A stretch of 58,964 nucleotides of DNA from an uncultured Gammaproteobacteria bacterium (GTDB lineage Bacteria; Pseudomonadota; Gammaproteobacteria; Pseudomonadales; Pseudohongiellaceae). Shown here piece by piece: positions 1 to 58,964 of the stretch. Within the stretch, counting starts at the first letter, position 1. Every line of letters starts with the position of its first letter. The stretch covers positions 1 through 58,964 of the forward strand of contig CAJXPR010000007.1 of the NCBI GenBank assembly GCA_913058135.1, written 5' to 3'. A model generated the notes under the pieces. It saw only the letters and a program-made list of their open reading frames with translations, did no database searches and was not told the origin of the DNA. The position numbers and the translations under genes were made by a program.

Positions 1-10
1 ATTTCTGCCT

Positions 11-44
11 GTCTCGTGGGCTCGGAGATGTGTATAAGAGACAG
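11..44 (+). other. Untrimmed Nextera/Tn5 sequencing adapter (artefact)
   Basis: These 34 bases match the standard Illumina Nextera read-2 transposase adapter. The last 19 bases (26-44) are the Tn5 mosaic end used in tagmentation libraries. The sequence joins directly to the inside of a coding region, so it is a library artefact left at a contig end and not a biological mosaic end. Bases 1-10 are of unclear origin. Positions 1-44 should be excluded from biological interpretation. Confidence 0.97.
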
Positions 45-1118
45 GTATATGCCCTGCCCAAAAATGCCACTGGCACGGTATGTACCATCGCCATTGAGCC
101 ACCACAGATACCCGTAGTTGTCGCTGCCCGGCGAGGGCTCCGTCGACTCGGCAATCCAGCCTTCGGGAACTACCCGGGTACCATCGTGTAATACACCGCC
201 GTTCATTACCAGTAGCGCCAGACGCCCCCAGTCACGCAACACCGGCGACAGGCAGCAGCCTCCCAGCTCACCACCGTAGGGGCCATGACTGATCCAGGTG
301 GCGTCACTTTCCATGCCCCAGGGCAGCCAGATCTTCTGTGTCAGATAGGCGGCAAGATTGTTGCCGATGGCGGCGCGCACAATGGCACCTGCCAGGTTGG
401 TTTCACCGGTGTTGTAATTGAAACGCTGGCCAGGCTCGGCAACCCGCGCCTTCTCGCCCATAAACCGCATCAGGGCCAGCATGTCGCTGGGTGATGTCGC
501 AACATCGGAAGCAGGATCAGCGTAATCTTCGTTCCAGTCAGTACCCGACGCCATCTGCAACACATGTTTAATACTGACACCGTCATAGCTGCTGCCTCGC
601 AGCTGCGGCAGGTAGTCGGTGACAGGATCGTCAACGCTGCCGATGTAGCCGTCGGCGATGGCCGCACCGGTCAGCAGGGAGACGACGGACTTGGTCATGG
701 AAAATGACACCCATTGTGTGTCTTCATCGTTGCCCAGACCATACTTCTCGAGCAGGATCTCGCCGTCCTTGAGCACCAGTACACCGCCAACATGATTGTG
801 GCGCATGTAGTCATCCAGATCGAACGTCTCGCCGTTTACCTGGTAGCGCAGCATGGAAAAATCGCGCTCGGCGCGCGGCAGCGGCATCACCTGCTCACCT
901 CGTGACACATGACGTACAGGGCTCAACAGGGGGATATTGCGAAACCCGGCAATCTGCTCATCACCGGACCAGAACAGGATGCTCTCTCCAGCAGGCAGAT
1001 TCTGCACGTCATCGGCCGGGTCCAGCCAGCGCGCCTGATCACCGGATTGTGCCGCCACCAGTGCCGACGAGAGACAAAGCAGGACTAACAGGGGTTTTAC
1101 CGCACTGCGCAATTTCAT
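45..1118 (-). CDS. Beta-lactamase-family serine hydrolase, C-terminus cut by the contig edge
   Basis: The gene is read on the minus strand from an ATG at 1118, with GAGGATGAGCC just upstream as ribosome binding site. It stays open for 358 codons into the adapter, so the 3' end is missing. A signal peptide covers roughly residues 1-23. The class C beta-lactamase/esterase nucleophile motif SMTK falls at residues 140-143, and a Tyr-Asn-Thr motif later fits the second catalytic box. Family members are periplasmic or outer-membrane esterases or peptidases of the penicillin-binding-protein fold. The substrate cannot be told. No operon partner is visible: the next gene (sirtuin) is divergent, 275 bp away. 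Confidence 0.85.
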
Positions 1119-1393
1119 GGCTCATCCTCTTTTTGTTTTTTGGCTACACCGGTACCCAGCGTAACCCAGCTCGGGCACAAACAACATAGGCTGCTTCACG
1201 TACCGGGGCCCTGAGAGAACCGGTCTCGTCACTGAGCCGACATGAAGAAGGTGTAACTTGTAATTTGCCTGGTCATGCGCGATAAATGTCCTGGCTGGCC
1301 GCAAGGCGTTGACCATCACATCAGCAACAGCAGCTGCGGCCAGGCTGTCGTCAACACCAGTCATCAACAACCTGAACAGAGTGGCGGAACTTC

Positions 1394-2467
1394 ATGACCA
1401 TCGCGCTACAAACCTGCCCCGCTCAACAGGCGGGCGAACTGGCGGCCTTCATCGAGGCCAATGCGCCCGTGCTGGTACTGACCGGCGCCGGTATCAGCAC
1501 CGACTCGGGCATACCGGACTATCGTGACAGCGATGGTAACTGGAAGCGCAAACAACCTGTGCAACACCAGGAGTTCATGCAAAGCGCTGCAACACGCCAA
1601 CGCTACTGGGCACGCAGTCTGGTCGGATGGCCAATCATGCAGCGGGCAAAACCAAACCTGGCCCATCACAAGATTGCCGAACTGGAAGCCAGGGGTTTGT
1701 TGTCGATGGTCGTGACACAGAATGTAGACCGCCTGCATCAGAAGGCCGGCAGCGATTCTGTGGTCGATCTGCACGGTCGTGCTGACGAACTGGTATGCAT
1801 GTCTTGCGGCTACCGGGAATCCCGATCCCTGATGCATGCACGTTGTACGATGCTCAATCCGTCTCTGGACAATATTTTTGCGACTGCTGCGCCGGACGGT
1901 GATGCCGATCTCGAGATCGATTTTTCCGGCTTTAATGTGCCAGGTTGTCCTCAATGCAGTGGCATTCTGAAGCCCGATGTGGTGTTTTTTGGCGACAACG
2001 TGCCCCGCCCCCGTGTTGACCAGGTTTTCGACACTCTCGCGGAGAGTCGCGGCCTGCTGGTTATCGGCTCATCCCTGATGGTGTTTTCCGGCTACCGTTT
2101 TGCACGGCAGGCACACCAGTCAGGCAGGCCAATCGCTATTTTGACAAAGGGGCGAACCCGCGCCGATGACCTGGCCAGCGTCAAATTCGACGCGCCGATT
2201 GCCCCCCACTGCTTGCGACGATTTAACACCGACTTCCCATCAGGGCGCCTGCACAGGCTCCGGCGCCATCTCGCAATTCAGGCACATCACGTTCTGCACC
2301 GGATCACCCGCAGCCAGATCTGTCAGCCAGTCTACAAAGCGAACGCCTTCCACTTCATAGCTATACACTTCGGGACGCAGCAGGATGGTGTGCATGGTGC
2401 CGCCAGCGACGTAGTAACGAAAATCCGGCACCGCTTCGCTTATTTCCTCAAGGTTGGTCTCCAGTAG
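1394..2467 (+). CDS. Sir2-family NAD-dependent protein deacylase (class II, SIRT4-like), apparent frameshift near the end
   Basis: Sirtuins remove acyl groups from lysine, consuming NAD. Visible motifs are GAGIST-DSGIPDYR (about residues 32-45), TQNVDRLH, the LHG active-site His, two zinc Cys pairs (CMSC and CPQC), KPDVVFFGD and GSSL. The NAD and zinc sites are therefore complete. Homologues end soon after the conserved 'RADDL...APIA' segment. Here the frame instead runs about 80 codons further through the antisense of the next gene. One extra C in the C6 run at 2202-2207 would give a stop at 2224-2226, just short of the convergent gene. The authentic end is therefore probably 2226, with the tail to 2467 an artefact of an indel. 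Confidence 0.88.
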   Translation: MTIALQTCPAQQAGELAAFIEANAPVLVLTGAGISTDSGIPDYRDSDGNWKRKQPVQHQEFMQSAATRQRYWARSLVGWPIMQRAKPNLAHHKIAELEARGLLSMVVTQNVDRLHQKAGSDSVVDLHGRADELVCMSCGYRESRSLMHARCTMLNPSLDNIFATAAPDGDADLEIDFSGFNVPGCPQCSGILKPDVVFFGDNVPRPRVDQVFDTLAESRGLLVIGSSLMVFSGYRFARQAHQSGRPIAILTKGRTRADDLASVKFDAPIAPHCLRRFNTDFPSGRLHRLRRHLAIQAHHVLHRITRSQICQPVYKANAFHFIAIHFGTQQDGVHGAASDVVTKIRHRFAYFLKVGLQ

Positions 2468-3436
2468 TGGCAACAGCGATTCTGTCGGTGTGCCACCCAA
2501 CGCCAGAAACTGTTTCTGGACATCATCTTCGGCATTGTCATAAGAGGCAAGACGGATGCCCGGGCGCGCCTGAGCAGTGCCGATGTACAGGTGATGGAAA
2601 CTGAACTCATCCGCAGGGATAGTGCTGATGTAGTCCATGTCCGCCAGAACCTCGTCGGTCGCCCAGACATCGTAAGGATTGAAATTGGCAAAACCCCGAT
2701 AGCCGCCCGAGGCGTCACCAAGCTGCACGATATCCGCGCGCGGATAATACTGCGCCATCTTCAGGGCATAAAACGGCGAAGGAATCGAGCCGGCGCTGGA
2801 GCCGGTCACAAAGATCTGCCGGGGCACCAGCATATGATCAAAGGCCCATTGCATGGCCGCTGTGGCATTGACCAGGCCTCGGTGCTGTATATTGACCTCG
2901 TGGGCAGCATGACCCTCGATGGCAGGCGCCATATGCGTCTGCACGGAGTCGCCGAGATGGACATCGGCCGAACAGTAGGGCGCGTAAACGACGGTGTAGT
3001 CAGCAAACGGGTTTTCCGGATGATCGAAGGCGAGGATACCGTGGGAGTTGGCCGGATCGGTTGCAGCCAGGTTGATCTGATAACTGGGCTGCAGGTCCGG
3101 GTCGCAATTGGCGCCATCCCAGCAGGCACCGCCACCCTCAAGGTAGAACATCAACTTGTCAGGCTCACCCTGTTTGACAAAGAAGCGATACTCCGAACCG
3201 TCAGAGCAGATGGTGTCACCGCCCGGAGTAAAAGCGTTCCAGCCCGGCTCCAGACCGGAGAAGTCAGAATAGGTCTGCTGTTCGGCGTCAACCGGCGGCG
3301 CGTTGACCGCCGTCGGTACATCGGGCACAGCGGGCGGTTCCGGCTCACTGCAGGCAACCAGCGCCACCAGAGCGACCAATGCCATGGCTGCAAGCCTGGT
3401 AAATATCCGAGCTAAAGCAATGTTCCTGATGTGCAT
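2240..3436 (-). CDS. Pectinacetylesterase-family serine hydrolase, lipoprotein
   Basis: The 398-residue product begins with a hydrophobic signal ending in the lipobox LVAC, so it is probably membrane-anchored outside the cytoplasm. The family signatures are present: EGGGACW near residue 100 forms the oxyanion region, GSSAGS is the nucleophile elbow, and a His lies in GTMHT near the C-terminus. A Pro-rich linker follows the lipid anchor. The family de-esterifies polysaccharides in plants and bacteria, but many bacterial members have unknown substrates. The gene is divergent from the GST-ferredoxin-P450 operon and convergent with the sirtuin gene. Confidence 0.85.
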   Translation of the reverse strand: MHIRNIALARIFTRLAAMALVALVALVACSEPEPPAVPDVPTAVNAPPVDAEQQTYSDFSGLEPGWNAFTPGGDTICSDGSEYRFFVKQGEPDKLMFYLEGGGACWDGANCDPDLQPSYQINLAATDPANSHGILAFDHPENPFADYTVVYAPYCSADVHLGDSVQTHMAPAIEGHAAHEVNIQHRGLVNATAAMQWAFDHMLVPRQIFVTGSSAGSIPSPFYALKMAQYYPRADIVQLGDASGGYRGFANFNPYDVWATDEVLADMDYISTIPADEFSFHHLYIGTAQARPGIRLASYDNAEDDVQKQFLALGGTPTESLLPLLETNLEEISEAVPDFRYYVAGGTMHTILLRPEVYSYEVEGVRFVDWLTDLAAGDPVQNVMCLNCEMAPEPVQAP

Positions 3437-3492
3437 ACGCCTGGTCTCTCAATTATTGTGTGAATGGCGGTTTCTGACCCGTGTTGTAACAC

Positions 3493-3502
3493 ATTACGTA
3501 AT
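3493..3502. promoter_or_regulatory. Palindromic operator candidate between divergent genes
   Basis: ATTACGTAAT is a perfect 10-bp palindrome in the 112-bp gap between the divergent esterase gene and the GST-ferredoxin-P450 operon. It lies about 45 bp before the GST start and 55 bp before the esterase start, a position from which a dimeric (for example TetR- or MarR-type) repressor could control both. No regulator gene is adjacent, so this is inference from symmetry and position. Confidence 0.35.
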
Positions 3503-3548
3503 AACATACGATTCGACGCAGTAAAAGTACATCCCTCTGAGGCTGCCC

Positions 3549-4214
3549 ATGATTGATGTCTACAGCTCGGCCACGCCCAACGGTTACAAGGTGACCGTGA
3601 TGCTGGAAGAGATCGGCGCTGACTATACGCTGTATCCTGTCAACCTGTCGGCCGGCGAACAGAAAACCGCGGACTTCCTGGCCATGAATCCCAATGGCCG
3701 CATACCGGTCATCGTCGACCGCAGTAACAACGATTTCACGGTATTCGAGTCGGGTGCCATCATGATCTACCTGGCAGAAAAATTCGGCCAACTATATCCG
3801 GAAGACCCCTCAGCGCGATCGCGCACACTGCAGTGGCTGATGTTCCAGATGGGCGGTATCGGCCCGATGATGGGCCAGGCCAATGTGTTCTATCGCTACT
3901 TTCCCGAAAAGATCCAACCGGCCATCGACCGCTACCAGAACGAATGCCGACGCCTGTTCGAGGTACTTGACAGCCGACTGTCAGCATCCGAGTATCTGGC
4001 CGGAGACGTATACACAATCGCCGATATCGCAAACTGGTGCTGGGTGCGTACCCACAACTGGTCGGGCGTCAGCGTCGAGGGCCTGGCACATCTGCAGCGC
4101 TGGCTGGACAAACTGTATGAACGGCCGGCCTGCCAGCGTGGCATCAAACAGCCCGAGCGTAACCGCACACCCGATGACATCGTCAAGGGCGCACAGAACA
4201 TTGTCGTGCGCTGA
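3549..4214 (+). CDS. Glutathione S-transferase family protein (nu-class, YfcG/Ure2-like)
   Basis: This 221-residue cytosolic protein has an N-terminal thioredoxin-like domain with the Asn-containing motif ATPNG near residue 10. Next come [11 protein letters not shown] and [15 protein letters not shown], the glutathione-binding motifs, then an all-helical C-terminal domain with the GST N-capping-type YTIADIA segment. Nu-class members reduce disulfides and peroxides with glutathione. It is the first gene of a same-strand run with ferredoxin (38 nt on) and a P450 (29 nt after that), suggesting detoxification or redox support for the P450. Confidence 0.88.
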
Positions 4215-4252
4215 ACTTTGTATTACCAACAAAACCGAGAGCCAGATTTATC

Positions 4253-4573
4253 ATGACCCGAATTACTTACATTGAACACAACGGCACGGAACATGTCATC
4301 GACGCCAGTAATGGCGATTCGGTGATGGAGGCCGCAATCAAGAACCTGGTACCTGGCATTGACGCCGACTGCGGCGGTGCCTGCTCCTGCGGCACCTGCC
4401 ATGTATTTGTTGACGAAAACTGGATGCAGGCCGTCGGCGAGCCCGGTGAATTCGAGGAGCCCATGCTGGACATCAATCCCGAGCGCAGCGCCAATTCCAG
4501 ACTGTCGTGCCAGATCGACGTCAGTGACGAGCTTGACGGACTGGTTGTGCGCCTGCCCGAATTTCAGTTCTAG
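4253..4573 (+). CDS. 2Fe-2S ferredoxin, putidaredoxin/adrenodoxin type
   Basis: The 106-residue ferredoxin has the vertebrate-type cluster ligands C40-x5-C46-x2-C49-x36-C86, visible as [11 protein letters not shown] and SCQ. Such ferredoxins pass single electrons to bacterial class I P450s. It lies 29 nt upstream of a P450 gene, so it is very probably that enzyme's electron donor. No ferredoxin reductase gene lies within the window, so a reductase encoded elsewhere must reduce it. Confidence 0.93.
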
Positions 4574-4602
4574 CAGCCACGCCCTGCTAATGGAGTGTCA
4601 TC

Positions 4603-5880
4603 ATGCCGGATATAACAGAGCAACCTGTCAAACGTAGCCGCAGCCTGGTAGGTCGCGACCCGTGGACCACGCCGCTGGACGAAATCGACCTGGCACATCC
4701 GGGTATCTGGCAGGCCAACGAGTTCCTGCCCTATCTGGCGCGCCTGCGCCGGGATGCACCGGTGCATTACTGCGCGGACTCACCCTTGGGACCGTACTGG
4801 TCAGTGATGAAGTACAAGGACATCATGACCGTGGAGGCGGCGCCTCACATTTATTCGTCGGAACCTACCATCGGTATTGTCGATGTCATTCCGGAATTCA
4901 CCTTGCCCATGTTTATCGCCATGGACCCTCCCAAACACGAGGAGCAACGCAAGACGGTGCAGGGCGTGGTCGCGCCCGCCAATCTGAAGAATCTCGAAGG
5001 CCTGATCCGACAGCGGGTTATTGCCATTCTTGACAAGCTGCCCAGGGATGAACCCTTCAACTGGGTCGACCTGGTGTCGCGCGACCTGACCACACAGATG
5101 CTGGCGACACTGTTCGATTTCCCGTTTGAGGACCGTCACAAGCTGACTTACTGGTCCGATGTCGCCACCGCCATTCCCGGTGCTGGTCTGATTGACAGCT
5201 ATGAAGAGGGTTTTGAAATTCTGAAGGAGTGCCTGGCCTATTTCTCCAGGCTGTGGCAGGAACGTGCCAGGCGGGAACCTGGCAATGACCTGATTTCCAT
5301 GCTGGCGCACGGCGAGGCGACCCGCAATATGCCGCCACGCGAATTCCTGGGCAATCTGATTCTGTTGATCGTGGGCGGCAACGATACTACCCGCAACTCC
5401 ATCAGTGGCGGCGTACTCGCGCTCAACGAGCATCCACAGGAATATCAGAAGCTGCGCGACAATCCTGCACTGATTCCATCCATGGTGTCAGAGATCATCC
5501 GCTGGCAAACACCACTGGCCTATATGCGCCGCACAGCAAAAGTGGATACCGAACTGGGCGGTAAAACCATCCGGGCCGGCGACAAGGTACTGATGTGGTA
5601 CGCCTCTGCCAATCGCGACGCAGACGCCATCGACAACCCGGATGCGTTCATCATCGACAGGCCGCGGGCACGACAACATCTGTCCTTTGGTTTTGGCATC
5701 CACCGCTGCATGGGCAACCGGCTGGCAGAAATGCAGTTACGCATTCTGTGGGAAGAAATCAGCCAGCGTTTTGACAAAGTTGAGGTTGTGGGAGAGCCGA
5801 CCCGAATCTACTCAAGTTTTGTCAAAGGTTATACGGATCTGCCGGTGATCATTCGCTCATCAGCAGTCAAAGGTCAGTAA
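4603..5880 (+). CDS. Cytochrome P450, CYP153-like (probable alkane or fatty-acid terminal hydroxylase)
   Basis: The protein has 425 residues, normal for a soluble bacterial P450. The I-helix oxygen-activation motif GGNDTTRN and the heme loop FGFGIHRCMGNR are both present, with Cys369 as heme ligand. The C-terminal segment after the heme loop (AEMQLRILWEEI, then VVGEPTRIYSSFVKGY) resembles my memory of CYP153 enzymes, which hydroxylate the terminal carbon of medium-chain alkanes and fatty acids. The subfamily call is by recollection and less certain than the P450 call. It is the last gene of the GST-ferredoxin-P450 run and converges with fabV. Confidence 0.9.
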   Translation: MPDITEQPVKRSRSLVGRDPWTTPLDEIDLAHPGIWQANEFLPYLARLRRDAPVHYCADSPLGPYWSVMKYKDIMTVEAAPHIYSSEPTIGIVDVIPEFTLPMFIAMDPPKHEEQRKTVQGVVAPANLKNLEGLIRQRVIAILDKLPRDEPFNWVDLVSRDLTTQMLATLFDFPFEDRHKLTYWSDVATAIPGAGLIDSYEEGFEILKECLAYFSRLWQERARREPGNDLISMLAHGEATRNMPPREFLGNLILLIVGGNDTTRNSISGGVLALNEHPQEYQKLRDNPALIPSMVSEIIRWQTPLAYMRRTAKVDTELGGKTIRAGDKVLMWYASANRDADAIDNPDAFIIDRPRARQHLSFGFGIHRCMGNRLAEMQLRILWEEISQRFDKVEVVGEPTRIYSSFVKGYTDLPVIIRSSAVKGQ

Positions 5881-5910
5881 CAGGTTAAGCACCTTGTCCA
5901 GTTGCAAATT

Positions 5911-5934
5911 CTGGTCGGCGCTGACGCCGACCAG
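5911..5934. terminator. Hairpin between convergent P450 and fabV genes
   Basis: A perfect 10-bp stem, CTGGTCGGCG / CGCCGACCAG with loop CTGA, sits in the 73-bp gap between the two convergent stop codons. There is no long T-run on either side, so it may act as a weak bidirectional terminator or simply as an mRNA 3'-end stabiliser. Confidence 0.6.
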
Positions 5935-5953
5935 CAGCAGTCAGACAAAGAGC

Positions 5954-7150
5954 TTAGGCTTTGAAATCAACGTCAGTGGCAACATCTGCTTCATAGTCCA
6001 CATCACTGCGCTCGAAACCGAAGAGCTTGAGGAACTCATGCTTGTAGCCTGCATAGTCGGTTAACTGGAACAGGTTGTCATTATTGACCTGCTGCCACAG
6101 CGCCTTGCACTCCGCCTGTACGTCGTCACGCAATTCCTTATCGTCCATGCGCAGGCGGCCGGCTTCATCCAGGTCAAAAGCCTTACCATCCTCCCGGTAC
6201 AGTTGCTCCCGAAACAGGCGATTTAACTGTTCAATGGTACCTTCATGCAGGCCTTTGTCTTTCATCACCTTGTACACCAGGGCAATATACAGCGGCATCA
6301 CCGGGATGGCCGCAGACGCCTGGGTAACCACAGACTTCAGCACCGCGACATTGGCGCTGCCACCGTAGTTGTTACCCAGTCGGGCATTGAGCTCGGAGGC
6401 GGCGCGATCCAGGTCTTCCTTGGCCTTGCCCAAGGCGCCATGCCAGTAAATCGGCCAGGTCATTTCCGTGCCGATGTAGCTGAAAGCGACCGTTTTCACG
6501 CCTTTGGCCAGCACGTCGGCCTGGCTCAGCGCCTGCATCCATAATTCCCAGTCCTCGCCACCCATCACGGTGATGGTATCGGCGATTTCTTCATCGGTAG
6601 CGGGCTCCACTTCCGCGTGAATGATCTGATCCTTGTTGGTATCAATCGCGGTTGACTGATACACCTGGCCAATGGGCTTGAGCACAGAACGTTTGACCTC
6701 ACCGGTATCGGGCAATCTGCGCACCGGCGATGCCAGCGAATACACCACCAGGTCCACCTCGCCCAGATCCTGCTTGATCATGGCAACAGCCTGCTCACGC
6801 ACTTCATGGGAGAACGCGTCACCGTTAATCGATTTTGCATAAAGCCCGGCCTTTTTGGCCTCCTCTTCGAATGCCCAGGAGTTGTACCAGCCGGCTGTGC
6901 CGGGCTTGGTCTCGGTACCGGGTTTTTCAAAGAAAACACCAACGGTGGCGGCCTGGTAACCAAATGCCGCAGTGATTCGTGCTGCCAGGCCATACCCGCT
7001 GGAGGCGCCGATCACCAACACTTTTTTCGGACCGTCGCTGTGTACGCCTTGCGCCTGGGTCACTGCGATCTGGTCCTTGACGTTGTTGAGGCAGCCGGTC
7101 GGATGTGTGGTTGTGCAGATAAATCCGCGGTATTTTGGCTTGATAATCAT
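5954..7150 (-). CDS. fabV: Enoyl-[acyl-carrier-protein] reductase FabV
   Basis: The 398-residue protein carries out the last reduction of each fatty-acid elongation cycle in the cytoplasm (NADH-dependent enoyl-ACP to acyl-ACP). It begins [17 protein letters not shown], typical of FabV. It has a [11 protein letters not shown] dinucleotide-binding motif and the FabV active site Tyr-x8-Lys in [14 protein letters not shown]. The length is normal for the family, which is longer than FabI. FabV enzymes are generally insensitive to triclosan. The ribosome binding site AGAGGG precedes the ATG at 7150. No FabI is present in the window. Confidence 0.96.
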
Positions 7151-7167
7151 TTATTTCCCTCTATCTT

Positions 7168-7181
7168 CGCCGATATCGGCG
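7168..7181. promoter_or_regulatory. 14-bp perfect palindrome upstream of fabV
   Basis: CGCCGATATCGGCG is a perfect palindrome 18-31 bp upstream of the fabV start codon, in the 84-bp gap after the M20 peptidase gene. It could be an operator for a fatty-acid-responsive regulator or a short hairpin ending the upstream transcript. The sequence shows only the symmetry and the position. Confidence 0.4.
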
Positions 7182-7234
7182 ATTTTCGGTCAGTCACGCG
7201 ATTCGCCCCTGACCCGTCTGTTCGTGGTCGTGGG

Positions 7235-8527
7235 CTATTTTACCCCAGGGGCAACACCCGTGGACACATCCATGATCATGCGCGCCAACAGGTACAACCG
7301 AGGCTCTATCGAATCCAGCAGCACATATTCATCGTTGCTGGTGTGCGCACCAAAACCCTGCAGGCCAAAGCGTTCAATCACCGGCGCCCCGGTCTGCAAG
7401 GCTGCGAAGGCAGCGTCGGTGCCGCCGCCCTCGGCCTGATCATTGACGGCCAATGTCATGCCCAGCTCTTCATAAATGCGCTGACCATGCGCGGCGAGTT
7501 CGCGTGACGCGTCCGTGGCCTGCAACGGGGGCCGTCGATTCTCGAAGCGCAGACTGATTTCGGTATCCGGTATCAGGCGATTGCTGATCCGCTCCTGAAT
7601 CCTTGACTCCAGACGCTCGAAGTCCTCCAGGCGCAGCATACGCACATCCGCAGTAGCCACCGCATCCGCCGGGATCACATTCCGGTTGGTCCCCACCTGC
7701 GCCAGCGTCCAGTTCACCTTGAAACCCACATCGGGGTCTGACAGGTCATCCAGTTGCAGCAGTTGATGCGCCATTTCGTATAACGCATTGCGCCCCAGCT
7801 CGGGCGCAGCGCCAGCGTGTGAAGCTCGCCCCTTGACTGACATGGTGACCGCGCCGATGCCACTGGTGGCCAGCGCCAGCGAGTCGTTGTCGATGCGGGA
7901 GGGCTCAGCGGAAAATACCGCATCGTGCTCAGCGCCCAGACGTGTCAATGTCGCACGCGATCCCGGCGAGCTTATTTCCTCGTCACCGTTGATCAGTACC
8001 GTCAATGTCCCGTAATCATCAAAACCAATCTCCTGGAGCAGGGCAATAACATGAATGATCAGGGCCACGCCCTGCTTATCATCGGAGATGCCCAGGCCGT
8101 AGGCGCGGTTACCATCTATACGGAACGGTTGCTGCGCCAGCATGCCGCGCAGGTAAACGGTGTCCATGTGTGCAATCAGCAGGATTCTGCTGTCACCGGT
8201 ACCGGTAAAGCGTGCGTGCACCATGGGTCCAAGCTGCTCCGGGGTGTCGAACATGCGATACACGTCATCGCCCGCTTCCAGCAGCTCCACCTCACCACCC
8301 AATGCCTGCAACTCATCAGCAATCAGAGCCGCTATCTGCTCCAGCCCTTCGCGATCACCGCTACCCGACTCAATACCGACCAGTTGTTCCATGGTTGATA
8401 TCATGGGTGCTTTCTGCGTGGTGGCAGCGTCGAATACGGCAGTATCCAACTGGGCGAAAGACACCTGCCCCATTACAAGCATCAGCATGGCGTAAACAAC
8501 AATACCGCGCTTGATTATTCTGAACAT
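7235..8527 (-). CDS. Exported M20-family metallopeptidase (glutamate carboxypeptidase-like)
   Basis: The 430-residue protein starts with an N-terminal signal ending near VSFAQ and is probably periplasmic. It then follows the M20 plan: AHMDTV (first zinc His and the base-supporting Asp), GISDDKQG (bridging Asp), GDEEISS (catalytic Glu), SAEPS, the dimerisation domain with GRASHAGAAPELGRNA, and a late His in GAHTSNDEY. This resembles carboxypeptidase G2, which removes C-terminal glutamate. The exact substrate is not determined. GGAG precedes the ATG at 8527. Confidence 0.9.
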   Translation of the reverse strand: MFRIIKRGIVVYAMLMLVMGQVSFAQLDTAVFDAATTQKAPMISTMEQLVGIESGSGDREGLEQIAALIADELQALGGEVELLEAGDDVYRMFDTPEQLGPMVHARFTGTGDSRILLIAHMDTVYLRGMLAQQPFRIDGNRAYGLGISDDKQGVALIIHVIALLQEIGFDDYGTLTVLINGDEEISSPGSRATLTRLGAEHDAVFSAEPSRIDNDSLALATSGIGAVTMSVKGRASHAGAAPELGRNALYEMAHQLLQLDDLSDPDVGFKVNWTLAQVGTNRNVIPADAVATADVRMLRLEDFERLESRIQERISNRLIPDTEISLRFENRRPPLQATDASRELAAHGQRIYEELGMTLAVNDQAEGGGTDAAFAALQTGAPVIERFGLQGFGAHTSNDEYVLLDSIEPRLYLLARMIMDVSTGVAPGVK

Positions 8528-8573
8528 CGTTTTCTCCGGGGGGTGACTGATGCGTCACCGATTATAGTTCTGG

Positions 8574-9329
8574 TCAGTTACGTAAATAGGAGGCGCCGTT
8601 GGCATCAATGATCGCGCCGGTCAGATAATCGGTTTCACTACCGGCGAGAAAAGCCACCAGATTACCAATCTCTGACGGGCGTCCGATCCGCCCCAATGGA
8701 CTTTGTGCGGCCACATCGTCCCAGCCCTGATCGCGGATACGCGGGGATGCCGCCGGTGTTTCGGTCCAGCCCGGTGCTATGGCATATACACATATTCCGT
8801 GTCCGCCCAAGGCCAGCGCCAGTGACTGGGTTGCCGAGTTTAATCCTGACTTGGCCGCGCCATAGGCCGGTGCGGTCGGTTCGCCACGAAAGGCGCCACG
8901 TGACGTTATATTAATTATCTTTCCGCTGCCTTGCTGCATCATGGGTTTTGCAGCATGAAAAGCCAGATTCACCGGTGCCAACAGGTTCAACTGCAGGCTG
9001 TGCTGCCAGGCATTCTGCCATTCGTCATAGTCATCACTCTTCACATCCTGTGGCGTAAACTGGCCGGCGGCATTAACCAGTACATCCAGCCGCTGATAGA
9101 CATCCAGTACGTCAGCGACCAGCTTGCCTGCCTGGGCGGCATCCGCGACATCTGCACAGAATAGCTGATGCCCGTCACCCGGCAACTCTTCCAGCAACGC
9201 CATGGCTTCCGGCCTTTTACTGCGATAATTGATCGCTATAATGAAGCCAGCACTGGCCAGCGCCACAGCACTGGCACGGCCAATACCTGACGCCGCACCA
9301 GTCACCAGCGCGACTTTAACTTCAGACAT
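8574..9329 (-). CDS. SDR-family NAD(P)-dependent oxidoreductase
   Basis: This 251-residue classical short-chain dehydrogenase has the cofactor motif TGAASGIG (residues 10-17), NAAG, a catalytic Ser in ITSRG and YGAAK as the Tyr-x3-Lys pair. The C-terminal SETDYLTGAIIDANGA resembles 3-oxoacyl-ACP reductases of the FabG group. The substrate is unknown, and a single gene with no fab operon around it argues against being the housekeeping FabG. It lies 47 nt upstream of the M20 peptidase gene on the same strand. Confidence 0.85.
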   Translation of the reverse strand: MSEVKVALVTGAASGIGRASAVALASAGFIIAINYRSKRPEAMALLEELPGDGHQLFCADVADAAQAGKLVADVLDVYQRLDVLVNAAGQFTPQDVKSDDYDEWQNAWQHSLQLNLLAPVNLAFHAAKPMMQQGSGKIINITSRGAFRGEPTAPAYGAAKSGLNSATQSLALALGGHGICVYAIAPGWTETPAASPRIRDQGWDDVAAQSPLGRIGRPSEIGNLVAFLAGSETDYLTGAIIDANGASYLRN

Positions 9330-9392
9330 ATATTCTCCTGTTTGGCCGGCTATCCTGTAAGCCGATCCGGATGGCCGCTGGACAAGGCAATG

Positions 9393-9839
9393 TTAGCCCA
9401 GGGGCGTTTGACGACCTGTCCTGAGCAGATCCCTGATTTCAGTCAGTAATTTTTCCTCTGCCGAAGGCTCCAACGGCGGCGCAGGCACGACGGGAACCGG
9501 TGGCGGATTACGTTTAAGCCGGTTGATAAAGCGGATCGCCATGAAAATGACAAATGCGATAATAGTGAAGTCAATCACTGTCTGCATGAATCGTCCGTAG
9601 GAGATCACTACCGCCGGCACGTCCTCGCCGACCGCCTGGCGCACGGTGATGGCCAGATCAGAAAAATCCACACCGCCCAATAACACGCCAATGGGTGGCA
9701 TCACCACATCGGCGACAAACGACGATACGATACGACCAAACGCCGTGCCGATGATGACGCCGACTGCCATGTCGATGACATTGCCTTTTACTGCGAATTC
9801 CTTGAACTCATTTACTATTTTCACAGCGACATGCCTCAC
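9393..9839 (-). CDS. mscL: Large-conductance mechanosensitive channel MscL
   Basis: The 148-residue inner-membrane protein forms a pentameric pore that opens under turgor to release solutes on hypo-osmotic shock. The N-terminal helix, the TM1 motif [20 protein letters not shown], a periplasmic loop, TM2 and a charged C-terminal helix after a Pro-rich linker ([11 protein letters not shown]) are all visible. The start overlaps the stop of the upstream alpha/beta hydrolase by 4 nt, so the two are probably translationally coupled. Confidence 0.96.
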
Positions 9840-10651
9840 AGATGTTGATCAAACCAGCCCTTTAACGCATTCGCTGCGGTCACGCCATCGTCACCCGTGA
9901 ACAGTCCGTGGCCCGCGCCTTCAATCACAACAAAATCACGGACAATGCCAGCGGACTCCAGCGCCTGGTACATGTTTTCGCTGTGACTGATGTTGACCAG
10001 GTCGTCGGCATCACCATGGACGAGCAGCACGGGCGGATCACCGGCGCTGGCGAAATCAACCGGTGACACAGTTGGCGCCATCGCAGCATCAAAATTCAGG
10101 GCCGGGAAATTGTCATTGGGCCCTGTCATACCGCGCAGATTGGTCGGAGGCATGTATGCCACAACAGCCGCCGGGCGATGTGGTTGGTCGTCAGTCGACA
10201 AACCCAGCATCAGCGACAGATGGCCTCCGGCGCTGATGCCGGAAACGCCGATACGCGCCGGATCGACACCATAATCTGCCGCGTTGTTGCCGATGAACTG
10301 GAATGCCTGTGATACATCGCTCCAGGCTTCCAGCACGTTATAGCGGGGACTGCTGCCGTGACGAACGGCAAACACGGTGTAACCGGCGTCCACCAGGGGC
10401 ACAAACATGGATTCATAGGCGTTCTGCATCATCGTGCTGGACATCCAGCCGCCGCTGATCATGTAGGCCACGGCCGCGCCGTTGGCATTGTCGTCAGGCT
10501 GATAGACATCCATCACCATGGCCAGCCCATCTTTTTGCCCGTACACCACATTGCGGATTATCTCTGCCTGCGCCGATGCTGGCATTGTCAGCATCAGCGT
10601 CAGTGGCAGGATAAACAGTTTTGATACAGAAGTTAAAGAAAGCAAAGGCAT
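9836..10651 (-). CDS. Exported alpha/beta hydrolase (esterase-like)
   Basis: I place the start at the ATG at 10651 because GGAG lies just upstream and it opens a good signal peptide ending at ASAQA. An earlier in-frame ATG at 10768 would add 39 atypical residues and overlap the next gene. The protein has SGGWMSS as oxyanion region, GISAGGH as nucleophile elbow, HGDADD with the acid Asp and GAGHG with the His. Relatives act on acyl esters or small peptides in the periplasm. Its stop overlaps the mscL start. Confidence 0.83.
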
Positions 10652-10725
10652 GAAGCGCTCCGGGTCTGCATGTGAGCAGACAGTGTTGAAATCGTCAGCC
10701 AGATTAGCCCCAGCCTCACAGTGAG

Positions 10726-11238
10726 TCAACCGGGCAGCAGTATCTGCCAGTAGCCTACATCCAGCCATTGCGCCGACTTGTAGCCCACCTCCCGCAAGTG
10801 TGCAATTTTCACGAACCCCAGGCGCTCATGCAATGCCACGCTGGCGGCATTGGGCAGGGCAATGCCGCCCAGGACACTGTGCACCGACCTGCGTTTCAGA
10901 TCTTCCAGCAACGCCGAATACAGGGTCGTACCGAAGCCTCTGCCCGCCAACCCGGGCGCAAGATAGACCGAGCTCTCCACCGAGTACCGGTAGGCGCTGC
11001 GACTCTTCCAGGGTGTCGCATAGGCGTAGCCCACGATCGCAGCCCGACCGTCGGTCACCACCTCGCCGACCAGCCAGGGCAGTGACGCCGTCAGCACGCC
11101 CTGAATGCGGCTGGCCATCTCGACCGGTGCCACTGCCGCTTCTTCGAAGGTCACCACGGTATTGGCAATGTAGTGGTTGTAGATATCGGCGATAGCCTGC
11201 GCGTCGGTCTGGCTGGCAGGTCTGATATGCATCGTCAT
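10726..11238 (-). CDS. GNAT acetyltransferase, phosphinothricin-acetyltransferase (PAT/Bar)-like
   Basis: The 170-residue protein opens with the IRPAxxxDAxAIADIYN pattern and has the W-K-S-R-x-A-Y-R-Y-S-V-E segment typical of PAT-family N-acetyltransferases, followed by the acetyl-CoA loop GLAGRGFGTTLY. PAT homologues acetylate phosphinothricin, methionine sulfoximine or related amino acids. The natural substrate here cannot be assigned. It stands alone between an Nramp-like transporter and the alpha/beta hydrolase. Confidence 0.87.
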   Translation of the reverse strand: MTMHIRPASQTDAQAIADIYNHYIANTVVTFEEAAVAPVEMASRIQGVLTASLPWLVGEVVTDGRAAIVGYAYATPWKSRSAYRYSVESSVYLAPGLAGRGFGTTLYSALLEDLKRRSVHSVLGGIALPNAASVALHERLGFVKIAHLREVGYKSAQWLDVGYWQILLPG

Positions 11239-11276
11239 GTGCTGTAATCTTCAGAATTGTTGCTGGCGAATATAAC

Positions 11277-12656
11277 CTAAATCCAGCCGGCAAGCTGCAC
11301 AAAATACAGCGCCGCAAAACCAAGATAAAACAGACCTGATACCAGCATGGCCAGCGAATAGAACAGGCCTGGCCGCAGTGTCTGCGGCAAACGGGTACGA
11401 TTGACGAACAACGCTGTCAGCACAATGAACGGCGTGTGCACAGCAGCAATGATACCTGACGCCGACATGATCTGAACCGGATTCTCGAATACCAGCACAA
11501 TCCCGACCGGCACCACACCCGTGACCACGACAATAAACAGCCGCTTGAACGTACGGCGGCTTAAATCAGGCAGACCTGACAAAATCCCACGCCGGAGAAT
11601 CATGGTCATATCAGCGAAGCTGCGCCCCCAGCCATCCTGGTTCGCAAGTATACTGCCGCCCAGTGCGATAATGATCGCAGCGAACATCATGACCCTGCCG
11701 GCCACTCCCCAGACCTCGGAGAACAGGCGGCCAAGATCGTCTGCCACGTCGCTACCCTCTGGCATGACACCCTGTGGCGACAGCAATTCTGCGCCCAGCA
11801 CCATAAACGAGAATATCACTGCCAGGCCGCCAACCACCCCCAGAGTTGCGGCACCAGTCATGATCTTCAGCCAGGCACGGATTCTTTGCGTACGCAGCTC
11901 CAGGGTCTGCGATTCCTCGCCCTGGCGCGTCCGGCCAGGCTGCTCTTCAGCGACACCGCCGCCATAGCCGCGCGAAGCAGTCCAGTAACCAAACCAGACT
12001 ATTCCCATGGAGCCAGCGAGGATAGTGCCTACCCACGGCAGGATGACATACAGGTCATGATCCTCGGGCACCTGCGGCATCAGGCCAGCCATTGCGCTCT
12101 GATAGTCAGAAAACACGACGACCGCAGCAACAACGGTCAGCAACATCAGAATCATGGCCATGACCCGGCTCAGGCGCTCGATTTTCATGTAGTGACCGCT
12201 GGCGGTAAAAACCGTGCAGCCAGCAATGACCAGAATACTGTAAAGCCAGTTCGACCCCGGTAACGTGGATGCCAGCGCGCTGCCCACGATAGCAGACAAC
12301 CCGGCAATCCCTACTGCCGCAGCAAACAGTTGCGGCAGGAAAATCAGCCAGACTGCCCAGTCACGAGGCCCCTTTAACGTATGCATGCCTTCCAGCATGC
12401 TTTGCCCGGTAATCACTGAGAAGCGTGCCATCTCTCGGATCATGATCCACATGAAAAACACGACGAGCAGAAGCAGCCAGAGCAGCTCGTACTGATAGGC
12501 TGAGGCAACGCGCGGTGTGAACAGAATGGAGCCGGTTCCGACCGCGGACAACATCCACAACAGCCCCGGTCCATACCATTTCAGCTTTTCAGTGCCGGTC
12601 GGCGGCTCGGGCACTTCAGAACGAATCATGGTGTGGTTTTTTTGCTGCGTATTCAT
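11277..12656 (-). CDS. Nramp-family divalent metal transporter, non-canonical binding motif
   Basis: The protein has about 460 residues and some eleven hydrophobic segments of the LeuT-like Nramp fold. In the first helix, where Mn/Fe transporters carry Asp-Pro-Gly-Asn, this protein reads SAVGTGSI, so the metal-binding residues differ. It may belong to the NRAMP-related branch with altered selectivity (for example Mg2+), but that is inference. An acidic/basic cytoplasmic loop interrupts the middle (residues about 240-265). I chose the ATG at 12656, which overlaps the upstream stop by 4 nt; a GTG at 12674 is an alternative. Confidence 0.85.
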   Translation of the reverse strand: MNTQQKNHTMIRSEVPEPPTGTEKLKWYGPGLLWMLSAVGTGSILFTPRVASAYQYELLWLLLLVVFFMWIMIREMARFSVITGQSMLEGMHTLKGPRDWAVWLIFLPQLFAAAVGIAGLSAIVGSALASTLPGSNWLYSILVIAGCTVFTASGHYMKIERLSRVMAMILMLLTVVAAVVVFSDYQSAMAGLMPQVPEDHDLYVILPWVGTILAGSMGIVWFGYWTASRGYGGGVAEEQPGRTRQGEESQTLELRTQRIRAWLKIMTGAATLGVVGGLAVIFSFMVLGAELLSPQGVMPEGSDVADDLGRLFSEVWGVAGRVMMFAAIIIALGGSILANQDGWGRSFADMTMILRRGILSGLPDLSRRTFKRLFIVVVTGVVPVGIVLVFENPVQIMSASGIIAAVHTPFIVLTALFVNRTRLPQTLRPGLFYSLAMLVSGLFYLGFAALYFVQLAGWI

Positions 12657-12961
12657 ACCGGCCTGACCACCCACTCCGGTTCATCAAACTCACCCAGCGG
12701 GCGAATGTCGCAGACATGTGCCGCGCCCCGGATGATATCGGCAACCGTGGTGTCATGCCTGGCCTCCATGGCATCACGCGCCGCCTTGCTTTCCCAGCTG
12801 GCGATGGCGATCAGCACATTGGGATCGTCAAGCTTGCGATGCAATTCGGTGCCACGGGCACCCGGGGCTTGCTGGATTATTTCGCTGGCGCGAACCCAGG
12901 CATCCGCATACTCCTCAGCGTGACGGCCGGGCCTGATATGAACTTCAAACAGGTATTTCAT
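12653..12961 (-). CDS. ABM-type dimeric alpha/beta-barrel protein
   Basis: This 102-residue protein has the beta-alpha pattern of the antibiotic-biosynthesis-monooxygenase superfamily: MKYLFEVHIRPG, a helix, then IASWESKAARDA. Such small proteins are cofactor-free monooxygenases, heme-degrading enzymes or ligand binders. The function is not known here. ATGA overlap couples it to the Nramp-like transporter downstream, suggesting a joint role. Confidence 0.7.
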   Translation of the reverse strand: MKYLFEVHIRPGRHAEEYADAWVRASEIIQQAPGARGTELHRKLDDPNVLIAIASWESKAARDAMEARHDTTVADIIRGAAHVCDIRPLGEFDEPEWVVRPV

Positions 12962-13014
12962 CCGTCCTCCATGTCGTCTTCCCTAAGACAGGTGTTTTGA
13001 TGAATGATGGTTGG

Positions 13015-13854
13015 TCAGCTCGATCGCATTTTATAAATCGCTCTTTGTTGTATGGAGCAGACACAGCGCTTGCTATCCGCCATGAACAGGTTAAAAACAC
13101 AATCCGCGAACTCATGTCCTTTCTTACTGAACAACTCCGTAATGGTCATCTCACTGATCAATGGGGTGTTCAATGGTACTGCCTGGAAGTTTTGTGCACG
13201 AATCTCCAGGTGAATCCAGGGACTCATGCGGGCCGCCGCAGCGAAATGGCGATTGGCACAACCCAGCAGAAATGACATATTGCCATAACCGCTGTCGCTT
13301 TCAACACCCTCGGTGTTCGCTGGCGTACGCAACAGTGCGGGCATGGCCGCCTGCTCACGAAGATAGGTCGCCATCTCATGATCCGCTGACCATAGAAACG
13401 ATTTAGCCAGACAGCCGTTTTGGCGCAGTTTCTCCATGACATCGCGACTTGCCACAGGAGCAGAATATTCGTCAGTCATAAGCGGATGATGCTGATATTC
13501 CGGCTCAACCTCCAGCGAGTCGGGCAACCAGACTTCTGCCGTGGCACACAAACGCTCTTCACTGAACAGTTGCGCATGATATCGATCCGCCGCCGGTTGC
13601 GGCGTGACTTCGACCTGGAAATCACGCTCGTCATATACCGGCGCCTTGATGGTGGCATGCGCCGCACCGCGTTCCAGCCAATGCAGACCCCAGGCCTGCA
13701 CAGCAGGCTGGACCAGATAACAGGATATAGTGACGCCTGGCACCAGTGCGCCAGTAAAACCATACTGCTGCGCCAGCTCATCGGAGTGAATGCGATTATC
13801 CGAATCCGGCACCTGATTGAATGCCTGGCCCCGCCAGGACACGGGTACCCGCAT
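13015..13854 (-). CDS. MaoC-like hotdog-fold protein, function unknown
   Basis: The 279-residue protein has an N-terminal half resembling MaoC-type (R)-specific hydratases: SDELAQQYGFTGALVPG followed by a hotdog helix and an APVYDERDFQVEV strand. The usual catalytic Asp-x4-His of hydratases is not clear, so activity is uncertain. The C-terminal half also looks like a hotdog domain. It lies 2 nt after the small membrane protein gene and closes the rlmA operon. Confidence 0.6.
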   Translation of the reverse strand: MRVPVSWRGQAFNQVPDSDNRIHSDELAQQYGFTGALVPGVTISCYLVQPAVQAWGLHWLERGAAHATIKAPVYDERDFQVEVTPQPAADRYHAQLFSEERLCATAEVWLPDSLEVEPEYQHHPLMTDEYSAPVASRDVMEKLRQNGCLAKSFLWSADHEMATYLREQAAMPALLRTPANTEGVESDSGYGNMSFLLGCANRHFAAAARMSPWIHLEIRAQNFQAVPLNTPLISEMTITELFSKKGHEFADCVFNLFMADSKRCVCSIQQRAIYKMRSS

Positions 13855-13856
13855 GA

Positions 13857-14135
13857 CTACTTCAGGCCCCAGATTCGTGCGACCGCGGTATCGTTGCCCA
13901 AGGCCCCTACAATCAGGCTGATCGAGCTGACCGTGAAAAACGCCACGACCGGGATCAGCGCCCCCAGCTGTCCGGCTGACAATGCCAGGTACAGGGACAC
14001 ACAGAACAGCACCATAAACAGCGCCGCCACGGCCAACAGAATCTTTCTGTGCGACGGGCGGTAGCTTGCGGCGGGCTCGCCTTTTTCAAAATAGGCCAGC
14101 ACCGGCTGACATAACTGTCGTAATGCATGCTTCAT
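13857..14135 (-). CDS. Small inner-membrane protein, unknown
   Basis: The 92 residues comprise a basic N-terminus and two strong transmembrane segments (about residues 31-53 and 58-80). No family is recognised. It overlaps the rlmA stop by 4 nt and is followed by the hotdog gene after 2 nt, so all three are one transcript. Confidence 0.7.
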   Translation of the reverse strand: MKHALRQLCQPVLAYFEKGEPAASYRPSHRKILLAVAALFMVLFCVSLYLALSAGQLGALIPVVAFFTVSSISLIVGALGNDTAVARIWGLK

Positions 14136-15028
14136 GTTTCGGTTTCCGTTTCAGTTGTCTTGCGCAGCGTGACGAGTTCAACATCAATGGTCACGTTCAG
14201 CGAGCTCAGCGCCGCAGCGCGCGCCCGGCCTTCCGCGTTGGCGCGGTACAGATGCGGGGTCATGCTCAGCAGGTCCCGGATGCAGTCAGCACCGTCGATA
14301 TCAGTTGTGTACCGGATGGTCGTGGCGCCCACCCTGGCAAAACCTGCTGGCACCTTACCCGTCACATCGCGCGCCGGTTTCAGGCTTGGGTAAATGACTT
14401 CGCGCAACTCAATCAGGTGCGCCGGGCCCGGGTCCAGCTGTATCAGCAATCCGTCTTTGTGCAAAACGCGCGCAAACTCACTGTATACCGGGAAGCCAAA
14501 CATGCACAAGACCCGATCCAGCGTACCCGATAATATCGGCAAATTGGCATTGCTGCCCACCACCCAGCGCACGGATGGATCCTGTTTGGCGGCAGACTGT
14601 ATCGCCCACTTGGAGATATCCAGTCCCAGCACCGCCAGGCGCTGGCAGCCCGGCGCGGCGGTCGCCAATTGGCGCAGGTAGTAGCCTTCTCCGCAGCCGG
14701 CATCAAGAATACCGGGGGTGGGCTGCGATGCCAGTCCGTCCAGCACTGCGTGGCTGACTGCGCGGGCCACCGGCGCATAATGACCTGCCATCAGGAAACG
14801 GTGCCGCGCCGCCACCATCTCCTTGCTGTCTCCCGGTTCACGCGATCTTTTCTTCTGCACTGGCAGCAAATGCAGATAACCCTGACGTGCCACATCAAAG
14901 TTGTGACCGTGCTCGCAGCGCCAGCTGGCACCAGAATCAGTCAAGGCCGCGCCGTCAAGCGGACACGCCAGCGCACTAAAGGGGACGGAGGGGGTATCGC
15001 TTAAGGGGGCACTAAAGAATTCTGTCAT
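14132..15028 (-). CDS. rlmA: 23S rRNA (guanine-N1)-methyltransferase RlmA-like
   Basis: RlmA methylates G745 of 23S rRNA. The N-terminal zinc-finger region and the following QGYLHLLPVQKKRSREPGDS segment match this family closely, and the Rossmann methyltransferase motif I is ILDAGCGEGYYL. The finger reads CPLD...CxxxH: Cys22, Cys38 and His42 are present, but the second Cys of the usual CPxC pair is Asp25. The finger may therefore bind zinc differently. The C-terminus ends in a Thr-Glu repeat encoded by the overlap with the next gene. Confidence 0.88.
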   Translation of the reverse strand: MTEFFSAPLSDTPSVPFSALACPLDGAALTDSGASWRCEHGHNFDVARQGYLHLLPVQKKRSREPGDSKEMVAARHRFLMAGHYAPVARAVSHAVLDGLASQPTPGILDAGCGEGYYLRQLATAAPGCQRLAVLGLDISKWAIQSAAKQDPSVRWVVGSNANLPILSGTLDRVLCMFGFPVYSEFARVLHKDGLLIQLDPGPAHLIELREVIYPSLKPARDVTGKVPAGFARVGATTIRYTTDIDGADCIRDLLSMTPHLYRANAEGRARAAALSSLNVTIDVELVTLRKTTETETET

Positions 15029-15162
15029 GATGGCAAGCTCAGTGGGGCGACCACGGGGGTTTCATTTTAGAGTACTTTCGGAAAACCAGCCAGCCGCGCC
15101 TACCATTGACGCGCCGGTACTGGTATTCTGAAGCCCGAGCCCATGCTTTCGCGTGAAGAAAA

Positions 15163-15789
15163 TTGAAGAACAACAACAATAGACCAGACAGGTCAACCAC
15201 AGTCAGAATCGCTCCGTTGCTGACGCTGGCAGCGACCATTGCGCTGAGCTGTGCACTGCTGGCCAACCAGCTTTGGCATCAGGATACATCCGTCACGCTG
15301 GAAAACCACCTGATCGAAAATACCCAGGTACTGTTCCTGGTGCTGGCCGTATTGCTGCACACGTTGCAATCAATCCGCCTGCCCGCCACGGATACTACCG
15401 ACAGGCTTAGTCATCAGGTATTAGCCATGTTGTGCCTGTCCGTCATGGTGCGCGAAATTGATATCGACAAGCTGGGGCCGCAGGCCGGGTGGGCGCTCGT
15501 CGAGACCGTGATTCGCCTGGCCGGCAGTGCTGTCTGGGTCTGGCTGCTTGCCCGCCTGTATGGCCATCGCCAGCGCTTGTGGCGAAAGAAAGCCGCAATC
15601 CTGTGTACGCCCCAGAGCATACTGACCGGGATTGGCGTACTGCTGTACATGTCATCCTGGTTTTTTGACAAATCCATCGTGCCGCTTCCCGCTGACCGGA
15701 GCCAGTTTTGGGAGGAGACTCTGCAGATGAGCGGTACAGTGGCGCTTTTTACTGCCGCGCTACGCCCGCTGTCAGTGGATGCTCACTAG
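15163..15789 (+). CDS. Predicted inner-membrane protein, unknown
   Basis: The 208-residue protein has about five hydrophobic helices and no recognised family motif. The only in-frame start near the first helix is TTG at 15163, with a purine-rich GAAGAAAA just before it. A short out-of-register ATG reading frame (15143-15166) overlaps it and could be a leader. The 3' end overlaps the stop of the convergent GST gene by 4 nt. Confidence 0.6.
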   Translation: MKNNNNRPDRSTTVRIAPLLTLAATIALSCALLANQLWHQDTSVTLENHLIENTQVLFLVLAVLLHTLQSIRLPATDTTDRLSHQVLAMLCLSVMVREIDIDKLGPQAGWALVETVIRLAGSAVWVWLLARLYGHRQRLWRKKAAILCTPQSILTGIGVLLYMSSWFFDKSIVPLPADRSQFWEETLQMSGTVALFTAALRPLSVDAH

Positions 15790-16661
15790 CGAGGGTCCGA
15801 ATTCAGTTTGTCCTGTGTGTGCGTGTCAAAATCAGAGGCGTCATGTCTCTCACGCAACTGCTCATGCAATTCTCCCCAGGATCGATTGACCATTTTCCCA
15901 CGCTGCACAGCGGGCCTCTGTTCAATCTCCTGTGTCCAGCGCACCACGTTCCTGTATGTGTGTGTTGCCAGAAACTCAGCGGCCTCATAAACCTTGTTGT
16001 TGACCAGGGCACCGTACCACGGCCATATCGCCATGTCGGCAATCGTATAGTCATCGCCGGCAATAAACCGGCATTCTGCCAGTCGGCGGTCAAGCACATC
16101 CAGTTGCCGTTTCACTTCCATGGTGTAGCGATTGATCGCGTACTCGTATTTCTCCGGCGCATAGGCGTAAAAATGACCAAAACCGCCGCCCAGAAACGGG
16201 GCGCTGCCCATCTGCCAGAATAACCATGACAGGCATTCAGCGCGGCCGGCTATATCGCGAGGGATAAAGGCATCAAACTTCTCGGCCAGGTAAAGCAGCA
16301 TCGCACCGGATTCGAAAATGCGTATAGATGGCGTGACACTTTGATCCACCATGGCCGGGATCTTCGAGTTCGGGTTTACCGATACAAAACCACTGCCGAA
16401 CTGATCACCTTCCATAATATTAACCAGGAAGGCGTCATACTCAGCGCCCGTATGCCCGGCAGCCAACAGCTCTTCCAGTAAAATGGTCACCTTGACGCCA
16501 TTTGGTGTCGCCAGAGAATAAAGCTGGATTGGATGTTTACCAACAGGCAAAGGCTTGTCATGCGTCGGACCGGCAACCGGCCGGTTGATACTGGAAAATC
16601 TGCCGCCGCTGGTATTGTCCGGACTCCAGATTCTGGGTGGCGTGTACGGTTTATCGCTCAT
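15786..16661 (-). CDS. yghU: YghU-like glutathione-dependent disulfide-bond oxidoreductase
   Basis: The 291-residue protein has the long N-terminal extension (KPYTPPRIW...NRPVAGPTHDKPLPVGKHP, shown in part) characteristic of YghU. It continues with the thioredoxin-like motif ATPNGVKV, then NPNSKIPAMVD and FESGAMLLYLAEKF, and a helical domain with DYTIADMAIWPW. E. coli YghU binds two glutathiones and reduces disulfides and peroxides. It is the second nu-class GST in the window, apart from the one at 3549-4214. Confidence 0.92.
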   Translation of the reverse strand: MSDKPYTPPRIWSPDNTSGGRFSSINRPVAGPTHDKPLPVGKHPIQLYSLATPNGVKVTILLEELLAAGHTGAEYDAFLVNIMEGDQFGSGFVSVNPNSKIPAMVDQSVTPSIRIFESGAMLLYLAEKFDAFIPRDIAGRAECLSWLFWQMGSAPFLGGGFGHFYAYAPEKYEYAINRYTMEVKRQLDVLDRRLAECRFIAGDDYTIADMAIWPWYGALVNNKVYEAAEFLATHTYRNVVRWTQEIEQRPAVQRGKMVNRSWGELHEQLRERHDASDFDTHTQDKLNSDPR

Positions 16662-16947
16662 GGGTACTCCCTGTTGAATTGCCTGCAGTCTATCAACAAA
16701 TAGCCATCACACGAAACATCCGAACAAATGACTATCTATTGGTGCAATTGAGTGTATAGTCGGTGATACGAGATAACTCACTCTCAGAACGCTGCACCAC
16801 ACAAGCTTGGTTGTCGCGTTCAGCCCTTCCTCCCCCTCTTGCTTTTAACGTTGCTCCTTTTGGATGCAACAGCTGTCTTTGTGCCGGGAAAACCCGTGCC
16901 GCATCGTCGGGCATCTCGCCCACGCCAGAACTATCAGGTACCCGTTT

Positions 16948-18162
16948 ATGAATACCACAAGAAAATTCTTGTCGACGATCGTAAAAATTACGTCGCTCAG
17001 CGCCGCCTTCATCGCCTGCAGCGTGTCTGGCTCGCTGTTCGCCCAGAGCATTCCGAACCTGGGTGAAGCCGCGCAGTTCTCTGTGCTGGCAGGCTCTACA
17101 GTGACCAACACCGGCTCCAGTGTTATCACTGGCGAATTGGGCGTCAGCCCCGGCACTGCTATCACGGGCTTTCCGCCAGGCATCGTGCAGCAGGGTCAAA
17201 TCCGCTCCAATGACGCCGTGGCGGCACAGGCCGTCGCCGACGCGCGGGTTGCCTACAACAATCTTGCCGGACAGGCGGTGACCACTGAGCAGGCAGCTGC
17301 CATGGGTTCGGGCATGGTGCTGATACCAGGTGTTTATCACTTCACCAGTGCTGCCGATATTACCGGTTCCCTGGTGCTTGACGCACAAGGCAGCTCCACT
17401 GCAGTGTTTGTGTTCCAGGTGGAGGAAGCTCTCACATTGAACAACAATGCGGCTATCAGTCTGATCAACGGTGCGACCGCCAGCAACGTGTTCTGGCAGG
17501 TTGGCACGTCGGCAACACTGGGCACCAGTTCTGCCTTTTACGGCAGCATCCTGGCCGGTGCCGGCATCACCCTGAACACCGGCGCCACGCTGGTGGGCCG
17601 CGCGCTGGCGGGAACTGCCGTGACGCTGGATAGCAGCACGGTGACGCTGGCTGCAGCGTCCACCGGTGGCACACCAACCCCGACTCCTACGCCCACTCCT
17701 GTCCCGGGCACTGAATTGCCGCCTGTTGACAAAGTCATAGACTCCCAGGGGCAGCCGTCAACTGCCGTCATCAAGGCGGGTGCAACGTCAAATGGCGGCG
17801 CCAGCTATGGCAGCAGCTTTTCAACCAGCGAGCAGATCGTGGTCAACGGTGAGCTGACCTACGAAGCCGGTGACGTTGGCAAGGCTGCCAGCGTCTTTGT
17901 GGTGATCAAGTTCACTTCAACGTCGGGCACAGCGCAGTGGTTGATGGAAAATGGTGATGGCGACTTCTTTGCCTGGGATCAGAATGTAGAATCGCTGGTG
18001 TCCATGTACAGCAGCAACAGCATCGGCACCAGCATCGCCGGCAAGCTGTTCGGCGGCACGCTGGAAGCAGGCCGCTACGAAGTCTTTATCGGTTATACCG
18101 CACAAGGCGGTGCACTGATCTACAGCGAAACGCCCATGTCATTTGTGGTGACTCAACTGTAG
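16948..18162 (+). CDS. DUF3494 ice-binding protein with C-terminal beta domain
   Basis: I start at the ATG at 16948, which opens a signal peptide of about 33 residues. The frame extends upstream but without a likely start. Residues about 35-240 form the DUF3494 ice-binding beta-helix: LGEAAQFSVLAG, ITGELGVSPG, LVLDAQGSSTAVFVFQ and VFWQVG are recognisable. A Thr-Pro repeat linker follows, then a second all-beta domain of about 130 residues of unknown class. These secreted proteins bind ice or inhibit its recrystallisation, which suits a cold or marine habitat. A strong terminator follows. Confidence 0.9.
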   Translation: MNTTRKFLSTIVKITSLSAAFIACSVSGSLFAQSIPNLGEAAQFSVLAGSTVTNTGSSVITGELGVSPGTAITGFPPGIVQQGQIRSNDAVAAQAVADARVAYNNLAGQAVTTEQAAAMGSGMVLIPGVYHFTSAADITGSLVLDAQGSSTAVFVFQVEEALTLNNNAAISLINGATASNVFWQVGTSATLGTSSAFYGSILAGAGITLNTGATLVGRALAGTAVTLDSSTVTLAAASTGGTPTPTPTPTPVPGTELPPVDKVIDSQGQPSTAVIKAGATSNGGASYGSSFSTSEQIVVNGELTYEAGDVGKAASVFVVIKFTSTSGTAQWLMENGDGDFFAWDQNVESLVSMYSSNSIGTSIAGKLFGGTLEAGRYEVFIGYTAQGGALIYSETPMSFVVTQL

Positions 18163-18181
18163 ACACTAGCCGGACAGAGTC

Positions 18182-18214
18182 AAAAAAAAGGTGCCTTAGC
18201 GGCACCTTTTTTTT
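18182..18214. terminator. Bidirectional rho-independent terminator
   Basis: GGTGCC / GGCACC with loop TTAGC is flanked by eight A on the left and eight T on the right. It therefore gives a GC stem plus U-tract on either strand. It lies between the convergent ice-binding gene and the cyclase gene and serves both. Confidence 0.92.
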
Positions 18215-18232
18215 GTCCACATCAACGTGTTT

Positions 18233-19171
18233 TTACCTGATGGCTATTGGATTCACGACAACCTGGACCGCGCCTTTGAATTTTGGCTGGCCCAGCACAA
18301 ACATGAATTCGTGCACATCATCGGCGGCCAGTTCGGCAGTATTCATGCTTTCCAGAATATACACACCCTGTTTTGCCAGCAATGTCTGATGTACTGCAAA
18401 CACGCGCTGCGGGTTCTCAAACGGTATGACCTCCAGAGCCGGCGTGTCCGCACCTATCGCCACAACACCAAGCTCCGCCAGATATTCTGCTCCCTGCACA
18501 CCGAGACCCGGCTGACTGGAGATATAACGCTCGTTGTCGACACCCAGCAATTGCAACCAGCCCGTGTGGAACAGCACTACGTCGCCACGTTGAATCTGTA
18601 TCCCTTGGGCAGCAGCTGCCGCGTCAATCTCGGCGCGGTTGAAGGCCGCACCTTCGCTCACCATGTCCACACCGAAGTGCCGGGTCATATCCAGCAGCAC
18701 GCCACGGCTTACAATAGGCGGGATATCGTGTGTGCCCAGCTCTAACAGACCGCTGTCACCGACAATTTCAGCGGCCGTCAGGCCGTTGTAGTACTGATTG
18801 CCTATGCCCAGGTGGCCCAGGCCATCGATCTGTGAGCCGATCCCAAAACTGGTTCTGACCCGTTCGTCGTTCGAGGTCACTACATCGGCGCCCACCTCGA
18901 CATTGGCGCCGGAGGCCACGATGTCTATCTCATACGTACGCCCTCCGTACGCGGGTGCACCTTCCTCAGTATCAATTCCCAGCGAGTAGACTTTGCCGGT
19001 ACTGATCAGTTTTGCTGCGTCCAGCACCTGTTCGGGGCTCAGATTGTTGGCAGCGCCGATACGGTCATCCGCACCGTATTGCGATGGCGCCCAGTCCTGC
19101 GCGCTGAGCACAGTGCAAACGCAGCCGGCAACGACGCCTGCGGCTACGACCAGCAGTGATTTCTTATTCAT
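18233..19171 (-). CDS. Exported cyclase-family hydrolase (PF04199, kynurenine-formamidase-like)
   Basis: The 312-residue protein has a signal peptide ending near LSAQD. The metal-binding motif of the cyclase family, usually HxGTHxDxPxH, appears in the variant form SQIDGLGHLGIG, as in the larger GAANNLSPEQV subgroup. VLFHTGW and ADTPALEV follow. Characterised family members hydrolyse formylkynurenine or isatin; the substrate here is unknown. It lies 15 nt downstream of the amidotransferase-like gene on the same strand. Confidence 0.83.
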   Translation of the reverse strand: MNKKSLLVVAAGVVAGCVCTVLSAQDWAPSQYGADDRIGAANNLSPEQVLDAAKLISTGKVYSLGIDTEEGAPAYGGRTYEIDIVASGANVEVGADVVTSNDERVRTSFGIGSQIDGLGHLGIGNQYYNGLTAAEIVGDSGLLELGTHDIPPIVSRGVLLDMTRHFGVDMVSEGAAFNRAEIDAAAAAQGIQIQRGDVVLFHTGWLQLLGVDNERYISSQPGLGVQGAEYLAELGVVAIGADTPALEVIPFENPQRVFAVHQTLLAKQGVYILESMNTAELAADDVHEFMFVLGQPKFKGAVQVVVNPIAIR

Positions 19172-19186
19172 TGTTATCTCCAGTTT

Positions 19187-19885
19187 TTATGCACTTTGTT
19201 CCACAAACTCACGTATCCACTTACCTACCAGCAAACCATCGTGCGGTGCAGACAGGCTGGCCCGGGCACGCTCAACCAGTGCCGGCGGCAATTGATCGGC
19301 ACGCAGATCCAGCAAGGCCAGGGCGTACTCAACGCTGAACTCGGGATGCGCCTGAATGGCCAGCAATTTGCCGGGTATATAGAAACCCGCATTGGGGCAA
19401 AAGTCATTACTCAGCAAGCGCTGCGCATCATCGGGCAGGGCCAGCACCTGGTCCTGGTGGCTGGCGATCAACTCGACCGACTGACGTTCGTCGACAAATG
19501 GCGGGTGATCCTCCAGCTGATAGCGCATAATGCCCAGCCCCCAACCAGCATCCGAGCGCCCGGCCCGTCCACCCAGGGCGTGGGCCAGCAGCTGATGACC
19601 GAAACACACACCCACCAGAATCCTGCCGCCGTGATAAAGCGTTCGCACATACTGCCGCAACGTCACAACCCAGGGCTCATCAGCAAAGCTGTCGTATTTG
19701 CTGCCGGTAATCAGGAATGCATCGTATAACGCGGGATTCTCCGGATACTGATTATCGATGACACGATAAATGGATATTTCCCAGTCATCGCTCATCAACA
19801 GATGCCTGAACATGTCACCATAACTGACGTAGCGAGCCTGTAAGGTATCGTAGAGTGTATCGGCATCAAGAATAGCAAGCTTCAT
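19187..19885 (-). CDS. Class I glutamine-amidotransferase-like protein
   Basis: This 232-residue single-domain protein has the nucleophile elbow GVCFGHQ, with Cys about 20 residues after YDAFLITGS, and a late HPEFS providing His-Glu of the triad. Free-standing members act as gamma-glutamyl hydrolases or detoxifying peptidases, while others are GuaA-like. No synthetase partner is near. It is divergent from katG across 149 bp and precedes the cyclase gene. Confidence 0.85.
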   Translation of the reverse strand: MKLAILDADTLYDTLQARYVSYGDMFRHLLMSDDWEISIYRVIDNQYPENPALYDAFLITGSKYDSFADEPWVVTLRQYVRTLYHGGRILVGVCFGHQLLAHALGGRAGRSDAGWGLGIMRYQLEDHPPFVDERQSVELIASHQDQVLALPDDAQRLLSNDFCPNAGFYIPGKLLAIQAHPEFSVEYALALLDLRADQLPPALVERARASLSAPHDGLLVGKWIREFVEQSA

Positions 19886-20010
19886 GAGGACATTTCGCTC
19901 CGGTCAAACGCAGTTTTTGCATAAAGAATATCTATCATATCAGTTCAAAAAACAACTTTAACCTATGGATCGGTGATGATGTATAGTCTTGCTTCAAGAC
20001 TGCGCTTTAA

Positions 20011-22260
<2,250 letters not shown>

Positions 22261-22277
22261 TTAGTCTGACCTCATCT

Positions 22278-22308
22278 CCGGGTGCCGGCTTTTGCAGTCG
22301 GCACCCGG
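22278..22308 (+). terminator. GC-rich hairpin terminator after katG
   Basis: CCGGGTGCCG and CGGCACCCGG form a perfect 10-bp stem around an 11-nt loop, beginning 18 nt after the katG stop and followed by GTTTGCGG. The T-run is short, so efficiency may be moderate. Confidence 0.75.
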
Positions 22309-22333
22309 GTTTGCGGTTCACGTTTCCCCTCTT

Positions 22334-22372
22334 CCCCGAAACATTGCCCCGAAACAGTGCCCCGTAACAGTG
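22334..22372. repeat. Three tandem 13-bp repeats in the katG-ureohydrolase gap
   Basis: Units CCCCGAAACATTG, CCCCGAAACAGTG and CCCCGTAACAGTG follow one another without spacing in the 330-bp gap after katG. The gap contains no gene. It includes the promoter region of the ureohydrolase pair, about 220 bp downstream of the repeats. The repeats could be a protein-binding array or simple slippage. Confidence 0.8.
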
Positions 22373-22590
22373 CGCAGACATCTGCAGCGCACCGGCGCAG
22401 CCCTGACCATCACCCTAGTACAACGGGCACCCCTACCACTGTTGTTTGACGCATCGAACCCGGCGCACCCCTGATATATAAAGGGGCTCTATCGAGTGGT
22501 GCCGCCACGTTTGCAACAACCCACTGCCCATGGCACCCAATTTGCTTAATCCAATTATCTGAAAATTGAACAGGTCAGGAGCATTGCCGC

Positions 22591-24018
22591 ATGTCCAGTA
22601 CGATACGTACGCCCGACGCCATCAAAACCTCTAGCCAATTCCGACGCCTGCCTATGCTGACAACCCTGGCCGCCTGCGCCCTGTTCTGCACCGGTCTTGC
22701 CTCGGGCGCTGAAGACTGGGCACTGCCGGACGAACTCAGCGACAGGCTCGAGGACCTGCAATCCAATGAACGCAATTTCGTGACCAACGGCAGCTTTCTG
22801 GCCTTCATGCCGGCCCGGCAGATGGAACTTGAACTGGCCAGCCGCGACGCCGCCGGTATACAGTCGCTGATCACTGATCTGATGGCGGTTGCCGGCGAAA
22901 TGGGTTATGACCCGAGCCGGGACATGGGCGCCATGCCTCTCAATTTAACGTCAAACAGTTTTAACAGCGGGGTGCTGCTGCCGGCCATCCTGCGCGACGA
23001 CAAACGCGAGCCCGGCCCGTTCAGTGTACACCGTTACATGTTCCCGGAGTCCGGTATCCCCACCTTTGCCGGCGCACCGGTTGCCGTGTGGCCGGAGGAC
23101 CTGACTGCGGGCAATGTGGACGTCGCCATCGTCGGCATTCCCAGTGACATGAGCAGTGGCCGCCGTAACGCGGAAGCCGGTCCGAATGTCATGCGCTCAC
23201 TGGACACTATTGCCGAACTGGACATCCAGACACTGGTCGACCCCATGAAGGTACTGACTGTTGTCGACTACGGTGATTTCCGTGTCGATAACATGAGCAT
23301 CGAACGCTCAGTCGCGCACGTTACTGCCATGGTCGCCGAAACCGCAGGCACCAACGCAACGCCGATGATGGTTGGTGGCGATACATCAATACTGTACCCG
23401 GCAGTCAAGGGCGTGGCTCAAACTCATGGCAATGGCAGTTTCGGACTGGTGCATTTCAGCGCCCACCCGGATGCGCGCCGCGATGCAGTGCACACCATCT
23501 CCGACGACCAGGCTCTGTTCATGCTGCTCGATGAGGGCATCATTGACGGTTCCGAGCTGATCACGGTGGGCCTGCGCGGCGACGCGGCAACGGAAACCAC
23601 ACTGCAGTGGCTGCAGGACAATGGGGTACGTTATCACACGATGGCCGAAGTCAATCGCAGCGGTTACGGCGCGGTGATGCAGCGAGTGGTCAGTGAACTG
23701 GATGCCCTGCCTGAACAACTGTTTGTCTCCATTGATGTCAGCGTCATTGACCCGGGTGACATGATAGCTGCAGGACGGGTGTCCGCCAACGGGCTGAGCA
23801 TCCACGATGTGACATCCACTGTGCGTTACCTGTGCGCGGCGCGGGAGATTGTTGGATTTGAAATTACCGACATGGCTCCTGTGCTGGACCTTTCCCGGCT
23901 GTCCGCGCTGAACTCCAATGCCGTTCTCAATGCCTGCCTGGTGGGTATGGCATCGCGCAAGGCGGGATTTGCGCCGGACGCCGTTCACCCACTGGCACTC
24001 GACCATGGCCAGGACTGA
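22591..24018 (+). CDS. Exported ureohydrolase-fold protein lacking metal ligands (pseudoenzyme)
   Basis: The 475-residue protein has an N-terminal signal (about residues 20-39), an acidic helical region and an arginase/agmatinase domain from about residue 155. The three metal motifs are altered. GGDH is GGDT (Thr265), DAHxD is SAHPD (Ser290, His292 and Asp294) and DxD is DVS (Ser384). The fold signature SIDVSVIDP is otherwise intact. A binuclear Mn site is therefore unlikely. Its neighbour 64 nt downstream is a paralogue with a complete site, so this one is probably a structural or regulatory partner. It could instead bind a single metal or another ligand. Confidence 0.85.
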   Translation: MSSTIRTPDAIKTSSQFRRLPMLTTLAACALFCTGLASGAEDWALPDELSDRLEDLQSNERNFVTNGSFLAFMPARQMELELASRDAAGIQSLITDLMAVAGEMGYDPSRDMGAMPLNLTSNSFNSGVLLPAILRDDKREPGPFSVHRYMFPESGIPTFAGAPVAVWPEDLTAGNVDVAIVGIPSDMSSGRRNAEAGPNVMRSLDTIAELDIQTLVDPMKVLTVVDYGDFRVDNMSIERSVAHVTAMVAETAGTNATPMMVGGDTSILYPAVKGVAQTHGNGSFGLVHFSAHPDARRDAVHTISDDQALFMLLDEGIIDGSELITVGLRGDAATETTLQWLQDNGVRYHTMAEVNRSGYGAVMQRVVSELDALPEQLFVSIDVSVIDPGDMIAAGRVSANGLSIHDVTSTVRYLCAAREIVGFEITDMAPVLDLSRLSALNSNAVLNACLVGMASRKAGFAPDAVHPLALDHGQD

Positions 24019-24082
24019 GCCTGTGGCCCACCGCCATGATTCTGGTGGCGACCCGAAACCTGTACTGATGACTGGAAAACGT

Positions 24083-25729
24083 ATGATGAATATTCCGACA
24101 CCCAAGACTTTAACAACCGCCAGACTGCTGCCCCTTGCTGCCGCCATCCTGTTGGCCGGGCTTGGTGTCAGCACCCAATTGGCTGCGCAGCCGGCATCAG
24201 CAGCCGAGGAACCAGAGCACGTTACTGGCACCAATCCCTATCCGTATGAGACCGAAGACCCGCGCGAGGAAGAGCGTCCCGGTATTGAGCTGCCGGACAG
24301 CGTCACCGACAAACTTTCCCTGCTCAGCGAGGAACAGATTGAGTTCCTGGAAAGCAGTGACGCCGGGCGCTTTCGTGGCGATCTGGAAAAAACGGTTGAA
24401 TACCTGGAAGAGAATACTCCCGAGCATATCCTGACCTGGGTTGAAGCCATGCAAAGTGTGGTCAGCGCCCAGCGGTACACTGAAGGCCGTGACGCACCCA
24501 ATATAGCACTGAACACCGACTCACCAATCTTTAATGCCTGGCGTCTGCGGCGCCCCGCGTCCATGGACCCGGAACGTGAGGCGGGCAGCATTTCCCTGGG
24601 CCGCTACAACGGCGGGGGCGGGCCACCCACATTCGGTGGTTTCCCGTTGGCACTGACGCCGGAAGACCTGGAAGCCGCAGAGGTGGACGTGGCCATTGTC
24701 GGCGCACCTTTGAACATGGGGTCGGGCTGGCGTGATTCGGGCGCACAGGCCACCACCGACATGCGTGTCCGCGGCCGTGCTCTGGGTGGCATGGACCAGT
24801 ACGTGCAGGTCAATCCCGGGAGCGTCCTCAACATCGTCGACTATGGTGATATTGCCATCGACAACGCCAGCACTGAGCGCTCCATGCAGCACATCAGGGA
24901 AGTCGTACGCGAGATCGGCAATACCGGTGCAGTCCCCGTCATCGTGGGCGGTGATCATTCACTGTCCTACCCCAACGTGGCCGCCATGGCCGACGTTTAC
25001 GGCAAGGAAGAAGTGTCAGTCATTCACTTCGACTCGCACTACGACGCCTGGTGGGGCAGTCCCCACCTGATCAGTCACGGGGCACCGGTGTACCGCCTGC
25101 TGAATGAGGGACACGTCCGTATACAAGACTATATCCAGGTCGGACTGCGCTCCAGTGGCCCTGACGAGGCAGCGTTCAAATGGATGCGGGAAAACGGCAT
25201 GCGCTACCACACCATGGCCGAAATCGAACAGCGCGGCTGGGAGGCGACTCTGGACCGGGTTGTAAAGGAGGCCAGTGAAGAAGGCCGCAAACTCTATATC
25301 TCTTTTGACATCGACGTCATCGACCCGGCATTTGCCGTGGCGACCGGTACGCCCGTGTCAGGTGGTCTGGATATGCGTGAGTCGATCACCATCGTCCGAC
25401 GCCTGTGCGCCGAAGCCAACGTCATTGGTTTTGAACTGGTGGAACTGCACCCCTACCTTGACCCGACCTATATGACCACACTGAACAGTGCCCACGTCAT
25501 CAAGGCCTGCCTGACCGGCCTGGCCATGCGGGAAGAAGGCCTGACCGAGACGCATTACCTGAGCCCGGTGTCTTCCGAGCACGCAGTGGATGATTACTAC
25601 GGCGACCAGGCAGACTTCCTGCGTCACACCGAGGCACTGGAGAGAAGGGGCGAAGACGATGAAGAGGAAGCGTCAGAGGACGAAGGCGCAGAAGGTGACG
25701 AAGTGATCTCCCCCACGCCGACGCCCTGA
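24083..25729 (+). CDS. Exported agmatinase/arginase-family ureohydrolase
   Basis: I start at the ATG at 24083 (GGAAAAC upstream). It opens a signal peptide ending near ASA at residue 40; the longer frame upstream overlaps the preceding gene. The metal site is complete: His292 in GGDHS, Asp317/His319/Asp321 in HFDSHYD, and Asp409/Asp411 in SFDIDVIDP. Enzymes of this family hydrolyse guanidino compounds to urea; periplasmic versions with a long N-terminal acidic region (about 150 residues) are uncommon. The last 30 residues are very acidic. It forms an operon with the metal-site-deficient paralogue upstream. Confidence 0.88.
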   Translation: MMNIPTPKTLTTARLLPLAAAILLAGLGVSTQLAAQPASAAEEPEHVTGTNPYPYETEDPREEERPGIELPDSVTDKLSLLSEEQIEFLESSDAGRFRGDLEKTVEYLEENTPEHILTWVEAMQSVVSAQRYTEGRDAPNIALNTDSPIFNAWRLRRPASMDPEREAGSISLGRYNGGGGPPTFGGFPLALTPEDLEAAEVDVAIVGAPLNMGSGWRDSGAQATTDMRVRGRALGGMDQYVQVNPGSVLNIVDYGDIAIDNASTERSMQHIREVVREIGNTGAVPVIVGGDHSLSYPNVAAMADVYGKEEVSVIHFDSHYDAWWGSPHLISHGAPVYRLLNEGHVRIQDYIQVGLRSSGPDEAAFKWMRENGMRYHTMAEIEQRGWEATLDRVVKEASEEGRKLYISFDIDVIDPAFAVATGTPVSGGLDMRESITIVRRLCAEANVIGFELVELHPYLDPTYMTTLNSAHVIKACLTGLAMREEGLTETHYLSPVSSEHAVDDYYGDQADFLRHTEALERRGEDDEEEASEDEGAEGDEVISPTPTP

Positions 25730-25746
25730 AGGCGTTAACCAGGTGA

Positions 25747-26136
25747 CTATGCGACCCGGTGCAGGGCACAAATCTTGTTGCCCGCCGGGTCGCGCAGATA
25801 GGCCAGGTACAGCTTGACCCCACCTGCGCCTTCACGCACGCCGGGTGGATCTTCGCAGGCCACGCCGCCATTGGCCAGACCAGCCTGATGCCAGGCATCC
25901 GCCGCTTCCGTACTTTCCGCGGCGAAGCCTATAGTGCTGCCATTGCCATTGCAGGCTGGTTGCCCGTCAATGGGTTTGCTCAAGGCAAAAACACCCGTCT
26001 TGGTGCGATAGAAGCAGCGCCCCTTGTCATCAACAGTTCCCGGTTTGACACCCAGCGCACCCAGCGTGGCGTCGTAGAACCGTTTTGATTCATCTATATC
26101 GCTGGCTCCCAGCATGATGTGGCTGAACATTGCCAT
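25747..26136 (-). CDS. VOC-family protein (glyoxalase/bleomycin-resistance fold)
   Basis: The 129-residue protein starts MAMFSHIMLGASDIDESKRFYDATL, the usual vicinal-oxygen-chelate opening, and ends with DPAGNKICALH. The metal-ligand pattern fits the small single-domain group whose substrates are mostly unknown. GAGGAG precedes the start at 26136. It is convergent with the ureohydrolase pair. Confidence 0.85.
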   Translation of the reverse strand: MAMFSHIMLGASDIDESKRFYDATLGALGVKPGTVDDKGRCFYRTKTGVFALSKPIDGQPACNGNGSTIGFAAESTEAADAWHQAGLANGGVACEDPPGVREGAGGVKLYLAYLRDPAGNKICALHRVA

Positions 26137-26248
26137 TCTCCTCGTTGTTATTGATTGCGTACGAACCCGGCGTAACCTACACCAGACAGATCAACCGTGC
26201 CACATATTAAGGTTGACGACCGTAAACCAGTCAGTCCATGGTATTGGC

Positions 26249-26764
26249 ATGATTACACAAGCGTACGACCCAATGACCCTGATGGATTTTACCGATCCGG
26301 ACACTCACGCGGCCTGGCACCCCATCAACGACAGCGTGATGGGCGGGCAGTCCCGTGGCGGACCACAGTTTGTTGACCACAGGCTGGTATTCAAAGGCGA
26401 CATCTCGCTGGCCAATAACGGTGGTTTTGCATCCATCCGCGCCCGCGACCAGCACCACGACCTCAGCGCCTTCGACAGTGTTCTGCTGCGGGTCAAGGGT
26501 GACGGCCGAACCTACCAGTTCAGGCTTTATACTGATGCTCACTATCAGGGCTCACGTATTGCCTTTGCCACCAGGTTTCAGACGACCAAAGACACCTGGC
26601 TGGAATTGCGCCTGCATTTTAGTCAGCTGCAGCCAACATTACGCGGTCGCCAACTGTCCGGCCCCGCTTTCGACCCTCGCCGCATACAGCAAATGGGGTT
26701 TCTGCTGGCGGACAAGCAAGAGGGCGCGTTTGAGCTGCTGGTGGACTGGATCAAGGCGGTTTAG
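26249..26764 (+). CDS. CIA30/NDUFAF1-like protein
   Basis: From the ATG at 26249 the product is 171 residues; the frame upstream is unlikely to be coding because it overlaps the divergent VOC gene. The segments WHPINDSVMGGQSRG, GGFASIRAR and FDSVLLRVKGDGR are typical of the CIA30 domain, a galactose-binding-like beta sandwich known from complex I assembly factor NDUFAF1. Bacterial copies are of unknown function. Confidence 0.82.
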   Translation: MITQAYDPMTLMDFTDPDTHAAWHPINDSVMGGQSRGGPQFVDHRLVFKGDISLANNGGFASIRARDQHHDLSAFDSVLLRVKGDGRTYQFRLYTDAHYQGSRIAFATRFQTTKDTWLELRLHFSQLQPTLRGRQLSGPAFDPRRIQQMGFLLADKQEGAFELLVDWIKAV

Positions 26765-26778
26765 GGACAACCCGTCGG

Positions 26779-27108
26779 TCAGGGCGCAAACCAGAATTCG
26801 ATTTCATCCGTCTCTGCGTCAAAAGCGGCCGCGTGAACGGTGTTGGCAGGGACATGATACCAGTCGCCAACGCTGAAACGTTGCTGCCTGCCATTCATGG
26901 TCAGGATCAGCTCCCCACGCGTAATCACCCCGTAATTATCCGTATCATGGCTGTGGGGCGGAATACGGGTACCTGCCGGATAGGACGCAAACAGCACGTC
27001 GCTGTTCTTGGCTGCCAGCCGGTAGGCATCAAAGCGTCCGTCAAACACAGGTAGCTGCTTGATTCTGTCAGGGTATTTTCCGGGCATCTGTCCATCCTCA
27101 CTGCACAT
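26779..27108 (-). CDS. Cupin-domain protein
   Basis: The 109-residue single cupin has PPHSHDTDNYGVITRGEL as motif 1 (His residues and Glu as metal ligands) and GDWYHVPANTVHAA as motif 2. An internal ATG at 27087 (MPGKYPD) is an alternative start. It lies 30 nt downstream of the halohydrin-dehalogenase-like gene on the same strand and may be part of that operon. Confidence 0.82.
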   Translation of the reverse strand: MCSEDGQMPGKYPDRIKQLPVFDGRFDAYRLAAKNSDVLFASYPAGTRIPPHSHDTDNYGVITRGELILTMNGRQQRFSVGDWYHVPANTVHAAAFDAETDEIEFWFAP

Positions 27109-27138
27109 TGTGGCAGAAATTAAACTTCGTAACTTCCA

Positions 27139-27819
27139 TCAGCGGGCAACCCAGCCACCGCATACCGGAAACACCTGCCCGACAAAACAGTCAGCCGCAC
27201 TGCTGCACAGGTAGGCGGCAAACAGGGCATCCTCGCGGGCACTGACCAGGCGGCCCAACGGCACCTCTCGTGCCAATCTGGCCTGAAACTTCGGATTGGC
27301 CTGCACCTCCGCCGGGAAATAGGTCGGGTTATCAACAAAATTCTGGGCGATGGCATTGACCTGAATATTCAGTGGCGCCAGCTCCACACCCACAGCCTGC
27401 ACATAGGCTACCTGCGCCCCCCGGGCAGCACTATAGGTTGACGTTCTCTTCATGCCGCGCAGTGCGGCGGCACTGCCTACCACCAGAATCTTGCCGGCGC
27501 CACGTTTGTTCATCATGGGCACCGCTGCCCTGACCAGACCGGGCAGGGGATCCACCAGTGCAGCGAAGACATCGCGCCACTCGGTCTCCTCAACATCAGC
27601 CACCGGTGTCGACGGCGCCAACATCGACAAATTGGCCACCAGCACATCAAACTCGCCGGCCTCCTGCACGGCGATTTGTGCATTACCCGGCGTTGATAAC
27701 TCCCTGTCGCTCTGGATAACAACGGCGCCCTGTTCCACGAATACCTCGCAGAAGGCCGGGCCCATGAACTCCGTTGCCTGTGTGACCAGTACCCGCTTGC
27801 CTGCCAACATATTGTTCAT
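27139..27819 (-). CDS. Halohydrin dehalogenase-like protein (SDR-derived)
   Basis: The 226-residue protein is SDR-like but lacks the glycine-rich NAD motif. In its place is T13-x4-F18-x-G20 (VTQATEFMG). The catalytic triad is S116-x12-Y129-x3-R133, with Arg where dehydrogenases have Lys. These two patterns are the fingerprint of halohydrin dehalogenases, which close vicinal halohydrins to epoxides with release of halide and can open epoxides with nucleophiles. The C-terminal QVFPVCGGW also resembles that family as I remember it. It overlaps the DUF2200 gene by 4 nt and is followed by a cupin gene. Activity is inferred. Confidence 0.82.
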
Positions 27820-28196
27820 TTCTTTTCTCCCGTAGCGCGCAATATCCTGTCCATCGCTTTACCTTTGGCTAACTCATCAATCAGTTTGTCCAGATAACGG
27901 ATGTTACGCATCAATGGGTCATCAACATCTTCAACGCGAACACCACACACGACCCCCTTGATCAGCTCCCGGCCTGGATGCATGGCCGGCGCCTGGGCAA
28001 AAAATGTTCGAAAATCGTTGTGTTGATCAAGCTGCTCCTGCAAGCCGCGCCGGTCGTATCCCGTTAACCAGTAAATGATGCAATCGACTTCTTCCTGCGT
28101 GCGGCCCTTGCGCTCAGCCTTTTGCACGTACATCGGATATACTTTGGCAAACGCCATTGTGAATATCTTGTGTTCGGGATTGCCCATCACTGCCAC
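27816..28196 (-). CDS. DUF2200-family protein
   Basis: The 126-residue protein matches the DUF2200 pattern from end to end: [44 protein letters not shown], then [21 protein letters not shown] (quoted in parts). The function of the family is unknown. It is the first gene of the operon with the halohydrin-dehalogenase-like and cupin genes (4-nt overlap). Confidence 0.85.
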
Positions 28197-28228
28197 GCCT
28201 GTATCAGTGCTCGCACCAACTGTACCTG

Positions 28229-28270
28229 GTTGTGCTTACTTTGTTGTGCTTACTTAGTTGTGCTTAATAG
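28229..28270. repeat. Three tandem 14-bp repeats between divergent DUF2200 and DUF2254 genes
   Basis: Units GTTGTGCTTACTTT, GTTGTGCTTACTTA and GTTGTGCTTAATAG follow head to tail in the 159-bp divergent intergenic region. They lie 33 bp from the DUF2200 start and 86 bp from the DUF2254 start. The position suits a regulator-binding array for the dehalogenase operon, but slippage is equally possible. Confidence 0.8.
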
Positions 28271-28355
28271 TATAACGTTGAAAAGTACGGTGCCACCGCG
28301 CATGTGACGGACGGACAGGAAGCGACTCATTCAGAGAACAGGGAAGAACATACGT

Positions 28356-29636
28356 ATGGCCAAATCACCGTCGATGTTAAACACGGACAGGTTTCGATTC
28401 ATCATCAGCCGTATCAACGAACGGCTATGGGTCAAACCTTTGATTCTGTGTGTACTGTCGATCGGCGGCAGCTTTATCGCGAAACTCGCCGATGATATCG
28501 GGCTGGCGGCAGTGCTGCCGGAAGTCGACTCGGATTCAGTCGAGTCTTTGTTATCCATCATGGCCTCCAGCATGCTGGTCATTGCGACCTTTGCCGTGGG
28601 CTCCATGGTCGCGGCCTACGCCTCTGCCTCGACAGCGGCAACGCCACGCTCCATCCCGCTGGTGATAGCTGATGACGTTACCCAGAACGCCCTGTCAACC
28701 TTCGTCGGCGCTTTCATTTTCAGCCTGGTGTCCCTGGTATCCGTACAGAATGAGTTGTTTGGCGCTGCCGGGCTGTTTGCAATATTTTCCCTGACGCTGC
28801 TGGTATTTGCCATTGTCATCGTCACCTTTGTACGCTGGGTGGATCGCATCGCGCGCCTGGGCCGGGTAGTGAATACCATCGGCCAGGTAGAACTGGCCAC
28901 AGCCCGCGCCATGGACCGCAGACGGCATGCACCAACGCTCTGCGGCTTGCCGATACCTCAGGAGCAACCGGCCGAGTCGGGCGTGGCCGTGTATTCAACA
29001 TCAGTGGGTTACATCCAGAACATCGACATGGAAACGCTGCAATCCTGCGCAGAAGAATATGAATGTCGGGTGCGGGTGGCAGCCTTGCCAGGCACCTTTG
29101 TCAGCACGACGCGGCCGCTGTTGTTTGTCGTCGGGTGCCAGTCCTTTGATTCACGCGAATTTGCCTGTGCTTTCGCCATCGGGTCAAACAGAACCTTCGA
29201 AGACGATCCACGTTTCGGCCTGCTGGCATTGTCCGAGATTGCCGACAAGGCACTGTCCCCTGGGGTCAACGACCCGGGCACAGCAATCGATGTCATCGGC
29301 ACCATGGTTCGCCTGTTCACGCAATGGCAAGCGCCCGTCGCAGAAGAGCATATACAGGAGATTACCTGTGACCGTGTTCACGTTCCCACGCTTGATACGG
29401 CTGACATGCTGGATGATGCGTTTACCGCGATTGCCCGGGACGGAGCAGCCATTATAGAAGTATCAATCAGATTGCAGAAGGCGCTTGCCGCACTGGTCGA
29501 GTGTAACGATGCTGCACTGGCTGCGGCCGCCAAAGTGCATTCGCGCAGGGCACTGGCCCGGGCAGAACTTGCCATGTCACATCAGGACGACATCACAGCT
29601 GTGCGCAAAGTCGCCAGGTTTTCCACCGGCAGCTGA
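28356..29636 (+). CDS. DUF2254 membrane protein
   Basis: The 426-residue protein has four predicted membrane helices in the first 170 residues (pairs near 28-45, 68-90, 110-130 and 138-160), then a cytoplasmic domain of about 250 residues. The conserved FEDDPRFGLLALSEIADKAL and SPGVNDPGTAIDVIG segments identify DUF2254. Function is unknown. It stands alone, divergent from the DUF2200 operon. Confidence 0.85.
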   Translation: MAKSPSMLNTDRFRFIISRINERLWVKPLILCVLSIGGSFIAKLADDIGLAAVLPEVDSDSVESLLSIMASSMLVIATFAVGSMVAAYASASTAATPRSIPLVIADDVTQNALSTFVGAFIFSLVSLVSVQNELFGAAGLFAIFSLTLLVFAIVIVTFVRWVDRIARLGRVVNTIGQVELATARAMDRRRHAPTLCGLPIPQEQPAESGVAVYSTSVGYIQNIDMETLQSCAEEYECRVRVAALPGTFVSTTRPLLFVVGCQSFDSREFACAFAIGSNRTFEDDPRFGLLALSEIADKALSPGVNDPGTAIDVIGTMVRLFTQWQAPVAEEHIQEITCDRVHVPTLDTADMLDDAFTAIARDGAAIIEVSIRLQKALAALVECNDAALAAAAKVHSRRALARAELAMSHQDDITAVRKVARFSTGS

Positions 29637-29640
29637 GCCT

Positions 29641-29955
29641 TCAGGCGCTGGCCGGTTCGTGCTGGCATTTCCAGCAGACATCAAAGCTGCCTTCATTGTC
29701 TTCGTTGCAGTAGTGGCAATGCCAGGGTGCCCTGGCAACAGGGTTGTCTATCTCGGTATCAACGACTGCAACTGCCCTGTCAAAGTCCTGATCATTCAGA
29801 ATCCACAGTTCATGAAATATATTGTTTATGCCATGCCTGGCGCCCGCAGGAATGGTGTGCTCGTTTTTGACGAACGATTCAATGTCGTTCAAGGCAAGAA
29901 CGTTTTTAACTGAATGTAACACCACAATATTCTCATGCGTGTATATATGTTTCAC
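29641..29955 (-). CDS. DUF2007-type small protein with C-terminal zinc ribbon
   Basis: The 104-residue protein has an N-terminal DUF2007-like fold (LHSVKNVLALNDIESFVKNE, then ELWILNDQDFDRAV) and a C-terminal CxxC...CxxC ribbon, CHYC...CWKC. Such proteins are called putative signal-transducing proteins, but no mechanism is known. It is convergent with the DUF2254 gene (5-nt gap). Confidence 0.78.
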   Translation of the reverse strand: MKHIYTHENIVVLHSVKNVLALNDIESFVKNEHTIPAGARHGINNIFHELWILNDQDFDRAVAVVDTEIDNPVARAPWHCHYCNEDNEGSFDVCWKCQHEPASA

Positions 29956-29973
29956 GAGGATTCTCCGTGTGCC

Positions 29974-30348
29974 TTATTGGGCCTTATTCCACACCAGCTC
30001 GAGCTCCTGCTGTTTTCGCCTGCTCAACCCCTGCGCCACCAGGCGATGGGATTCAGACAGGTAGTATCTCAACTCTTCATCCCGCTCACCAGCGGTATCG
30101 GTCTGCTGAATCCATTTCATGCCACGGCTGGCAAAGTAGGGCGCCGGCCGGTAGCCATCATGCTCGCTCAGAAAGTCGAAATTGAAATCCGATGCCTTGA
30201 ATGTAAACGCAGGACCGCTGTCTTTTGCCCAGCCACCCACGGCAAACACTTTGCCGCCCACTTTCCAGACATGGGAGCCGCCCCACTGAACGATATATGT
30301 CGTCGCTGGCAACGTAGCACAGAATTGATTGAAATCTTCGTACGTCAT
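29974..30348 (-). CDS. MmcQ/YjbR-family protein
   Basis: I start at the ATG at 30348 (GGGG upstream), giving 124 residues; the longer frame to 30450 overlaps the pfpI-like gene. The pattern WKVGGKVFAVGGW and FKASDFNFDFLSE, a later RGMKWIQ and C-terminal SHRLVAQGL identify the YjbR 'double-wing' family. Its DNA-binding role is proposed from structure only. Confidence 0.85.
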   Translation of the reverse strand: MTYEDFNQFCATLPATTYIVQWGGSHVWKVGGKVFAVGGWAKDSGPAFTFKASDFNFDFLSEHDGYRPAPYFASRGMKWIQQTDTAGERDEELRYYLSESHRLVAQGLSRRKQQELELVWNKAQ

Positions 30349-30446
30349 GTTTGCCCCAATACAATCCTGCGGCCTTACAGGCTGTGCCCCGGCCTTGCTG
30401 CGGCGCCCATTTACTGTGCGGCGCGGCAAGGCCGGGGCTGACAGGA

Positions 30447-30995
30447 TCAATGCTCCCCTTCAGCCAGTTCTTCCAGCATCTTGCGGTTGAAATCCGGAAT
30501 GTCACCCGGGTTGCGGCTCGTCACCAGCCCGTTATCGACCACTACCGGTTGGTCGACCCAATGCGCACCGGCATTTTCGAGATCCACCTTGACGGTTTTA
30601 TACGAGGTCATGGTCCTGCCCTTGACAACGCCCGCCGTGATCAGTACCTGCGGCCCGTGGCAGATGGCAAACACCGGCTTGGTTTCGGTAAAAAAATCGC
30701 GCACAAATGCCACCGCCTGCTCATCGCCGCGCAACACATCGGGATTCATCACACCTCCTGGCAGAAGCAAGGCGTCAAAATCGGCGCATTTGACCTCTGA
30801 GACAATCTTGTCTACCGCAAACCGATTTGCCTTCTTGTCGTGATGCATACCCTGTATTTCACCATGCTCCAGCGATACCACGCTGATATCGACACCAGCG
30901 TCCGTAAGAGCGTCTCTGGGCCCGGTAAACTCCGATTGCTCAAAGCCGTTGGTGACCAGAATAGCGACTTTTTTGCCTTTTACCTGAACGTTCAT
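30447..30995 (-). CDS. DJ-1/PfpI-family protein (type 1 glutamine-amidotransferase fold)
   Basis: The ATG at 30995 is chosen because AAAGGAGG lies 7 nt before it. The 182-residue protein has FEQSEF (Glu of the site), ALLLPGG and the nucleophile elbow AICHGPQ with an adjacent His. Close relatives are PfpI/YhbO proteins reported as proteases, glyoxalases or deglycases against carbonyl stress. The chemistry in this organism is unknown. Confidence 0.9.
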   Translation of the reverse strand: MNVQVKGKKVAILVTNGFEQSEFTGPRDALTDAGVDISVVSLEHGEIQGMHHDKKANRFAVDKIVSEVKCADFDALLLPGGVMNPDVLRGDEQAVAFVRDFFTETKPVFAICHGPQVLITAGVVKGRTMTSYKTVKVDLENAGAHWVDQPVVVDNGLVTSRNPGDIPDFNRKMLEELAEGEH

Positions 30996-31209
30996 AGCGC
31001 CTCCTTTACTATGTATGTGCAAGTTACAACCCGTTTGCCTGGCAGGCTCTCCGAGCCCTATGATGATTTGCCAACAGCAAACTCCACTGGCAGACTAATG
31101 GTTTTCGCGGAAAAATCAAAGACAGAAAACCGGCTTTTGCGCGTCTCCGCACGGAGATCATCGCCGCCTCGATCATAAAATCATTTTCGGAAATTCTTCA
31201 GGAGGTCTC

Positions 31210-31686
31210 ATGGCTTTTGCTCTTTCAGACATGAACATTTCCAGCCCCGATCTGGCGCAGGGGGAAAGAATAGCGGATAAACACAGTCACGAGGGCGGCA
31301 ACGTGTCGCCTGCCCTGCAATGGCGTGACGTGCCGTCGGGGACCCGCTCACTGGCGGTGTTCTGCCACGATCCCGATGCGCCGCTGATCACGACCACGGG
31401 CAACTACGGCTTTGTACACTGGCTGCTTTACAATATCCCACCGGACACGACGCATATACCCCAAGGCTGCAAGGATTACGCACAGGGACTGAACAATTTT
31501 AACGACACAGGCTACGGCGGCCCCAAACCGCCCCCTGGCCACGGCCGGCATCATTATTTCTTCTGGGTGCTTGCGCTGGATCTGGAGCCGACACTCGCCG
31601 ACGGGCTTGAACTGGCGGCGTTTCTGGAGAAAGTGGAGCCGCACGTATTGGGCATGAACCGGCTGATGGGATACTACGAGTCCTGA
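31210..31686 (+). CDS. YbhB/YbcL-family (PEBP-like) protein
   Basis: The 158-residue protein has the phosphatidylethanolamine-binding-protein motifs SPALQWRDVPSGTRSLAV, CHDPDAP, FVHWLLYNIP and YGGPKPPPGHGRHHYFF. Bacterial members resemble Raf kinase inhibitor protein, but their ligand is unknown. AGGAGG sits 5 nt before the ATG. Confidence 0.93.
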   Translation: MAFALSDMNISSPDLAQGERIADKHSHEGGNVSPALQWRDVPSGTRSLAVFCHDPDAPLITTTGNYGFVHWLLYNIPPDTTHIPQGCKDYAQGLNNFNDTGYGGPKPPPGHGRHHYFFWVLALDLEPTLADGLELAAFLEKVEPHVLGMNRLMGYYES

Positions 31687-31704
31687 GACAGGGCTGGCGC
31701 GCCA

Positions 31705-32256
31705 TCAAAGCATCCGCCGAGCGATGCCGTCTTTGCGCAACATATGCCTCACGGCCGCGCCAATATGCCCAAGGACCAGGACTCCCAGAGTGATTGCAAA
31801 CGCACCATGTATCGCAAACAGCCGCTCAGCGAGTTCACGGTTCTCTGGCACAAACGGCATGGCCGGCAGGTCGTAGCCACCCAGCGTCACCAGCGCCGGA
31901 TAGGCCGTCACGCCGGCCCAGCCAAACAAAGGTGTCAGCACTAACAACAGATAGAGCAGGTGGTGCAAACCGTTGGCGGCCAGTTGCAGCTTGCGCGGTA
32001 AGGTATCCGGATAGGGCGGCTTCCCGAGCCGTATTTTCATGGCGATGCGCACAATCATCAACAACAGCACGGTAAAGCCTATGGCTTTGTGTGAACTGTA
32101 CAGGGTATTGGTGAGCTCGCCCCAGACATCAGCCTCACCCCGCGCCGTCATCCACAGCCCGACCGGTATCAGCGTCAACACCATGACCGCGACGAGCCAA
32201 TGCACTATGCGCCAGCCAACAGGGTATTTTTTTACCTGCGATGAAGATGTACTCAT
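31705..32256 (-). CDS. Cytochrome b561
   Basis: The 183-residue inner-membrane protein has four transmembrane helices with the heme-ligating His residues in WRIVHWLVA, SSHKAIG, NGLHHLLY and FAIHGAFA/LGHIGAAVRH. It carries two b hemes and passes quinol electrons to periplasmic acceptors. It stands alone, with no YceI-like gene beside it. Confidence 0.92.
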   Translation of the reverse strand: MSTSSSQVKKYPVGWRIVHWLVAVMVLTLIPVGLWMTARGEADVWGELTNTLYSSHKAIGFTVLLLMIVRIAMKIRLGKPPYPDTLPRKLQLAANGLHHLLYLLLVLTPLFGWAGVTAYPALVTLGGYDLPAMPFVPENRELAERLFAIHGAFAITLGVLVLGHIGAAVRHMLRKDGIARRML

Positions 32257-32422
32257 TGTGAACCGCCCTGCATAGGCCCGATCGCCTCTGCGTCGCCGAT
32301 GACATGCATTGGTTGCCTGGTCTCATGCTGTTTCTGTATATTCATGACTATCCTACGCTGGTACCGTCATTGCAGTCACGATACCCCTCATTAATACGCA
32401 CGATCAAGCCAGGAAGCCCACT

Positions 32423-33136
32423 GTGGAACTTAAACTTAACCCGAGCTTTGACGCCGCCCTGGTGAAACAGAAGTACAGATTCGACAATCGTGTCAGAGTG
32501 CATTCATTTCTCGACGACAATGACGCCAATCTGCTGCTGCGAATCCTGGCACGCGAGACCGTATTCGCCAGCGCCTTCAATATCGATGGCGCCAATGGTT
32601 CACTGAGCGACGAAGAAATGCGCAACCTGCCGCCAGCACAGGTCGACGAGCTGCAGAAGAAAATTTATCAGCACGCCAGCGAAGGCGCCGGCTTCCTGTA
32701 CGGTCGCCACGATATTACCGGGCGCAATAGCGCGCCCGGCCCCCGACCCCTGCGCGAATTCGCTGACATCCTCAACAGCCAACCCATACTCGAGGCTGTG
32801 CGGCAGATCTCCGGGCATGATGACATTGCCTATGCCTCGGCACAGGCTACTCGCTACCTGCCCGGCAACTTCCTTACCCGACACACTGACTACCATCCGG
32901 ATGAAGGCAGGCGCGTTGCCTACGTGATGAACCTGTCACCAGAGTGGCATCCGGACTGGGGCGGTCTGCTGCAGTTCTATGAGCAGGAAGGCGCGCCGCG
33001 CGATGCCTGGTCACCGCAGTTCAATACCCTGACCCTGTTTGATGTATCACATGTCCACGCCGTCACCTTTGTTGCCCCCTATGCCAAAGTGCCCCGATTC
33101 GCCATTACCGGGTGGTTCAGGACAAAAGCGCTGTGA
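32423..33136 (+). CDS. 2-oxoglutarate/Fe(II)-dependent oxygenase, prolyl-hydroxylase-like
   Basis: The 237-residue protein has the iron facial triad His-x-Asp in TRHTDYH and a distal His in SHVHAV. The Arg in RFAITGWFR binds 2-oxoglutarate. WGGLLQFYE supports the double-stranded beta helix. It hydroxylates an unknown protein or small substrate. A short hairpin follows the stop. Confidence 0.9.
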   Translation: MELKLNPSFDAALVKQKYRFDNRVRVHSFLDDNDANLLLRILARETVFASAFNIDGANGSLSDEEMRNLPPAQVDELQKKIYQHASEGAGFLYGRHDITGRNSAPGPRPLREFADILNSQPILEAVRQISGHDDIAYASAQATRYLPGNFLTRHTDYHPDEGRRVAYVMNLSPEWHPDWGGLLQFYEQEGAPRDAWSPQFNTLTLFDVSHVHAVTFVAPYAKVPRFAITGWFRTKAL

Positions 33137-33149
33137 TCGTAAGTGCGGC

Positions 33150-33170
33150 ACACGCATTCTTGCGTGTTTT
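33150..33170 (+). terminator. Hairpin after the 2OG-oxygenase gene
   Basis: ACACGCA and TGCGTGT pair around a TTCT loop and are followed by TTTAG, 14 nt after the stop codon. The stem has 7 bp and the T-run is short, so it is a weak rho-independent terminator at best. Confidence 0.55.
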
Positions 33171-33218
33171 AGACCTTGACACGCAGGCATCGCGCTGAAA
33201 TAAGGCACACGATGCCTT

Positions 33219-33233
33219 TGACAAAAAATGTCA
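33219..33233. promoter_or_regulatory. TGACA-N5-TGTCA inverted repeat in the long leader of the TonB-dependent receptor gene
   Basis: The 357-bp gap before the receptor gene holds no coding frame. TGACA-AAAAA-TGTCA is a perfect inverted repeat overlapping a TTGACA -35-like box (33218-33223), about 270 bp before the start. A second inverted repeat, CCGGTACTGT / ACAGTGCCGG, lies near 33417-33437. A long regulated leader is common for outer-membrane receptors. The binding protein is unknown; no Fur-like AT-rich box is clear. Confidence 0.4.
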
Positions 33234-33493
33234 CAATTATTTTGTCGCATGAAAGACTCGTCTCGTACCGCTTTGAAGGCCTTCTGCGATAAGGCTCGAC
33301 CCTTTTTGTTGTGATTTTTTCCCAGCCGTGTTTCCCCCCAAGACCAGAAAAATCGCGGCTTTCCGCGTTGTCAATCCTTTCAAGACGAGTAGATAAGTCT
33401 TAGAATCGCGCCGCGCCGGTACTGTGACAGTGCCGGATCACTTTATTTAAGAAAATTCGTGACGTGAAGGAACCGACATATTGGGGAGAACCG

Positions 33494-36367
33494 ATGTCAA
33501 CTATCTATAAGAATTTCAAGCGCAGTAAGAAAGGTGTTTTTTCCCACCTTATCTCTGCATGTATTGCTTCGTCACTTGTAGTACCTGCCATGGCAGTAGC
33601 ACAAGATGACGCACCGGAACTTGAAGAAGTTGTGGTAACTGGCTCTTATATTCGTAACAGTGCATTCGCGGGTGCATCACCGGTAGACACCGTCAGTCAG
33701 GCAGACCTGCTTGAGTCTGGTGCGCCGGCAATGGGTCAATTCATACGTGACCTGCCGTACACACAAAACACCGATGTCGTGGCCAACGTAAACTCCACCC
33801 AGAACGGTCAGCAGGATTCCAATGCAGCGCGTTTCAACTTGCGTGGCCTGGGCGTCAACAGCACACTGACGCTGGTTGATGGTACGCGATCAGTGAACGA
33901 CGGTGCCGTTGCTTCGCTGCTTCCCGATATTGCCATGAACCGGCTTGAGGTCGTTCTGGATGGCGGCTCTGCGCTGTACGGTTCTGATGCGGTGGCCGGT
34001 GTAGTCAACCTGATTCCCATAAAAGAGTTCGACGGCATTCGTGTCCGCAGCTATTACCAGACGGACGAGGATCGCTCCTTCGAGGAGCCGAAACTGGCTG
34101 TCCTTTTTGGCCGCTCTTTTGACAACAATATCAACTGGGTAGCTGCACTGGAAGCATCAAAGAAAACACCGGTGCTGAGATCTGAACGTCCTCGCTACCT
34201 GGAGTATGATATTTCCGAATCCACCTCCGGCAACCCCGGAGTATTCCAGCGCGCCGCTGGCGATATCGGTGCCGGCGGTACTGGCAGACTGTTGCGTGAC
34301 CCGGCCTGCGGTACCTACAACGATGGCGCGGAAGACAAAACCCAATCCGGTGCGTACCCTAGTGGTCAACCGTATGGGGCCAGCAACTGCCTTTTCCATT
34401 ATGGCCCGCAGCATGACTACGCCCGCGGCAATGTTGATTACACTTTTTTCAACAACCTGACCTGGGACGCCACCGATCGCCTGCAATTTGAATTGCAGTC
34501 CAGCTATAACTACCGCGAATCACGCTACAACACTTCGTCCAGCCTCTCGCAGAGCACCAACAACCAGTTTGCTCTGCTGGTGCCGGGCGACCATCCCGCC
34601 AACCCTTTCGGCTTTGACGTTGTGCCTCGCAACTGGCGTCCGTTTACCGGCAACCAGGCCACCCAGCCATCCTTCCTGGAAGATGACGGCCGCGAAGTAC
34701 AGGATTACCGCTACTACACTAACAGCAACAAGCTCAGTGCACGCTATGACATCACTGACACCTGGACCGGCTACAGCTATTACACGATTCAGGAAACACG
34801 ACGCAGTGTCGAAAGCCGAACTCTGTTGCTGCCCCGTCTGCAGGCTGCGCTTGATGGCCGCGGCGGTCCTGACGCTGACGAATACTTCAACCCGTTTGGC
34901 TCTGCCGATCCGCGCTCGCCCGACTATGTTCAGGGTGTGACCAGCAACAGCCAGGAACTGGTGGACTGGCTGTACAACGAACAGAATCAGCAGAAAGTCA
35001 GCCGTAATAACCTGGAGATATTCGAGACCATGGCTACGGGTGAAGTGTTCCAGACGCCCTGGGGTGCCTCACAGATGGCAGCCGGTTTCCAGCGTCGCGA
35101 AGCACGGGTACGTGACTACCCGAACCCGTTCTCGGTACTCGGCCAGAACTACAACAGTTCGATCACCGATGCACCGCCTGTCGCCAATGACTACGATGAC
35201 AGCGTTAATGCGTTCTTTGTCGAGTTCGAGGTTCCCCTGTACGAAACGCTGAGCCTGCAACTGGCTGCACGTAATGAAAAGTTCACGGACCAGAATCTGG
35301 AGACCACCACACCCAAGATCGCGCTGCGCTGGGAAGCCTTGCCCGATCTGGCACTGCGTGCCTCCTGGAGTGAAAGCTTCCTGGCCCCTGCACCGGGTGC
35401 CGACCGGGCCTTCAACCCGAACGAAGGCTGCGGCGAAGTGTTCTCCGGTACCGATCCGATCACTGGCGGCACCCTGGCGGGTTCAACCAGCTGCTCATCC
35501 GGAAACCCGGACATTCGTCCTGAAACCTCCGAGATCACCAATATCGGTTTCACCTGGGAGCCCCTGGGCGAGCTGAGCCTGAGTGCTGATTTCCAGCGCA
35601 TCGACTACCAGGACCGTATTCGCGCGCTGAGTACCGTTGACGCGGTAGAGCTGCAGTTTGCGCAGATGCTCAACGCCATCGGCTCCACCCCTGCTGCGTA
35701 TGATGCCACACCCGGCTCGGCAACCCGGACTGCGGCCAACGCCTGGCTGGCAGCTCAGGGCCCGTTGACAGGCCCTGGCGTACAGCGCAGCGATGCAGAT
35801 CAGTCTGTCGTCAAGACCATTCGTAACTCGGCCAATATCGCCGAGGTCGCGATTGATCTGGTGGACGTCAAGGCGCGGTATTCAATCCCGACCAACACAC
35901 TGGGCAACTTCACCACAACACTGAGCGCCTCGTACTTTGCCAAGTATGAGTACACAGACCTGTTTGGTGTAGTACGTGACGCACGAGGCCGTCAGAACGG
36001 CGACAGCGGCATTGTGCCGCCGATGCCAAAACTGAAGGCCAATGCCCGACTGAGCTGGTTCAAGGACAATCACAGTGCCTCCATGTCGGCCAACTATCAG
36101 CACCACGTGACCACTGACGGCTCGTTCTTTGCATTCACAACCGGATACAAAGCGCCACGCCTGATTGATTCACAGACGCTGGTTAACGCCCAGTACTCCT
36201 ATCTGTTTGATAACTTCTACGATAGCGAGTTGACCCTGAGTGCCGGTGTCAGCAACCTGTTTGACCAGGAAGCTCAGCGTCTGCCGCAACTGGGTGGTTT
36301 TGAAACCCGTCTGCAAACACCATGGGGACGTCAGTTCTGGATCAGCCTGGACTGGCAGCCGTTCTAA
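33494..36367 (+). CDS. TonB-dependent outer-membrane receptor
   Basis: I start at the ATG at 33494 (GGGGAGAA upstream), giving 957 residues. A long signal ending at AVAQ is followed by the TonB-box-like EEVVVTGSYIR, the plug domain (FNLRGLGVNSTLTLVDG, GSALYGSDAVAGVVN) and a beta barrel ending in an aromatic residue (DWQPF). It imports an unknown large substrate such as a siderophore, glycan or peptide. The plug style (GSYIRN, RG-x-G-x-x-x-T-L) is of the Xanthomonas/Caulobacter/Alteromonas nutrient-receptor type. No TonB/ExbBD or transporter gene is adjacent. A strong terminator follows. Confidence 0.94.
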   Translation: MSTIYKNFKRSKKGVFSHLISACIASSLVVPAMAVAQDDAPELEEVVVTGSYIRNSAFAGASPVDTVSQADLLESGAPAMGQFIRDLPYTQNTDVVANVNSTQNGQQDSNAARFNLRGLGVNSTLTLVDGTRSVNDGAVASLLPDIAMNRLEVVLDGGSALYGSDAVAGVVNLIPIKEFDGIRVRSYYQTDEDRSFEEPKLAVLFGRSFDNNINWVAALEASKKTPVLRSERPRYLEYDISESTSGNPGVFQRAAGDIGAGGTGRLLRDPACGTYNDGAEDKTQSGAYPSGQPYGASNCLFHYGPQHDYARGNVDYTFFNNLTWDATDRLQFELQSSYNYRESRYNTSSSLSQSTNNQFALLVPGDHPANPFGFDVVPRNWRPFTGNQATQPSFLEDDGREVQDYRYYTNSNKLSARYDITDTWTGYSYYTIQETRRSVESRTLLLPRLQAALDGRGGPDADEYFNPFGSADPRSPDYVQGVTSNSQELVDWLYNEQNQQKVSRNNLEIFETMATGEVFQTPWGASQMAAGFQRREARVRDYPNPFSVLGQNYNSSITDAPPVANDYDDSVNAFFVEFEVPLYETLSLQLAARNEKFTDQNLETTTPKIALRWEALPDLALRASWSESFLAPAPGADRAFNPNEGCGEVFSGTDPITGGTLAGSTSCSSGNPDIRPETSEITNIGFTWEPLGELSLSADFQRIDYQDRIRALSTVDAVELQFAQMLNAIGSTPAAYDATPGSATRTAANAWLAAQGPLTGPGVQRSDADQSVVKTIRNSANIAEVAIDLVDVKARYSIPTNTLGNFTTTLSASYFAKYEYTDLFGVVRDARGRQNGDSGIVPPMPKLKANARLSWFKDNHSASMSANYQHHVTTDGSFFAFTTGYKAPRLIDSQTLVNAQYSYLFDNFYDSELTLSAGVSNLFDQEAQRLPQLGGFETRLQTPWGRQFWISLDWQPF

Positions 36368-36391
36368 ACTCGACCGACGATAGCGTCCAAT

Positions 36392-36430
36392 AAAAAGGCC
36401 GCTGCCCGATATGGGCAGCGGCCTTTTTTT
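36392..36430. terminator. Strong bidirectional rho-independent terminator
   Basis: AAAAAGGCCGCTGCCC pairs perfectly with GGGCAGCGGCCTTTTT around a 5-nt loop, with extra T after the stem. It lies between the convergent TonB-dependent receptor and RidA genes and can end transcripts from both sides. Confidence 0.95.
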
Positions 36431-36458
36431 ATGGCCGCTTTCTGATTAAGTCAACCGG

Positions 36459-36851
36459 TCATGGCGAGCCGGCACCTTTCAGAGCAGTTACTTCGATTTC
36501 GATCTTCATACGAGCATCTGCCAGCCCGGCTGATATCATCATGGCCGCCGGTCGAATCTCGCCAAAGTACTTGCGCAGGACAGGCCAGCACTGCTCAAAC
36601 TCGGAACCATCAGGCAATACATAAGTCACACGGACCACGTCCTGCAGGCTCGAACCGGCCTCCTGCAACGCAGCCTCGATGTTCTGCAGACACTGTTCGG
36701 TCTGTGTCGCCACATCGTCAGCTATCGACATGGTCGAATAGTCAAACCCGGTTGTCCCTGACACGAAGACCCAGTCGCCAACAACGACTGCCCGTGAGTA
36801 ACCTATTTCCGCCTCAAACGTTGAACCAGAGCTGATCAGTTTTCTAGGCAT
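36459..36851 (-). CDS. RidA-family (YjgF/YER057c/UK114) protein
   Basis: The 130-residue protein has the family pattern GYSRAVVVGDWVFVSGTTG, ALQEAGSSLQDVVRVTYV and a C-terminal ARMKIEIEVTA, with the Arg that binds the imine substrate carboxylate. RidA proteins hydrolyse reactive enamine/imine intermediates; this one belongs to an Rid subgroup that cannot be fixed here. AGGAGGT precedes the ATG. Its start overlaps the end of the GNAT gene by 16 nt, so the two are co-transcribed. Confidence 0.88.
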   Translation of the reverse strand: MPRKLISSGSTFEAEIGYSRAVVVGDWVFVSGTTGFDYSTMSIADDVATQTEQCLQNIEAALQEAGSSLQDVVRVTYVLPDGSEFEQCWPVLRKYFGEIRPAAMMISAGLADARMKIEIEVTALKGAGSP

Positions 36852-37327
36852 CGTGGTATACCTCCTATTTGAACTACAGAACCAAATTCAAGAGTTAACC
36901 TAAGCATATCTTTGTGCTGGATCCCATCCTCAACTATCGGGTCCGGATAGTTTTGCAAAAAGAAGTCCTTGTCAATGCGGTCAACTCTGAACCCATGCCG
37001 CTGATAAAAACTCAGTTGGTAGCCGAAAGTGCCCGTCCCGACTTCCAGACCTTTTGCACCCGACTTCTTCACCTCATCGATAACATTTCGCAGAAGGCGC
37101 GATCCAATGCCGAGGTTTTGACTGGATGGTGAAACAGCGATATTCATCAGTTCCACCATTTGTCCTGCGATAGGCCTGATAACACAGGAGCCGACCGCTA
37201 CGTCATCGGCATATGCGACAAAACATCTTGAGTCGTCCAGATACTCTTTGATCGCATCTTCAGAGGGATCCGCCAAAAGAAGCAGCTCCATCGGAACCTT
37301 CGAAGGCGACACTTCAACTATTCGCAA
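36836..37327 (-). CDS. GNAT-family N-acetyltransferase
   Basis: The 163-residue protein (TTG start at 37327; an ATG at 37291 is possible) has VELMNIAVSPSSQNLGIGSRLL, the acetyl-CoA-binding motif A, and YQRHGFRVDRI near the C-terminus. The substrate is unknown. It overlaps the RidA gene. Codon use is somewhat more AT-rich than its neighbours. Confidence 0.82.
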   Translation of the reverse strand: MRIVEVSPSKVPMELLLLADPSEDAIKEYLDDSRCFVAYADDVAVGSCVIRPIAGQMVELMNIAVSPSSQNLGIGSRLLRNVIDEVKKSGAKGLEVGTGTFGYQLSFYQRHGFRVDRIDKDFFLQNYPDPIVEDGIQHKDMLRLTLEFGSVVQIGGIPRCLEN

Positions 37328-37485
37328 TGTTTTGTACCCCCGGAACCAGCTACCGGGATTTTATGCTGGTTGGGGAGGACAAGCCACTCCAAAGACGCTG
37401 CCGGGCAGAGGACGCACGCCAGCAACGGACCGGTGTATGACCGCCCGGTTTTGGGTTATCCTTCAGACACATCGGAGGATAGTTT

Positions 37486-39345
37486 ATGAGAGTCAAGCAA
37501 ACACATGCCAACCGCAGCCACCAAACCCTGACGGCGGCCCTGCTGTCGGTCGTACTGGTCTGCCTGAGCTGGACAGTTAGCGCCGCTGAAACGAGCTACC
37601 GCGTGGACCTGTCCGAGCGGGCCATGCAACAGGTTAACATCGAAGCGCGATTCAGCGATGTGACGGGAGATACGCTGGATTTCCACCTGCCCGTCTGGCG
37701 CTCCGGTCTGTACCTGGTGCTGGATTTCGTTGGTACGGTGTCCGGACTGGAGGTCAGCGATGGCAACGGTGAAGCCCTGGCTTTCGAGCAGACCGCCAAA
37801 TCGTCCTGGCGGGTCAGCAGACCCGATGCAGGCACCGGGGACGTTGTAGTTCGCTACCGCGTGTATGCGAACAGCCTGACCGATCGCACACGCCACGTCG
37901 ATAGCGAGCATGCTTTTCTGAATCCCGCCGCAGTGTTTGTATATGCCGACCAGCTTCGCGATCAGCCTCTGGAATTGACGCTCGACCTGCCCGATGGCTG
38001 GCAGGCCGCCAGCGGCATGGAACAACCGGATCCGGGGCGCTTCCTGGCGCCGCATTATGACCGTCTGGTGGATTCGCCGATTGAGGCCGGAACCTTCGAC
38101 CTGGTCTCCTTTGAAGCGGCCGGCATGGACATCGACTTTCTGATTCACGGCATCTGGGATGGCGATGAAGAGCGTCTCGCCAATGATATGAGTGCTCTGG
38201 TGACAGCCACGGCCGAGGTGTTTGGCGCTGCCAACCGTGGCCTGCCAACGGATTATTACCTCTTCATGCTGCACAGCGGCGACGGCCTTGGCGGCGGTAC
38301 CGAATACTACAACAGCACGGTCGTCCATACCGATCCGCGCGCATTCTGGGACGAGGAGCGCTGGCAGGGCTTCCTGGGACTCATGGCCCACGAGTTTTTC
38401 CACACCTGGAACGTCAAGCGCTTCCGGCCGGCAGCGATTGACCGCTACGACTACCAGAACATCAACTACACCGAACTGCTCTGGGTTGCTGAGGGCCTGA
38501 CCAGTTACTACGATCAATTGCTACCGGTGCGCGCGGGTCTGGTTCCCGTTGAGGATTACCGAGACCAGCTGGCCGATGCCATAAGCAGCGTGGTGGACGC
38601 GCCAGGCTACAGCCAGGACACGCTGGCACGAGCCAGTCTGGAAGCCTGGACCAAAGGCTTTCACCGCGGCGCCGACCGTGCTCCGGACAAACCCAACCGC
38701 ACGGTGTCATTCTATAGCCAGGGTGGACTGCTGGGGCTGGTGCTGGACCTGGAGATTCGCCGCGCAAGTGACGGCGCCCGCAGCCTGGATACCGTCATGA
38801 CCGCCCTGTATGACGACTTCCCGCTGGGGGGCGGCGGTTTTACCTATGCCGATTTCCGTGAGCGCCTGGCGGCGGCCGGCAGTGACGCCCTCGCGGAACA
38901 ACTGGACGGCTGGGTATACGATACTCAACCCTTGCCGCTGGCTGACGCGCTGCAGTCAATAGGCTGGATGCTGGATCGTGAGGACACCAGCGACGATCCG
39001 GTGCAGGTGTCACTGGATGCCTCACTGCGCGGCAATCCTCCGGTGGTGTTTTCACCCCGTCTGGACGGCGCTGCATGGCGGGCAGGCATCAACGCCGGTG
39101 ATGAGCTCATGGCACTGAATGGGGTCCGCATCGGCAGCAACCTGGATGCCTTGCTGCGGCGCTACAGCCCCGGCGATGAGGTTGAGTTCTCGTTGTTTCG
39201 CGATGGCCGGTTGAAAACTGTACCGGTGACACTGAGTCCGGTACGTGGCGATTTCGAGATTGAAGTTGATGAGGATGCCGGAGAGCAGGCGACCCGCTTA
39301 CGCAGCGACTGGCTCGGCGGTGCGGAAGACAAAGACGACGAGTGA
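37486..39345 (+). CDS. Exported M61-family metallopeptidase with PDZ domain
   Basis: The 619-residue protein has a signal peptide ending at VSAAE, an N-terminal beta domain, then the zinc motif HEFFH at residues 302-306 with the third ligand in EGLTSYY about 40 residues later. A C-terminal PDZ-like domain (AAWRAGINAGDELMALNGVRI) follows. It resembles glycyl aminopeptidases of M61. The extreme C-terminus is acidic. GGAGGATAG precedes the ATG. Confidence 0.93.
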   Translation: MRVKQTHANRSHQTLTAALLSVVLVCLSWTVSAAETSYRVDLSERAMQQVNIEARFSDVTGDTLDFHLPVWRSGLYLVLDFVGTVSGLEVSDGNGEALAFEQTAKSSWRVSRPDAGTGDVVVRYRVYANSLTDRTRHVDSEHAFLNPAAVFVYADQLRDQPLELTLDLPDGWQAASGMEQPDPGRFLAPHYDRLVDSPIEAGTFDLVSFEAAGMDIDFLIHGIWDGDEERLANDMSALVTATAEVFGAANRGLPTDYYLFMLHSGDGLGGGTEYYNSTVVHTDPRAFWDEERWQGFLGLMAHEFFHTWNVKRFRPAAIDRYDYQNINYTELLWVAEGLTSYYDQLLPVRAGLVPVEDYRDQLADAISSVVDAPGYSQDTLARASLEAWTKGFHRGADRAPDKPNRTVSFYSQGGLLGLVLDLEIRRASDGARSLDTVMTALYDDFPLGGGGFTYADFRERLAAAGSDALAEQLDGWVYDTQPLPLADALQSIGWMLDREDTSDDPVQVSLDASLRGNPPVVFSPRLDGAAWRAGINAGDELMALNGVRIGSNLDALLRRYSPGDEVEFSLFRDGRLKTVPVTLSPVRGDFEIEVDEDAGEQATRLRSDWLGGAEDKDDE

Positions 39346-39377
39346 CGCGCATCGGGAACAATGCGTCAGCCTGGTTG

Positions 39378-39908
39378 CTACTGTACATAAGCAAAATAGT
39401 CGGTTACACCGGGATCGTGACCAAGCTGGGCCAACAGTGTTGTTACCTGCCCGCGATGGTGTGTTTGATGATTGAACATGTGCGCAACAGCCAGCCAGAC
39501 AGGATGCTCTCGCACCTGGCCGGCTGAATTGCTGTAGCGCATCGTTTGCGCGAGCAATTCATCTGTCAGCTCCTCCGCCCAGCTCGTGATAACCTGATCC
39601 GTATCCTGTCGCTCACGCAGTAAATCGCCGAAGTCACTGCATACTTCTTGCCGCAATGAGTGAAACTCGTGAACCAGCTCAGCGTTGATAAGTGCTGACA
39701 TGTCAGGGATTGCTTTGGCAAAACGACCCAGCCAGACTCTGTCGGCCAGCAGGATGTGATTCAGCGTGCCGTGGATTGAGCCAAAAAACGCACCCATATC
39801 CTGTTTGAGCTCATTTTCGCTGAGCAGCGACAGCTGATTGAACAACGACAGGTTGAACTCTCGATTGTATTTCGCAAACCCACGTACCTGATCCTGGTGC
39901 GCGCCCAC
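39378..39908 (-). CDS. DinB-family protein
   Basis: This 176-residue four-helix-bundle protein has His50 or nearby in HGTLNHILLADRVW and the HxxxH pair in FNHQTHHRGQ, which bind a divalent metal in DinB-like enzymes. Many family members are thiol transferases; the role of this one is unknown. The GTG start at 39908 has a strong TAAGGAGG site. Confidence 0.88.
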   Translation of the reverse strand: MGAHQDQVRGFAKYNREFNLSLFNQLSLLSENELKQDMGAFFGSIHGTLNHILLADRVWLGRFAKAIPDMSALINAELVHEFHSLRQEVCSDFGDLLRERQDTDQVITSWAEELTDELLAQTMRYSNSAGQVREHPVWLAVAHMFNHQTHHRGQVTTLLAQLGHDPGVTDYFAYVQ

Positions 39909-40008
39909 GTTACCTCCTTACACTCTTTTCAGGAATAGTCTTGGGACTTGAGCGTTGAACCCCGGGTAACGTGTCCGCGACGGGACGGCGCCCAGGTTTC
40001 GAAATCGC

Positions 40009-40737
40009 TCACGAGTCACTACGTACACATTGACGATCGACTATCTCACGCTCGCTTTCTGTTATATGTCTATATTCCCCCACCTCAACGTCCTCTATGG
40101 AGATGCCGCCCACAGAGACCCGGTGGAGCGCTAAAACTTCATTCTGGAAATATCCAAACATTCGTTTAACCTGATGATACTTTCCTTCTATTAATGAGAG
40201 CCTGGCTCTGTAATCAGAGAGTATCTCCAGGTGGGCTGGATGTGTTGTAATATCCTCATAGCCAAAATAAATGCCATCACGGAAAACTGCAATATAATCC
40301 TCAGTTAACGATTTTGACAATGTCACTTCATAGGTTTTTTCGAGCTTTGTCTCGGGCAAACTGATCTTGCGCGACCAGGCCCCATCATTGGTTAACACAA
40401 CAAGCCCCGTGGTATTGAAGTCAAGCCGACCAACAATGTGCAGATGGTCTTTCTGTGGATGCTCGATAATATCCAGCACCGTAGAGTGCATCTTGTCTTT
40501 TGTTGCGCTAACAACGCCTTTTGGTTTGTTCAATTTGATATAAACCGGCGCATTATCCTGCAGGCACTTTCCGTCCAATATTACGTGAGTAAACTCTGTC
40601 ACTCTTTGTTGAATTGAATCGGCAAGGCACCCGTCCAGCAGAATCCGCTTTTGGGCAATCAGAATACGCGTATCCGCAATCGTAAAACCGCTGTGTTGGC
40701 TAATAAATCGGTCAAGTCGGGCGGTCGTGGATTTCAT
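40009..40737 (-). CDS. RsuA-family rRNA pseudouridine synthase
   Basis: The 242-residue protein has an N-terminal S4-like RNA-binding region (RLDRFISQH), KLNKPKGVVSA, the catalytic GRLDFNTTGLVVLTNDG with its Asp, and C-terminal GKYHQVKRMFG. RsuA converts U516 of 16S rRNA to pseudouridine. Base composition is clearly lower in GC than the surrounding genes, so it may have been acquired. Confidence 0.92.
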   Translation of the reverse strand: MKSTTARLDRFISQHSGFTIADTRILIAQKRILLDGCLADSIQQRVTEFTHVILDGKCLQDNAPVYIKLNKPKGVVSATKDKMHSTVLDIIEHPQKDHLHIVGRLDFNTTGLVVLTNDGAWSRKISLPETKLEKTYEVTLSKSLTEDYIAVFRDGIYFGYEDITTHPAHLEILSDYRARLSLIEGKYHQVKRMFGYFQNEVLALHRVSVGGISIEDVEVGEYRHITESEREIVDRQCVRSDS

Positions 40738-40796
40738 CGGTAAATTTCCAGATGCACATCACTGCGTCGTGAATCAATAACGGGCATCACCAGACA

Positions 40797-41627
40797 TCAT
40801 GACATTGGGGACAAGAATCGGACGTCGGTAATCGTCGCCCTGAAAAACACGAAATGCTGGTCTGTGCCAAACATGTTGGCTGCTTCAACCTTGAAGGGGA
40901 CGCGAAAACCCTGGACTTCGCGAAAATCTGACAAGATTCCACCAAACGGCTGAAGCTGATGCTTCTTTTCAGGGTTGGCGTTGCTCCATCGCATGAATTG
41001 GACCACCACAGGACGACCTTCAGCATCCACCTGCAGATCTACCGACTGTGATAATCCGTTGTAACTCACTGTCACCCGGGCGGTGTCCTGACCCAGAGCC
41101 TCCCAAACCACACCTGGCCCCGGGAGCAGGGCGGCGGGCGTCCAGAATACAGCCTCGGCAACGTATCGGCCATAAGCGGCCCGCGTATGGTCCGGAACAC
41201 CGCCCATGCGGGCGACGGGTATCAGATCAAAAATTCGGAAGCGCGTCCAGCTCCCTGTGTCAGAGCCAGACATCGGCACAGCCCCAGACATCTTCGCCTT
41301 CCAGACAAAACCCAACGGTGCTGCCAGGATCTGCCTGGCGTCCATCGGCCGATAGTTTGGGTTTTCCTGCGTACCCAGACTGAACTCTCCCTCCATGTCG
41401 ATTTCGGCCACGTTAAGCAACGGTGTGTCTGGCGCGATGGCAAAGTTAAAGAACCGCTGCGCCGGTTCAGGCAAACCGGCCACAATGACAGGGTCATACA
41501 GAGCGGGACTTGCCGGCTGGGAAGTGGCCAGGCGGGCCCACTCCAGACGGTCGGCACGTTCATCCCACAGTCGCAGTGCTGCGAGCACGATCAGGGCTAA
41601 TCCCAGTATCACCAAAATTGGATACAT
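40797..41627 (-). CDS. DUF6544/DUF6920-like membrane-anchored protein
   Basis: From the ATG at 41627 (AGGAAGG upstream) the product has 276 residues: an N-terminal transmembrane helix, then a mixed domain with LPEPAQRFFNFAI, AEAVFWTPAALLPG, MRWSNANPEKK and PFGGILSDFREVQGFRVPF. I associate this pattern with an uncharacterised family of about 270-residue proteins. The frame extends upstream to 41723 but without a good start. It is divergent from the CPBP gene. Confidence 0.75.
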   Translation of the reverse strand: MYPILVILGLALIVLAALRLWDERADRLEWARLATSQPASPALYDPVIVAGLPEPAQRFFNFAIAPDTPLLNVAEIDMEGEFSLGTQENPNYRPMDARQILAAPLGFVWKAKMSGAVPMSGSDTGSWTRFRIFDLIPVARMGGVPDHTRAAYGRYVAEAVFWTPAALLPGPGVVWEALGQDTARVTVSYNGLSQSVDLQVDAEGRPVVVQFMRWSNANPEKKHQLQPFGGILSDFREVQGFRVPFKVEAANMFGTDQHFVFFRATITDVRFLSPMS

Positions 41628-41740
41628 GATTTCCTTCCTCGTAGGTAGTGAATCCTGTGCCTCGTTGACACAGGTCAACAACGTCCAAACGTGATCGTGA
41701 CAGAGTGATATTCTGCAAGTCAACGTACCCGGAGCCTCCC

Positions 41741-42595
41741 ATGCAGATCGCTCTACGTTCGACAGAAGAGTCCCGAATACCGACTTCCGCTATCGCCGTA
41801 TTTCTTATAATTACGTTCGCGATCACATGGGGCGTGGTCGGGGTCTACATTCTGGCGCCCAACGTTGCCGCCGCGACCTTTGGGGAGATCAGCGGATCGC
41901 ATCCATTTTTCTTCCTTGCCACCTGGTCGCCGGCGATTGCTGCCTTTGCGATTGTGTCATTCTATTCGGGCACATCCGGCGTTAAAGCCTTTCTGTCCCG
42001 GTTGCTGCTGTGGCGGTGTTCTGCGGGCTGGGTAGTATTTATCCTGGTCCTGTTGCCGATGGGCTTTGTCGCAGGATCCCTCATAAAGGGTGGCCCACTT
42101 TTGGCGCCGTTGCCGCCGGAGGGGCTGGGTCCGGCCGTGGCAGTTTTATTCATGATGCTGATGCTGGGACCGATCGAAGAATTCGGCTGGCGTGGCGTGA
42201 TGCAGCCCCTGCTGCAGCGCCACATGGCGCCGATCTGGGCGGGCCTCATCATCGGCGCCACATGGGGGCTCTGGCATCTGCCTGCATTCTTTTTGTCCAG
42301 CACTGTGTACGCCAACTGGAACTTCCTCCCCTTTTTCGTCGGCAACGTGACCCTGGCGGTGCTGGTGACGCCGATATTTAACAGTGCCCGAGGCAGTCTG
42401 CTCTGGCCCATGTTGTTCCATTGGCAACTGATCAACCCGTTCTGGCCGGATGCCCAACCCTGGGATACGATCATCCTCGTGGTCGTGGCGGTCCTCGTCA
42501 CCTGGTGGAACCGCGACACGATGTTTACGCGCCGGGGTGCCGTGACAGAAGTTATACCGATGAGCCACGTCGTCTCTGAAAGATTCGCAGAGTAA
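41741..42595 (+). CDS. CPBP-family intramembrane glutamic endopeptidase
   Basis: The 284-residue protein (ATG at 41741, GGAG 9 nt before) has about eight transmembrane helices and the Abi/CAAX-protease motifs: Glu-Glu-x3-Trp-Arg-Gly (EEFGWRG), then a His in WGLWHLPAFF and another in LFHWQL. Such proteases process prenylated or small membrane peptides, and some confer bacteriocin self-immunity. No bacteriocin gene is near. Confidence 0.88.
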   Translation: MQIALRSTEESRIPTSAIAVFLIITFAITWGVVGVYILAPNVAAATFGEISGSHPFFFLATWSPAIAAFAIVSFYSGTSGVKAFLSRLLLWRCSAGWVVFILVLLPMGFVAGSLIKGGPLLAPLPPEGLGPAVAVLFMMLMLGPIEEFGWRGVMQPLLQRHMAPIWAGLIIGATWGLWHLPAFFLSSTVYANWNFLPFFVGNVTLAVLVTPIFNSARGSLLWPMLFHWQLINPFWPDAQPWDTIILVVVAVLVTWWNRDTMFTRRGAVTEVIPMSHVVSERFAE

Positions 42596-42778
42596 AGGTA
42601 TGCTGATTATTTGCGCGACCTGGCACCGGCGCTGGAGGCAGCACTCGCCGAAGTTGCTGTCAGCGCTGTGCGGTGATCTCTCGGCGCACTCATCTCTTTG
42701 AAACTCAGCCCATTGGTGTCCGTTGTTCGCATGGAGAGACGTTGAGCCCGCTGCTGTGCGTAACTTTGTTATGAACGC

Positions 42779-43834
42779 TCACGTTTCGGCCTTCTTCTGC
42801 TTTATACGCTTGCCCTCTTTGACCATTTTCGAAAATTCCCGGCCTTGGGAGCGTTTTTCAGCCAAGGTAGCTGTCGCCAGGGCGTTCTCACGCATCAGCT
42901 TTCTATAATTGGCCAATCTACGAGCATCAATCTCATTTTCCTGAATTGCTCGCATCACGGCGCAGCCGGGTTCAGTTTCATGCCTGCAATCAGCAAACCG
43001 ACACTGCGCTGCCAATAATTGTATATCCCCAAAAACAGCTGCGATTGACTGATCCAGTTCGGCCACCCTCAGCTCCCGCATACCCGGGACATCGATCAGC
43101 AATCCTCCGGAGGGCAGTATATGTAGTTCACGATGTGTCGTCGTGTGGCGTCCCTTCTTATCCTGCTCACGAATTCCGCTGGTAGCAGCTAATGAGTGCC
43201 CTGCCAGAGTATTGAGTAGTGTGGACTTGCCAACCCCCGATGAGCCCACGAGGGCAACCGTAGATGTGCTATCAATCCACGCTCGAACCCCATCGAGAGT
43301 CGTGGGGTCAAGAGCATTCGCGGTTTCGACCGGAACCCCGGCCTGGACGCTACGGGCACGATCGACAAAGATGCCCGGATCGTCAACGAGGTCGGCTTTT
43401 GTAAGAACGATCACCGGCGTTGCTCCAGCTTCGGCGCACAATGCCAGATAGCGCTCCAGCCGCGACTCTTTGAACTCTTCGTTACAGGACGTGACGATAA
43501 AAAGGGTATCTATATTGGCGGCTATTGGCTGTATTTCATGGTTACTACCCGCACCCAGTCGCTTAAAGAGACTCTTCCGGTCCAGAACCCGTTCGATTCT
43601 GGATAAAGACTCATCAAGAACAATCCAGTCTCCCACGACTGGTCTATCAATCGGGGCTGACAGTCGCAAGGCAGATGATAGCTCTACCACTCGCTCGCCC
43701 GACTCGCAGGCAACTGTCGTTCTGGAACGCTGAACCGACATGACGCGTCCGAGGCGTTCCTCAAATACACTGGTGTCCGCCAGTTGTTGGATAAAAAACG
43801 GAACCAGGCCAAGACTACGCAATCTTTCGCTCAT
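42779..43834 (-). CDS. rsgA: Ribosome small-subunit-dependent GTPase A
   Basis: The 351-residue protein has an N-terminal OB region, a circularly permuted GTPase order (TKAD as G4, then GSSGVGKST as G1, DVPGMREL as G3) and a C-terminal zinc knuckle with Cys residues in CRFADCRHETEPGCAV. RsgA helps the late maturation of the 30S subunit. It is longer at the N-terminus than the standard chromosomal copy and may be a second paralogue. Its start overlaps the VOC remnant upstream by 4 nt. Confidence 0.92.
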   Translation of the reverse strand: MSERLRSLGLVPFFIQQLADTSVFEERLGRVMSVQRSRTTVACESGERVVELSSALRLSAPIDRPVVGDWIVLDESLSRIERVLDRKSLFKRLGAGSNHEIQPIAANIDTLFIVTSCNEEFKESRLERYLALCAEAGATPVIVLTKADLVDDPGIFVDRARSVQAGVPVETANALDPTTLDGVRAWIDSTSTVALVGSSGVGKSTLLNTLAGHSLAATSGIREQDKKGRHTTTHRELHILPSGGLLIDVPGMRELRVAELDQSIAAVFGDIQLLAAQCRFADCRHETEPGCAVMRAIQENEIDARRLANYRKLMRENALATATLAEKRSQGREFSKMVKEGKRIKQKKAET

Positions 43835-44040
43835 AATTTGGTTCTTCTGCGTGGCAAGCCGACACGCGCATAGCTCTTTGTCAACAATTCCAGAACGCGC
43901 CCGTCTGACTCATCACAATAAATTATCTTGCCGCCCAGGCTGATATTGACCTGCCCATCATCGGCACCATGCGGAAGACTCCCTGACGCAAGCTCCTTAT
44001 TCTTTGAAGGGACCATTATATGGTCAAGAGCTATTGGCAT
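43831..44040 (-). pseudogene. VOC-family protein with its middle deleted (remnant)
   Basis: The 69-residue frame starts LDHIMVPSKNKELA, a VOC-domain N-terminus. After about 25 residues it jumps to DDGQVNISLGGKIIYCDES-DGRVLELLTKSYAR (shown in part), a VOC C-terminus. About 60 middle residues are missing, so the metal site cannot form. The frame itself stays open, suggesting a clean in-frame deletion. It overlaps the rsgA start by 4 nt. Confidence 0.65.
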
Positions 44041-44352
44041 TAGCTTTTCTTCCTTTTTATTTTTGACGGTTTTAGGGCGACATCTGCCGATTTCGGCAAC
44101 AGTATAAGGCAGATTGCAGAGAACCGCTTCAAATCTGATCAGGCAAAAGCACTATATCCTTCTTCGAAGTCGGACGCGCAGGATACAGTTCAATTTCTGG
44201 AACAACTTGCAGGGATCATTTTTAGACCGCTGATTATCAGATAGCGTTGACAGAAATCTGAATCTTCTGGCTGCCAGTTCCAGCGAGGAGGATGTAATTG
44301 GAGGGCCGTGGCAACCAAAGGCGGTTACCACGGTTGGTGACGAACGTAACGT
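44041..44352. other. Intergenic region without recognisable genes
   Basis: About 310 bp lie between the VOC remnant and the first PRC-barrel gene. I see no open frame with a plausible start, no RNA gene and no strong hairpin. It should contain the promoter for the rsgA unit. Confidence 0.5.
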
Positions 44353-45084
44353 CTACTGCGAATCGGCCTCGGCGCCCTGCAGCTGGTCACGGTCGATCGG
44401 CTCCTCTCCAAAAAAATAGCGTTCATCGGCAGGTACATCGTATGGACCTTGATTCGGCCGATAGTAGGGCCATGCATACAGGTAATCACTGTCATACATG
44501 ACATCGGTCTGCACGACCGTCGCCAGAATGTCACCGTCGCTGTTGAAGATCAAATCTTCGACATGTCCATAAGGCTCGCCGTCAGAATAGGCAAGACCAC
44601 CCAGGATTTCCGAAGCACGCGACTTGCTGTTCCTTAGGGACTGGCCTTCGATTTCCCTGAACATGCTCAGCTCTTCGGCAGTGCTGCCACTGACGTCCAC
44701 CTGCACTTCGTTTTCTCCGCGGATATTTGCCTCATCAAAGGGAATGAGCACGTGGTGGTCGCCTATATCCAGAAAGCCGCCTGTTTCAACAATCAGGCCT
44801 ACAACACGGCTACTGTCTGCTCCGACGACAAAATCCTCAACACTACCGACGGTGTTCCCTGAGCGATCGACCACATCGCCGCCAAGGAGGTTATCAAGAC
44901 TGATACCATTCTCGTACAGGTCCTGCTGGTCCATGGATTCGCTGGTGACGATGTCTTCGCCTTGCGAGGACGCACCGGGCTGCTGCGATCCAGGACCCTG
45001 CTGCTGGGCCAGCACTTCCGTACCGGTAAGCGCCAGTCCACTGCCCAACGAAATTGCAATTGCAAGTGCGATTCTGTTCCTCAT
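44353..45084 (-). CDS. Exported PRC-barrel domain protein
   Basis: The 243-residue protein has a signal peptide ending at VLAQ, a Gln-rich linker, then two PRC-barrel-like domains: VDRSGNTVGSVEDFVVGADSS...VGLIVETGGFLDIG (shown in part) and SDGEPYGHVEDLIFNSDGDI. PRC barrels often bind proteins or sense conditions in photosynthetic reaction centres and ribosome maturation factors. Exported double-PRC proteins are of unknown role. It has a paralogue 73 bp upstream. Confidence 0.85.
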   Translation of the reverse strand: MRNRIALAIAISLGSGLALTGTEVLAQQQGPGSQQPGASSQGEDIVTSESMDQQDLYENGISLDNLLGGDVVDRSGNTVGSVEDFVVGADSSRVVGLIVETGGFLDIGDHHVLIPFDEANIRGENEVQVDVSGSTAEELSMFREIEGQSLRNSKSRASEILGGLAYSDGEPYGHVEDLIFNSDGDILATVVQTDVMYDSDYLYAWPYYRPNQGPYDVPADERYFFGEEPIDRDQLQGAEADSQ

Positions 45085-45157
45085 AATATTTTCTCCACAT
45101 ATCAGCTAAATATCGATGATTGGCCGAGCGGATAACCGTCTATCTGAACCGGTCATG

Positions 45158-45898
45158 CTATTGCCAAAAACCATCGTATTCGTCGTAGTCAAACGCTGAT
45201 ACATTTTCCAGGTCCGTGTCCCCGTAGGGCAGTGTATATGCGCTGTAGCCGGGGTCCCAGCCGTAGTCGAACCCATAAAAGGGATAGGCGTAGGCTCCGC
45301 CACCGTATGCGCCATCAGCGTTAACGACGACTGCCTGTATATTGCCGTCTTCGGTAAACAGTACATCGTCTACAAGGCCGTACCCGTTACCGTCATCCAG
45401 ACTTACATAGTCATCCATCAGATCGGAGAGTTTCCAGATTCGTGGGCCCGTAGTGGCGTCATCTTCAACCTGTGTGATGTAAGACAGATCTGCTTCTGTA
45501 ATATACTCTTCATTGAACAGGCCATAGTCCTCGGCATTGTCTTCACGGACCGGAATCGATACGCCATCCTCGTTGACTTCTACCTGTTCCCACGGGACCA
45601 GGACATGCGTGTCGCCGATGTCCCAAAAGCCGCCAACCTGGGCGATAACGGCTGCGATCTCGTTACTATCATTCAGAAGCACGTTCTCAATATTGCCAAT
45701 TTCCTCACCATCCGGACCAAAGACTTCTGTGTCCATCAAAGCTTGGGCTGTCATGCCACTCTCGTCGTACAGGGTGTCGTAATTCCACTCGCTGAGGGCA
45801 ATGACATCAACGGAGTCGTCTTGTGTTTGAGTTTGAGCTGCTACCGTGGCTGAGGCAACGGCGAGCGCCAGAATGGAAATGGGTTGTGAGAGTCTCAT
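45158..45898 (-). CDS. Exported PRC-barrel domain protein (paralogue)
   Basis: From the ATG at 45898 (GAGGATC just upstream) the product has 246 residues. A signal peptide ends at TVAAQ, and two PRC-barrel domains follow: FGPDGEEIGNIENVLLNDSN...AVIAQVGGFWDIGDTHVLVPW (shown in part) and a second near LVDDVLFTEDGNI. The C-terminus is rich in Tyr, Gly and Asp. The IGDTHVLVP / IGDHHVLIP segment shared with its neighbour shows the pair arose by duplication. Confidence 0.85.
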   Translation of the reverse strand: MRLSQPISILALAVASATVAAQTQTQDDSVDVIALSEWNYDTLYDESGMTAQALMDTEVFGPDGEEIGNIENVLLNDSNEIAAVIAQVGGFWDIGDTHVLVPWEQVEVNEDGVSIPVREDNAEDYGLFNEEYITEADLSYITQVEDDATTGPRIWKLSDLMDDYVSLDDGNGYGLVDDVLFTEDGNIQAVVVNADGAYGGGAYAYPFYGFDYGWDPGYSAYTLPYGDTDLENVSAFDYDEYDGFWQ

Positions 45899-46204
45899 AG
45901 GTGATCCTCCTCGCGTGTTGGTCAACGCATCAAACTGTTAGTTTCTGGTTGAACTACCTCCAATTGCCTTCGGATTTAGTTTTTGAAGACATGTCTGACC
46001 CTAAACAAAAAAGAAAACAGAGTCTGTTCGATCGCACACGAAAAGCCAGGAGGGTGAGCAGTGACCCCCAGATCGCGCGGTCCGTTAGCGAGCGAACAGT
46101 GTAGTGAGACGCAAAAATTTAGAGTGGTAAACCTTGCGTCTTCGAGAGCGCATCCAGCCTCGAGAGAATCTACACGATACCGCTGCATACAAGGAGGACA
46201 AAAG

Positions 46205-47443
46205 ATGGCAAATACCTCATGCCCGGTGGCTGCTGCCGCACTGCTGCTTGCCGCATCTGTTTCGGCACAGACGGGCCAGAACGGTGACACCGATTTCGAT
46301 TGGGGAGAGCGCACCACCTCCTACCCACCGAGCTTCGACGAGCAGTTTCGTGCGCCCATCGTCGCCACGCCGATTGACCTCGACGTTGAAACCGTCGTTT
46401 CTGGCGTTGTCTATCCGTGGGCTATAGAGAACCTACCGGGGGACTCGGGCTATCTGGTAACCGAACGCACTGGCACCGTGCGTCACCTTACGTCCAATGG
46501 TGAACTGTCGGCGCCGCTCAGTGGTACGCCGGAAGTACATAACGAGCAACAGGGCGGGATGCTTGATGTGGAAACCGGTCCGAACTTCGCTGACGATCGC
46601 ATGGTCTACCTCTCCTACTCCAAGCCCACCGGCACCAATGCCGACGGCAATACCATGTCGGCTACTGCCGTCGGGCGCGGACGGCTTGCCGACGATTTTT
46701 CCGCGATCGAGGGATTTGAGGACATCTGGGTGCAGGAACCACCCGCTCCCGAACCACTCCATTACGGCAGCCGTATCGCATTTGATGAGGAGGGTCATGT
46801 CTTCATAACCACAGGAGAGCGCTTTACCTTTGAGAACCGCCCGCTCGCGCAGCAACTCGGGACGACTTTGGGGAAAACCATTCGCGTTCATCCCGACGGC
46901 TCGATCCCGGAAGACAACCCGTTTGTTGGTAACCCGGACGCTAACGACTCGATCTGGTCGTATGGACATCGCAATATCGAGGGCGCGCAGGTCGTCGACG
47001 GTCAGCTCGTGGTGCTGGAGATGGGTCCGCAAGGCGGCGATGAGATCAATCGCATTGAGCCGGGCCAGAACTATGGTTGGCCTCTGGTCTCCTACGGTGA
47101 GCGCTACGAGCAGTTCGGCGGTGAGCCGGTCGGCACGGGGCAAGCAACGATTGAGAACGCGGTGGAGCCAATATACTTCTGGGATCCCGTGATTGCACCA
47201 AGCGACTTTGTCGTTTACGAAGGCGACATGTTTCAGGAGTGGGAGGGCGACTATCTGATCTCGGCCCTCGTGGCCGGGGGCCTCGTGCGCATCTCACTGG
47301 GAGAAGACGGGCGGGTCGAGGCCGAGGAACGGCTTCTGTCCGATGTGGGACACACCCGTGACGTGGAGGTTGATGACGACGGCTCGCTTCTCCTGGCCAC
47401 TGATCAGGAAGACGGGCGTATTCTGCGCGTCAGCCGGCCCTGA
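46205..47443 (+). CDS. PQQ-dependent aldose sugar dehydrogenase-like protein (YliI family)
   Basis: The ATG at 46205 (AAGGAGGAC upstream) opens a 412-residue protein with a signal peptide ending at VSAQ. The six-bladed beta-propeller pattern of soluble sugar dehydrogenases is clear: YPWAIENLP, LVTERTGTVRHL, EQQGGMLDVETGPNF, YLSYSKP, SRIAFDEEGHVFITTGER, QLGTTLGKTIRVHPDGS, YGHRNIEGAQ and GGDEINRIEPGQNYGWP. It oxidises sugars in the periplasm with PQQ. No PQQ-synthesis genes are in the window. Confidence 0.92.
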   Translation: MANTSCPVAAAALLLAASVSAQTGQNGDTDFDWGERTTSYPPSFDEQFRAPIVATPIDLDVETVVSGVVYPWAIENLPGDSGYLVTERTGTVRHLTSNGELSAPLSGTPEVHNEQQGGMLDVETGPNFADDRMVYLSYSKPTGTNADGNTMSATAVGRGRLADDFSAIEGFEDIWVQEPPAPEPLHYGSRIAFDEEGHVFITTGERFTFENRPLAQQLGTTLGKTIRVHPDGSIPEDNPFVGNPDANDSIWSYGHRNIEGAQVVDGQLVVLEMGPQGGDEINRIEPGQNYGWPLVSYGERYEQFGGEPVGTGQATIENAVEPIYFWDPVIAPSDFVVYEGDMFQEWEGDYLISALVAGGLVRISLGEDGRVEAEERLLSDVGHTRDVEVDDDGSLLLATDQEDGRILRVSRP

Positions 47444-47456
47444 TCAGGTTCGGGGC

Positions 47457-48374
47457 TCAGGATAGACCCAGTTCATCGATCAAGTTCGCAAGCCGTTGTC
47501 GCCACTCGCCACTCAAAGCTTTGAGTGGCAGTGGCAAACACGGTTGTTCGACAAGCCCCTGCAATTCCGCTATGGCCGCGACGACCCGCAAGCTACCTCC
47601 GCATTCGCCAAAAAAGTCCCACAGCGGCTGTAGCCGGTCCGACAAACGCGTCGCTTCCTGAGCATTCCCGGCCTGCGCTGCACGGGCAATTGCGAGCGCG
47701 GTAGCGGGAAATACGCCCGCGATCACGGAATACCACACATCACAACCGACATTCAGCCCAGTGGCGGCAAAAACATCCCCACTGACGCCGATAGTGACGT
47801 GTGAGGGAATCAGTGCGCGAAGATGTTCAACTCGCGATTTTGCCTCAACAGGATCCTTGGACGTGCCGGGAATCTTGATAGAAGCCACGTTCGGAAGCCG
47901 AGCTACCCGGCCATGAAGCTCGTCGCTGAATAGAAACTGTGTGGTACGGGGATTGTCGTAAACACACAGCGGCAGTGAAATTGCCCGTGCGACGGTTTGA
48001 TAAAGCCCGAAAACCTCATCCGCAGACAGTATCTGGTAAGACATTGGCGGCAACAGCAATCCCGCTGCGCCGGCAGACTGGGCATCGTCAGCCAGAGCCA
48101 GAACGTCGCGGGTACGCATTGCGCCAACACCCACGATAACCGGGATCTTGCCGGCGTGCTCCACCGCCAGTCTCACCACGCGAGCGCGCTCGGCCATGGT
48201 CAGGTAAGCATAGTTGCCCGTCGAGCCCAGCACGCCTATGGAATCAACGTTGGCAGCAACCAGTCGTTCGACTAAACGAACAAATGACGCCTCGTCCAAG
48301 CCGTGCTCATTCATTGGAGTCAAGGGAAACGCACTAAGGCCGGAAAACATGGATGGTGCTCCAGGATCGCTCAA
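47457..48374 (-). CDS. DapA-family (dihydrodipicolinate synthase/N-acetylneuraminate lyase) aldolase
   Basis: The 305-residue TIM barrel has GVLGSTGNYAYLTMAER, VGVGAMRTRDVLAL, the Tyr in CVYDNPRTT, and the Schiff-base Lys in VASIKIPG. The GTTGE box of true DapA reads GSTGN here, so it is more likely a lyase for another 2-keto acid than the lysine enzyme. It converges with the sugar dehydrogenase gene (13-nt gap). The ATG at 48350 (MFSGLSAFPLTP) is an alternative start. Confidence 0.85.
   Translation of the reverse strand: MSDPGAPSMFSGLSAFPLTPMNEHGLDEASFVRLVERLVAANVDSIGVLGSTGNYAYLTMAERARVVRLAVEHAGKIPVIVGVGAMRTRDVLALADDAQSAGAAGLLLPPMSYQILSADEVFGLYQTVARAISLPLCVYDNPRTTQFLFSDELHGRVARLPNVASIKIPGTSKDPVEAKSRVEHLRALIPSHVTIGVSGDVFAATGLNVGCDVWYSVIAGVFPATALAIARAAQAGNAQEATRLSDRLQPLWDFFGECGGSLRVVAAIAELQGLVEQPCLPLPLKALSGEWRQRLANLIDELGLS
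47501..47535. repeat. Nested perfect palindrome inside the DapA-family gene
   Basis: The inner 22 bp (47508-47529), with halves GCCACTCAAAG and CTTTGAGTGGC, form a perfect palindrome. Outer arms GCCACT (47501-47506) and AGTGGC (47530-47535) extend it. It lies 45-79 bp before the stop codon within coding sequence, so RNA from either strand would fold into a strong hairpin close to the ends of two convergent genes. Confidence 0.85.
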
Positions 48375-48430
48375 AATACAGATGTCTTACTATGTCAAAG
48401 TTGAACCCGTTGCCAGATGCAGATGACAAG

Positions 48431-48862
48431 CTACTCTACCTCAAAGGAACCCGCTTTGAGTACGGTATGGCCATCCTGCTCGCTTAGAACTAACCAGCCG
48501 TTTCTAGTGTAGAGCTGGGGAGTATCCGTGTATACAAAAAGGTCTGGCTCGCCGCAACTCTTCGCCTCTCTCTCGGCTCTTTGAACAAGCGCGCTCCCGA
48601 TGCCCTTTTTTCGATGTTCGCATGAAACAATAACGGAGTTAACCCAAAGCGCCAGGTCTTCTCCGCAGGGGCTCTTGAAGCGCGTGAACGCGAGGCCGCC
48701 TAATAGCTTACCATCCGCCACGTAAAGGAGTTGCTGCGGTACTGAGTCGCGATCGTCGCTATCGTAACGCGACTCGCTTTCCAGCCCCCACTCACGAATA
48801 CGCCACTCCTTAAATTCCAGGGCATGCTGAGGAGCGGATTCTTGTTTTACGATATCACACAT
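48431..48862 (-). CDS. GNAT-family N-acetyltransferase
   Basis: The 143-residue protein has VNSVIVSCEHRKKGIGSALV, the acetyl-CoA motif, and YTDTPQLYTRNGW near the C-terminus. The substrate is unknown. It is the first gene of the AT-richer, minus-strand stretch that leads into the cassette array, but no attC-like site borders it, so its cassette status is unproven. Confidence 0.82.
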   Translation of the reverse strand: MCDIVKQESAPQHALEFKEWRIREWGLESESRYDSDDRDSVPQQLLYVADGKLLGGLAFTRFKSPCGEDLALWVNSVIVSCEHRKKGIGSALVQRAEREAKSCGEPDLFVYTDTPQLYTRNGWLVLSEQDGHTVLKAGSFEVE

Positions 48863-48909
48863 AATTTTCAGGACCGGCGCACAGAACGCCCCCTATCCTC
48901 GCTCCATCC

Positions 48910-49092
48910 TCACAAGGTAGTCGACGATATACCACAGGACTCAAAAAACTCACGAATTAGAACTTCGTTTTGCAGCCTATTTCTGCGCTGGTGGAACTCT
49001 TCGAAGAACCGATCGTGAACTGCTTCCATTGCACCCAGATTCTCAGCAGTAAAAAAGGCCTGTGCATGTATTTCCGTCTGACCGTTTTCCCC
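48910..49092 (-). pseudogene. DsbA-like C-terminal fragment
   Basis: About 60 codons on the minus strand, directly following the stop of the DUF6152 gene in the same frame, encode a helical segment (EIHAQAFFTAENLGAMEAVH, RFFEEFHQRRNRLQNEV, REFFESCGI). This matches the helical insert of thiol:disulfide interchange protein DsbA. The CxxC domain and start codon are absent. The stop is at 48910-48912. A GGCGTTCTG element 27 bp further left resembles the R' half of an attC site, so this is probably a decayed cassette. Confidence 0.6.
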
Positions 49093-49461
49093 CTACCTGT
49101 CGAAGTCGAAGCTACGTCCTGCCGCAAGGCATCTAGGCTGGCATGACGTGTCCCTGGATCTAAATCCAGTGACCCTAACTGTGGGACCTCTCGATAGAAA
49201 CGCTCGGCTCAGTCCAGCTTCAATGATCCCTCTCGCAGCCCCGCCTTCAATCTCCCACGCGGTGCGAGATCCATCAGGGTTCCCGACCTCGATAAAAAGC
49301 ACCGAGTGAGGATTCCTCAACTCAAACCCAACCACCCTGCCTTTCAGCTCTATGACTTCGGTCTGGTCAAAAGCATCCAATCCATGGTGGGCAGAAGCGC
49401 ACGCTGTCGATATCATCGTTACGATCAGTGCCGCGAGCCTGGCCTTGCTGATTGTGCGCAT
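49093..49461 (-). CDS. DUF6152-like exported protein
   Basis: The 122-residue protein has a signal peptide ending at ASAHHGLDAFDQ, then VIELKGRVVGFELRNPHSV, AWEIEGGAARGI and TVRVTGFRSRD, the pattern of a family of short periplasmic proteins of unknown function. The last 20 residues are unusual (two Cys, AAGRSFDFDR), and the DsbA fragment continues in the same frame after the TAG, so the 3' end may be a deletion junction. Confidence 0.65.
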   Translation of the reverse strand: MRTISKARLAALIVTMISTACASAHHGLDAFDQTEVIELKGRVVGFELRNPHSVLFIEVGNPDGSRTAWEIEGGAARGIIEAGLSRAFLSRGPTVRVTGFRSRDTSCQPRCLAAGRSFDFDR

Positions 49462-49479
49462 TCGTATTCTCCAGTATGC

Positions 49480-49686
49480 CTAACTTCTGGTTCTCTTTTT
49501 GGACCTTCTCCAAACAATAACTGATGTCAGAACGGTGAAGAAGAGTACAAAAGCGATGATGTATGCATTAGAAAAAGAAGAGCTTGCAAAGATAGCCATT
49601 ATCGGCAGAGCTGCAGCTAATAGCAGTATGTCTGCGGCAAAACCCCAGCCAAGGTTTCCTAAAATTGACCTTTTTCTGAGATTCAT
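49480..49686 (-). CDS. Small membrane protein, two helices
   Basis: From the ATG at 49686 (GGGGAAATGAC upstream) the product has 68 residues with two transmembrane segments and a strongly basic end (WRRSKKRTRS). No family is recognised. The TAG stop lies inside GTTAGGC (minus strand, 49484-49478), a perfect integron core site, so the gene fills one small cassette. Confidence 0.55.
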   Translation of the reverse strand: MNLRKRSILGNLGWGFAADILLLAAALPIMAIFASSSFSNAYIIAFVLFFTVLTSVIVWRRSKKRTRS

Positions 49687-49733
49687 GTCATTTCCCCATA
49701 ACAATGATAGGCAACTTAGTCCCTGACAAAAGT

Positions 49734-49764
49734 TATAACGCCTGTATTCACGCGCTTGTTCTAA
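49734..49764 (-). repeat. Half attC site (decayed)
   Basis: On the minus strand TTAGAAC-AAGCGCGTGAATAC-AGGCGTTATAA keeps the last third of the attC found at 53637-53693 (GCGCGTGAATAC, GGCGTTA), but the hairpin arm and the first core are lost. It follows the stop of the serine hydrolase gene by 8 nt. Confidence 0.6.
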
Positions 49765-49771
49765 GTCGATC

Positions 49772-50824
49772 CTATTGTTTGCGCAGCAGCCGAACGATAC
49801 GGCTGTAGACAACATTGGATGTCAACTCCGCATTCCCGCTGCCACTGGTTGTATTTACAAACTGAATGACTACCGTATCAATGTCCTCGTGATAGCGTGC
49901 GATACTCTGGTATCCCGGCAGCCAGCCGGCGTGACTGTATTCGTAAACGGAGGAATATATCGCTTGTTCATCACTGTTCAGCAACGAACCGTCATTCAAT
50001 GCCCTCAAAAATGCGCCAACGTCCTGTGCTGTTGCGACCATTGATCCACCCGGCGCTGTATATTCAATCTCTCGCAGGTCATCCTCATATGGATAGTGAT
50101 AGCCACTCACTACATCTTCGATTTTTGTCTGGCTGAGTGAACCAAACGTATGAGTAAGGTCGAGTGGGACTGAGATTTCATTCTTGATATATTGTTGGTG
50201 ACCATACCCTAATGTCTTGTCGAGAATGCTACCGATCAACAGATAATTGGTATTGGAATAGCTATAGTCAGCACCAGGTTCAAAATCAGCGGGCTTATCC
50301 AGTAGCAATTCCAGCCCCCGAGCGCTGTCGGTCGAGGATGCGAACCAATCGAACTCTTCTTGATCGGTGAAATTGGGGATCCCGCTTCGGTGCCCAAGTA
50401 ACATTTTCAAGGTAATTCGCTCCGAATTTTCTATTCTTTCTGCAAGCTCGGGCAAGTAGTCGGCAAGCGAGCCATCAAGAGACAATTTTTGACTATTGAT
50501 CAATTTGGCGGTAGCAACTGCAATATACAGTTTACTGATGCTGGCTATCTTGAATAAGGTATGGGGATCAGCTGGCTGTTCGGTCGCTCTGTTTTTCCAT
50601 CCTGCAGAATAGTGTACCGGCGCTTTTCCCGATTGATCCACGTAAACGACGATGCCATCCAGGCCATGGCCAACAGCACTGTCTACCTGCTCTTCCACCG
50701 TATCTGGTAATGGCTCTATCCACGCCAATATGCCATCCCAGGGTGGAAACACCACTAGACACACCAGCGCCACGATAGGCATGACCACTCTCAGTATTCG
50801 CACTGTACGATTCGGTGCTTTCAC
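49772..50824 (-). CDS. Beta-lactamase-family serine hydrolase (cassette gene)
   Basis: The 350-residue protein has one N-terminal membrane helix, then the class C beta-lactamase/DD-peptidase motifs SISK (Ser-x2-Lys), YSN in YSYSNTNYL and His-x-Gly in SHAGWLPGY. The family contains esterases, D-aminopeptidases and penicillin-binding proteins; the role is not known and beta-lactam hydrolysis is not implied. Lower GC than the similar gene at the left edge, and half-attC elements on both sides, mark it as a cassette. Confidence 0.85.
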   Translation of the reverse strand: MKAPNRTVRILRVVMPIVALVCLVVFPPWDGILAWIEPLPDTVEEQVDSAVGHGLDGIVVYVDQSGKAPVHYSAGWKNRATEQPADPHTLFKIASISKLYIAVATAKLINSQKLSLDGSLADYLPELAERIENSERITLKMLLGHRSGIPNFTDQEEFDWFASSTDSARGLELLLDKPADFEPGADYSYSNTNYLLIGSILDKTLGYGHQQYIKNEISVPLDLTHTFGSLSQTKIEDVVSGYHYPYEDDLREIEYTAPGGSMVATAQDVGAFLRALNDGSLLNSDEQAIYSSVYEYSHAGWLPGYQSIARYHEDIDTVVIQFVNTTSGSGNAELTSNVVYSRIVRLLRKQ

Positions 50825-50916
50825 TTCTCTAAAGACTCATAAACCTGCAAGAATCCCGAAGCCTGTTTTCCGAGCGCTCATGTCCGATTCTCCATACTCG
50901 ATGGTGGGCAATGACT

Positions 50917-50942
50917 CATAACGCCATACCCCTATGTTTAAA
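50917..50942 (-). repeat. Half attC site (decayed)
   Basis: On the minus strand TTTAAAC-ATAGGGGTAT-GGCGTTATGA has the GGCGTTATG end and a weak first core but no hairpin arm. It separates the glycine-zipper gene from the serine hydrolase gene. Confidence 0.5.
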
Positions 50943-50954
50943 AGCCTTTATCGC

Positions 50955-51152
50955 TCACTTTTCAGAGCTGGCATCGTCTTTCTTTTTACCTTGAGTTGTC
51001 GCGATTGCAGCGCCAATTGCGACACCAACTCCAATACCGAGGGCTATGCTCTCGAGCGCTACGCCTAACGCCACTCCTATAGCGACACCAACCCCGATCC
51101 CAAGCGCTAAAGGATTTTCTGCTTTACCTCGTTGGTTTTTTTGTCCTTTCAT
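50955..51152 (-). CDS. Small glycine-zipper protein with internal duplication
   Basis: The 65-residue protein consists of a basic N-terminus, two copies of LGIGVGVAIG separated by VALGVALESIA, and a charged C-terminus. The Gly/Ala/Val spacing suits two packed transmembrane or amphipathic helices (glycine zipper). AGGAGATAC precedes the ATG. Function is unknown. Confidence 0.65.
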   Translation of the reverse strand: MKGQKNQRGKAENPLALGIGVGVAIGVALGVALESIALGIGVGVAIGAAIATTQGKKKDDASSEK

Positions 51153-51167
51153 ACAGTATCTCCTGTT

Positions 51168-51246
51168 TGGCTAGCGTCCCGCCACGGCGCTGCGAACGAA
51201 GTGATTAGCCGGGCGAGCAGGGTCGGACTTTCTACGATCGTTACGT
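51168..51246 (-). repeat. Degenerate attC-like site
   Basis: On the minus strand the site begins ACGTAAC, containing the stop codon of the GNAT fragment, and ends GGGACGCTAGCC, where the invariant GTT has become GCT. It contains inverted GGCGCTG-type arms. It was probably an attC site but is likely inactive. Confidence 0.5.
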
Positions 51247-51468
51247 GCGATGCCTGGCATAATGAAGTACGTCGAAAATGCGACCATCTTTGACAACTTC
51301 ATGTTTTAGCACACCTTCCAATTGATAGCCATTATTCTCAAGCACTCGTGCTGACGCCCGATTCGGCGCCAGAACCGTAGCGAATAGCTTTTCCCACGCG
51401 CCTTCCGCGAACGCTTGTTCTGTAATCAGACCTAGTACCCGAGTGGCTATTTCGCTTATTCTGACCAT
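51241..51468 (-). pseudogene. GNAT acetyltransferase, N-terminally truncated
   Basis: The 75-residue frame corresponds only to the C-terminal half of a RimJ/RimL-type acetyltransferase: LGLITEQAFAEGAW, VLAPNRASARVLENNGYQLEG, KHEVVKDGRIFDVL. The N-terminal half and most of the acetyl-CoA site are missing. Its start overlaps the VOC gene, so the truncation occurred by fusion of two cassettes. Confidence 0.72.
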
Positions 51469-51806
51469 ACCGCATACTCATTACCGCTTGGATCTGCGAA
51501 ATGGAACCTGCGGCCGCCCGGAAAGGAAAATATGGGCTTTGTGATAATGCCGCCTGCGTTTTCAACCCTCGCAAGTGATGACTCCAGGTTCTCGCTATAC
51601 AGAACCACAAGCGCGCTGCCGGTATCGATAGTAGCGCGTAAGTTTGACCTGTAAAAGCCACCGTCAAGTCCAGCACCAGAAATCGCCGTATAGTCAGGGC
51701 CATAATCAATAAACTCCCAGCCGAATGCCTTGGCGAAGAAGTGCTTTGTTCCTTCGATGTCGGTCGCTGGCAATTCAATATAGTTAATTTTTTCGGTTGC
51801 CATCAC
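51456..51806 (-). CDS. VOC-family protein (cassette gene)
   Basis: The 116-residue protein has NYIELPATDIEGTKHFFAKAFGW at the start and FHFADPSGNEYAVW at the end, the typical pair of strands of a bleomycin-resistance/glyoxalase-like fold. The natural ligand is unknown. VOC proteins are frequent cassette cargo. The ATG at 51803 is equally possible. Confidence 0.85.
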   Translation of the reverse strand: MMATEKINYIELPATDIEGTKHFFAKAFGWEFIDYGPDYTAISGAGLDGGFYRSNLRATIDTGSALVVLYSENLESSLARVENAGGIITKPIFSFPGGRRFHFADPSGNEYAVWSE

Positions 51807-51812
51807 AGTCCT

Positions 51813-52115
51813 TTAAGCTTGACCTTCAAAAACCGGCGTATAGTGCTCGACGGCTGGAAAGGGATCATAGAAATGGTGGAGCAGCGCACGCCACTCCTGA
51901 TACTGCTCCGAGCCACGGAAGCCAACCGTGTGGTGTTCCAGGGTGTCCCAGTGAACCAACAGGATGTAGCGGTTGGCGTCTTCCAGGCATCGCTGCAGTT
52001 GATGGGACTGATACCCCTCCATACTCGCAATGATCATTTGAGCTGCTTTGAATGCGGCCTCAAAATCAGTAGTCTGACCTGGCTTAACGTCTAGTATCGC
52101 TACCTCGAGTAACAC
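51813..52115 (-). CDS. ABM-type (antibiotic biosynthesis monooxygenase-like) protein
   Basis: The 100-residue protein starts at GTG (52115; AGGAGAA upstream). LLEVAILDVKPGQTTDFEAAF, EGYQSHQLQRCLE, ILLVHWDTLEHHTVGFRGS and the C-terminal VEHYTPVF follow the dimeric alpha-beta barrel pattern of quinol monooxygenase/HmoB-like proteins. The substrate is unknown. It sits right after a degenerate attC, as the single gene of a cassette. Confidence 0.82.
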   Translation of the reverse strand: MLLEVAILDVKPGQTTDFEAAFKAAQMIIASMEGYQSHQLQRCLEDANRYILLVHWDTLEHHTVGFRGSEQYQEWRALLHHFYDPFPAVEHYTPVFEGQA

Positions 52116-52132
52116 TGAATTCTCCTATACCT

Positions 52133-52192
52133 CATAGCGCCCAATCCAGTTGCTGGTGGTACGCCGGTCACGACTGTCAGGTCTTGTTGTTT
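52133..52192 (-). repeat. Degenerate attC-like site
   Basis: On the minus strand the site runs from AAACAAC-AAGACC to ATTGGGCGCTATG, with an internal CCAGC-AACTGG hairpin. The final core is GCTATG in place of GTTATG, so recombination is probably impaired. It follows the stop of the 93-residue gene by 3 nt. Confidence 0.55.
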
Positions 52193-52195
52193 GCT

Positions 52196-52477
52196 TCATA
52201 GCTCGATTCCTGCCGCGTCGACAAACTCTATCCATTTTTTTGTGACCTTTTCCCCATTCTTACCGGAAAGATATGACCAACCATGAATTCGATTCTCTAC
52301 TTTAACAATATGAGCTATAGCATCGCTAGTTTGATGCATATATAAAAGTGCATACATTTCGGCTGCTGCGGCCAAATGCTTAGTGATTTTCGGCCGCTCA
52401 TTTGCTTCATTTGTGCGCTCTAAAGCATCTCTCAACGCGAATGTGTAGCCTGTAAGTTTATTCAGAATTTCTTCCAT
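52196..52477 (-). CDS. Hypothetical all-alpha protein (cassette gene)
   Basis: The 93-residue protein is predicted to be mainly helical (MEEILNKLTGYTFALRDALER, then KHLAAAAEMYALLYMHQTS). It has no signal peptide or recognised motif. It is the only gene of its cassette. Confidence 0.6.
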   Translation of the reverse strand: MEEILNKLTGYTFALRDALERTNEANERPKITKHLAAAAEMYALLYMHQTSDAIAHIVKVENRIHGWSYLSGKNGEKVTKKWIEFVDAAGIEL

Positions 52478-52502
52478 ACTTAATTAAACATGCACAAGGG
52501 CG

Positions 52503-52571
52503 GCTAAAAAAAAGCGAAGCGTTTTGGCTGTCCCAGCGGCCACCGGGAGCGATTGATGTGGATTGTCAGGC
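52503..52571 (-). repeat. Degenerate attC-like site
   Basis: On the minus strand the site begins GCCTGAC-AATCC, containing the TGA stop of the reductase gene, has a GGTGGCCGC-TGGGAC hairpin region and ends near AAAACGCTTCG with no GTTA core. It is only a remnant. Confidence 0.4.
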
Positions 52572-53120
52572 ATAAATTACCTCATAGCGGAGTTCAATCA
52601 TCCCGCTACCCATTGGCTTAGTTGACATTAACCGCAGAGGAGGTTGAACGATCTTGCGCGGTAAAATTTGCTTCCCTTTGCCTAAAGTTACCGAGCCAAC
52701 TTGAACAATCAACTCATCCAGCAATTGCTCATCGTAGAACTGTCCGGCCAGATCACCTCCGCCCGCGATCCAGATATTTTTAGAGCCTGCCGCTTCGGAC
52801 ATCTGCTTGTGGACGTCTCGCACATCGCCCTTGGCAAAATTTACATTAGCACCAACTATCGTCGGCAAATCCCGAGTAGTGAAGACCCAAACTGGCTGAC
52901 TATATGGCCATGCCATTCCCGTTTCAGCTGAAACCTCGCCTGAATGCGCGAGTATCCACTCATACGTTGTAGATCCCATAGCTATGGCGCCGATCTCGGC
53001 AATAAATTCGGGATAACTGGACTCGCTAATATCTGACAATGGGAAAAGCCAATCCAAAGAATCATCTTCCGTCGCAATGAATCCATCGAGGCTTGAAGCT
53101 GTGTAGTATTGGGTTTTCAT
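52566..53120 (-). CDS. RibD C-terminal/dihydrofolate reductase-family protein (cassette gene)
   Basis: From the ATG at 53120 the product has 184 residues: MKTQYYTASSLDGFIATEDD, GAIAMGSTTYEWIL, VFTTRDLP, NIWIAGGGDLAGQFYDEQLLDE and GKGKQILP. This is the YwjB/YyaP group of DHFR-like reductases, whose substrates are unknown. It is not a standard trimethoprim-resistance DfrA or DfrB. The truncated GFA fragment lies 4 nt upstream. Confidence 0.87.
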   Translation of the reverse strand: MKTQYYTASSLDGFIATEDDSLDWLFPLSDISESSYPEFIAEIGAIAMGSTTYEWILAHSGEVSAETGMAWPYSQPVWVFTTRDLPTIVGANVNFAKGDVRDVHKQMSEAAGSKNIWIAGGGDLAGQFYDEQLLDELIVQVGSVTLGKGKQILPRKIVQPPLRLMSTKPMGSGMIELRYEVIYA

Positions 53121-53124
53121 AAAA

Positions 53125-53274
53125 TCATTCCGACTGCGAAAATAGATTTGCCGTGTGAGCAGACCCCGTATCTTTTTGACAATGCTGGCAGTGGCAAAGG
53201 TAAAAGCTGTCGAACTCCCCCTGCACTTTGAATCTTGCAGTGCCACATAGACAAGAACCAAAGTAATCAGTCAT
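53125..53274 (-). pseudogene. GFA (CENP-V)-family fragment
   Basis: The 49-codon frame from an ATG at 53274 reads MTDYFGSCLCGTARFKVQG, then YLCHCQHCQKDTGSAHTANLF, and stops. This is the N-terminal third of a glutathione-dependent formaldehyde-activating-like protein with its first zinc Cys residues (CxC and CHCxxC) intact. The rest is missing and the reductase gene begins 4 nt later, so the two look like a fusion of broken cassettes. Confidence 0.75.
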
Positions 53275-53301
53275 GGCGCACCATCTAGCATTCTTTTATG
53301 T

Positions 53302-53616
53302 TTAACCATACGAAACAGAAACGACCTCGTCTTGAAGGTTCAGTTCGATATTGCAGCTGACTATATGTAAATTGAGTTTACTGCTATGAATGATCCGCTT
53401 TCCTTGTTCCGTTTCTTCTATTGAGTACTCGGACAAGTTTACTGTATCCAGTTGGCGAACTACGTGACCAAATGAATCACCTGCACCGAAATTACTGCAT
53501 AGAAAATAGATTTCTTTTCTTGCCTCGTTTATAAAAAAGTAGAGAACCAGCAAGCCAAAAACGCAAACTGCCACAGCAATGAACTTTTTGGGTCTATGAA
53601 AGGCTTGGCTGTTCAT
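53302..53616 (-). CDS. Hypothetical membrane-anchored protein (cassette gene)
   Basis: The 104-residue protein has a single transmembrane helix at about residues 12-30, then a soluble domain with two Cys residues. No family is recognised. It begins 21 nt after the R' end of the well-formed attC at 53637-53693, the expected place for a cassette gene. Confidence 0.65.
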   Translation of the reverse strand: MNSQAFHRPKKFIAVAVCVFGLLVLYFFINEARKEIYFLCSNFGAGDSFGHVVRQLDTVNLSEYSIEETEQGKRIIHSSKLNLHIVSCNIELNLQDEVVSVSYG

Positions 53617-53636
53617 TTCTCAAAGTTCCCGAGGAA

Positions 53637-53693
53637 CATAACGCCCGTATTCACGCGCCAGCGCAGCTGGTTGCGTGCAATTGATGGTTAGGG
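53637..53693 (-). repeat. attC site
   Basis: On the minus strand the site reads CCCTAAC-CATCAATTGC ... GCGCGTGAATAC-GGGCGTTATG, with paired arms ACGCaaCCAGC / GCTGGCGCGT around a short loop. Both cores fit RYYYAAC and GTTRRRY closely. It is very similar to the next site to the right (54401-54457). It separates the hypothetical gene from the FitAB-like cassette. Confidence 0.85.
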
Positions 53694-53697
53694 TGGA

Positions 53698-53744
53698 TTG
53701 ACAAGCACGCAAGCCAGAACCATAATGGAACCGTTTTGGAACCG
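53698..53744 (+). promoter_or_regulatory. Promoter and operator of the FitAB-like module
   Basis: TTGACA (53698-53703) and CATAAT (53721-53726) are spaced by 17 bp, a near-consensus sigma-70 promoter. Just downstream lie two GGAACCG direct repeats (53727-53733 and 53738-53744), 11 bp apart (one helical turn), likely sites for the ribbon-helix-helix antitoxin. The inverted cassette thus has its own promoter. Confidence 0.7.
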
Positions 53745-53758
53745 CACGAGACTTGACC

Positions 53759-53998
53759 ATGGCCACCATCACCTTTAAAAACATACCCGACGATCTTTAC
53801 GAGCAACTGAAGCAGGCAGCCCATGCGCACCACAGAAGCGTTAATAGCGAGCTGATTCATTGCCTGGAAAAGACATATAAACCAACTCGGCTCTCTGCGG
53901 CTGAACTTGCCAATAGAGCAGGCGAGCTGCGCCGCCGCGTAGCAGTCAGACTGGAAACTGACGAAATCACAGCAGCCAAAAACCAGGGCAGAGAATGA
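53759..53998 (+). CDS. FitA-like ribbon-helix-helix antitoxin
   Basis: From the ATG at 53759 the product has 79 residues: a beta strand (MATITFKNIP), then DDLYEQLKQAAHAHHRSVNSELIHCLE forms the DNA-binding ribbon-helix-helix, and a C-terminal tail binds the toxin. Its stop overlaps the toxin start (ATGA). The module is encoded opposite to the array direction. Confidence 0.85.
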   Translation: MATITFKNIPDDLYEQLKQAAHAHHRSVNSELIHCLEKTYKPTRLSAAELANRAGELRRRVAVRLETDEITAAKNQGRE

Positions 53999-54405
53999 TT
54001 GTAGCGGACACCAACACCATCGCATACCTGTATCTGCCGACTGCACAAACCGATGATGTAGTCTCGTTGCTGCACAAAGATCCCGATTGGGTTGCACCTT
54101 TGTTATGGCGAAGTGAATTCCGGAACGTACTGGCACTGTATGTCAGAAAAGGCATTATTGATTTGAGCACCGCTATCGCTATGCAATCGCAGGCGGAGCA
54201 ACAGCTTGCTGAATACGAATACTCCGTTAACTCTACGGATGTCCTGGTCCTTGCATCCGAGAGCGGCTGTTCAGCCTATGACTGCGAGTTTGTGTCTCTG
54301 GCAAAATCGCTGAACCTTAAACTGATCACGGGCGATAAAAAACTGATCCAGATGTACCCGGAAATCGCAATGACGGTTGGCGATTACCTACGTACAGATC
54401 CCTAA
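53995..54405 (+). CDS. PIN-domain toxin (FitB/VapC-like)
   Basis: The 136-residue protein has the acidic residues of a PIN nuclease: Asp5 (VADTNTIAYL), Glu in WRSEFRNVL, Asp in AYDCEFVSLA and Asp in LITGDKKL. VapC-type toxins cleave tRNA or rRNA to halt growth, and the adjacent antitoxin blocks them. The TAA stop lies in the R' core of the attC at 54401. Confidence 0.9.
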   Translation: MIVADTNTIAYLYLPTAQTDDVVSLLHKDPDWVAPLLWRSEFRNVLALYVRKGIIDLSTAIAMQSQAEQQLAEYEYSVNSTDVLVLASESGCSAYDCEFVSLAKSLNLKLITGDKKLIQMYPEIAMTVGDYLRTDP

Positions 54406-54457
54406 CACCCCTATTTACGCGCCAGCTTGCCTGGTCGCGTGCAATTGATGGTTAGCT
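54401..54457 (-). repeat. attC site
   Basis: On the minus strand AGCTAAC-CATCAATTGC ... GCGCGTAAATAG-GGGTGTTAGG folds with arms CGCGACCAGG / GCTGGCGCG. It is closely related in sequence to the attC at 53637. The stop codons of the genes on both sides lie inside its two cores. Confidence 0.85.
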
Positions 54458-54763
54458 GTCCAACTCAGGTTCTAATAGAAGTCTGCGTAGCTGCCTTTCT
54501 TCTCTCATGACGTGCAGGATAAGAGCAACGTTATCTTCGTTGCGATAGAAAATCCGGCAAGGTCTAACATACAGCTCCCGGTAGATCGAATCAGTCAGCT
54601 CTGGTGGAGCATGGCCAGACTCCGGAAATTGCTCAGGCCGTTCAACTGTAGAGAAGGTCGCCTTCACAAGGTTGGATGCCGCGTCTGGCTTATCCAGCGC
54701 AATGTATTCCGCGATCTCCTCTAACTGGTCCAACGCCGGGTCTGTCCATATTACTTCAGCCAC
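54452..54763 (-). CDS. ParE-like toxin (RelE/ParE superfamily)
   Basis: The 103-residue protein has WTDPALDQLEEIAEYIALDKPDAA, FPESGHAPPEL, YRELYVRPCRIFYRN and MREERQLRRLL, the standard RelE/ParE fold. ParE toxins inhibit gyrase, RelE toxins cleave mRNA; the target is not predictable here. The stop lies in the attC core. It overlaps its antitoxin gene by 13 nt. Confidence 0.9.
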   Translation of the reverse strand: MAEVIWTDPALDQLEEIAEYIALDKPDAASNLVKATFSTVERPEQFPESGHAPPELTDSIYRELYVRPCRIFYRNEDNVALILHVMREERQLRRLLLEPELDS

Positions 54764-55008
54764 TTCTGCATCCGCTCCTTGGCTTCGCTATGGGGGGTTG
54801 TCTTGCCCTCCAGAATTGCCCGCTCTCCCTTGGATAATCCTTCCAGCAGCGCCAGTCTGCGCTGCATAAACTCATAGTCCTGAACATCAACCAGGTAGGC
54901 GGACGGCTGGCCATGTTCGGTTATCAGGACGGCCTCTTTGCTTTTGTGTAAATCAGCCAGGATCTTCGTTGCGTGACGCTTGAGGTTGGTGACTAGTTCA
55001 ACTTTCAT
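54751..55008 (-). CDS. Phd/YefM-family antitoxin
   Basis: The 85-residue antitoxin has the Phd DNA-binding fold, LVTNLKRHATKILADLHKSK, EAVLITEHGQPSAYLVD and YEFMQRRLALLE, and a C-terminal toxin-binding tail. AGGAGGGGT precedes the ATG. It precedes and overlaps the ParE gene. Confidence 0.9.
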   Translation of the reverse strand: MKVELVTNLKRHATKILADLHKSKEAVLITEHGQPSAYLVDVQDYEFMQRRLALLEGLSKGERAILEGKTTPHSEAKERMQKWLK

Positions 55009-55024
55009 GGGCTACCCCTCCTGA

Positions 55025-55044
55025 AGTGTCACTATAGTATCACT
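55025..55044. promoter_or_regulatory. Operator of the Phd/ParE module
   Basis: AGTG-NN-ACTATAGT-NN-CACT is a 20-bp palindrome with a perfect 8-bp centre, 17-36 bp upstream of the antitoxin start and overlapping its likely -10 region (TATAGT). It suits autoregulation by the Phd-type antitoxin. Confidence 0.65.
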
Positions 55045-55086
55045 CCAGCAGGGGTCCGGCTACGCGTACTTGCTGCGAGTTTGACA

Positions 55087-55166
55087 GCTAACGCCCTTTG
55101 ATAACCGGCGATGGCGTAGCCATTGTCCGGCGCCCGAAGGGCGCGTAGTTAATCTGATTGTTATGT
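55087..55166 (-). repeat. attC site
   Basis: On the minus strand ACATAAC-AATCAGATTAACTACG ... CGCCGGTTATCAAA-GGGCGTTAGC, with an inner GCGCCC-TTC-GGGCGC hairpin. It is related to the site at 56572-56648 (shared GATTAACT-CGCGC and GCCGGTTATC). It separates the Phd/ParE and CcdAB cassettes. Confidence 0.88.
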
Positions 55167-55185
55167 GCCTTGCACGGCAATTACT

Positions 55186-55206
55186 ATGCGCATAAACTAT
55201 GTGCAT
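55186..55206. promoter_or_regulatory. Operator-like palindromes upstream of ccdAB
   Basis: ATGCGCAT (55186-55193, perfect palindrome) and ATGTGCAT (55199-55206) are spaced 13 bp apart, 23-43 bp upstream of the CcdA-like start. Repeated palindromic half-sites fit binding by the CcdA dimer. Confidence 0.55.
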
Positions 55207-55228
55207 GAGCTATGCGGAGGCTTGTACC

Positions 55229-55474
55229 ATGACACATCTCTACAATGTTGAAGCACCGAAAAAACCGACCAATGTAAGCATAAACAGTGACTTACTTAGC
55301 CAGGCAAGAAGCCTGAAAATCAATTTGTCAGCGACGCTTGAACAAGCACTTACCGAGCAATTGCGCACAAAGCGGCGGGCTCAATGGCGCCAGGAAAACG
55401 CTTCGGCTATCCAGGCCTATAACGACCATGTCGAAAAGAATGGGACATTTAGCGAATCTGTAAGGAAGTTCTGA
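55229..55474 (+). CDS. ccdA: CcdA-like antitoxin
   Basis: I choose the ATG at 55229 (GGAGG 8 nt before), giving 81 residues. NVSINSDLLSQARSLKINLSATLEQAL is the CcdA ribbon-helix-helix, and the C-terminal WRQENASAIQAYNDHVEKNGTFSE (shown in part) is the CcdB-binding tail. The stop overlaps the toxin start (TGATG). The module runs opposite to the array. Confidence 0.9.
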   Translation: MTHLYNVEAPKKPTNVSINSDLLSQARSLKINLSATLEQALTEQLRTKRRAQWRQENASAIQAYNDHVEKNGTFSESVRKF

Positions 55475-55791
55475 TGGCTCAATTCGTTGTCTATCAGAAC
55501 CCGAATCCCACTAGCCGCGAGCAGTTCCCTTATTTGTTGGATATCCAAAGCAACCTGCTTGACGATCTGCGTACTACCATTGTGGTGCCCCTAAGTCCTT
55601 CGGAGTCAGTCGCTAATATCACCATTTCAAAGCTGAACCCTGTGCTGGATATAAATGGCAACGGCTTTACAGCAATGGTGCAAGATATGGCTGGTATAGA
55701 TCGTAAGCAGCTTGGCCGTGAATTTTGTGATCTTACTCATTACCGATCTGAAATTATCGCTGCTGTCGATTTCGTGCTCTCTGGCATATAA
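55474..55791 (+). CDS. ccdB: CcdB-like gyrase-poison toxin
   Basis: The 105-residue protein matches CcdB: FVVYQNPNPTSREQFPYLLDIQS, VVPLSPSES, LNPVLDINGNGFTAMVQDMA and the C-terminal end SGI. CcdB traps gyrase-DNA complexes. E. coli CcdB ends Trp-Gly-Ile; the Trp is Ser here, so its action on gyrase is not certain. The stop codon overlaps the R' core of the attC at 55787. Confidence 0.92.
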   Translation: MAQFVVYQNPNPTSREQFPYLLDIQSNLLDDLRTTIVVPLSPSESVANITISKLNPVLDINGNGFTAMVQDMAGIDRKQLGREFCDLTHYRSEIIAAVDFVLSGI

Positions 55792-55905
55792 CGCCCAGTT
55801 CAGCCGCGACAGGTGTGGAGCAGCTTTTGTGTTATTGTTTGAGCGGCAGCGAGTAACACAAAGGATGCGTAGTGCTTGTTGTCGGTCTGCAACTGATTGT
55901 TATGT
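55787..55905 (-). repeat. attC site (long)
   Basis: On the minus strand it runs from ACATAAC-AATCA-GTTGCAG to GGCTGAAC-TGGGCGTTATATG, 119 bp. The two ends pair as CATAAC..GTTGCAG against the inverse of GCTGAAC..GTTATATG with an unpaired loop between, as in VCR-type sites. It lies between the inverted CcdAB cassette and the ParE gene. Confidence 0.9.
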
Positions 55906-55908
55906 GCT

Positions 55909-56211
55909 TTACAATTCGAGCTCTTCTGCCCGAAGCATTTCACTGCCTCGGCGAACCGTAAGCACAGAAATTTTTCCGGCGCGTTCATCGACGCCATAAA
56001 TTACTCGGTATGCGCCGTAGACGACTTCTCTAATTCGCTCAATGCCAACCTCAGGAACTTTGCGCCCGCTCTTCGGGTACGACTTTAGGCGCTCCACCGA
56101 TTCGAATAATCCGTCCACCCACGTTTCCGCCGCCGAAGGTTTATCTAAAGCTATATAGCTGGCAATTTCACTGACGCGCTCAAGTGCAAGCGGGGACCAT
56201 TCCAGATTCAC
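55909..56211 (-). CDS. ParE-like toxin (RelE/ParE superfamily)
   Basis: The 100-residue protein has WSPLALERVSEIASYIALDKPSAAE, FESVERLKSYPKSGRKVPEV, YGAYRVIYGV and a C-terminal VRRGSEML. It is a paralogue of the one at 54452 but clearly diverged. The stop lies 4 nt before the attC core. It overlaps its antitoxin gene by 4 nt (ATGA). Confidence 0.9.
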   Translation of the reverse strand: MNLEWSPLALERVSEIASYIALDKPSAAETWVDGLFESVERLKSYPKSGRKVPEVGIERIREVVYGAYRVIYGVDERAGKISVLTVRRGSEMLRAEELEL

Positions 56212-56489
56212 TGACGCAAGTTCCTCAAAATCATATCCTTTGCCTGGGCATGAGGAACGCCTTCGCCCGCCTCAATCTGCGCCTCCGAACGATGAATATC
56301 TTCGAGCAGCTCCAAGCGCTCCTGCATGCGTTGATACTGATGCACTCCGACCAGAACCGCCACTCCACGGCCACGCTGGGTCAGCACCATAGGACGCTGG
56401 GTCTCGTTTATCTGCTTCACAAACGATGCTATTCCTGCCCGAAAATCCGATAAAGGGCGAATATCTTCATCAACTCTAAACTTTGACAT
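56208..56489 (-). CDS. Phd/YefM-family antitoxin
   Basis: I start at the ATG at 56489, giving 93 residues; the frame further upstream runs through the attC site. It has DIRPLSDFRAGIASFVKQINETQRPMVLTQRGRGVAVLVGVHQYQRMQ (shown in part), the Phd/YefM DNA-binding fold, then a tail rich in Glu. The operator lies just upstream. It is an operon with the ParE gene. Confidence 0.88.
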   Translation of the reverse strand: MSKFRVDEDIRPLSDFRAGIASFVKQINETQRPMVLTQRGRGVAVLVGVHQYQRMQERLELLEDIHRSEAQIEAGEGVPHAQAKDMILRNLRQ

Positions 56490-56499
56490 GGCGATATAC

Positions 56500-56517
56500 C
56501 GTACAAATGGATGTACG
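56500..56517. promoter_or_regulatory. Operator of the second Phd/ParE module
   Basis: CGTACA-N6-TGTACG is a perfect inverted repeat 11-28 bp upstream of the antitoxin start, with an extra TTGTAC half-site at 56523-56528. It is the right size and position for a Phd/YefM dimer and would block a promoter here. Confidence 0.75.
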
Positions 56518-56571
56518 TCTGATTGTACTCCCTGAAGATTTAATATGCAATTGCTGGCGAGGCGACAGGCA

Positions 56572-56648
56572 CATAACACCCTAGATAACCGGCAACGCCG
56601 CAGCTGTTGACCGGCGCGGAAAGCGCGAAGTTAATCGCATGGTTATGC
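56572..56648 (-). repeat. attC site
   Basis: On the minus strand GCATAAC-CATGCGATTAACTTCGCGC ... GCCGGTTATCT-AGGGTGTTATG. The R' core reads GTGTTATG with T in place of C before it. It is homologous in layout to the site at 55087. The HigA stop codon lies in its first core. Confidence 0.85.
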
Positions 56649-56939
56649 AGCGGTGAGCTCAACTTTATGAACTTTATCCAATTTGATGGTCTTACCTGCA
56701 TGCCACAGGTCATAAGCGTCTTGCATGGCCAGCCAACTCTGCGGTGTACGTCCTAGAGCTTTAGAGAGCCGCAATGCCATTTCCGGGCTGATACCGCTCT
56801 GTTGCTTGAGAATTCGGCTCAATGTGGATGGAGACACGTCCAGCCGTTCGGCCAAATACCGGCAGCTCAGTCCATGGGGTTCCATGTACGTAGCCAGAAT
56901 GGATTCTCCGGGGTGTGGGGGGTTGTGCATAGACATCAT
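56643..56939 (-). CDS. higA: HigA-like antitoxin (XRE helix-turn-helix)
   Basis: The 98-residue protein has HNPPHPGESILATYMEPHG, the HTH CRYLAERLDVSPSTLSRIL and GISPEMALRLSKALG, then SWLAMQDAYDLW, all typical of HigA. It neutralises HigB and represses its own promoter. It overlaps the (frameshifted) toxin gene by 4 nt. Two start ATGs adjoin (56939 and 56936). Confidence 0.92.
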   Translation of the reverse strand: MMSMHNPPHPGESILATYMEPHGLSCRYLAERLDVSPSTLSRILKQQSGISPEMALRLSKALGRTPQSWLAMQDAYDLWHAGKTIKLDKVHKVELTAA

Positions 56940-57213
56940 TGGTGATCCTCATAATCAAGAAGATACGCATTGCCAACTGAGAATTCGAAAGTAAGCCGCC
57001 AGTTTCCGCTTACGGTAATGGCCCATATACCCTTTCGATCCCCTTTGAGTGGGTGCAATCCGTATCCAGGAATATCCAGATCAGCTATTTCAACTGCGGT
57101 ATCAAGGGCCGCCAGCTGCATTCTTAGCCGTTTGGCGTGATTTGCCTGATGCCGCGTGTGCTCCCGGTCTCGTAGTAACGGCGCAATCCCTTGTGCTTGA
57201 AAGACTTGATCAT
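56936..57213 (-). pseudogene. higB: HigB-like toxin, frameshifted
   Basis: From an ATG at 57213 the frame reads MIKSFKHKGLRRYYETGSTRGI, the HigB N-terminus, and meets a stop at 57124. Shifting one base at about 57148-57150 gives QANHAKRLRMQLAALDTA and the rest (PGYGLHPLKGDRKGIWAITV, NWRLTFEF, YEDH) to a natural stop at 56936. The total is 92 residues, the usual HigB length. One missing base thus inactivates the toxin. The position is not in a homopolymer. Confidence 0.82.
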
Positions 57214-57220
57214 GATTTAT

Positions 57221-57248
57221 AGTGTAGCGCGTTGCGCAACAGCGTCAA
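57221..57248 (-). promoter_or_regulatory. Promoter and operator of higBA
   Basis: On the minus strand TTGACG (57248-57243) and TACACT (57226-57221) are spaced by 16 bp. The spacer holds GTTGCGCAAC (57240-57231), a perfect 10-bp palindrome that suits HigA binding and would block RNA polymerase. Confidence 0.7.
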
Positions 57249-57252
57249 GCCG

Positions 57253-57335
57253 CATAACGCCAGAGGTTCAGCGGCGCAGCTTGTCTGCGTCCGGTGTGGC
57301 CGCTAGGCCACACGAACTGAAACGTATTGTTATAG
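57253..57335 (-). repeat. attC site
   Basis: On the minus strand CTATAAC-AATAC-GTTTCAGTTCG ... CCGCTGAACCTC-TGGCGTTATGCG, with an inner GTGTGGCC-TAGC-GGCCACAC hairpin of 8 bp. The arms GTTTCAG and CTGAACC pair. The deaminase stop codon TAA is part of the first core. Confidence 0.9.
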
Positions 57336-57737
57336 CTCGCCACCGTTGACCTCCGACCAATGAAAAGGCTGAAGCTCTCTGACAGACTTGAAAATGAGCT
57401 TGTTGTCTGAGTTTGTAACTGCTGCGAGGGTATCACCGCCCCAGTGAACAAGACGTTCTTGGCATATACCGCAAGGCGTAAGTATCTTAAAGCTTGAGTC
57501 TTCATCATCACGATATATACATAGCGAATGAGTAACAGACTCGTCGAGCTTATGTGCTTCAAGATATGCTCCAACCTCCATGCAAAGAGCGAGCGCATCA
57601 TTTTTTGTGTCAGGGGCAACACTGGTGAGCATTCGCCCGCTCGAAGTTCTAACAGCCGCCGCACCTCCCCAACCCTGTGGGTACCGCCTCTGTATAAGAT
57701 CAACGGCAGCATTGTACAAATCCATTTCGACGCTCAT
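57330..57737 (-). CDS. Cytidine/blasticidin-S deaminase-like protein (cassette gene)
   Basis: The ATG at 57737 (GAGGGAC upstream) gives 135 residues. The zinc site is Cys-Met-Glu in ALCMEVGAY with PCGICQERL, that is C-x-E plus PCxxC as in tetrameric cytidine deaminases and blasticidin-S deaminase. It deaminates a cytosine nucleoside; the exact substrate is open. The cassette is textbook: attC core, ribosome binding site, gene, and stop within the next attC. Confidence 0.88.
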   Translation of the reverse strand: MSVEMDLYNAAVDLIQRRYPQGWGGAAAVRTSSGRMLTSVAPDTKNDALALCMEVGAYLEAHKLDESVTHSLCIYRDDEDSSFKILTPCGICQERLVHWGGDTLAAVTNSDNKLIFKSVRELQPFHWSEVNGGEL

Positions 57738-57755
57738 GTTGAGTCCCTCAAGAGC

Positions 57756-57811
57756 TATAACGCTCACCTCAAGTGCGCGCGTGCGCGTCACTTTGAAGGT
57801 GCTTGTTATGA
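57756..57811 (-). repeat. attC site (short)
   Basis: On the minus strand TCATAAC-AAGCACCTTCAAAGTGACGCG ... CACTTGAGGTGAG-CGTTATAG (shown in part). The arms CACCTTCAAAGTG and CACTTGAGGTG pair around a CGCG-rich loop, making one of the shortest sites in the array (56 bp). Confidence 0.85.
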
Positions 57812-57813
57812 AC

Positions 57814-58191
57814 TTATTTTAATAAGGTGCCAATATCGCTTTTCATAAAAACAAAGGCATAACCGCCATACCGGGAATTTTTCCGATCTGACTCTGGCAC
57901 ATACTCGGCTTCAAACTTCTCGTATTCAACAGGCTTGCAATAGAATCCTTTTGCATGCGGAACTGAGTCACTAAGAACCTCTAGCAATGTTCCCTTCGGA
58001 ATTTTGCACTCAAAATCACCAGTGAAAGGCGCTTTCCATGAGGTTAACCCATGAGTAATGTTGTCTTCCGCTAATTCAAATCTTTCACCGCCTCTAACAC
58101 TAGGCTCTATAGGCTTTAAACGGTTAGCCCGAAAACGCCGAAATGGAAGGGTTAGTCGGTACCAGATCAAAATTAAGCGGATTCTTAGCAT
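57814..58191 (-). CDS. Hypothetical protein (cassette gene)
   Basis: From the ATG at 58191 the product has 125 residues: one hydrophobic N-terminal helix (MLRIRLILIWYRLTLPF), a basic stretch, then a soluble domain with FELAEDNITHGLTSWKAPFTG, IPKGTLLEVLSD and KPVEYEKFEAEYVPE. No family is recognised. The frame upstream of 58191 runs through the attC and is not coding. Confidence 0.65.
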   Translation of the reverse strand: MLRIRLILIWYRLTLPFRRFRANRLKPIEPSVRGGERFELAEDNITHGLTSWKAPFTGDFECKIPKGTLLEVLSDSVPHAKGFYCKPVEYEKFEAEYVPESDRKNSRYGGYAFVFMKSDIGTLLK

Positions 58192-58208
58192 CACTTTCAC
58201 TCGGGTTT

Positions 58209-58309
58209 CATAACGCCCCTGCTCAGGCGCCAAAGTATGTTGGCGTGGCTTTTGCGGATGCAAAAGGCATGACGACATGCTTTGGTCGCTCTGGAGCGGA
58301 TTGTTATGT
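58209..58309 (-). repeat. attC site
   Basis: On the minus strand ACATAAC-AATCC-GCTCCAGAGCG ... GCGCCTGAGC-AGGGGCGTTATG; the ends pair as GCTCCAG / CTGAGC, with inner GCTTTTGC-type hairpins. The toxin's TAA stop lies in its first core. It is the rightmost attC visible. Confidence 0.9.
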
Positions 58310-58684
58310 GTTGTTCTTGGAAATGTATCTGACATTCGACAAACCTTCGAGGTCACTATCCTGAGTCCATATCACAGCCGAGTACTTCTGAGCTGTAGCG
58401 AAAATAATACTATCGGCCAACGGTAGTTTGTGAAGAATGCCGAATTTAGCTGCATCCATTGCCAGCTCTGAATCCAAAGGTATTACTTTCCCTTGTTTCA
58501 TATGGGCGGTGACAATTAAAGCCGCTTCTTCCCCACGCTGTCGCAATACGTTCTTGAATACTTCTGTGATCGTGATGCTAGGAACAAGTAGCTCAGATAG
58601 TTTTTCAACTGGCTCAGAAAATATTGCAGAGTTCCTGTCGCTGGCGAAATACGACAACCAAGCCGATGAATCAACGACATTCAT
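58304..58684 (-). CDS. PIN-domain toxin (VapC-like)
   Basis: The 126-residue PIN nuclease has Asp5 (NVVDSSAWLSYF), Glu in TITEVFKNVL, Asp in LADSIIFATA and Asp in WTQDSDL. It overlaps its antitoxin gene by 4 nt. The cognate antitoxin is frameshifted as sequenced, which would leave the toxin unprotected unless a base call is wrong. Confidence 0.9.
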   Translation of the reverse strand: MNVVDSSAWLSYFASDRNSAIFSEPVEKLSELLVPSITITEVFKNVLRQRGEEAALIVTAHMKQGKVIPLDSELAMDAAKFGILHKLPLADSIIFATAQKYSAVIWTQDSDLEGLSNVRYISKNNT

Positions 58685-58897
58685 ATCCGATCGTTTTCCC
58701 TGGTAACGGAAGTATCAATCCCTTTAAGAAAGCCTCTCATTTGCTTAATTGGCTTTAGAGGGATCACTTCAATTCGCCCTTGGTAGGACATTATCTGGAC
58801 TTTTTGTCCTGACACAATACCCATGGACTCTCTAATTTCTTTAGGAATTACAATCTGATACTTAGGAGATACAGTTACTTCGTAAGCGTCCGGCCAT
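58681..58897 (-). pseudogene. AbrB/MazE-like antitoxin, apparent frameshift at the start
   Basis: The minus-strand frame EVTVSPKYQIVIPKEIRESMG, VSGQKVQIM, YQGRIEVIPLKPI is an AbrB-type swapped-hairpin DNA-binding domain, followed by a toxin-binding tail and a stop at 58681. It has no start codon in frame. The only fitting ATG (58897) is one base out of frame; deleting one base in the CCGG at 58891-58894 would restore M-A-D-A-Y-E-V-T-V. This is probably a base error close to the contig end or a genuine inactivation. Confidence 0.75.
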
Positions 58898-58926
58898 CAC
58901 ATCTTGAATCGATGTGCTCCTGATTC

Positions 58927-58961
58927 GATAGTGTCCACCTATTTTTAAGCGGACACCTATC
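58927..58961. repeat. Inverted repeat at the contig end (possible IS terminus)
   Basis: GATAGTGTCC (58927-58936) and GGACACCTATC (58951-58961) are near-perfect inverted copies around a 14-bp AT-rich centre. Such GTGTCC ends are common on IS3-like elements, and assemblies often break at them. No attC core precedes the antitoxin as expected, so an insertion may separate it from the rest of the array. The element itself is not visible. Confidence 0.4.
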
Positions 58962-58964
58962 ATG

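Follow-up and report, generated by a model that had tools for sequence, protein, structure and literature searches.

The window, a stretch of 58,964 nucleotides from an uncultured Gammaproteobacteria bacterium, was found to carry two adjacent genes whose products, referred to here as A and B, would form a single exported ureohydrolase, with A as its catalytic and B as its inactive subunit, releasing urea from a guanidino compound outside the cytoplasm, a reading to which we assign a probability of roughly 60%. Both are open frames on one strand, and their principal features are as follows:

22591..24018, + strand: B, a candidate ureohydrolase-fold pseudoenzyme of 475 aa with an export-like signal (PF00491, ligand columns, AGGAG ribosome-binding-like motif upstream)
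22591..22710, + strand: export-like N-terminal signal of B, residues 1-40, with cleavage likely near ASGA/EDW (hydrophobic stretch, mean Kyte-Doolittle 2.14)
22711..23052, + strand: N-terminal extension of B, helical at residues 47-104 and kept in relatives
24086..25729, + strand: A, a ureohydrolase of 547 aa with an intact dinuclear metal site and an export-like signal
24086..24205, + strand: export-like N-terminal signal of A, approximately residues 1-40 (hydrophobic stretch, mean Kyte-Doolittle 2.65)
24206..24619, + strand: acidic N-terminal extension of A, helical at residues 71-129
25571..25729, + strand: acidic C-terminal tail found in window-type A proteins (net charge -16 over 52 residues; alignment)

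The reading frame listed for A begins at 23918, within B, and the true start is most likely the ATG at 24086, 67 bp 3' of the B stop codon, where the signal-like segment starts. An alternative ATG is present at 24083.

Both products matched the Pfam Arginase model PF00491 (229 bits for A and 151 bits for B, cut-off 22), and all five NCBIfam agmatinase, arginase and formimidoylglutamase models matching A and B scored below their curated cut-offs, the agmatinase equivalog giving 147 and 93 bits, respectively, against 174.3, with arginase likewise below its cut-off. The alpha/beta/alpha fold of the ureohydrolase (arginase) superfamily was recovered, the structure predicted for B being a ureohydrolase fold with TMt values of up to 0.90 and the model search for A covering mainly residues 170-501. 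By descent and fold B is a member of this superfamily, and by its motifs it is predicted to be no active enzyme.

Hydropathy, by which the export signals were called, placed export-like hydrophobic segments at the N-termini of both proteins, and a hydrophobic N-terminal segment was present in 56 of 61 rows, so that A and B are both predicted to leave the cytoplasm. The regions that follow the signals are acidic, with a net charge of -17 over 138 residues in A and -9 over 113 residues in B; signal peptides and additional acidic N-terminal regions had both been proposed in an earlier note on this DNA, and both were borne out, the former as export-like signals. A plausible lipobox was identified in 4 of 26 B rows, hence some B proteins may be membrane-anchored.

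The residues that distinguish the two proteins are given below, with counts over 65 B frames that are not all independent of one another:

24956..25045, + strand: A metal ligands H291, D316, H318 and D320
25307..25315, + strand: A metal ligands D408 and D410 (DxD)
23383..23385, + strand: B residue 265, Thr in place of a metal-ligand His (GGDT)
23458..23460, + strand: B residue 290, Ser in place of a metal-ligand Asp (HFSAHPD)
23503..23505, + strand: B residue 305, Asp against the active-site His 331 of A (HG motif); Asp in 65 of 65 frames
23740..23742, + strand: B residue 384, Ser in place of the second Asp of DxD; Ser in 65 of 65 frames, this column having also defined the B class, with 0 frames left unclassed on recounting
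23776..23778, + strand: B residue 396, Arg against Thr 422 of A (TGTP loop); Arg in 64 of 65 frames
23869..23871, + strand: B residue 427, Asp against Glu 453 of A; Asp in 64 of 65 frames

As the earlier note had stated, the metal motifs of A are intact: all six ligands are kept (HDHDDD), as is E453, and the pocket His and both Thr residues were invariant in 79 of 79 A frames. Its description of B, in which all three motifs were said to be changed, holds for each motif, but only one ligand is lost from each; the residues in the columns of A are T265, S290, H292, D294, D382, S384 and D427, leaving three of the six ligands (His 292, Asp 294 and Asp 382) in place. The division into A (HDHDDDE) and B (Ser as the sixth ligand) separated 27 exported A and 25 B proteins at own-genus loci, and, among the 88 matches of loci L058-L095, also the complete frames (45 A and 39 B), four incomplete matches being left unclassed; since some genomes were counted twice, these frames are not all independent. 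The recurrence of the same division in both sets argues that the changes in B did not arise by chance.

Counts of the swaps were repeated with every complete frame, since the B alignment (A3), employed for the swap comparison and the B structure model, comprised the window and 35 of the 39 complete B frames from L058-L095 and omitted the earliest-branching B (L058); the corresponding A alignment (A4) comprised the window and 37 of the 45 A frames. The B of L058 has lost one metal ligand only, and the fixed swaps were present even in the B with a single lost ligand. That of Novosphingobium RL4 keeps five of the six ligands, yet has Asp in place of the active-site His.

Survey of the pairing, which the earlier note had proposed, demonstrated that a whole window-type A adjoins a whole B in 19 of 19 genomes, with two further genomes holding broken remnants only, and that B adjoins A wherever the pair is not cut by a contig end. 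The gene orders B-A and A-B both occur, and the neighbours stay together across the B clade. Sister loci in the same genome as the window are arranged A-B-A-B, with a 4-bp overlap at both of the two A-B junctions on contig C10, and two congeners have an A-B-A arrangement. The contig scan for pairs employed two peptide patterns in addition to the B alignment, one pattern being common to some A proteins, and therefore favours loci with a B. The earlier note would have been contradicted by A orthologues lacking an adjacent B; none were found among whole window-type A proteins, but more distant exported A proteins do stand alone (L124, L125 and L140, the shorter stretches L126-L128, and two in L089), 'solo' here meaning that no B lies within the 11-20 kb read. 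An exported A thus needs no B in principle. When the A model was run against wider samples, with at most four candidates scored per genome and the window's own genome included each time, matches were retrieved from 1 of 369 genomes of the class (E<=1e-50), 11 of 390 of the order and 2 of 398 of the phylum (E<=1e-70). Within the 11 from the order, five were paired (G000, G007, G010, G014 and G685), in five a more divergent A was solo (G445, G534, G557, G612 and G719) and one, G001, held an A fragment. Carriers that appear from their records to be cultured strains include Alteromonas confluentis KCTC 42603, Novosphingobium nitrogenifigens DSM 19370 and Pseudohongiella sp. O18.

Purifying selection acts on B about as strongly as on A: relative to the three nearest relatives, pN/pS was 0.08-0.13 for the window B and 0.05-0.10 for the window A. 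With these values and its retention in 19 genomes, the possibility that B is a decaying pseudogene was rejected. Phylogeny was inferred from 93 rows, identical proteins being kept once and twenty repeat or close-congener locus ids removed, together with three incomplete frames (L087, L093 and L094); the window-type rows of congeners and the A-B-A rows are likewise absent. All 26 B rows formed one clade (support 100/100). The branch under all exported rows was weak (80/31) and the divergent cytosolic rows L039 and L040 were placed beside them, hence a single exported clade is not claimed.

The earlier note knew of no described system of this kind, which is incorrect, as two papers describe metformin hydrolase (MefH/MetCaCb) and dimethylguanidine hydrolase (DmgH) as heteromers in which metal-free pseudoenzyme subunits are binding partners of the enzyme (PMC11399263, PMC11271267). 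Metformin hydrolase has also been named MfmAB, with Aminobacter and Pseudomonas as hosts. Further hallmarks of these enzymes are an alpha2beta4 heterohexameric assembly, a requirement for both subunits, and nickel. A and B share with them the adjacency of an alpha gene and a metal-site-degenerate beta gene, but do not cluster with the MefH alpha and beta subunits. The two MefH subunits were mutual sisters in the tree (100/99), away from both A and B, though both lie on long branches that drew a program warning; pairwise comparison gave 34% identity and 188 bits between them, against 25% and 94 bits for the window A with MefH alpha and 21% and 48 bits for the window B with MefH beta. Orthology of B with MefH beta was rejected on the tree and these scores, and the sister relationship of the MefH subunits alongside a separate B clade suggests that the inactive partner arose separately. 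The MefH subunits (357 and 348 aa, the ligand columns of beta reading RGQDNNE) also lack the hydrophobic start and N-terminal extension that both A and B possess. Activation of MefH and DmgH depended on HypA/HypB (PMC11399263), whereas the whole genome of the window returned no HypA match in a search that recovered the positive control on the MefH plasmid. HypA was absent from four of six carrier genomes tested, this genome included, and present in Alteromonas and N. nitrogenifigens, in the latter on the contig of the pair, approximately 12 kb away and near a hydrogenase-like gene identified by eye.

Agmatinase SpeB, guanidinobutyrase, guanidinopropionase and arginase share PF00491, fold and ligands with A, but the solved structures are of approximately 290-330 aa and without the N-terminal extension of A and B. 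The guanidine hydrolases of Synechocystis (PDB 7esr) and Nitrospira inopinata (9fek) are single-gene, cytoplasmic enzymes, and we know of no pseudoenzyme partner for either. A tandem ureohydrolase pair in a putative Limnocylindrales and 56 MetCaCb-like pairs have been reported, with no export or PpiC/Urt coupling mentioned in the accessible parts of those sources, and may overlap with the A/B clade (PMC11399263, PMC11271267). Literature searches covering open-licence PMC papers, as far as their accessible text extends, retrieved no exported or periplasmic ureohydrolase or pair.

The A-B-A-B loci continue into genes encoding the chaperone PpiC, HupE, urease and a transporter for urea. On contig C10 the genes downstream are of the UrtA-type, permease, ATPase and UreD kinds, and urease alpha is on the same contig. 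This context suggests that urea is freed outside the cytoplasm and then imported. PpiC and HupE were clustered with exported ureohydrolases in 13 genomes. In a control set of 30 HupE loci drawn from the class (the best-scoring one in each of 30 genomes, one being another HupE locus of the window's genome), such a PpiC was found in one and a ureohydrolase in none, within flanks of approximately 1.5 kb and with a PpiC profile built from three members of this group; a generic PpiC-HupE cassette was rejected on this count. In the stretches read, PpiC/HupE lay beside only one of the 19 window-type loci (L069), suggesting that the connection to urease and Urt is a feature of the A-B-A-B loci. Of the 19 window-type genomes, 14 scored above the cut-off for urease, compared with 33 of 143 genomes drawn from the class, and the other five did so for neither urease nor UrtA, hence the product of the pair need not serve as urea. 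HupE_UreJ_2 exceeded its cut-off in 39 of 143 class genomes and has five copies in that of the window, which weakens the case for nickel.

The fixed pocket of B could also be that of a separate exported binding protein or sensor, in which Asp 305, Ser 384, Arg 396 and Asp 427 would bind substrate or product without metal, beside A and not as its subunit. We consider this unlikely: a pocket fixed in 64 or 65 of 65 frames to residues unlike those fixed in A appears remodelled, not decayed, and the occasional lipobox would suit such a role, but the same swaps could merely fill an empty metal site, the inactive partner in the known family binds its enzyme, and contig ends aside B always adjoins A. 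Slightly less probable again is that A and B form separate homo-oligomers, with B retained after duplication for some other role, for instance as a chaperone. The solo exported A proteins fit this, as do the A-B-A loci that break a one-to-one stoichiometry; against it, A and B remain neighbours in both gene orders and selection on the two is comparable.

The least probable of these alternatives, and one we consider very doubtful, is that B is itself a working enzyme, acting with a single metal or by some other chemistry on a guanidino or amidine compound distinct from that of A, so that the pair would be two enzymes in series. The three retained ligands, and the five in Novosphingobium RL4, could be cited in its favour, but ligands are lost at both metal positions of the window B, presumably two of four at each, and the replacement of the active-site His by Asp extends to every B frame, RL4 included.

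Under the preferred reading of one exported enzyme with two kinds of subunit, Sec-type signals would carry A and B across the inner membrane, and both would fold in the periplasm and assemble into a mixed oligomer with a two-metal centre in A only. B, with its rebuilt centre, would complete the interfaces and perhaps cap the pocket of A, in the manner of the metformin hydrolase beta subunit, and A would hydrolyse the guanidino compound to urea and an amine or amino acid. At the A-B-A-B loci, urea would be taken up by the UrtABCDE-type transporter and then split by urease, and this version is probably a nitrogen-scavenging route; where a window-type pair occurs without urease, the other product is presumably used. 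The sequences, ligands, paralogy, pairing, selection and gene context are observed, whereas we infer export, complex formation, metal, substrate and use, and nickel is a guess from HupE.

The A/B pair looks like an independent, out-of-cell counterpart of metformin hydrolase. More tentatively, and somewhat short of even odds, it may represent an unrecorded extracytoplasmic route to guanidino nitrogen, in which a two-subunit ureohydrolase is served by its own periplasmic prolyl isomerase and a HupE-type transporter and only urea (via the UrtABCDE-type transporter and urease) or the amine is imported. Its inactive subunit would have arisen independently of that of metformin hydrolase through the fixed replacement of a metal Asp by Ser, of the active-site His by Asp, of Thr by Arg and of Glu by Asp, and would now be an essential structural or ligand-sensing partner. 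If so, pairs of an active and an inactive ureohydrolase would have evolved at least twice, in metformin hydrolase and in the exported lineage, and the series from one lost ligand (Novosphingobium) to three (the window) would offer a natural record of how an enzyme turns into an inactive partner. A further implication is that some bacteria may harvest guanidino nitrogen before uptake, which would bear on what becomes of guanidino compounds in the environment.

On its forward strand the window carries a tandem pair of genes that belong to the arginase (ureohydrolase) family:

22591-24018, + strand, metal-site-altered protein of 475 aa (B)
24086-25729 (start most likely 24086), + strand, ureohydrolase with an intact metal site, 547 aa (A)

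The ligand set of A was complete (H291, D316, H318, D320, D408 and D410, together with E453); B carried Thr, Ser, His, Asp, Asp, Ser and Asp in the same columns, such that each metal motif was altered, yet three of the six ligands were kept. Assuming arginase geometry, both metals in B would be short of two of their four protein ligands each. A signal-like segment was present at the N-terminus of both proteins, separated from the catalytic domain by an acidic extension whose length is approximately 138 residues for A and 113 for B, and no NCBIfam model reached its cut-off for either. The earlier note, which had described an exported pair with acidic N-terminal regions and metal motifs all changed in B and intact in A, was right in this sequence observation.

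The ligand columns of B fell into several stages, starting with HDHDDSD in Novosphingobium RL4 and including forms with Glu, Asn or Arg as the fourth ligand, Gly as the second, and the Thr-Ser of the window type. Four residue swaps, originally noticed on 38 A and 36 B, were counted over all complete frames (79 A and 65 B, with some genomes present twice) at sites that we take to be arginase His141, Asp234, Thr246 and Glu277. Active-site His to Asp and metal Asp to Ser occurred in 65 of 65 B, and Thr to Arg and Glu to Asp in 64 of 65 each; A had His, Thr and Thr in 79/79 frames. Since these four swaps are fixed, and a B with one metal ligand lost already has the remaining three, the pocket of B has been rebuilt, rather than randomly decayed. 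For window B, pN/pS ranged over 0.084-0.131 in comparisons with its three nearest relatives, rising to 0.23-0.30 for three farther ones; the corresponding ranges for window A were 0.052-0.099 and 0.23-0.25.

The earlier note knew of nothing like this pair; metformin hydrolase (MefH), a heteromer of an enzyme and a metal-free pseudoenzyme, is however an already described system of this kind, from which the window version differs in its export-like signals and separate ancestry. The MefH genes were those of the Pseudomonas hydrolytica KHPS2 plasmid (accessions from PMC11647477), with RGQDNNE in the ligand columns of MefH beta. In a maximum-likelihood tree of 93 rows, from which the ligand columns had been removed, MefH beta was the sister of MefH alpha (100/99), and all 26 rows of B formed a single clade (100/100) joined to eight exported A rows at 94/76. 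MefH alpha matched beta at 188 bits and window A matched window B at 254-269 bits, with at most 94 bits between either MefH subunit and any A or B of the window or of contigs C10 and C74 of the same genome. On this topology and these scores, the inactive subunit B arose separately from that of MefH. In the literature searched, no report was found of an exported pair with an origin of its own and a link to urea uptake.

A survey for conserved pairing, as the earlier note had proposed, revealed a whole window-type A in 19 genomes, with a whole, adjoining B in all 19. In G005 and UBA6173 the window-type pair was reduced to remnants, broken fragments of B. Amongst 14 genomes of the genus besides the own genome, seven (G002, G003, G007, G008, G010, G013 and G014) encoded both an A-B-A-B or A-B-A locus and a window-type pair, and G005 an A-B-A-B locus with a broken window-type B. 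G001 encoded a fragment of A in addition to a cytosolic-type gene, G006 (72% complete) one cytosolic-type gene and a 63-position piece, and G004, G009, G011 and G012 a single cytosolic-type gene each. The A fragment of G001 adjoins a TonB receptor, and no urease over the cut-off was found in that genome. A scan of named genomes with an alignment of B yielded 37 loci, from Pseudohongiella, other gammaproteobacterial MAGs, Woeseia, a Xanthomonadaceae MAG, Alteromonas confluentis, Novosphingobium nitrogenifigens, a Sphingomonadales MAG and a Marinimicrobia-labelled MAG; a Novosphingobium plasmid locus came from a separate search.

Exported A without B in the stretch read occurred in G612, G719 and G1061, in three shorter forms and twice in Alteromonas. 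A plausible course is that an exported single enzyme came first and was then duplicated, one of the copies losing its centre, though the tree leaves the root unsettled. PpiC and Urt genes follow the solo A of G612 and G719, and the two of Alteromonas stand beside a real A-B pair; at 5105-13171 of the A. confluentis locus they flank a PpiC-HupE pair, with the full A-B pair after.

A PF00491 search of the own genome retrieved nine genes, one being an ordinary 315-aa agmatinase-like gene adjoining an arginine-decarboxylase-like gene (judged by eye), and the other eight forming four adjacent A+B pairs (one in the window, two on C10, one on C74). The C10 pairs run A-B-A-B, with 4-bp overlaps at both A-B junctions and a B-A spacing that varies with the start codon chosen. 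C74 carries one pair, whose A and B proteins share 91% and 83% identity, respectively, with those of the first C10 pair, then the beginning of another A at the contig end (1-477), which contains the peptide PVSYTHLTLPT, presumably a translated sequencing-adapter artefact. Because congeners with such genes carry a single A-B-A-B or A-B-A locus each, and listed contamination of the own genome is 1.3%, C74 may either hold a genuine second locus or be foreign DNA.

Downstream of the A-B-A-B genes on C10 come a PpiC-type prolyl isomerase (Rotamase_2) and HupE_UreJ_2, then a periplasmic binding protein that scores 570 bits, over the UrtA cut-off, two permeases, an ABC ATPase with another assigned by similarity, and UreD; urease alpha is encoded at 15450-17141 of C10. 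All 8 congener loci of this kind have a TonB-dependent receptor upstream, as does C74, and C10 starts with a piece of one. In the window, a TonB-dependent receptor (33464-35998, +) lies approximately 8 kb downstream of the pair. Ahead of the pair are an ice-binding-like protein (16864-18162, +; PF11999, 197 bits) and, within 18233-22260, genes for a putative PF04199 cyclase with a signal-like N-terminus, a protein resembling glutamine amidotransferases, and a catalase-peroxidase. Homologues of the genes in 18233-22260 occur near the pair in four genus genomes, including this one.

Urease alpha over the cut-off was found in 14 of 19 window-type genomes, compared with 33/143 in a class draw (own genome counted); the other five (L069, L071, L072, L073 and L074) also lacked UrtA over its cut-off. 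Across ten genus genomes, urease presence tracked the exported genes, being full in the own genome, G002, G003, G007 and G008, fragmentary in G005, and absent over the cut-off in G001, G004 (85% complete), G006 and G009. The link was looser outside the genus, with no urease over the cut-off in the Marinimicrobia-labelled MAG that encodes an A-B pair or in the three short-solo-A genomes. Urea import is hence a good reading for the A-B-A-B system and a possible one for the window pair.

In 13 genomes the cluster included PpiC and HupE; nine of these belong to the own genus, and the others are Novosphingobium RL4, L069, A. confluentis and N. nitrogenifigens, the last with PpiC beside A and HupE approximately 6 kb away, beyond Urt genes. 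Among 30 control HupE loci from the class draw, such a PpiC was found at one and a ureohydrolase at none. The genome of L069, a window-type pair, has no urease match, so the PpiC and HupE there can hardly serve urease. As HupE_UreJ_2 is widespread (39/143 genomes over the cut-off), nickel as the metal is a guess; the own genome has five such genes (C4, C10, C61, C76 and C147). HypA, present on the MefH plasmid, had no match in the own genome, G007, G010 or that of L069, which fits metal loading outside the cytoplasm. It was present in A. confluentis and N. nitrogenifigens (in the latter on the pair's contig, approximately 12 kb off), slightly lowering confidence in an exported mixed oligomer.

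The genes, ligands, ancestry, pairing, selection and context are established here; export, oligomer, metal, substrate and use are inferred. In the most likely mechanism, to which we assign a probability of about 0.6, B and A would both be exported and, once folded in the periplasm, assemble there into a mixed oligomer in which A, as sole catalyst, would split a guanidino compound into urea and a second product. A hydrophobic N-terminal segment was found in 56 of 61 rows, the exceptions being the A of L081 (contig cut), that of L083, and the short L126-L128 (anchor missed). A lipobox was flagged in 1/35 A rows, one with a missed anchor, and in 5/26 B rows, doubtfully in window B and plausibly in L043, L069, L081 and A. 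confluentis. These motifs suggest that the latter four B are lipoproteins, and B may anchor the complex in some species.
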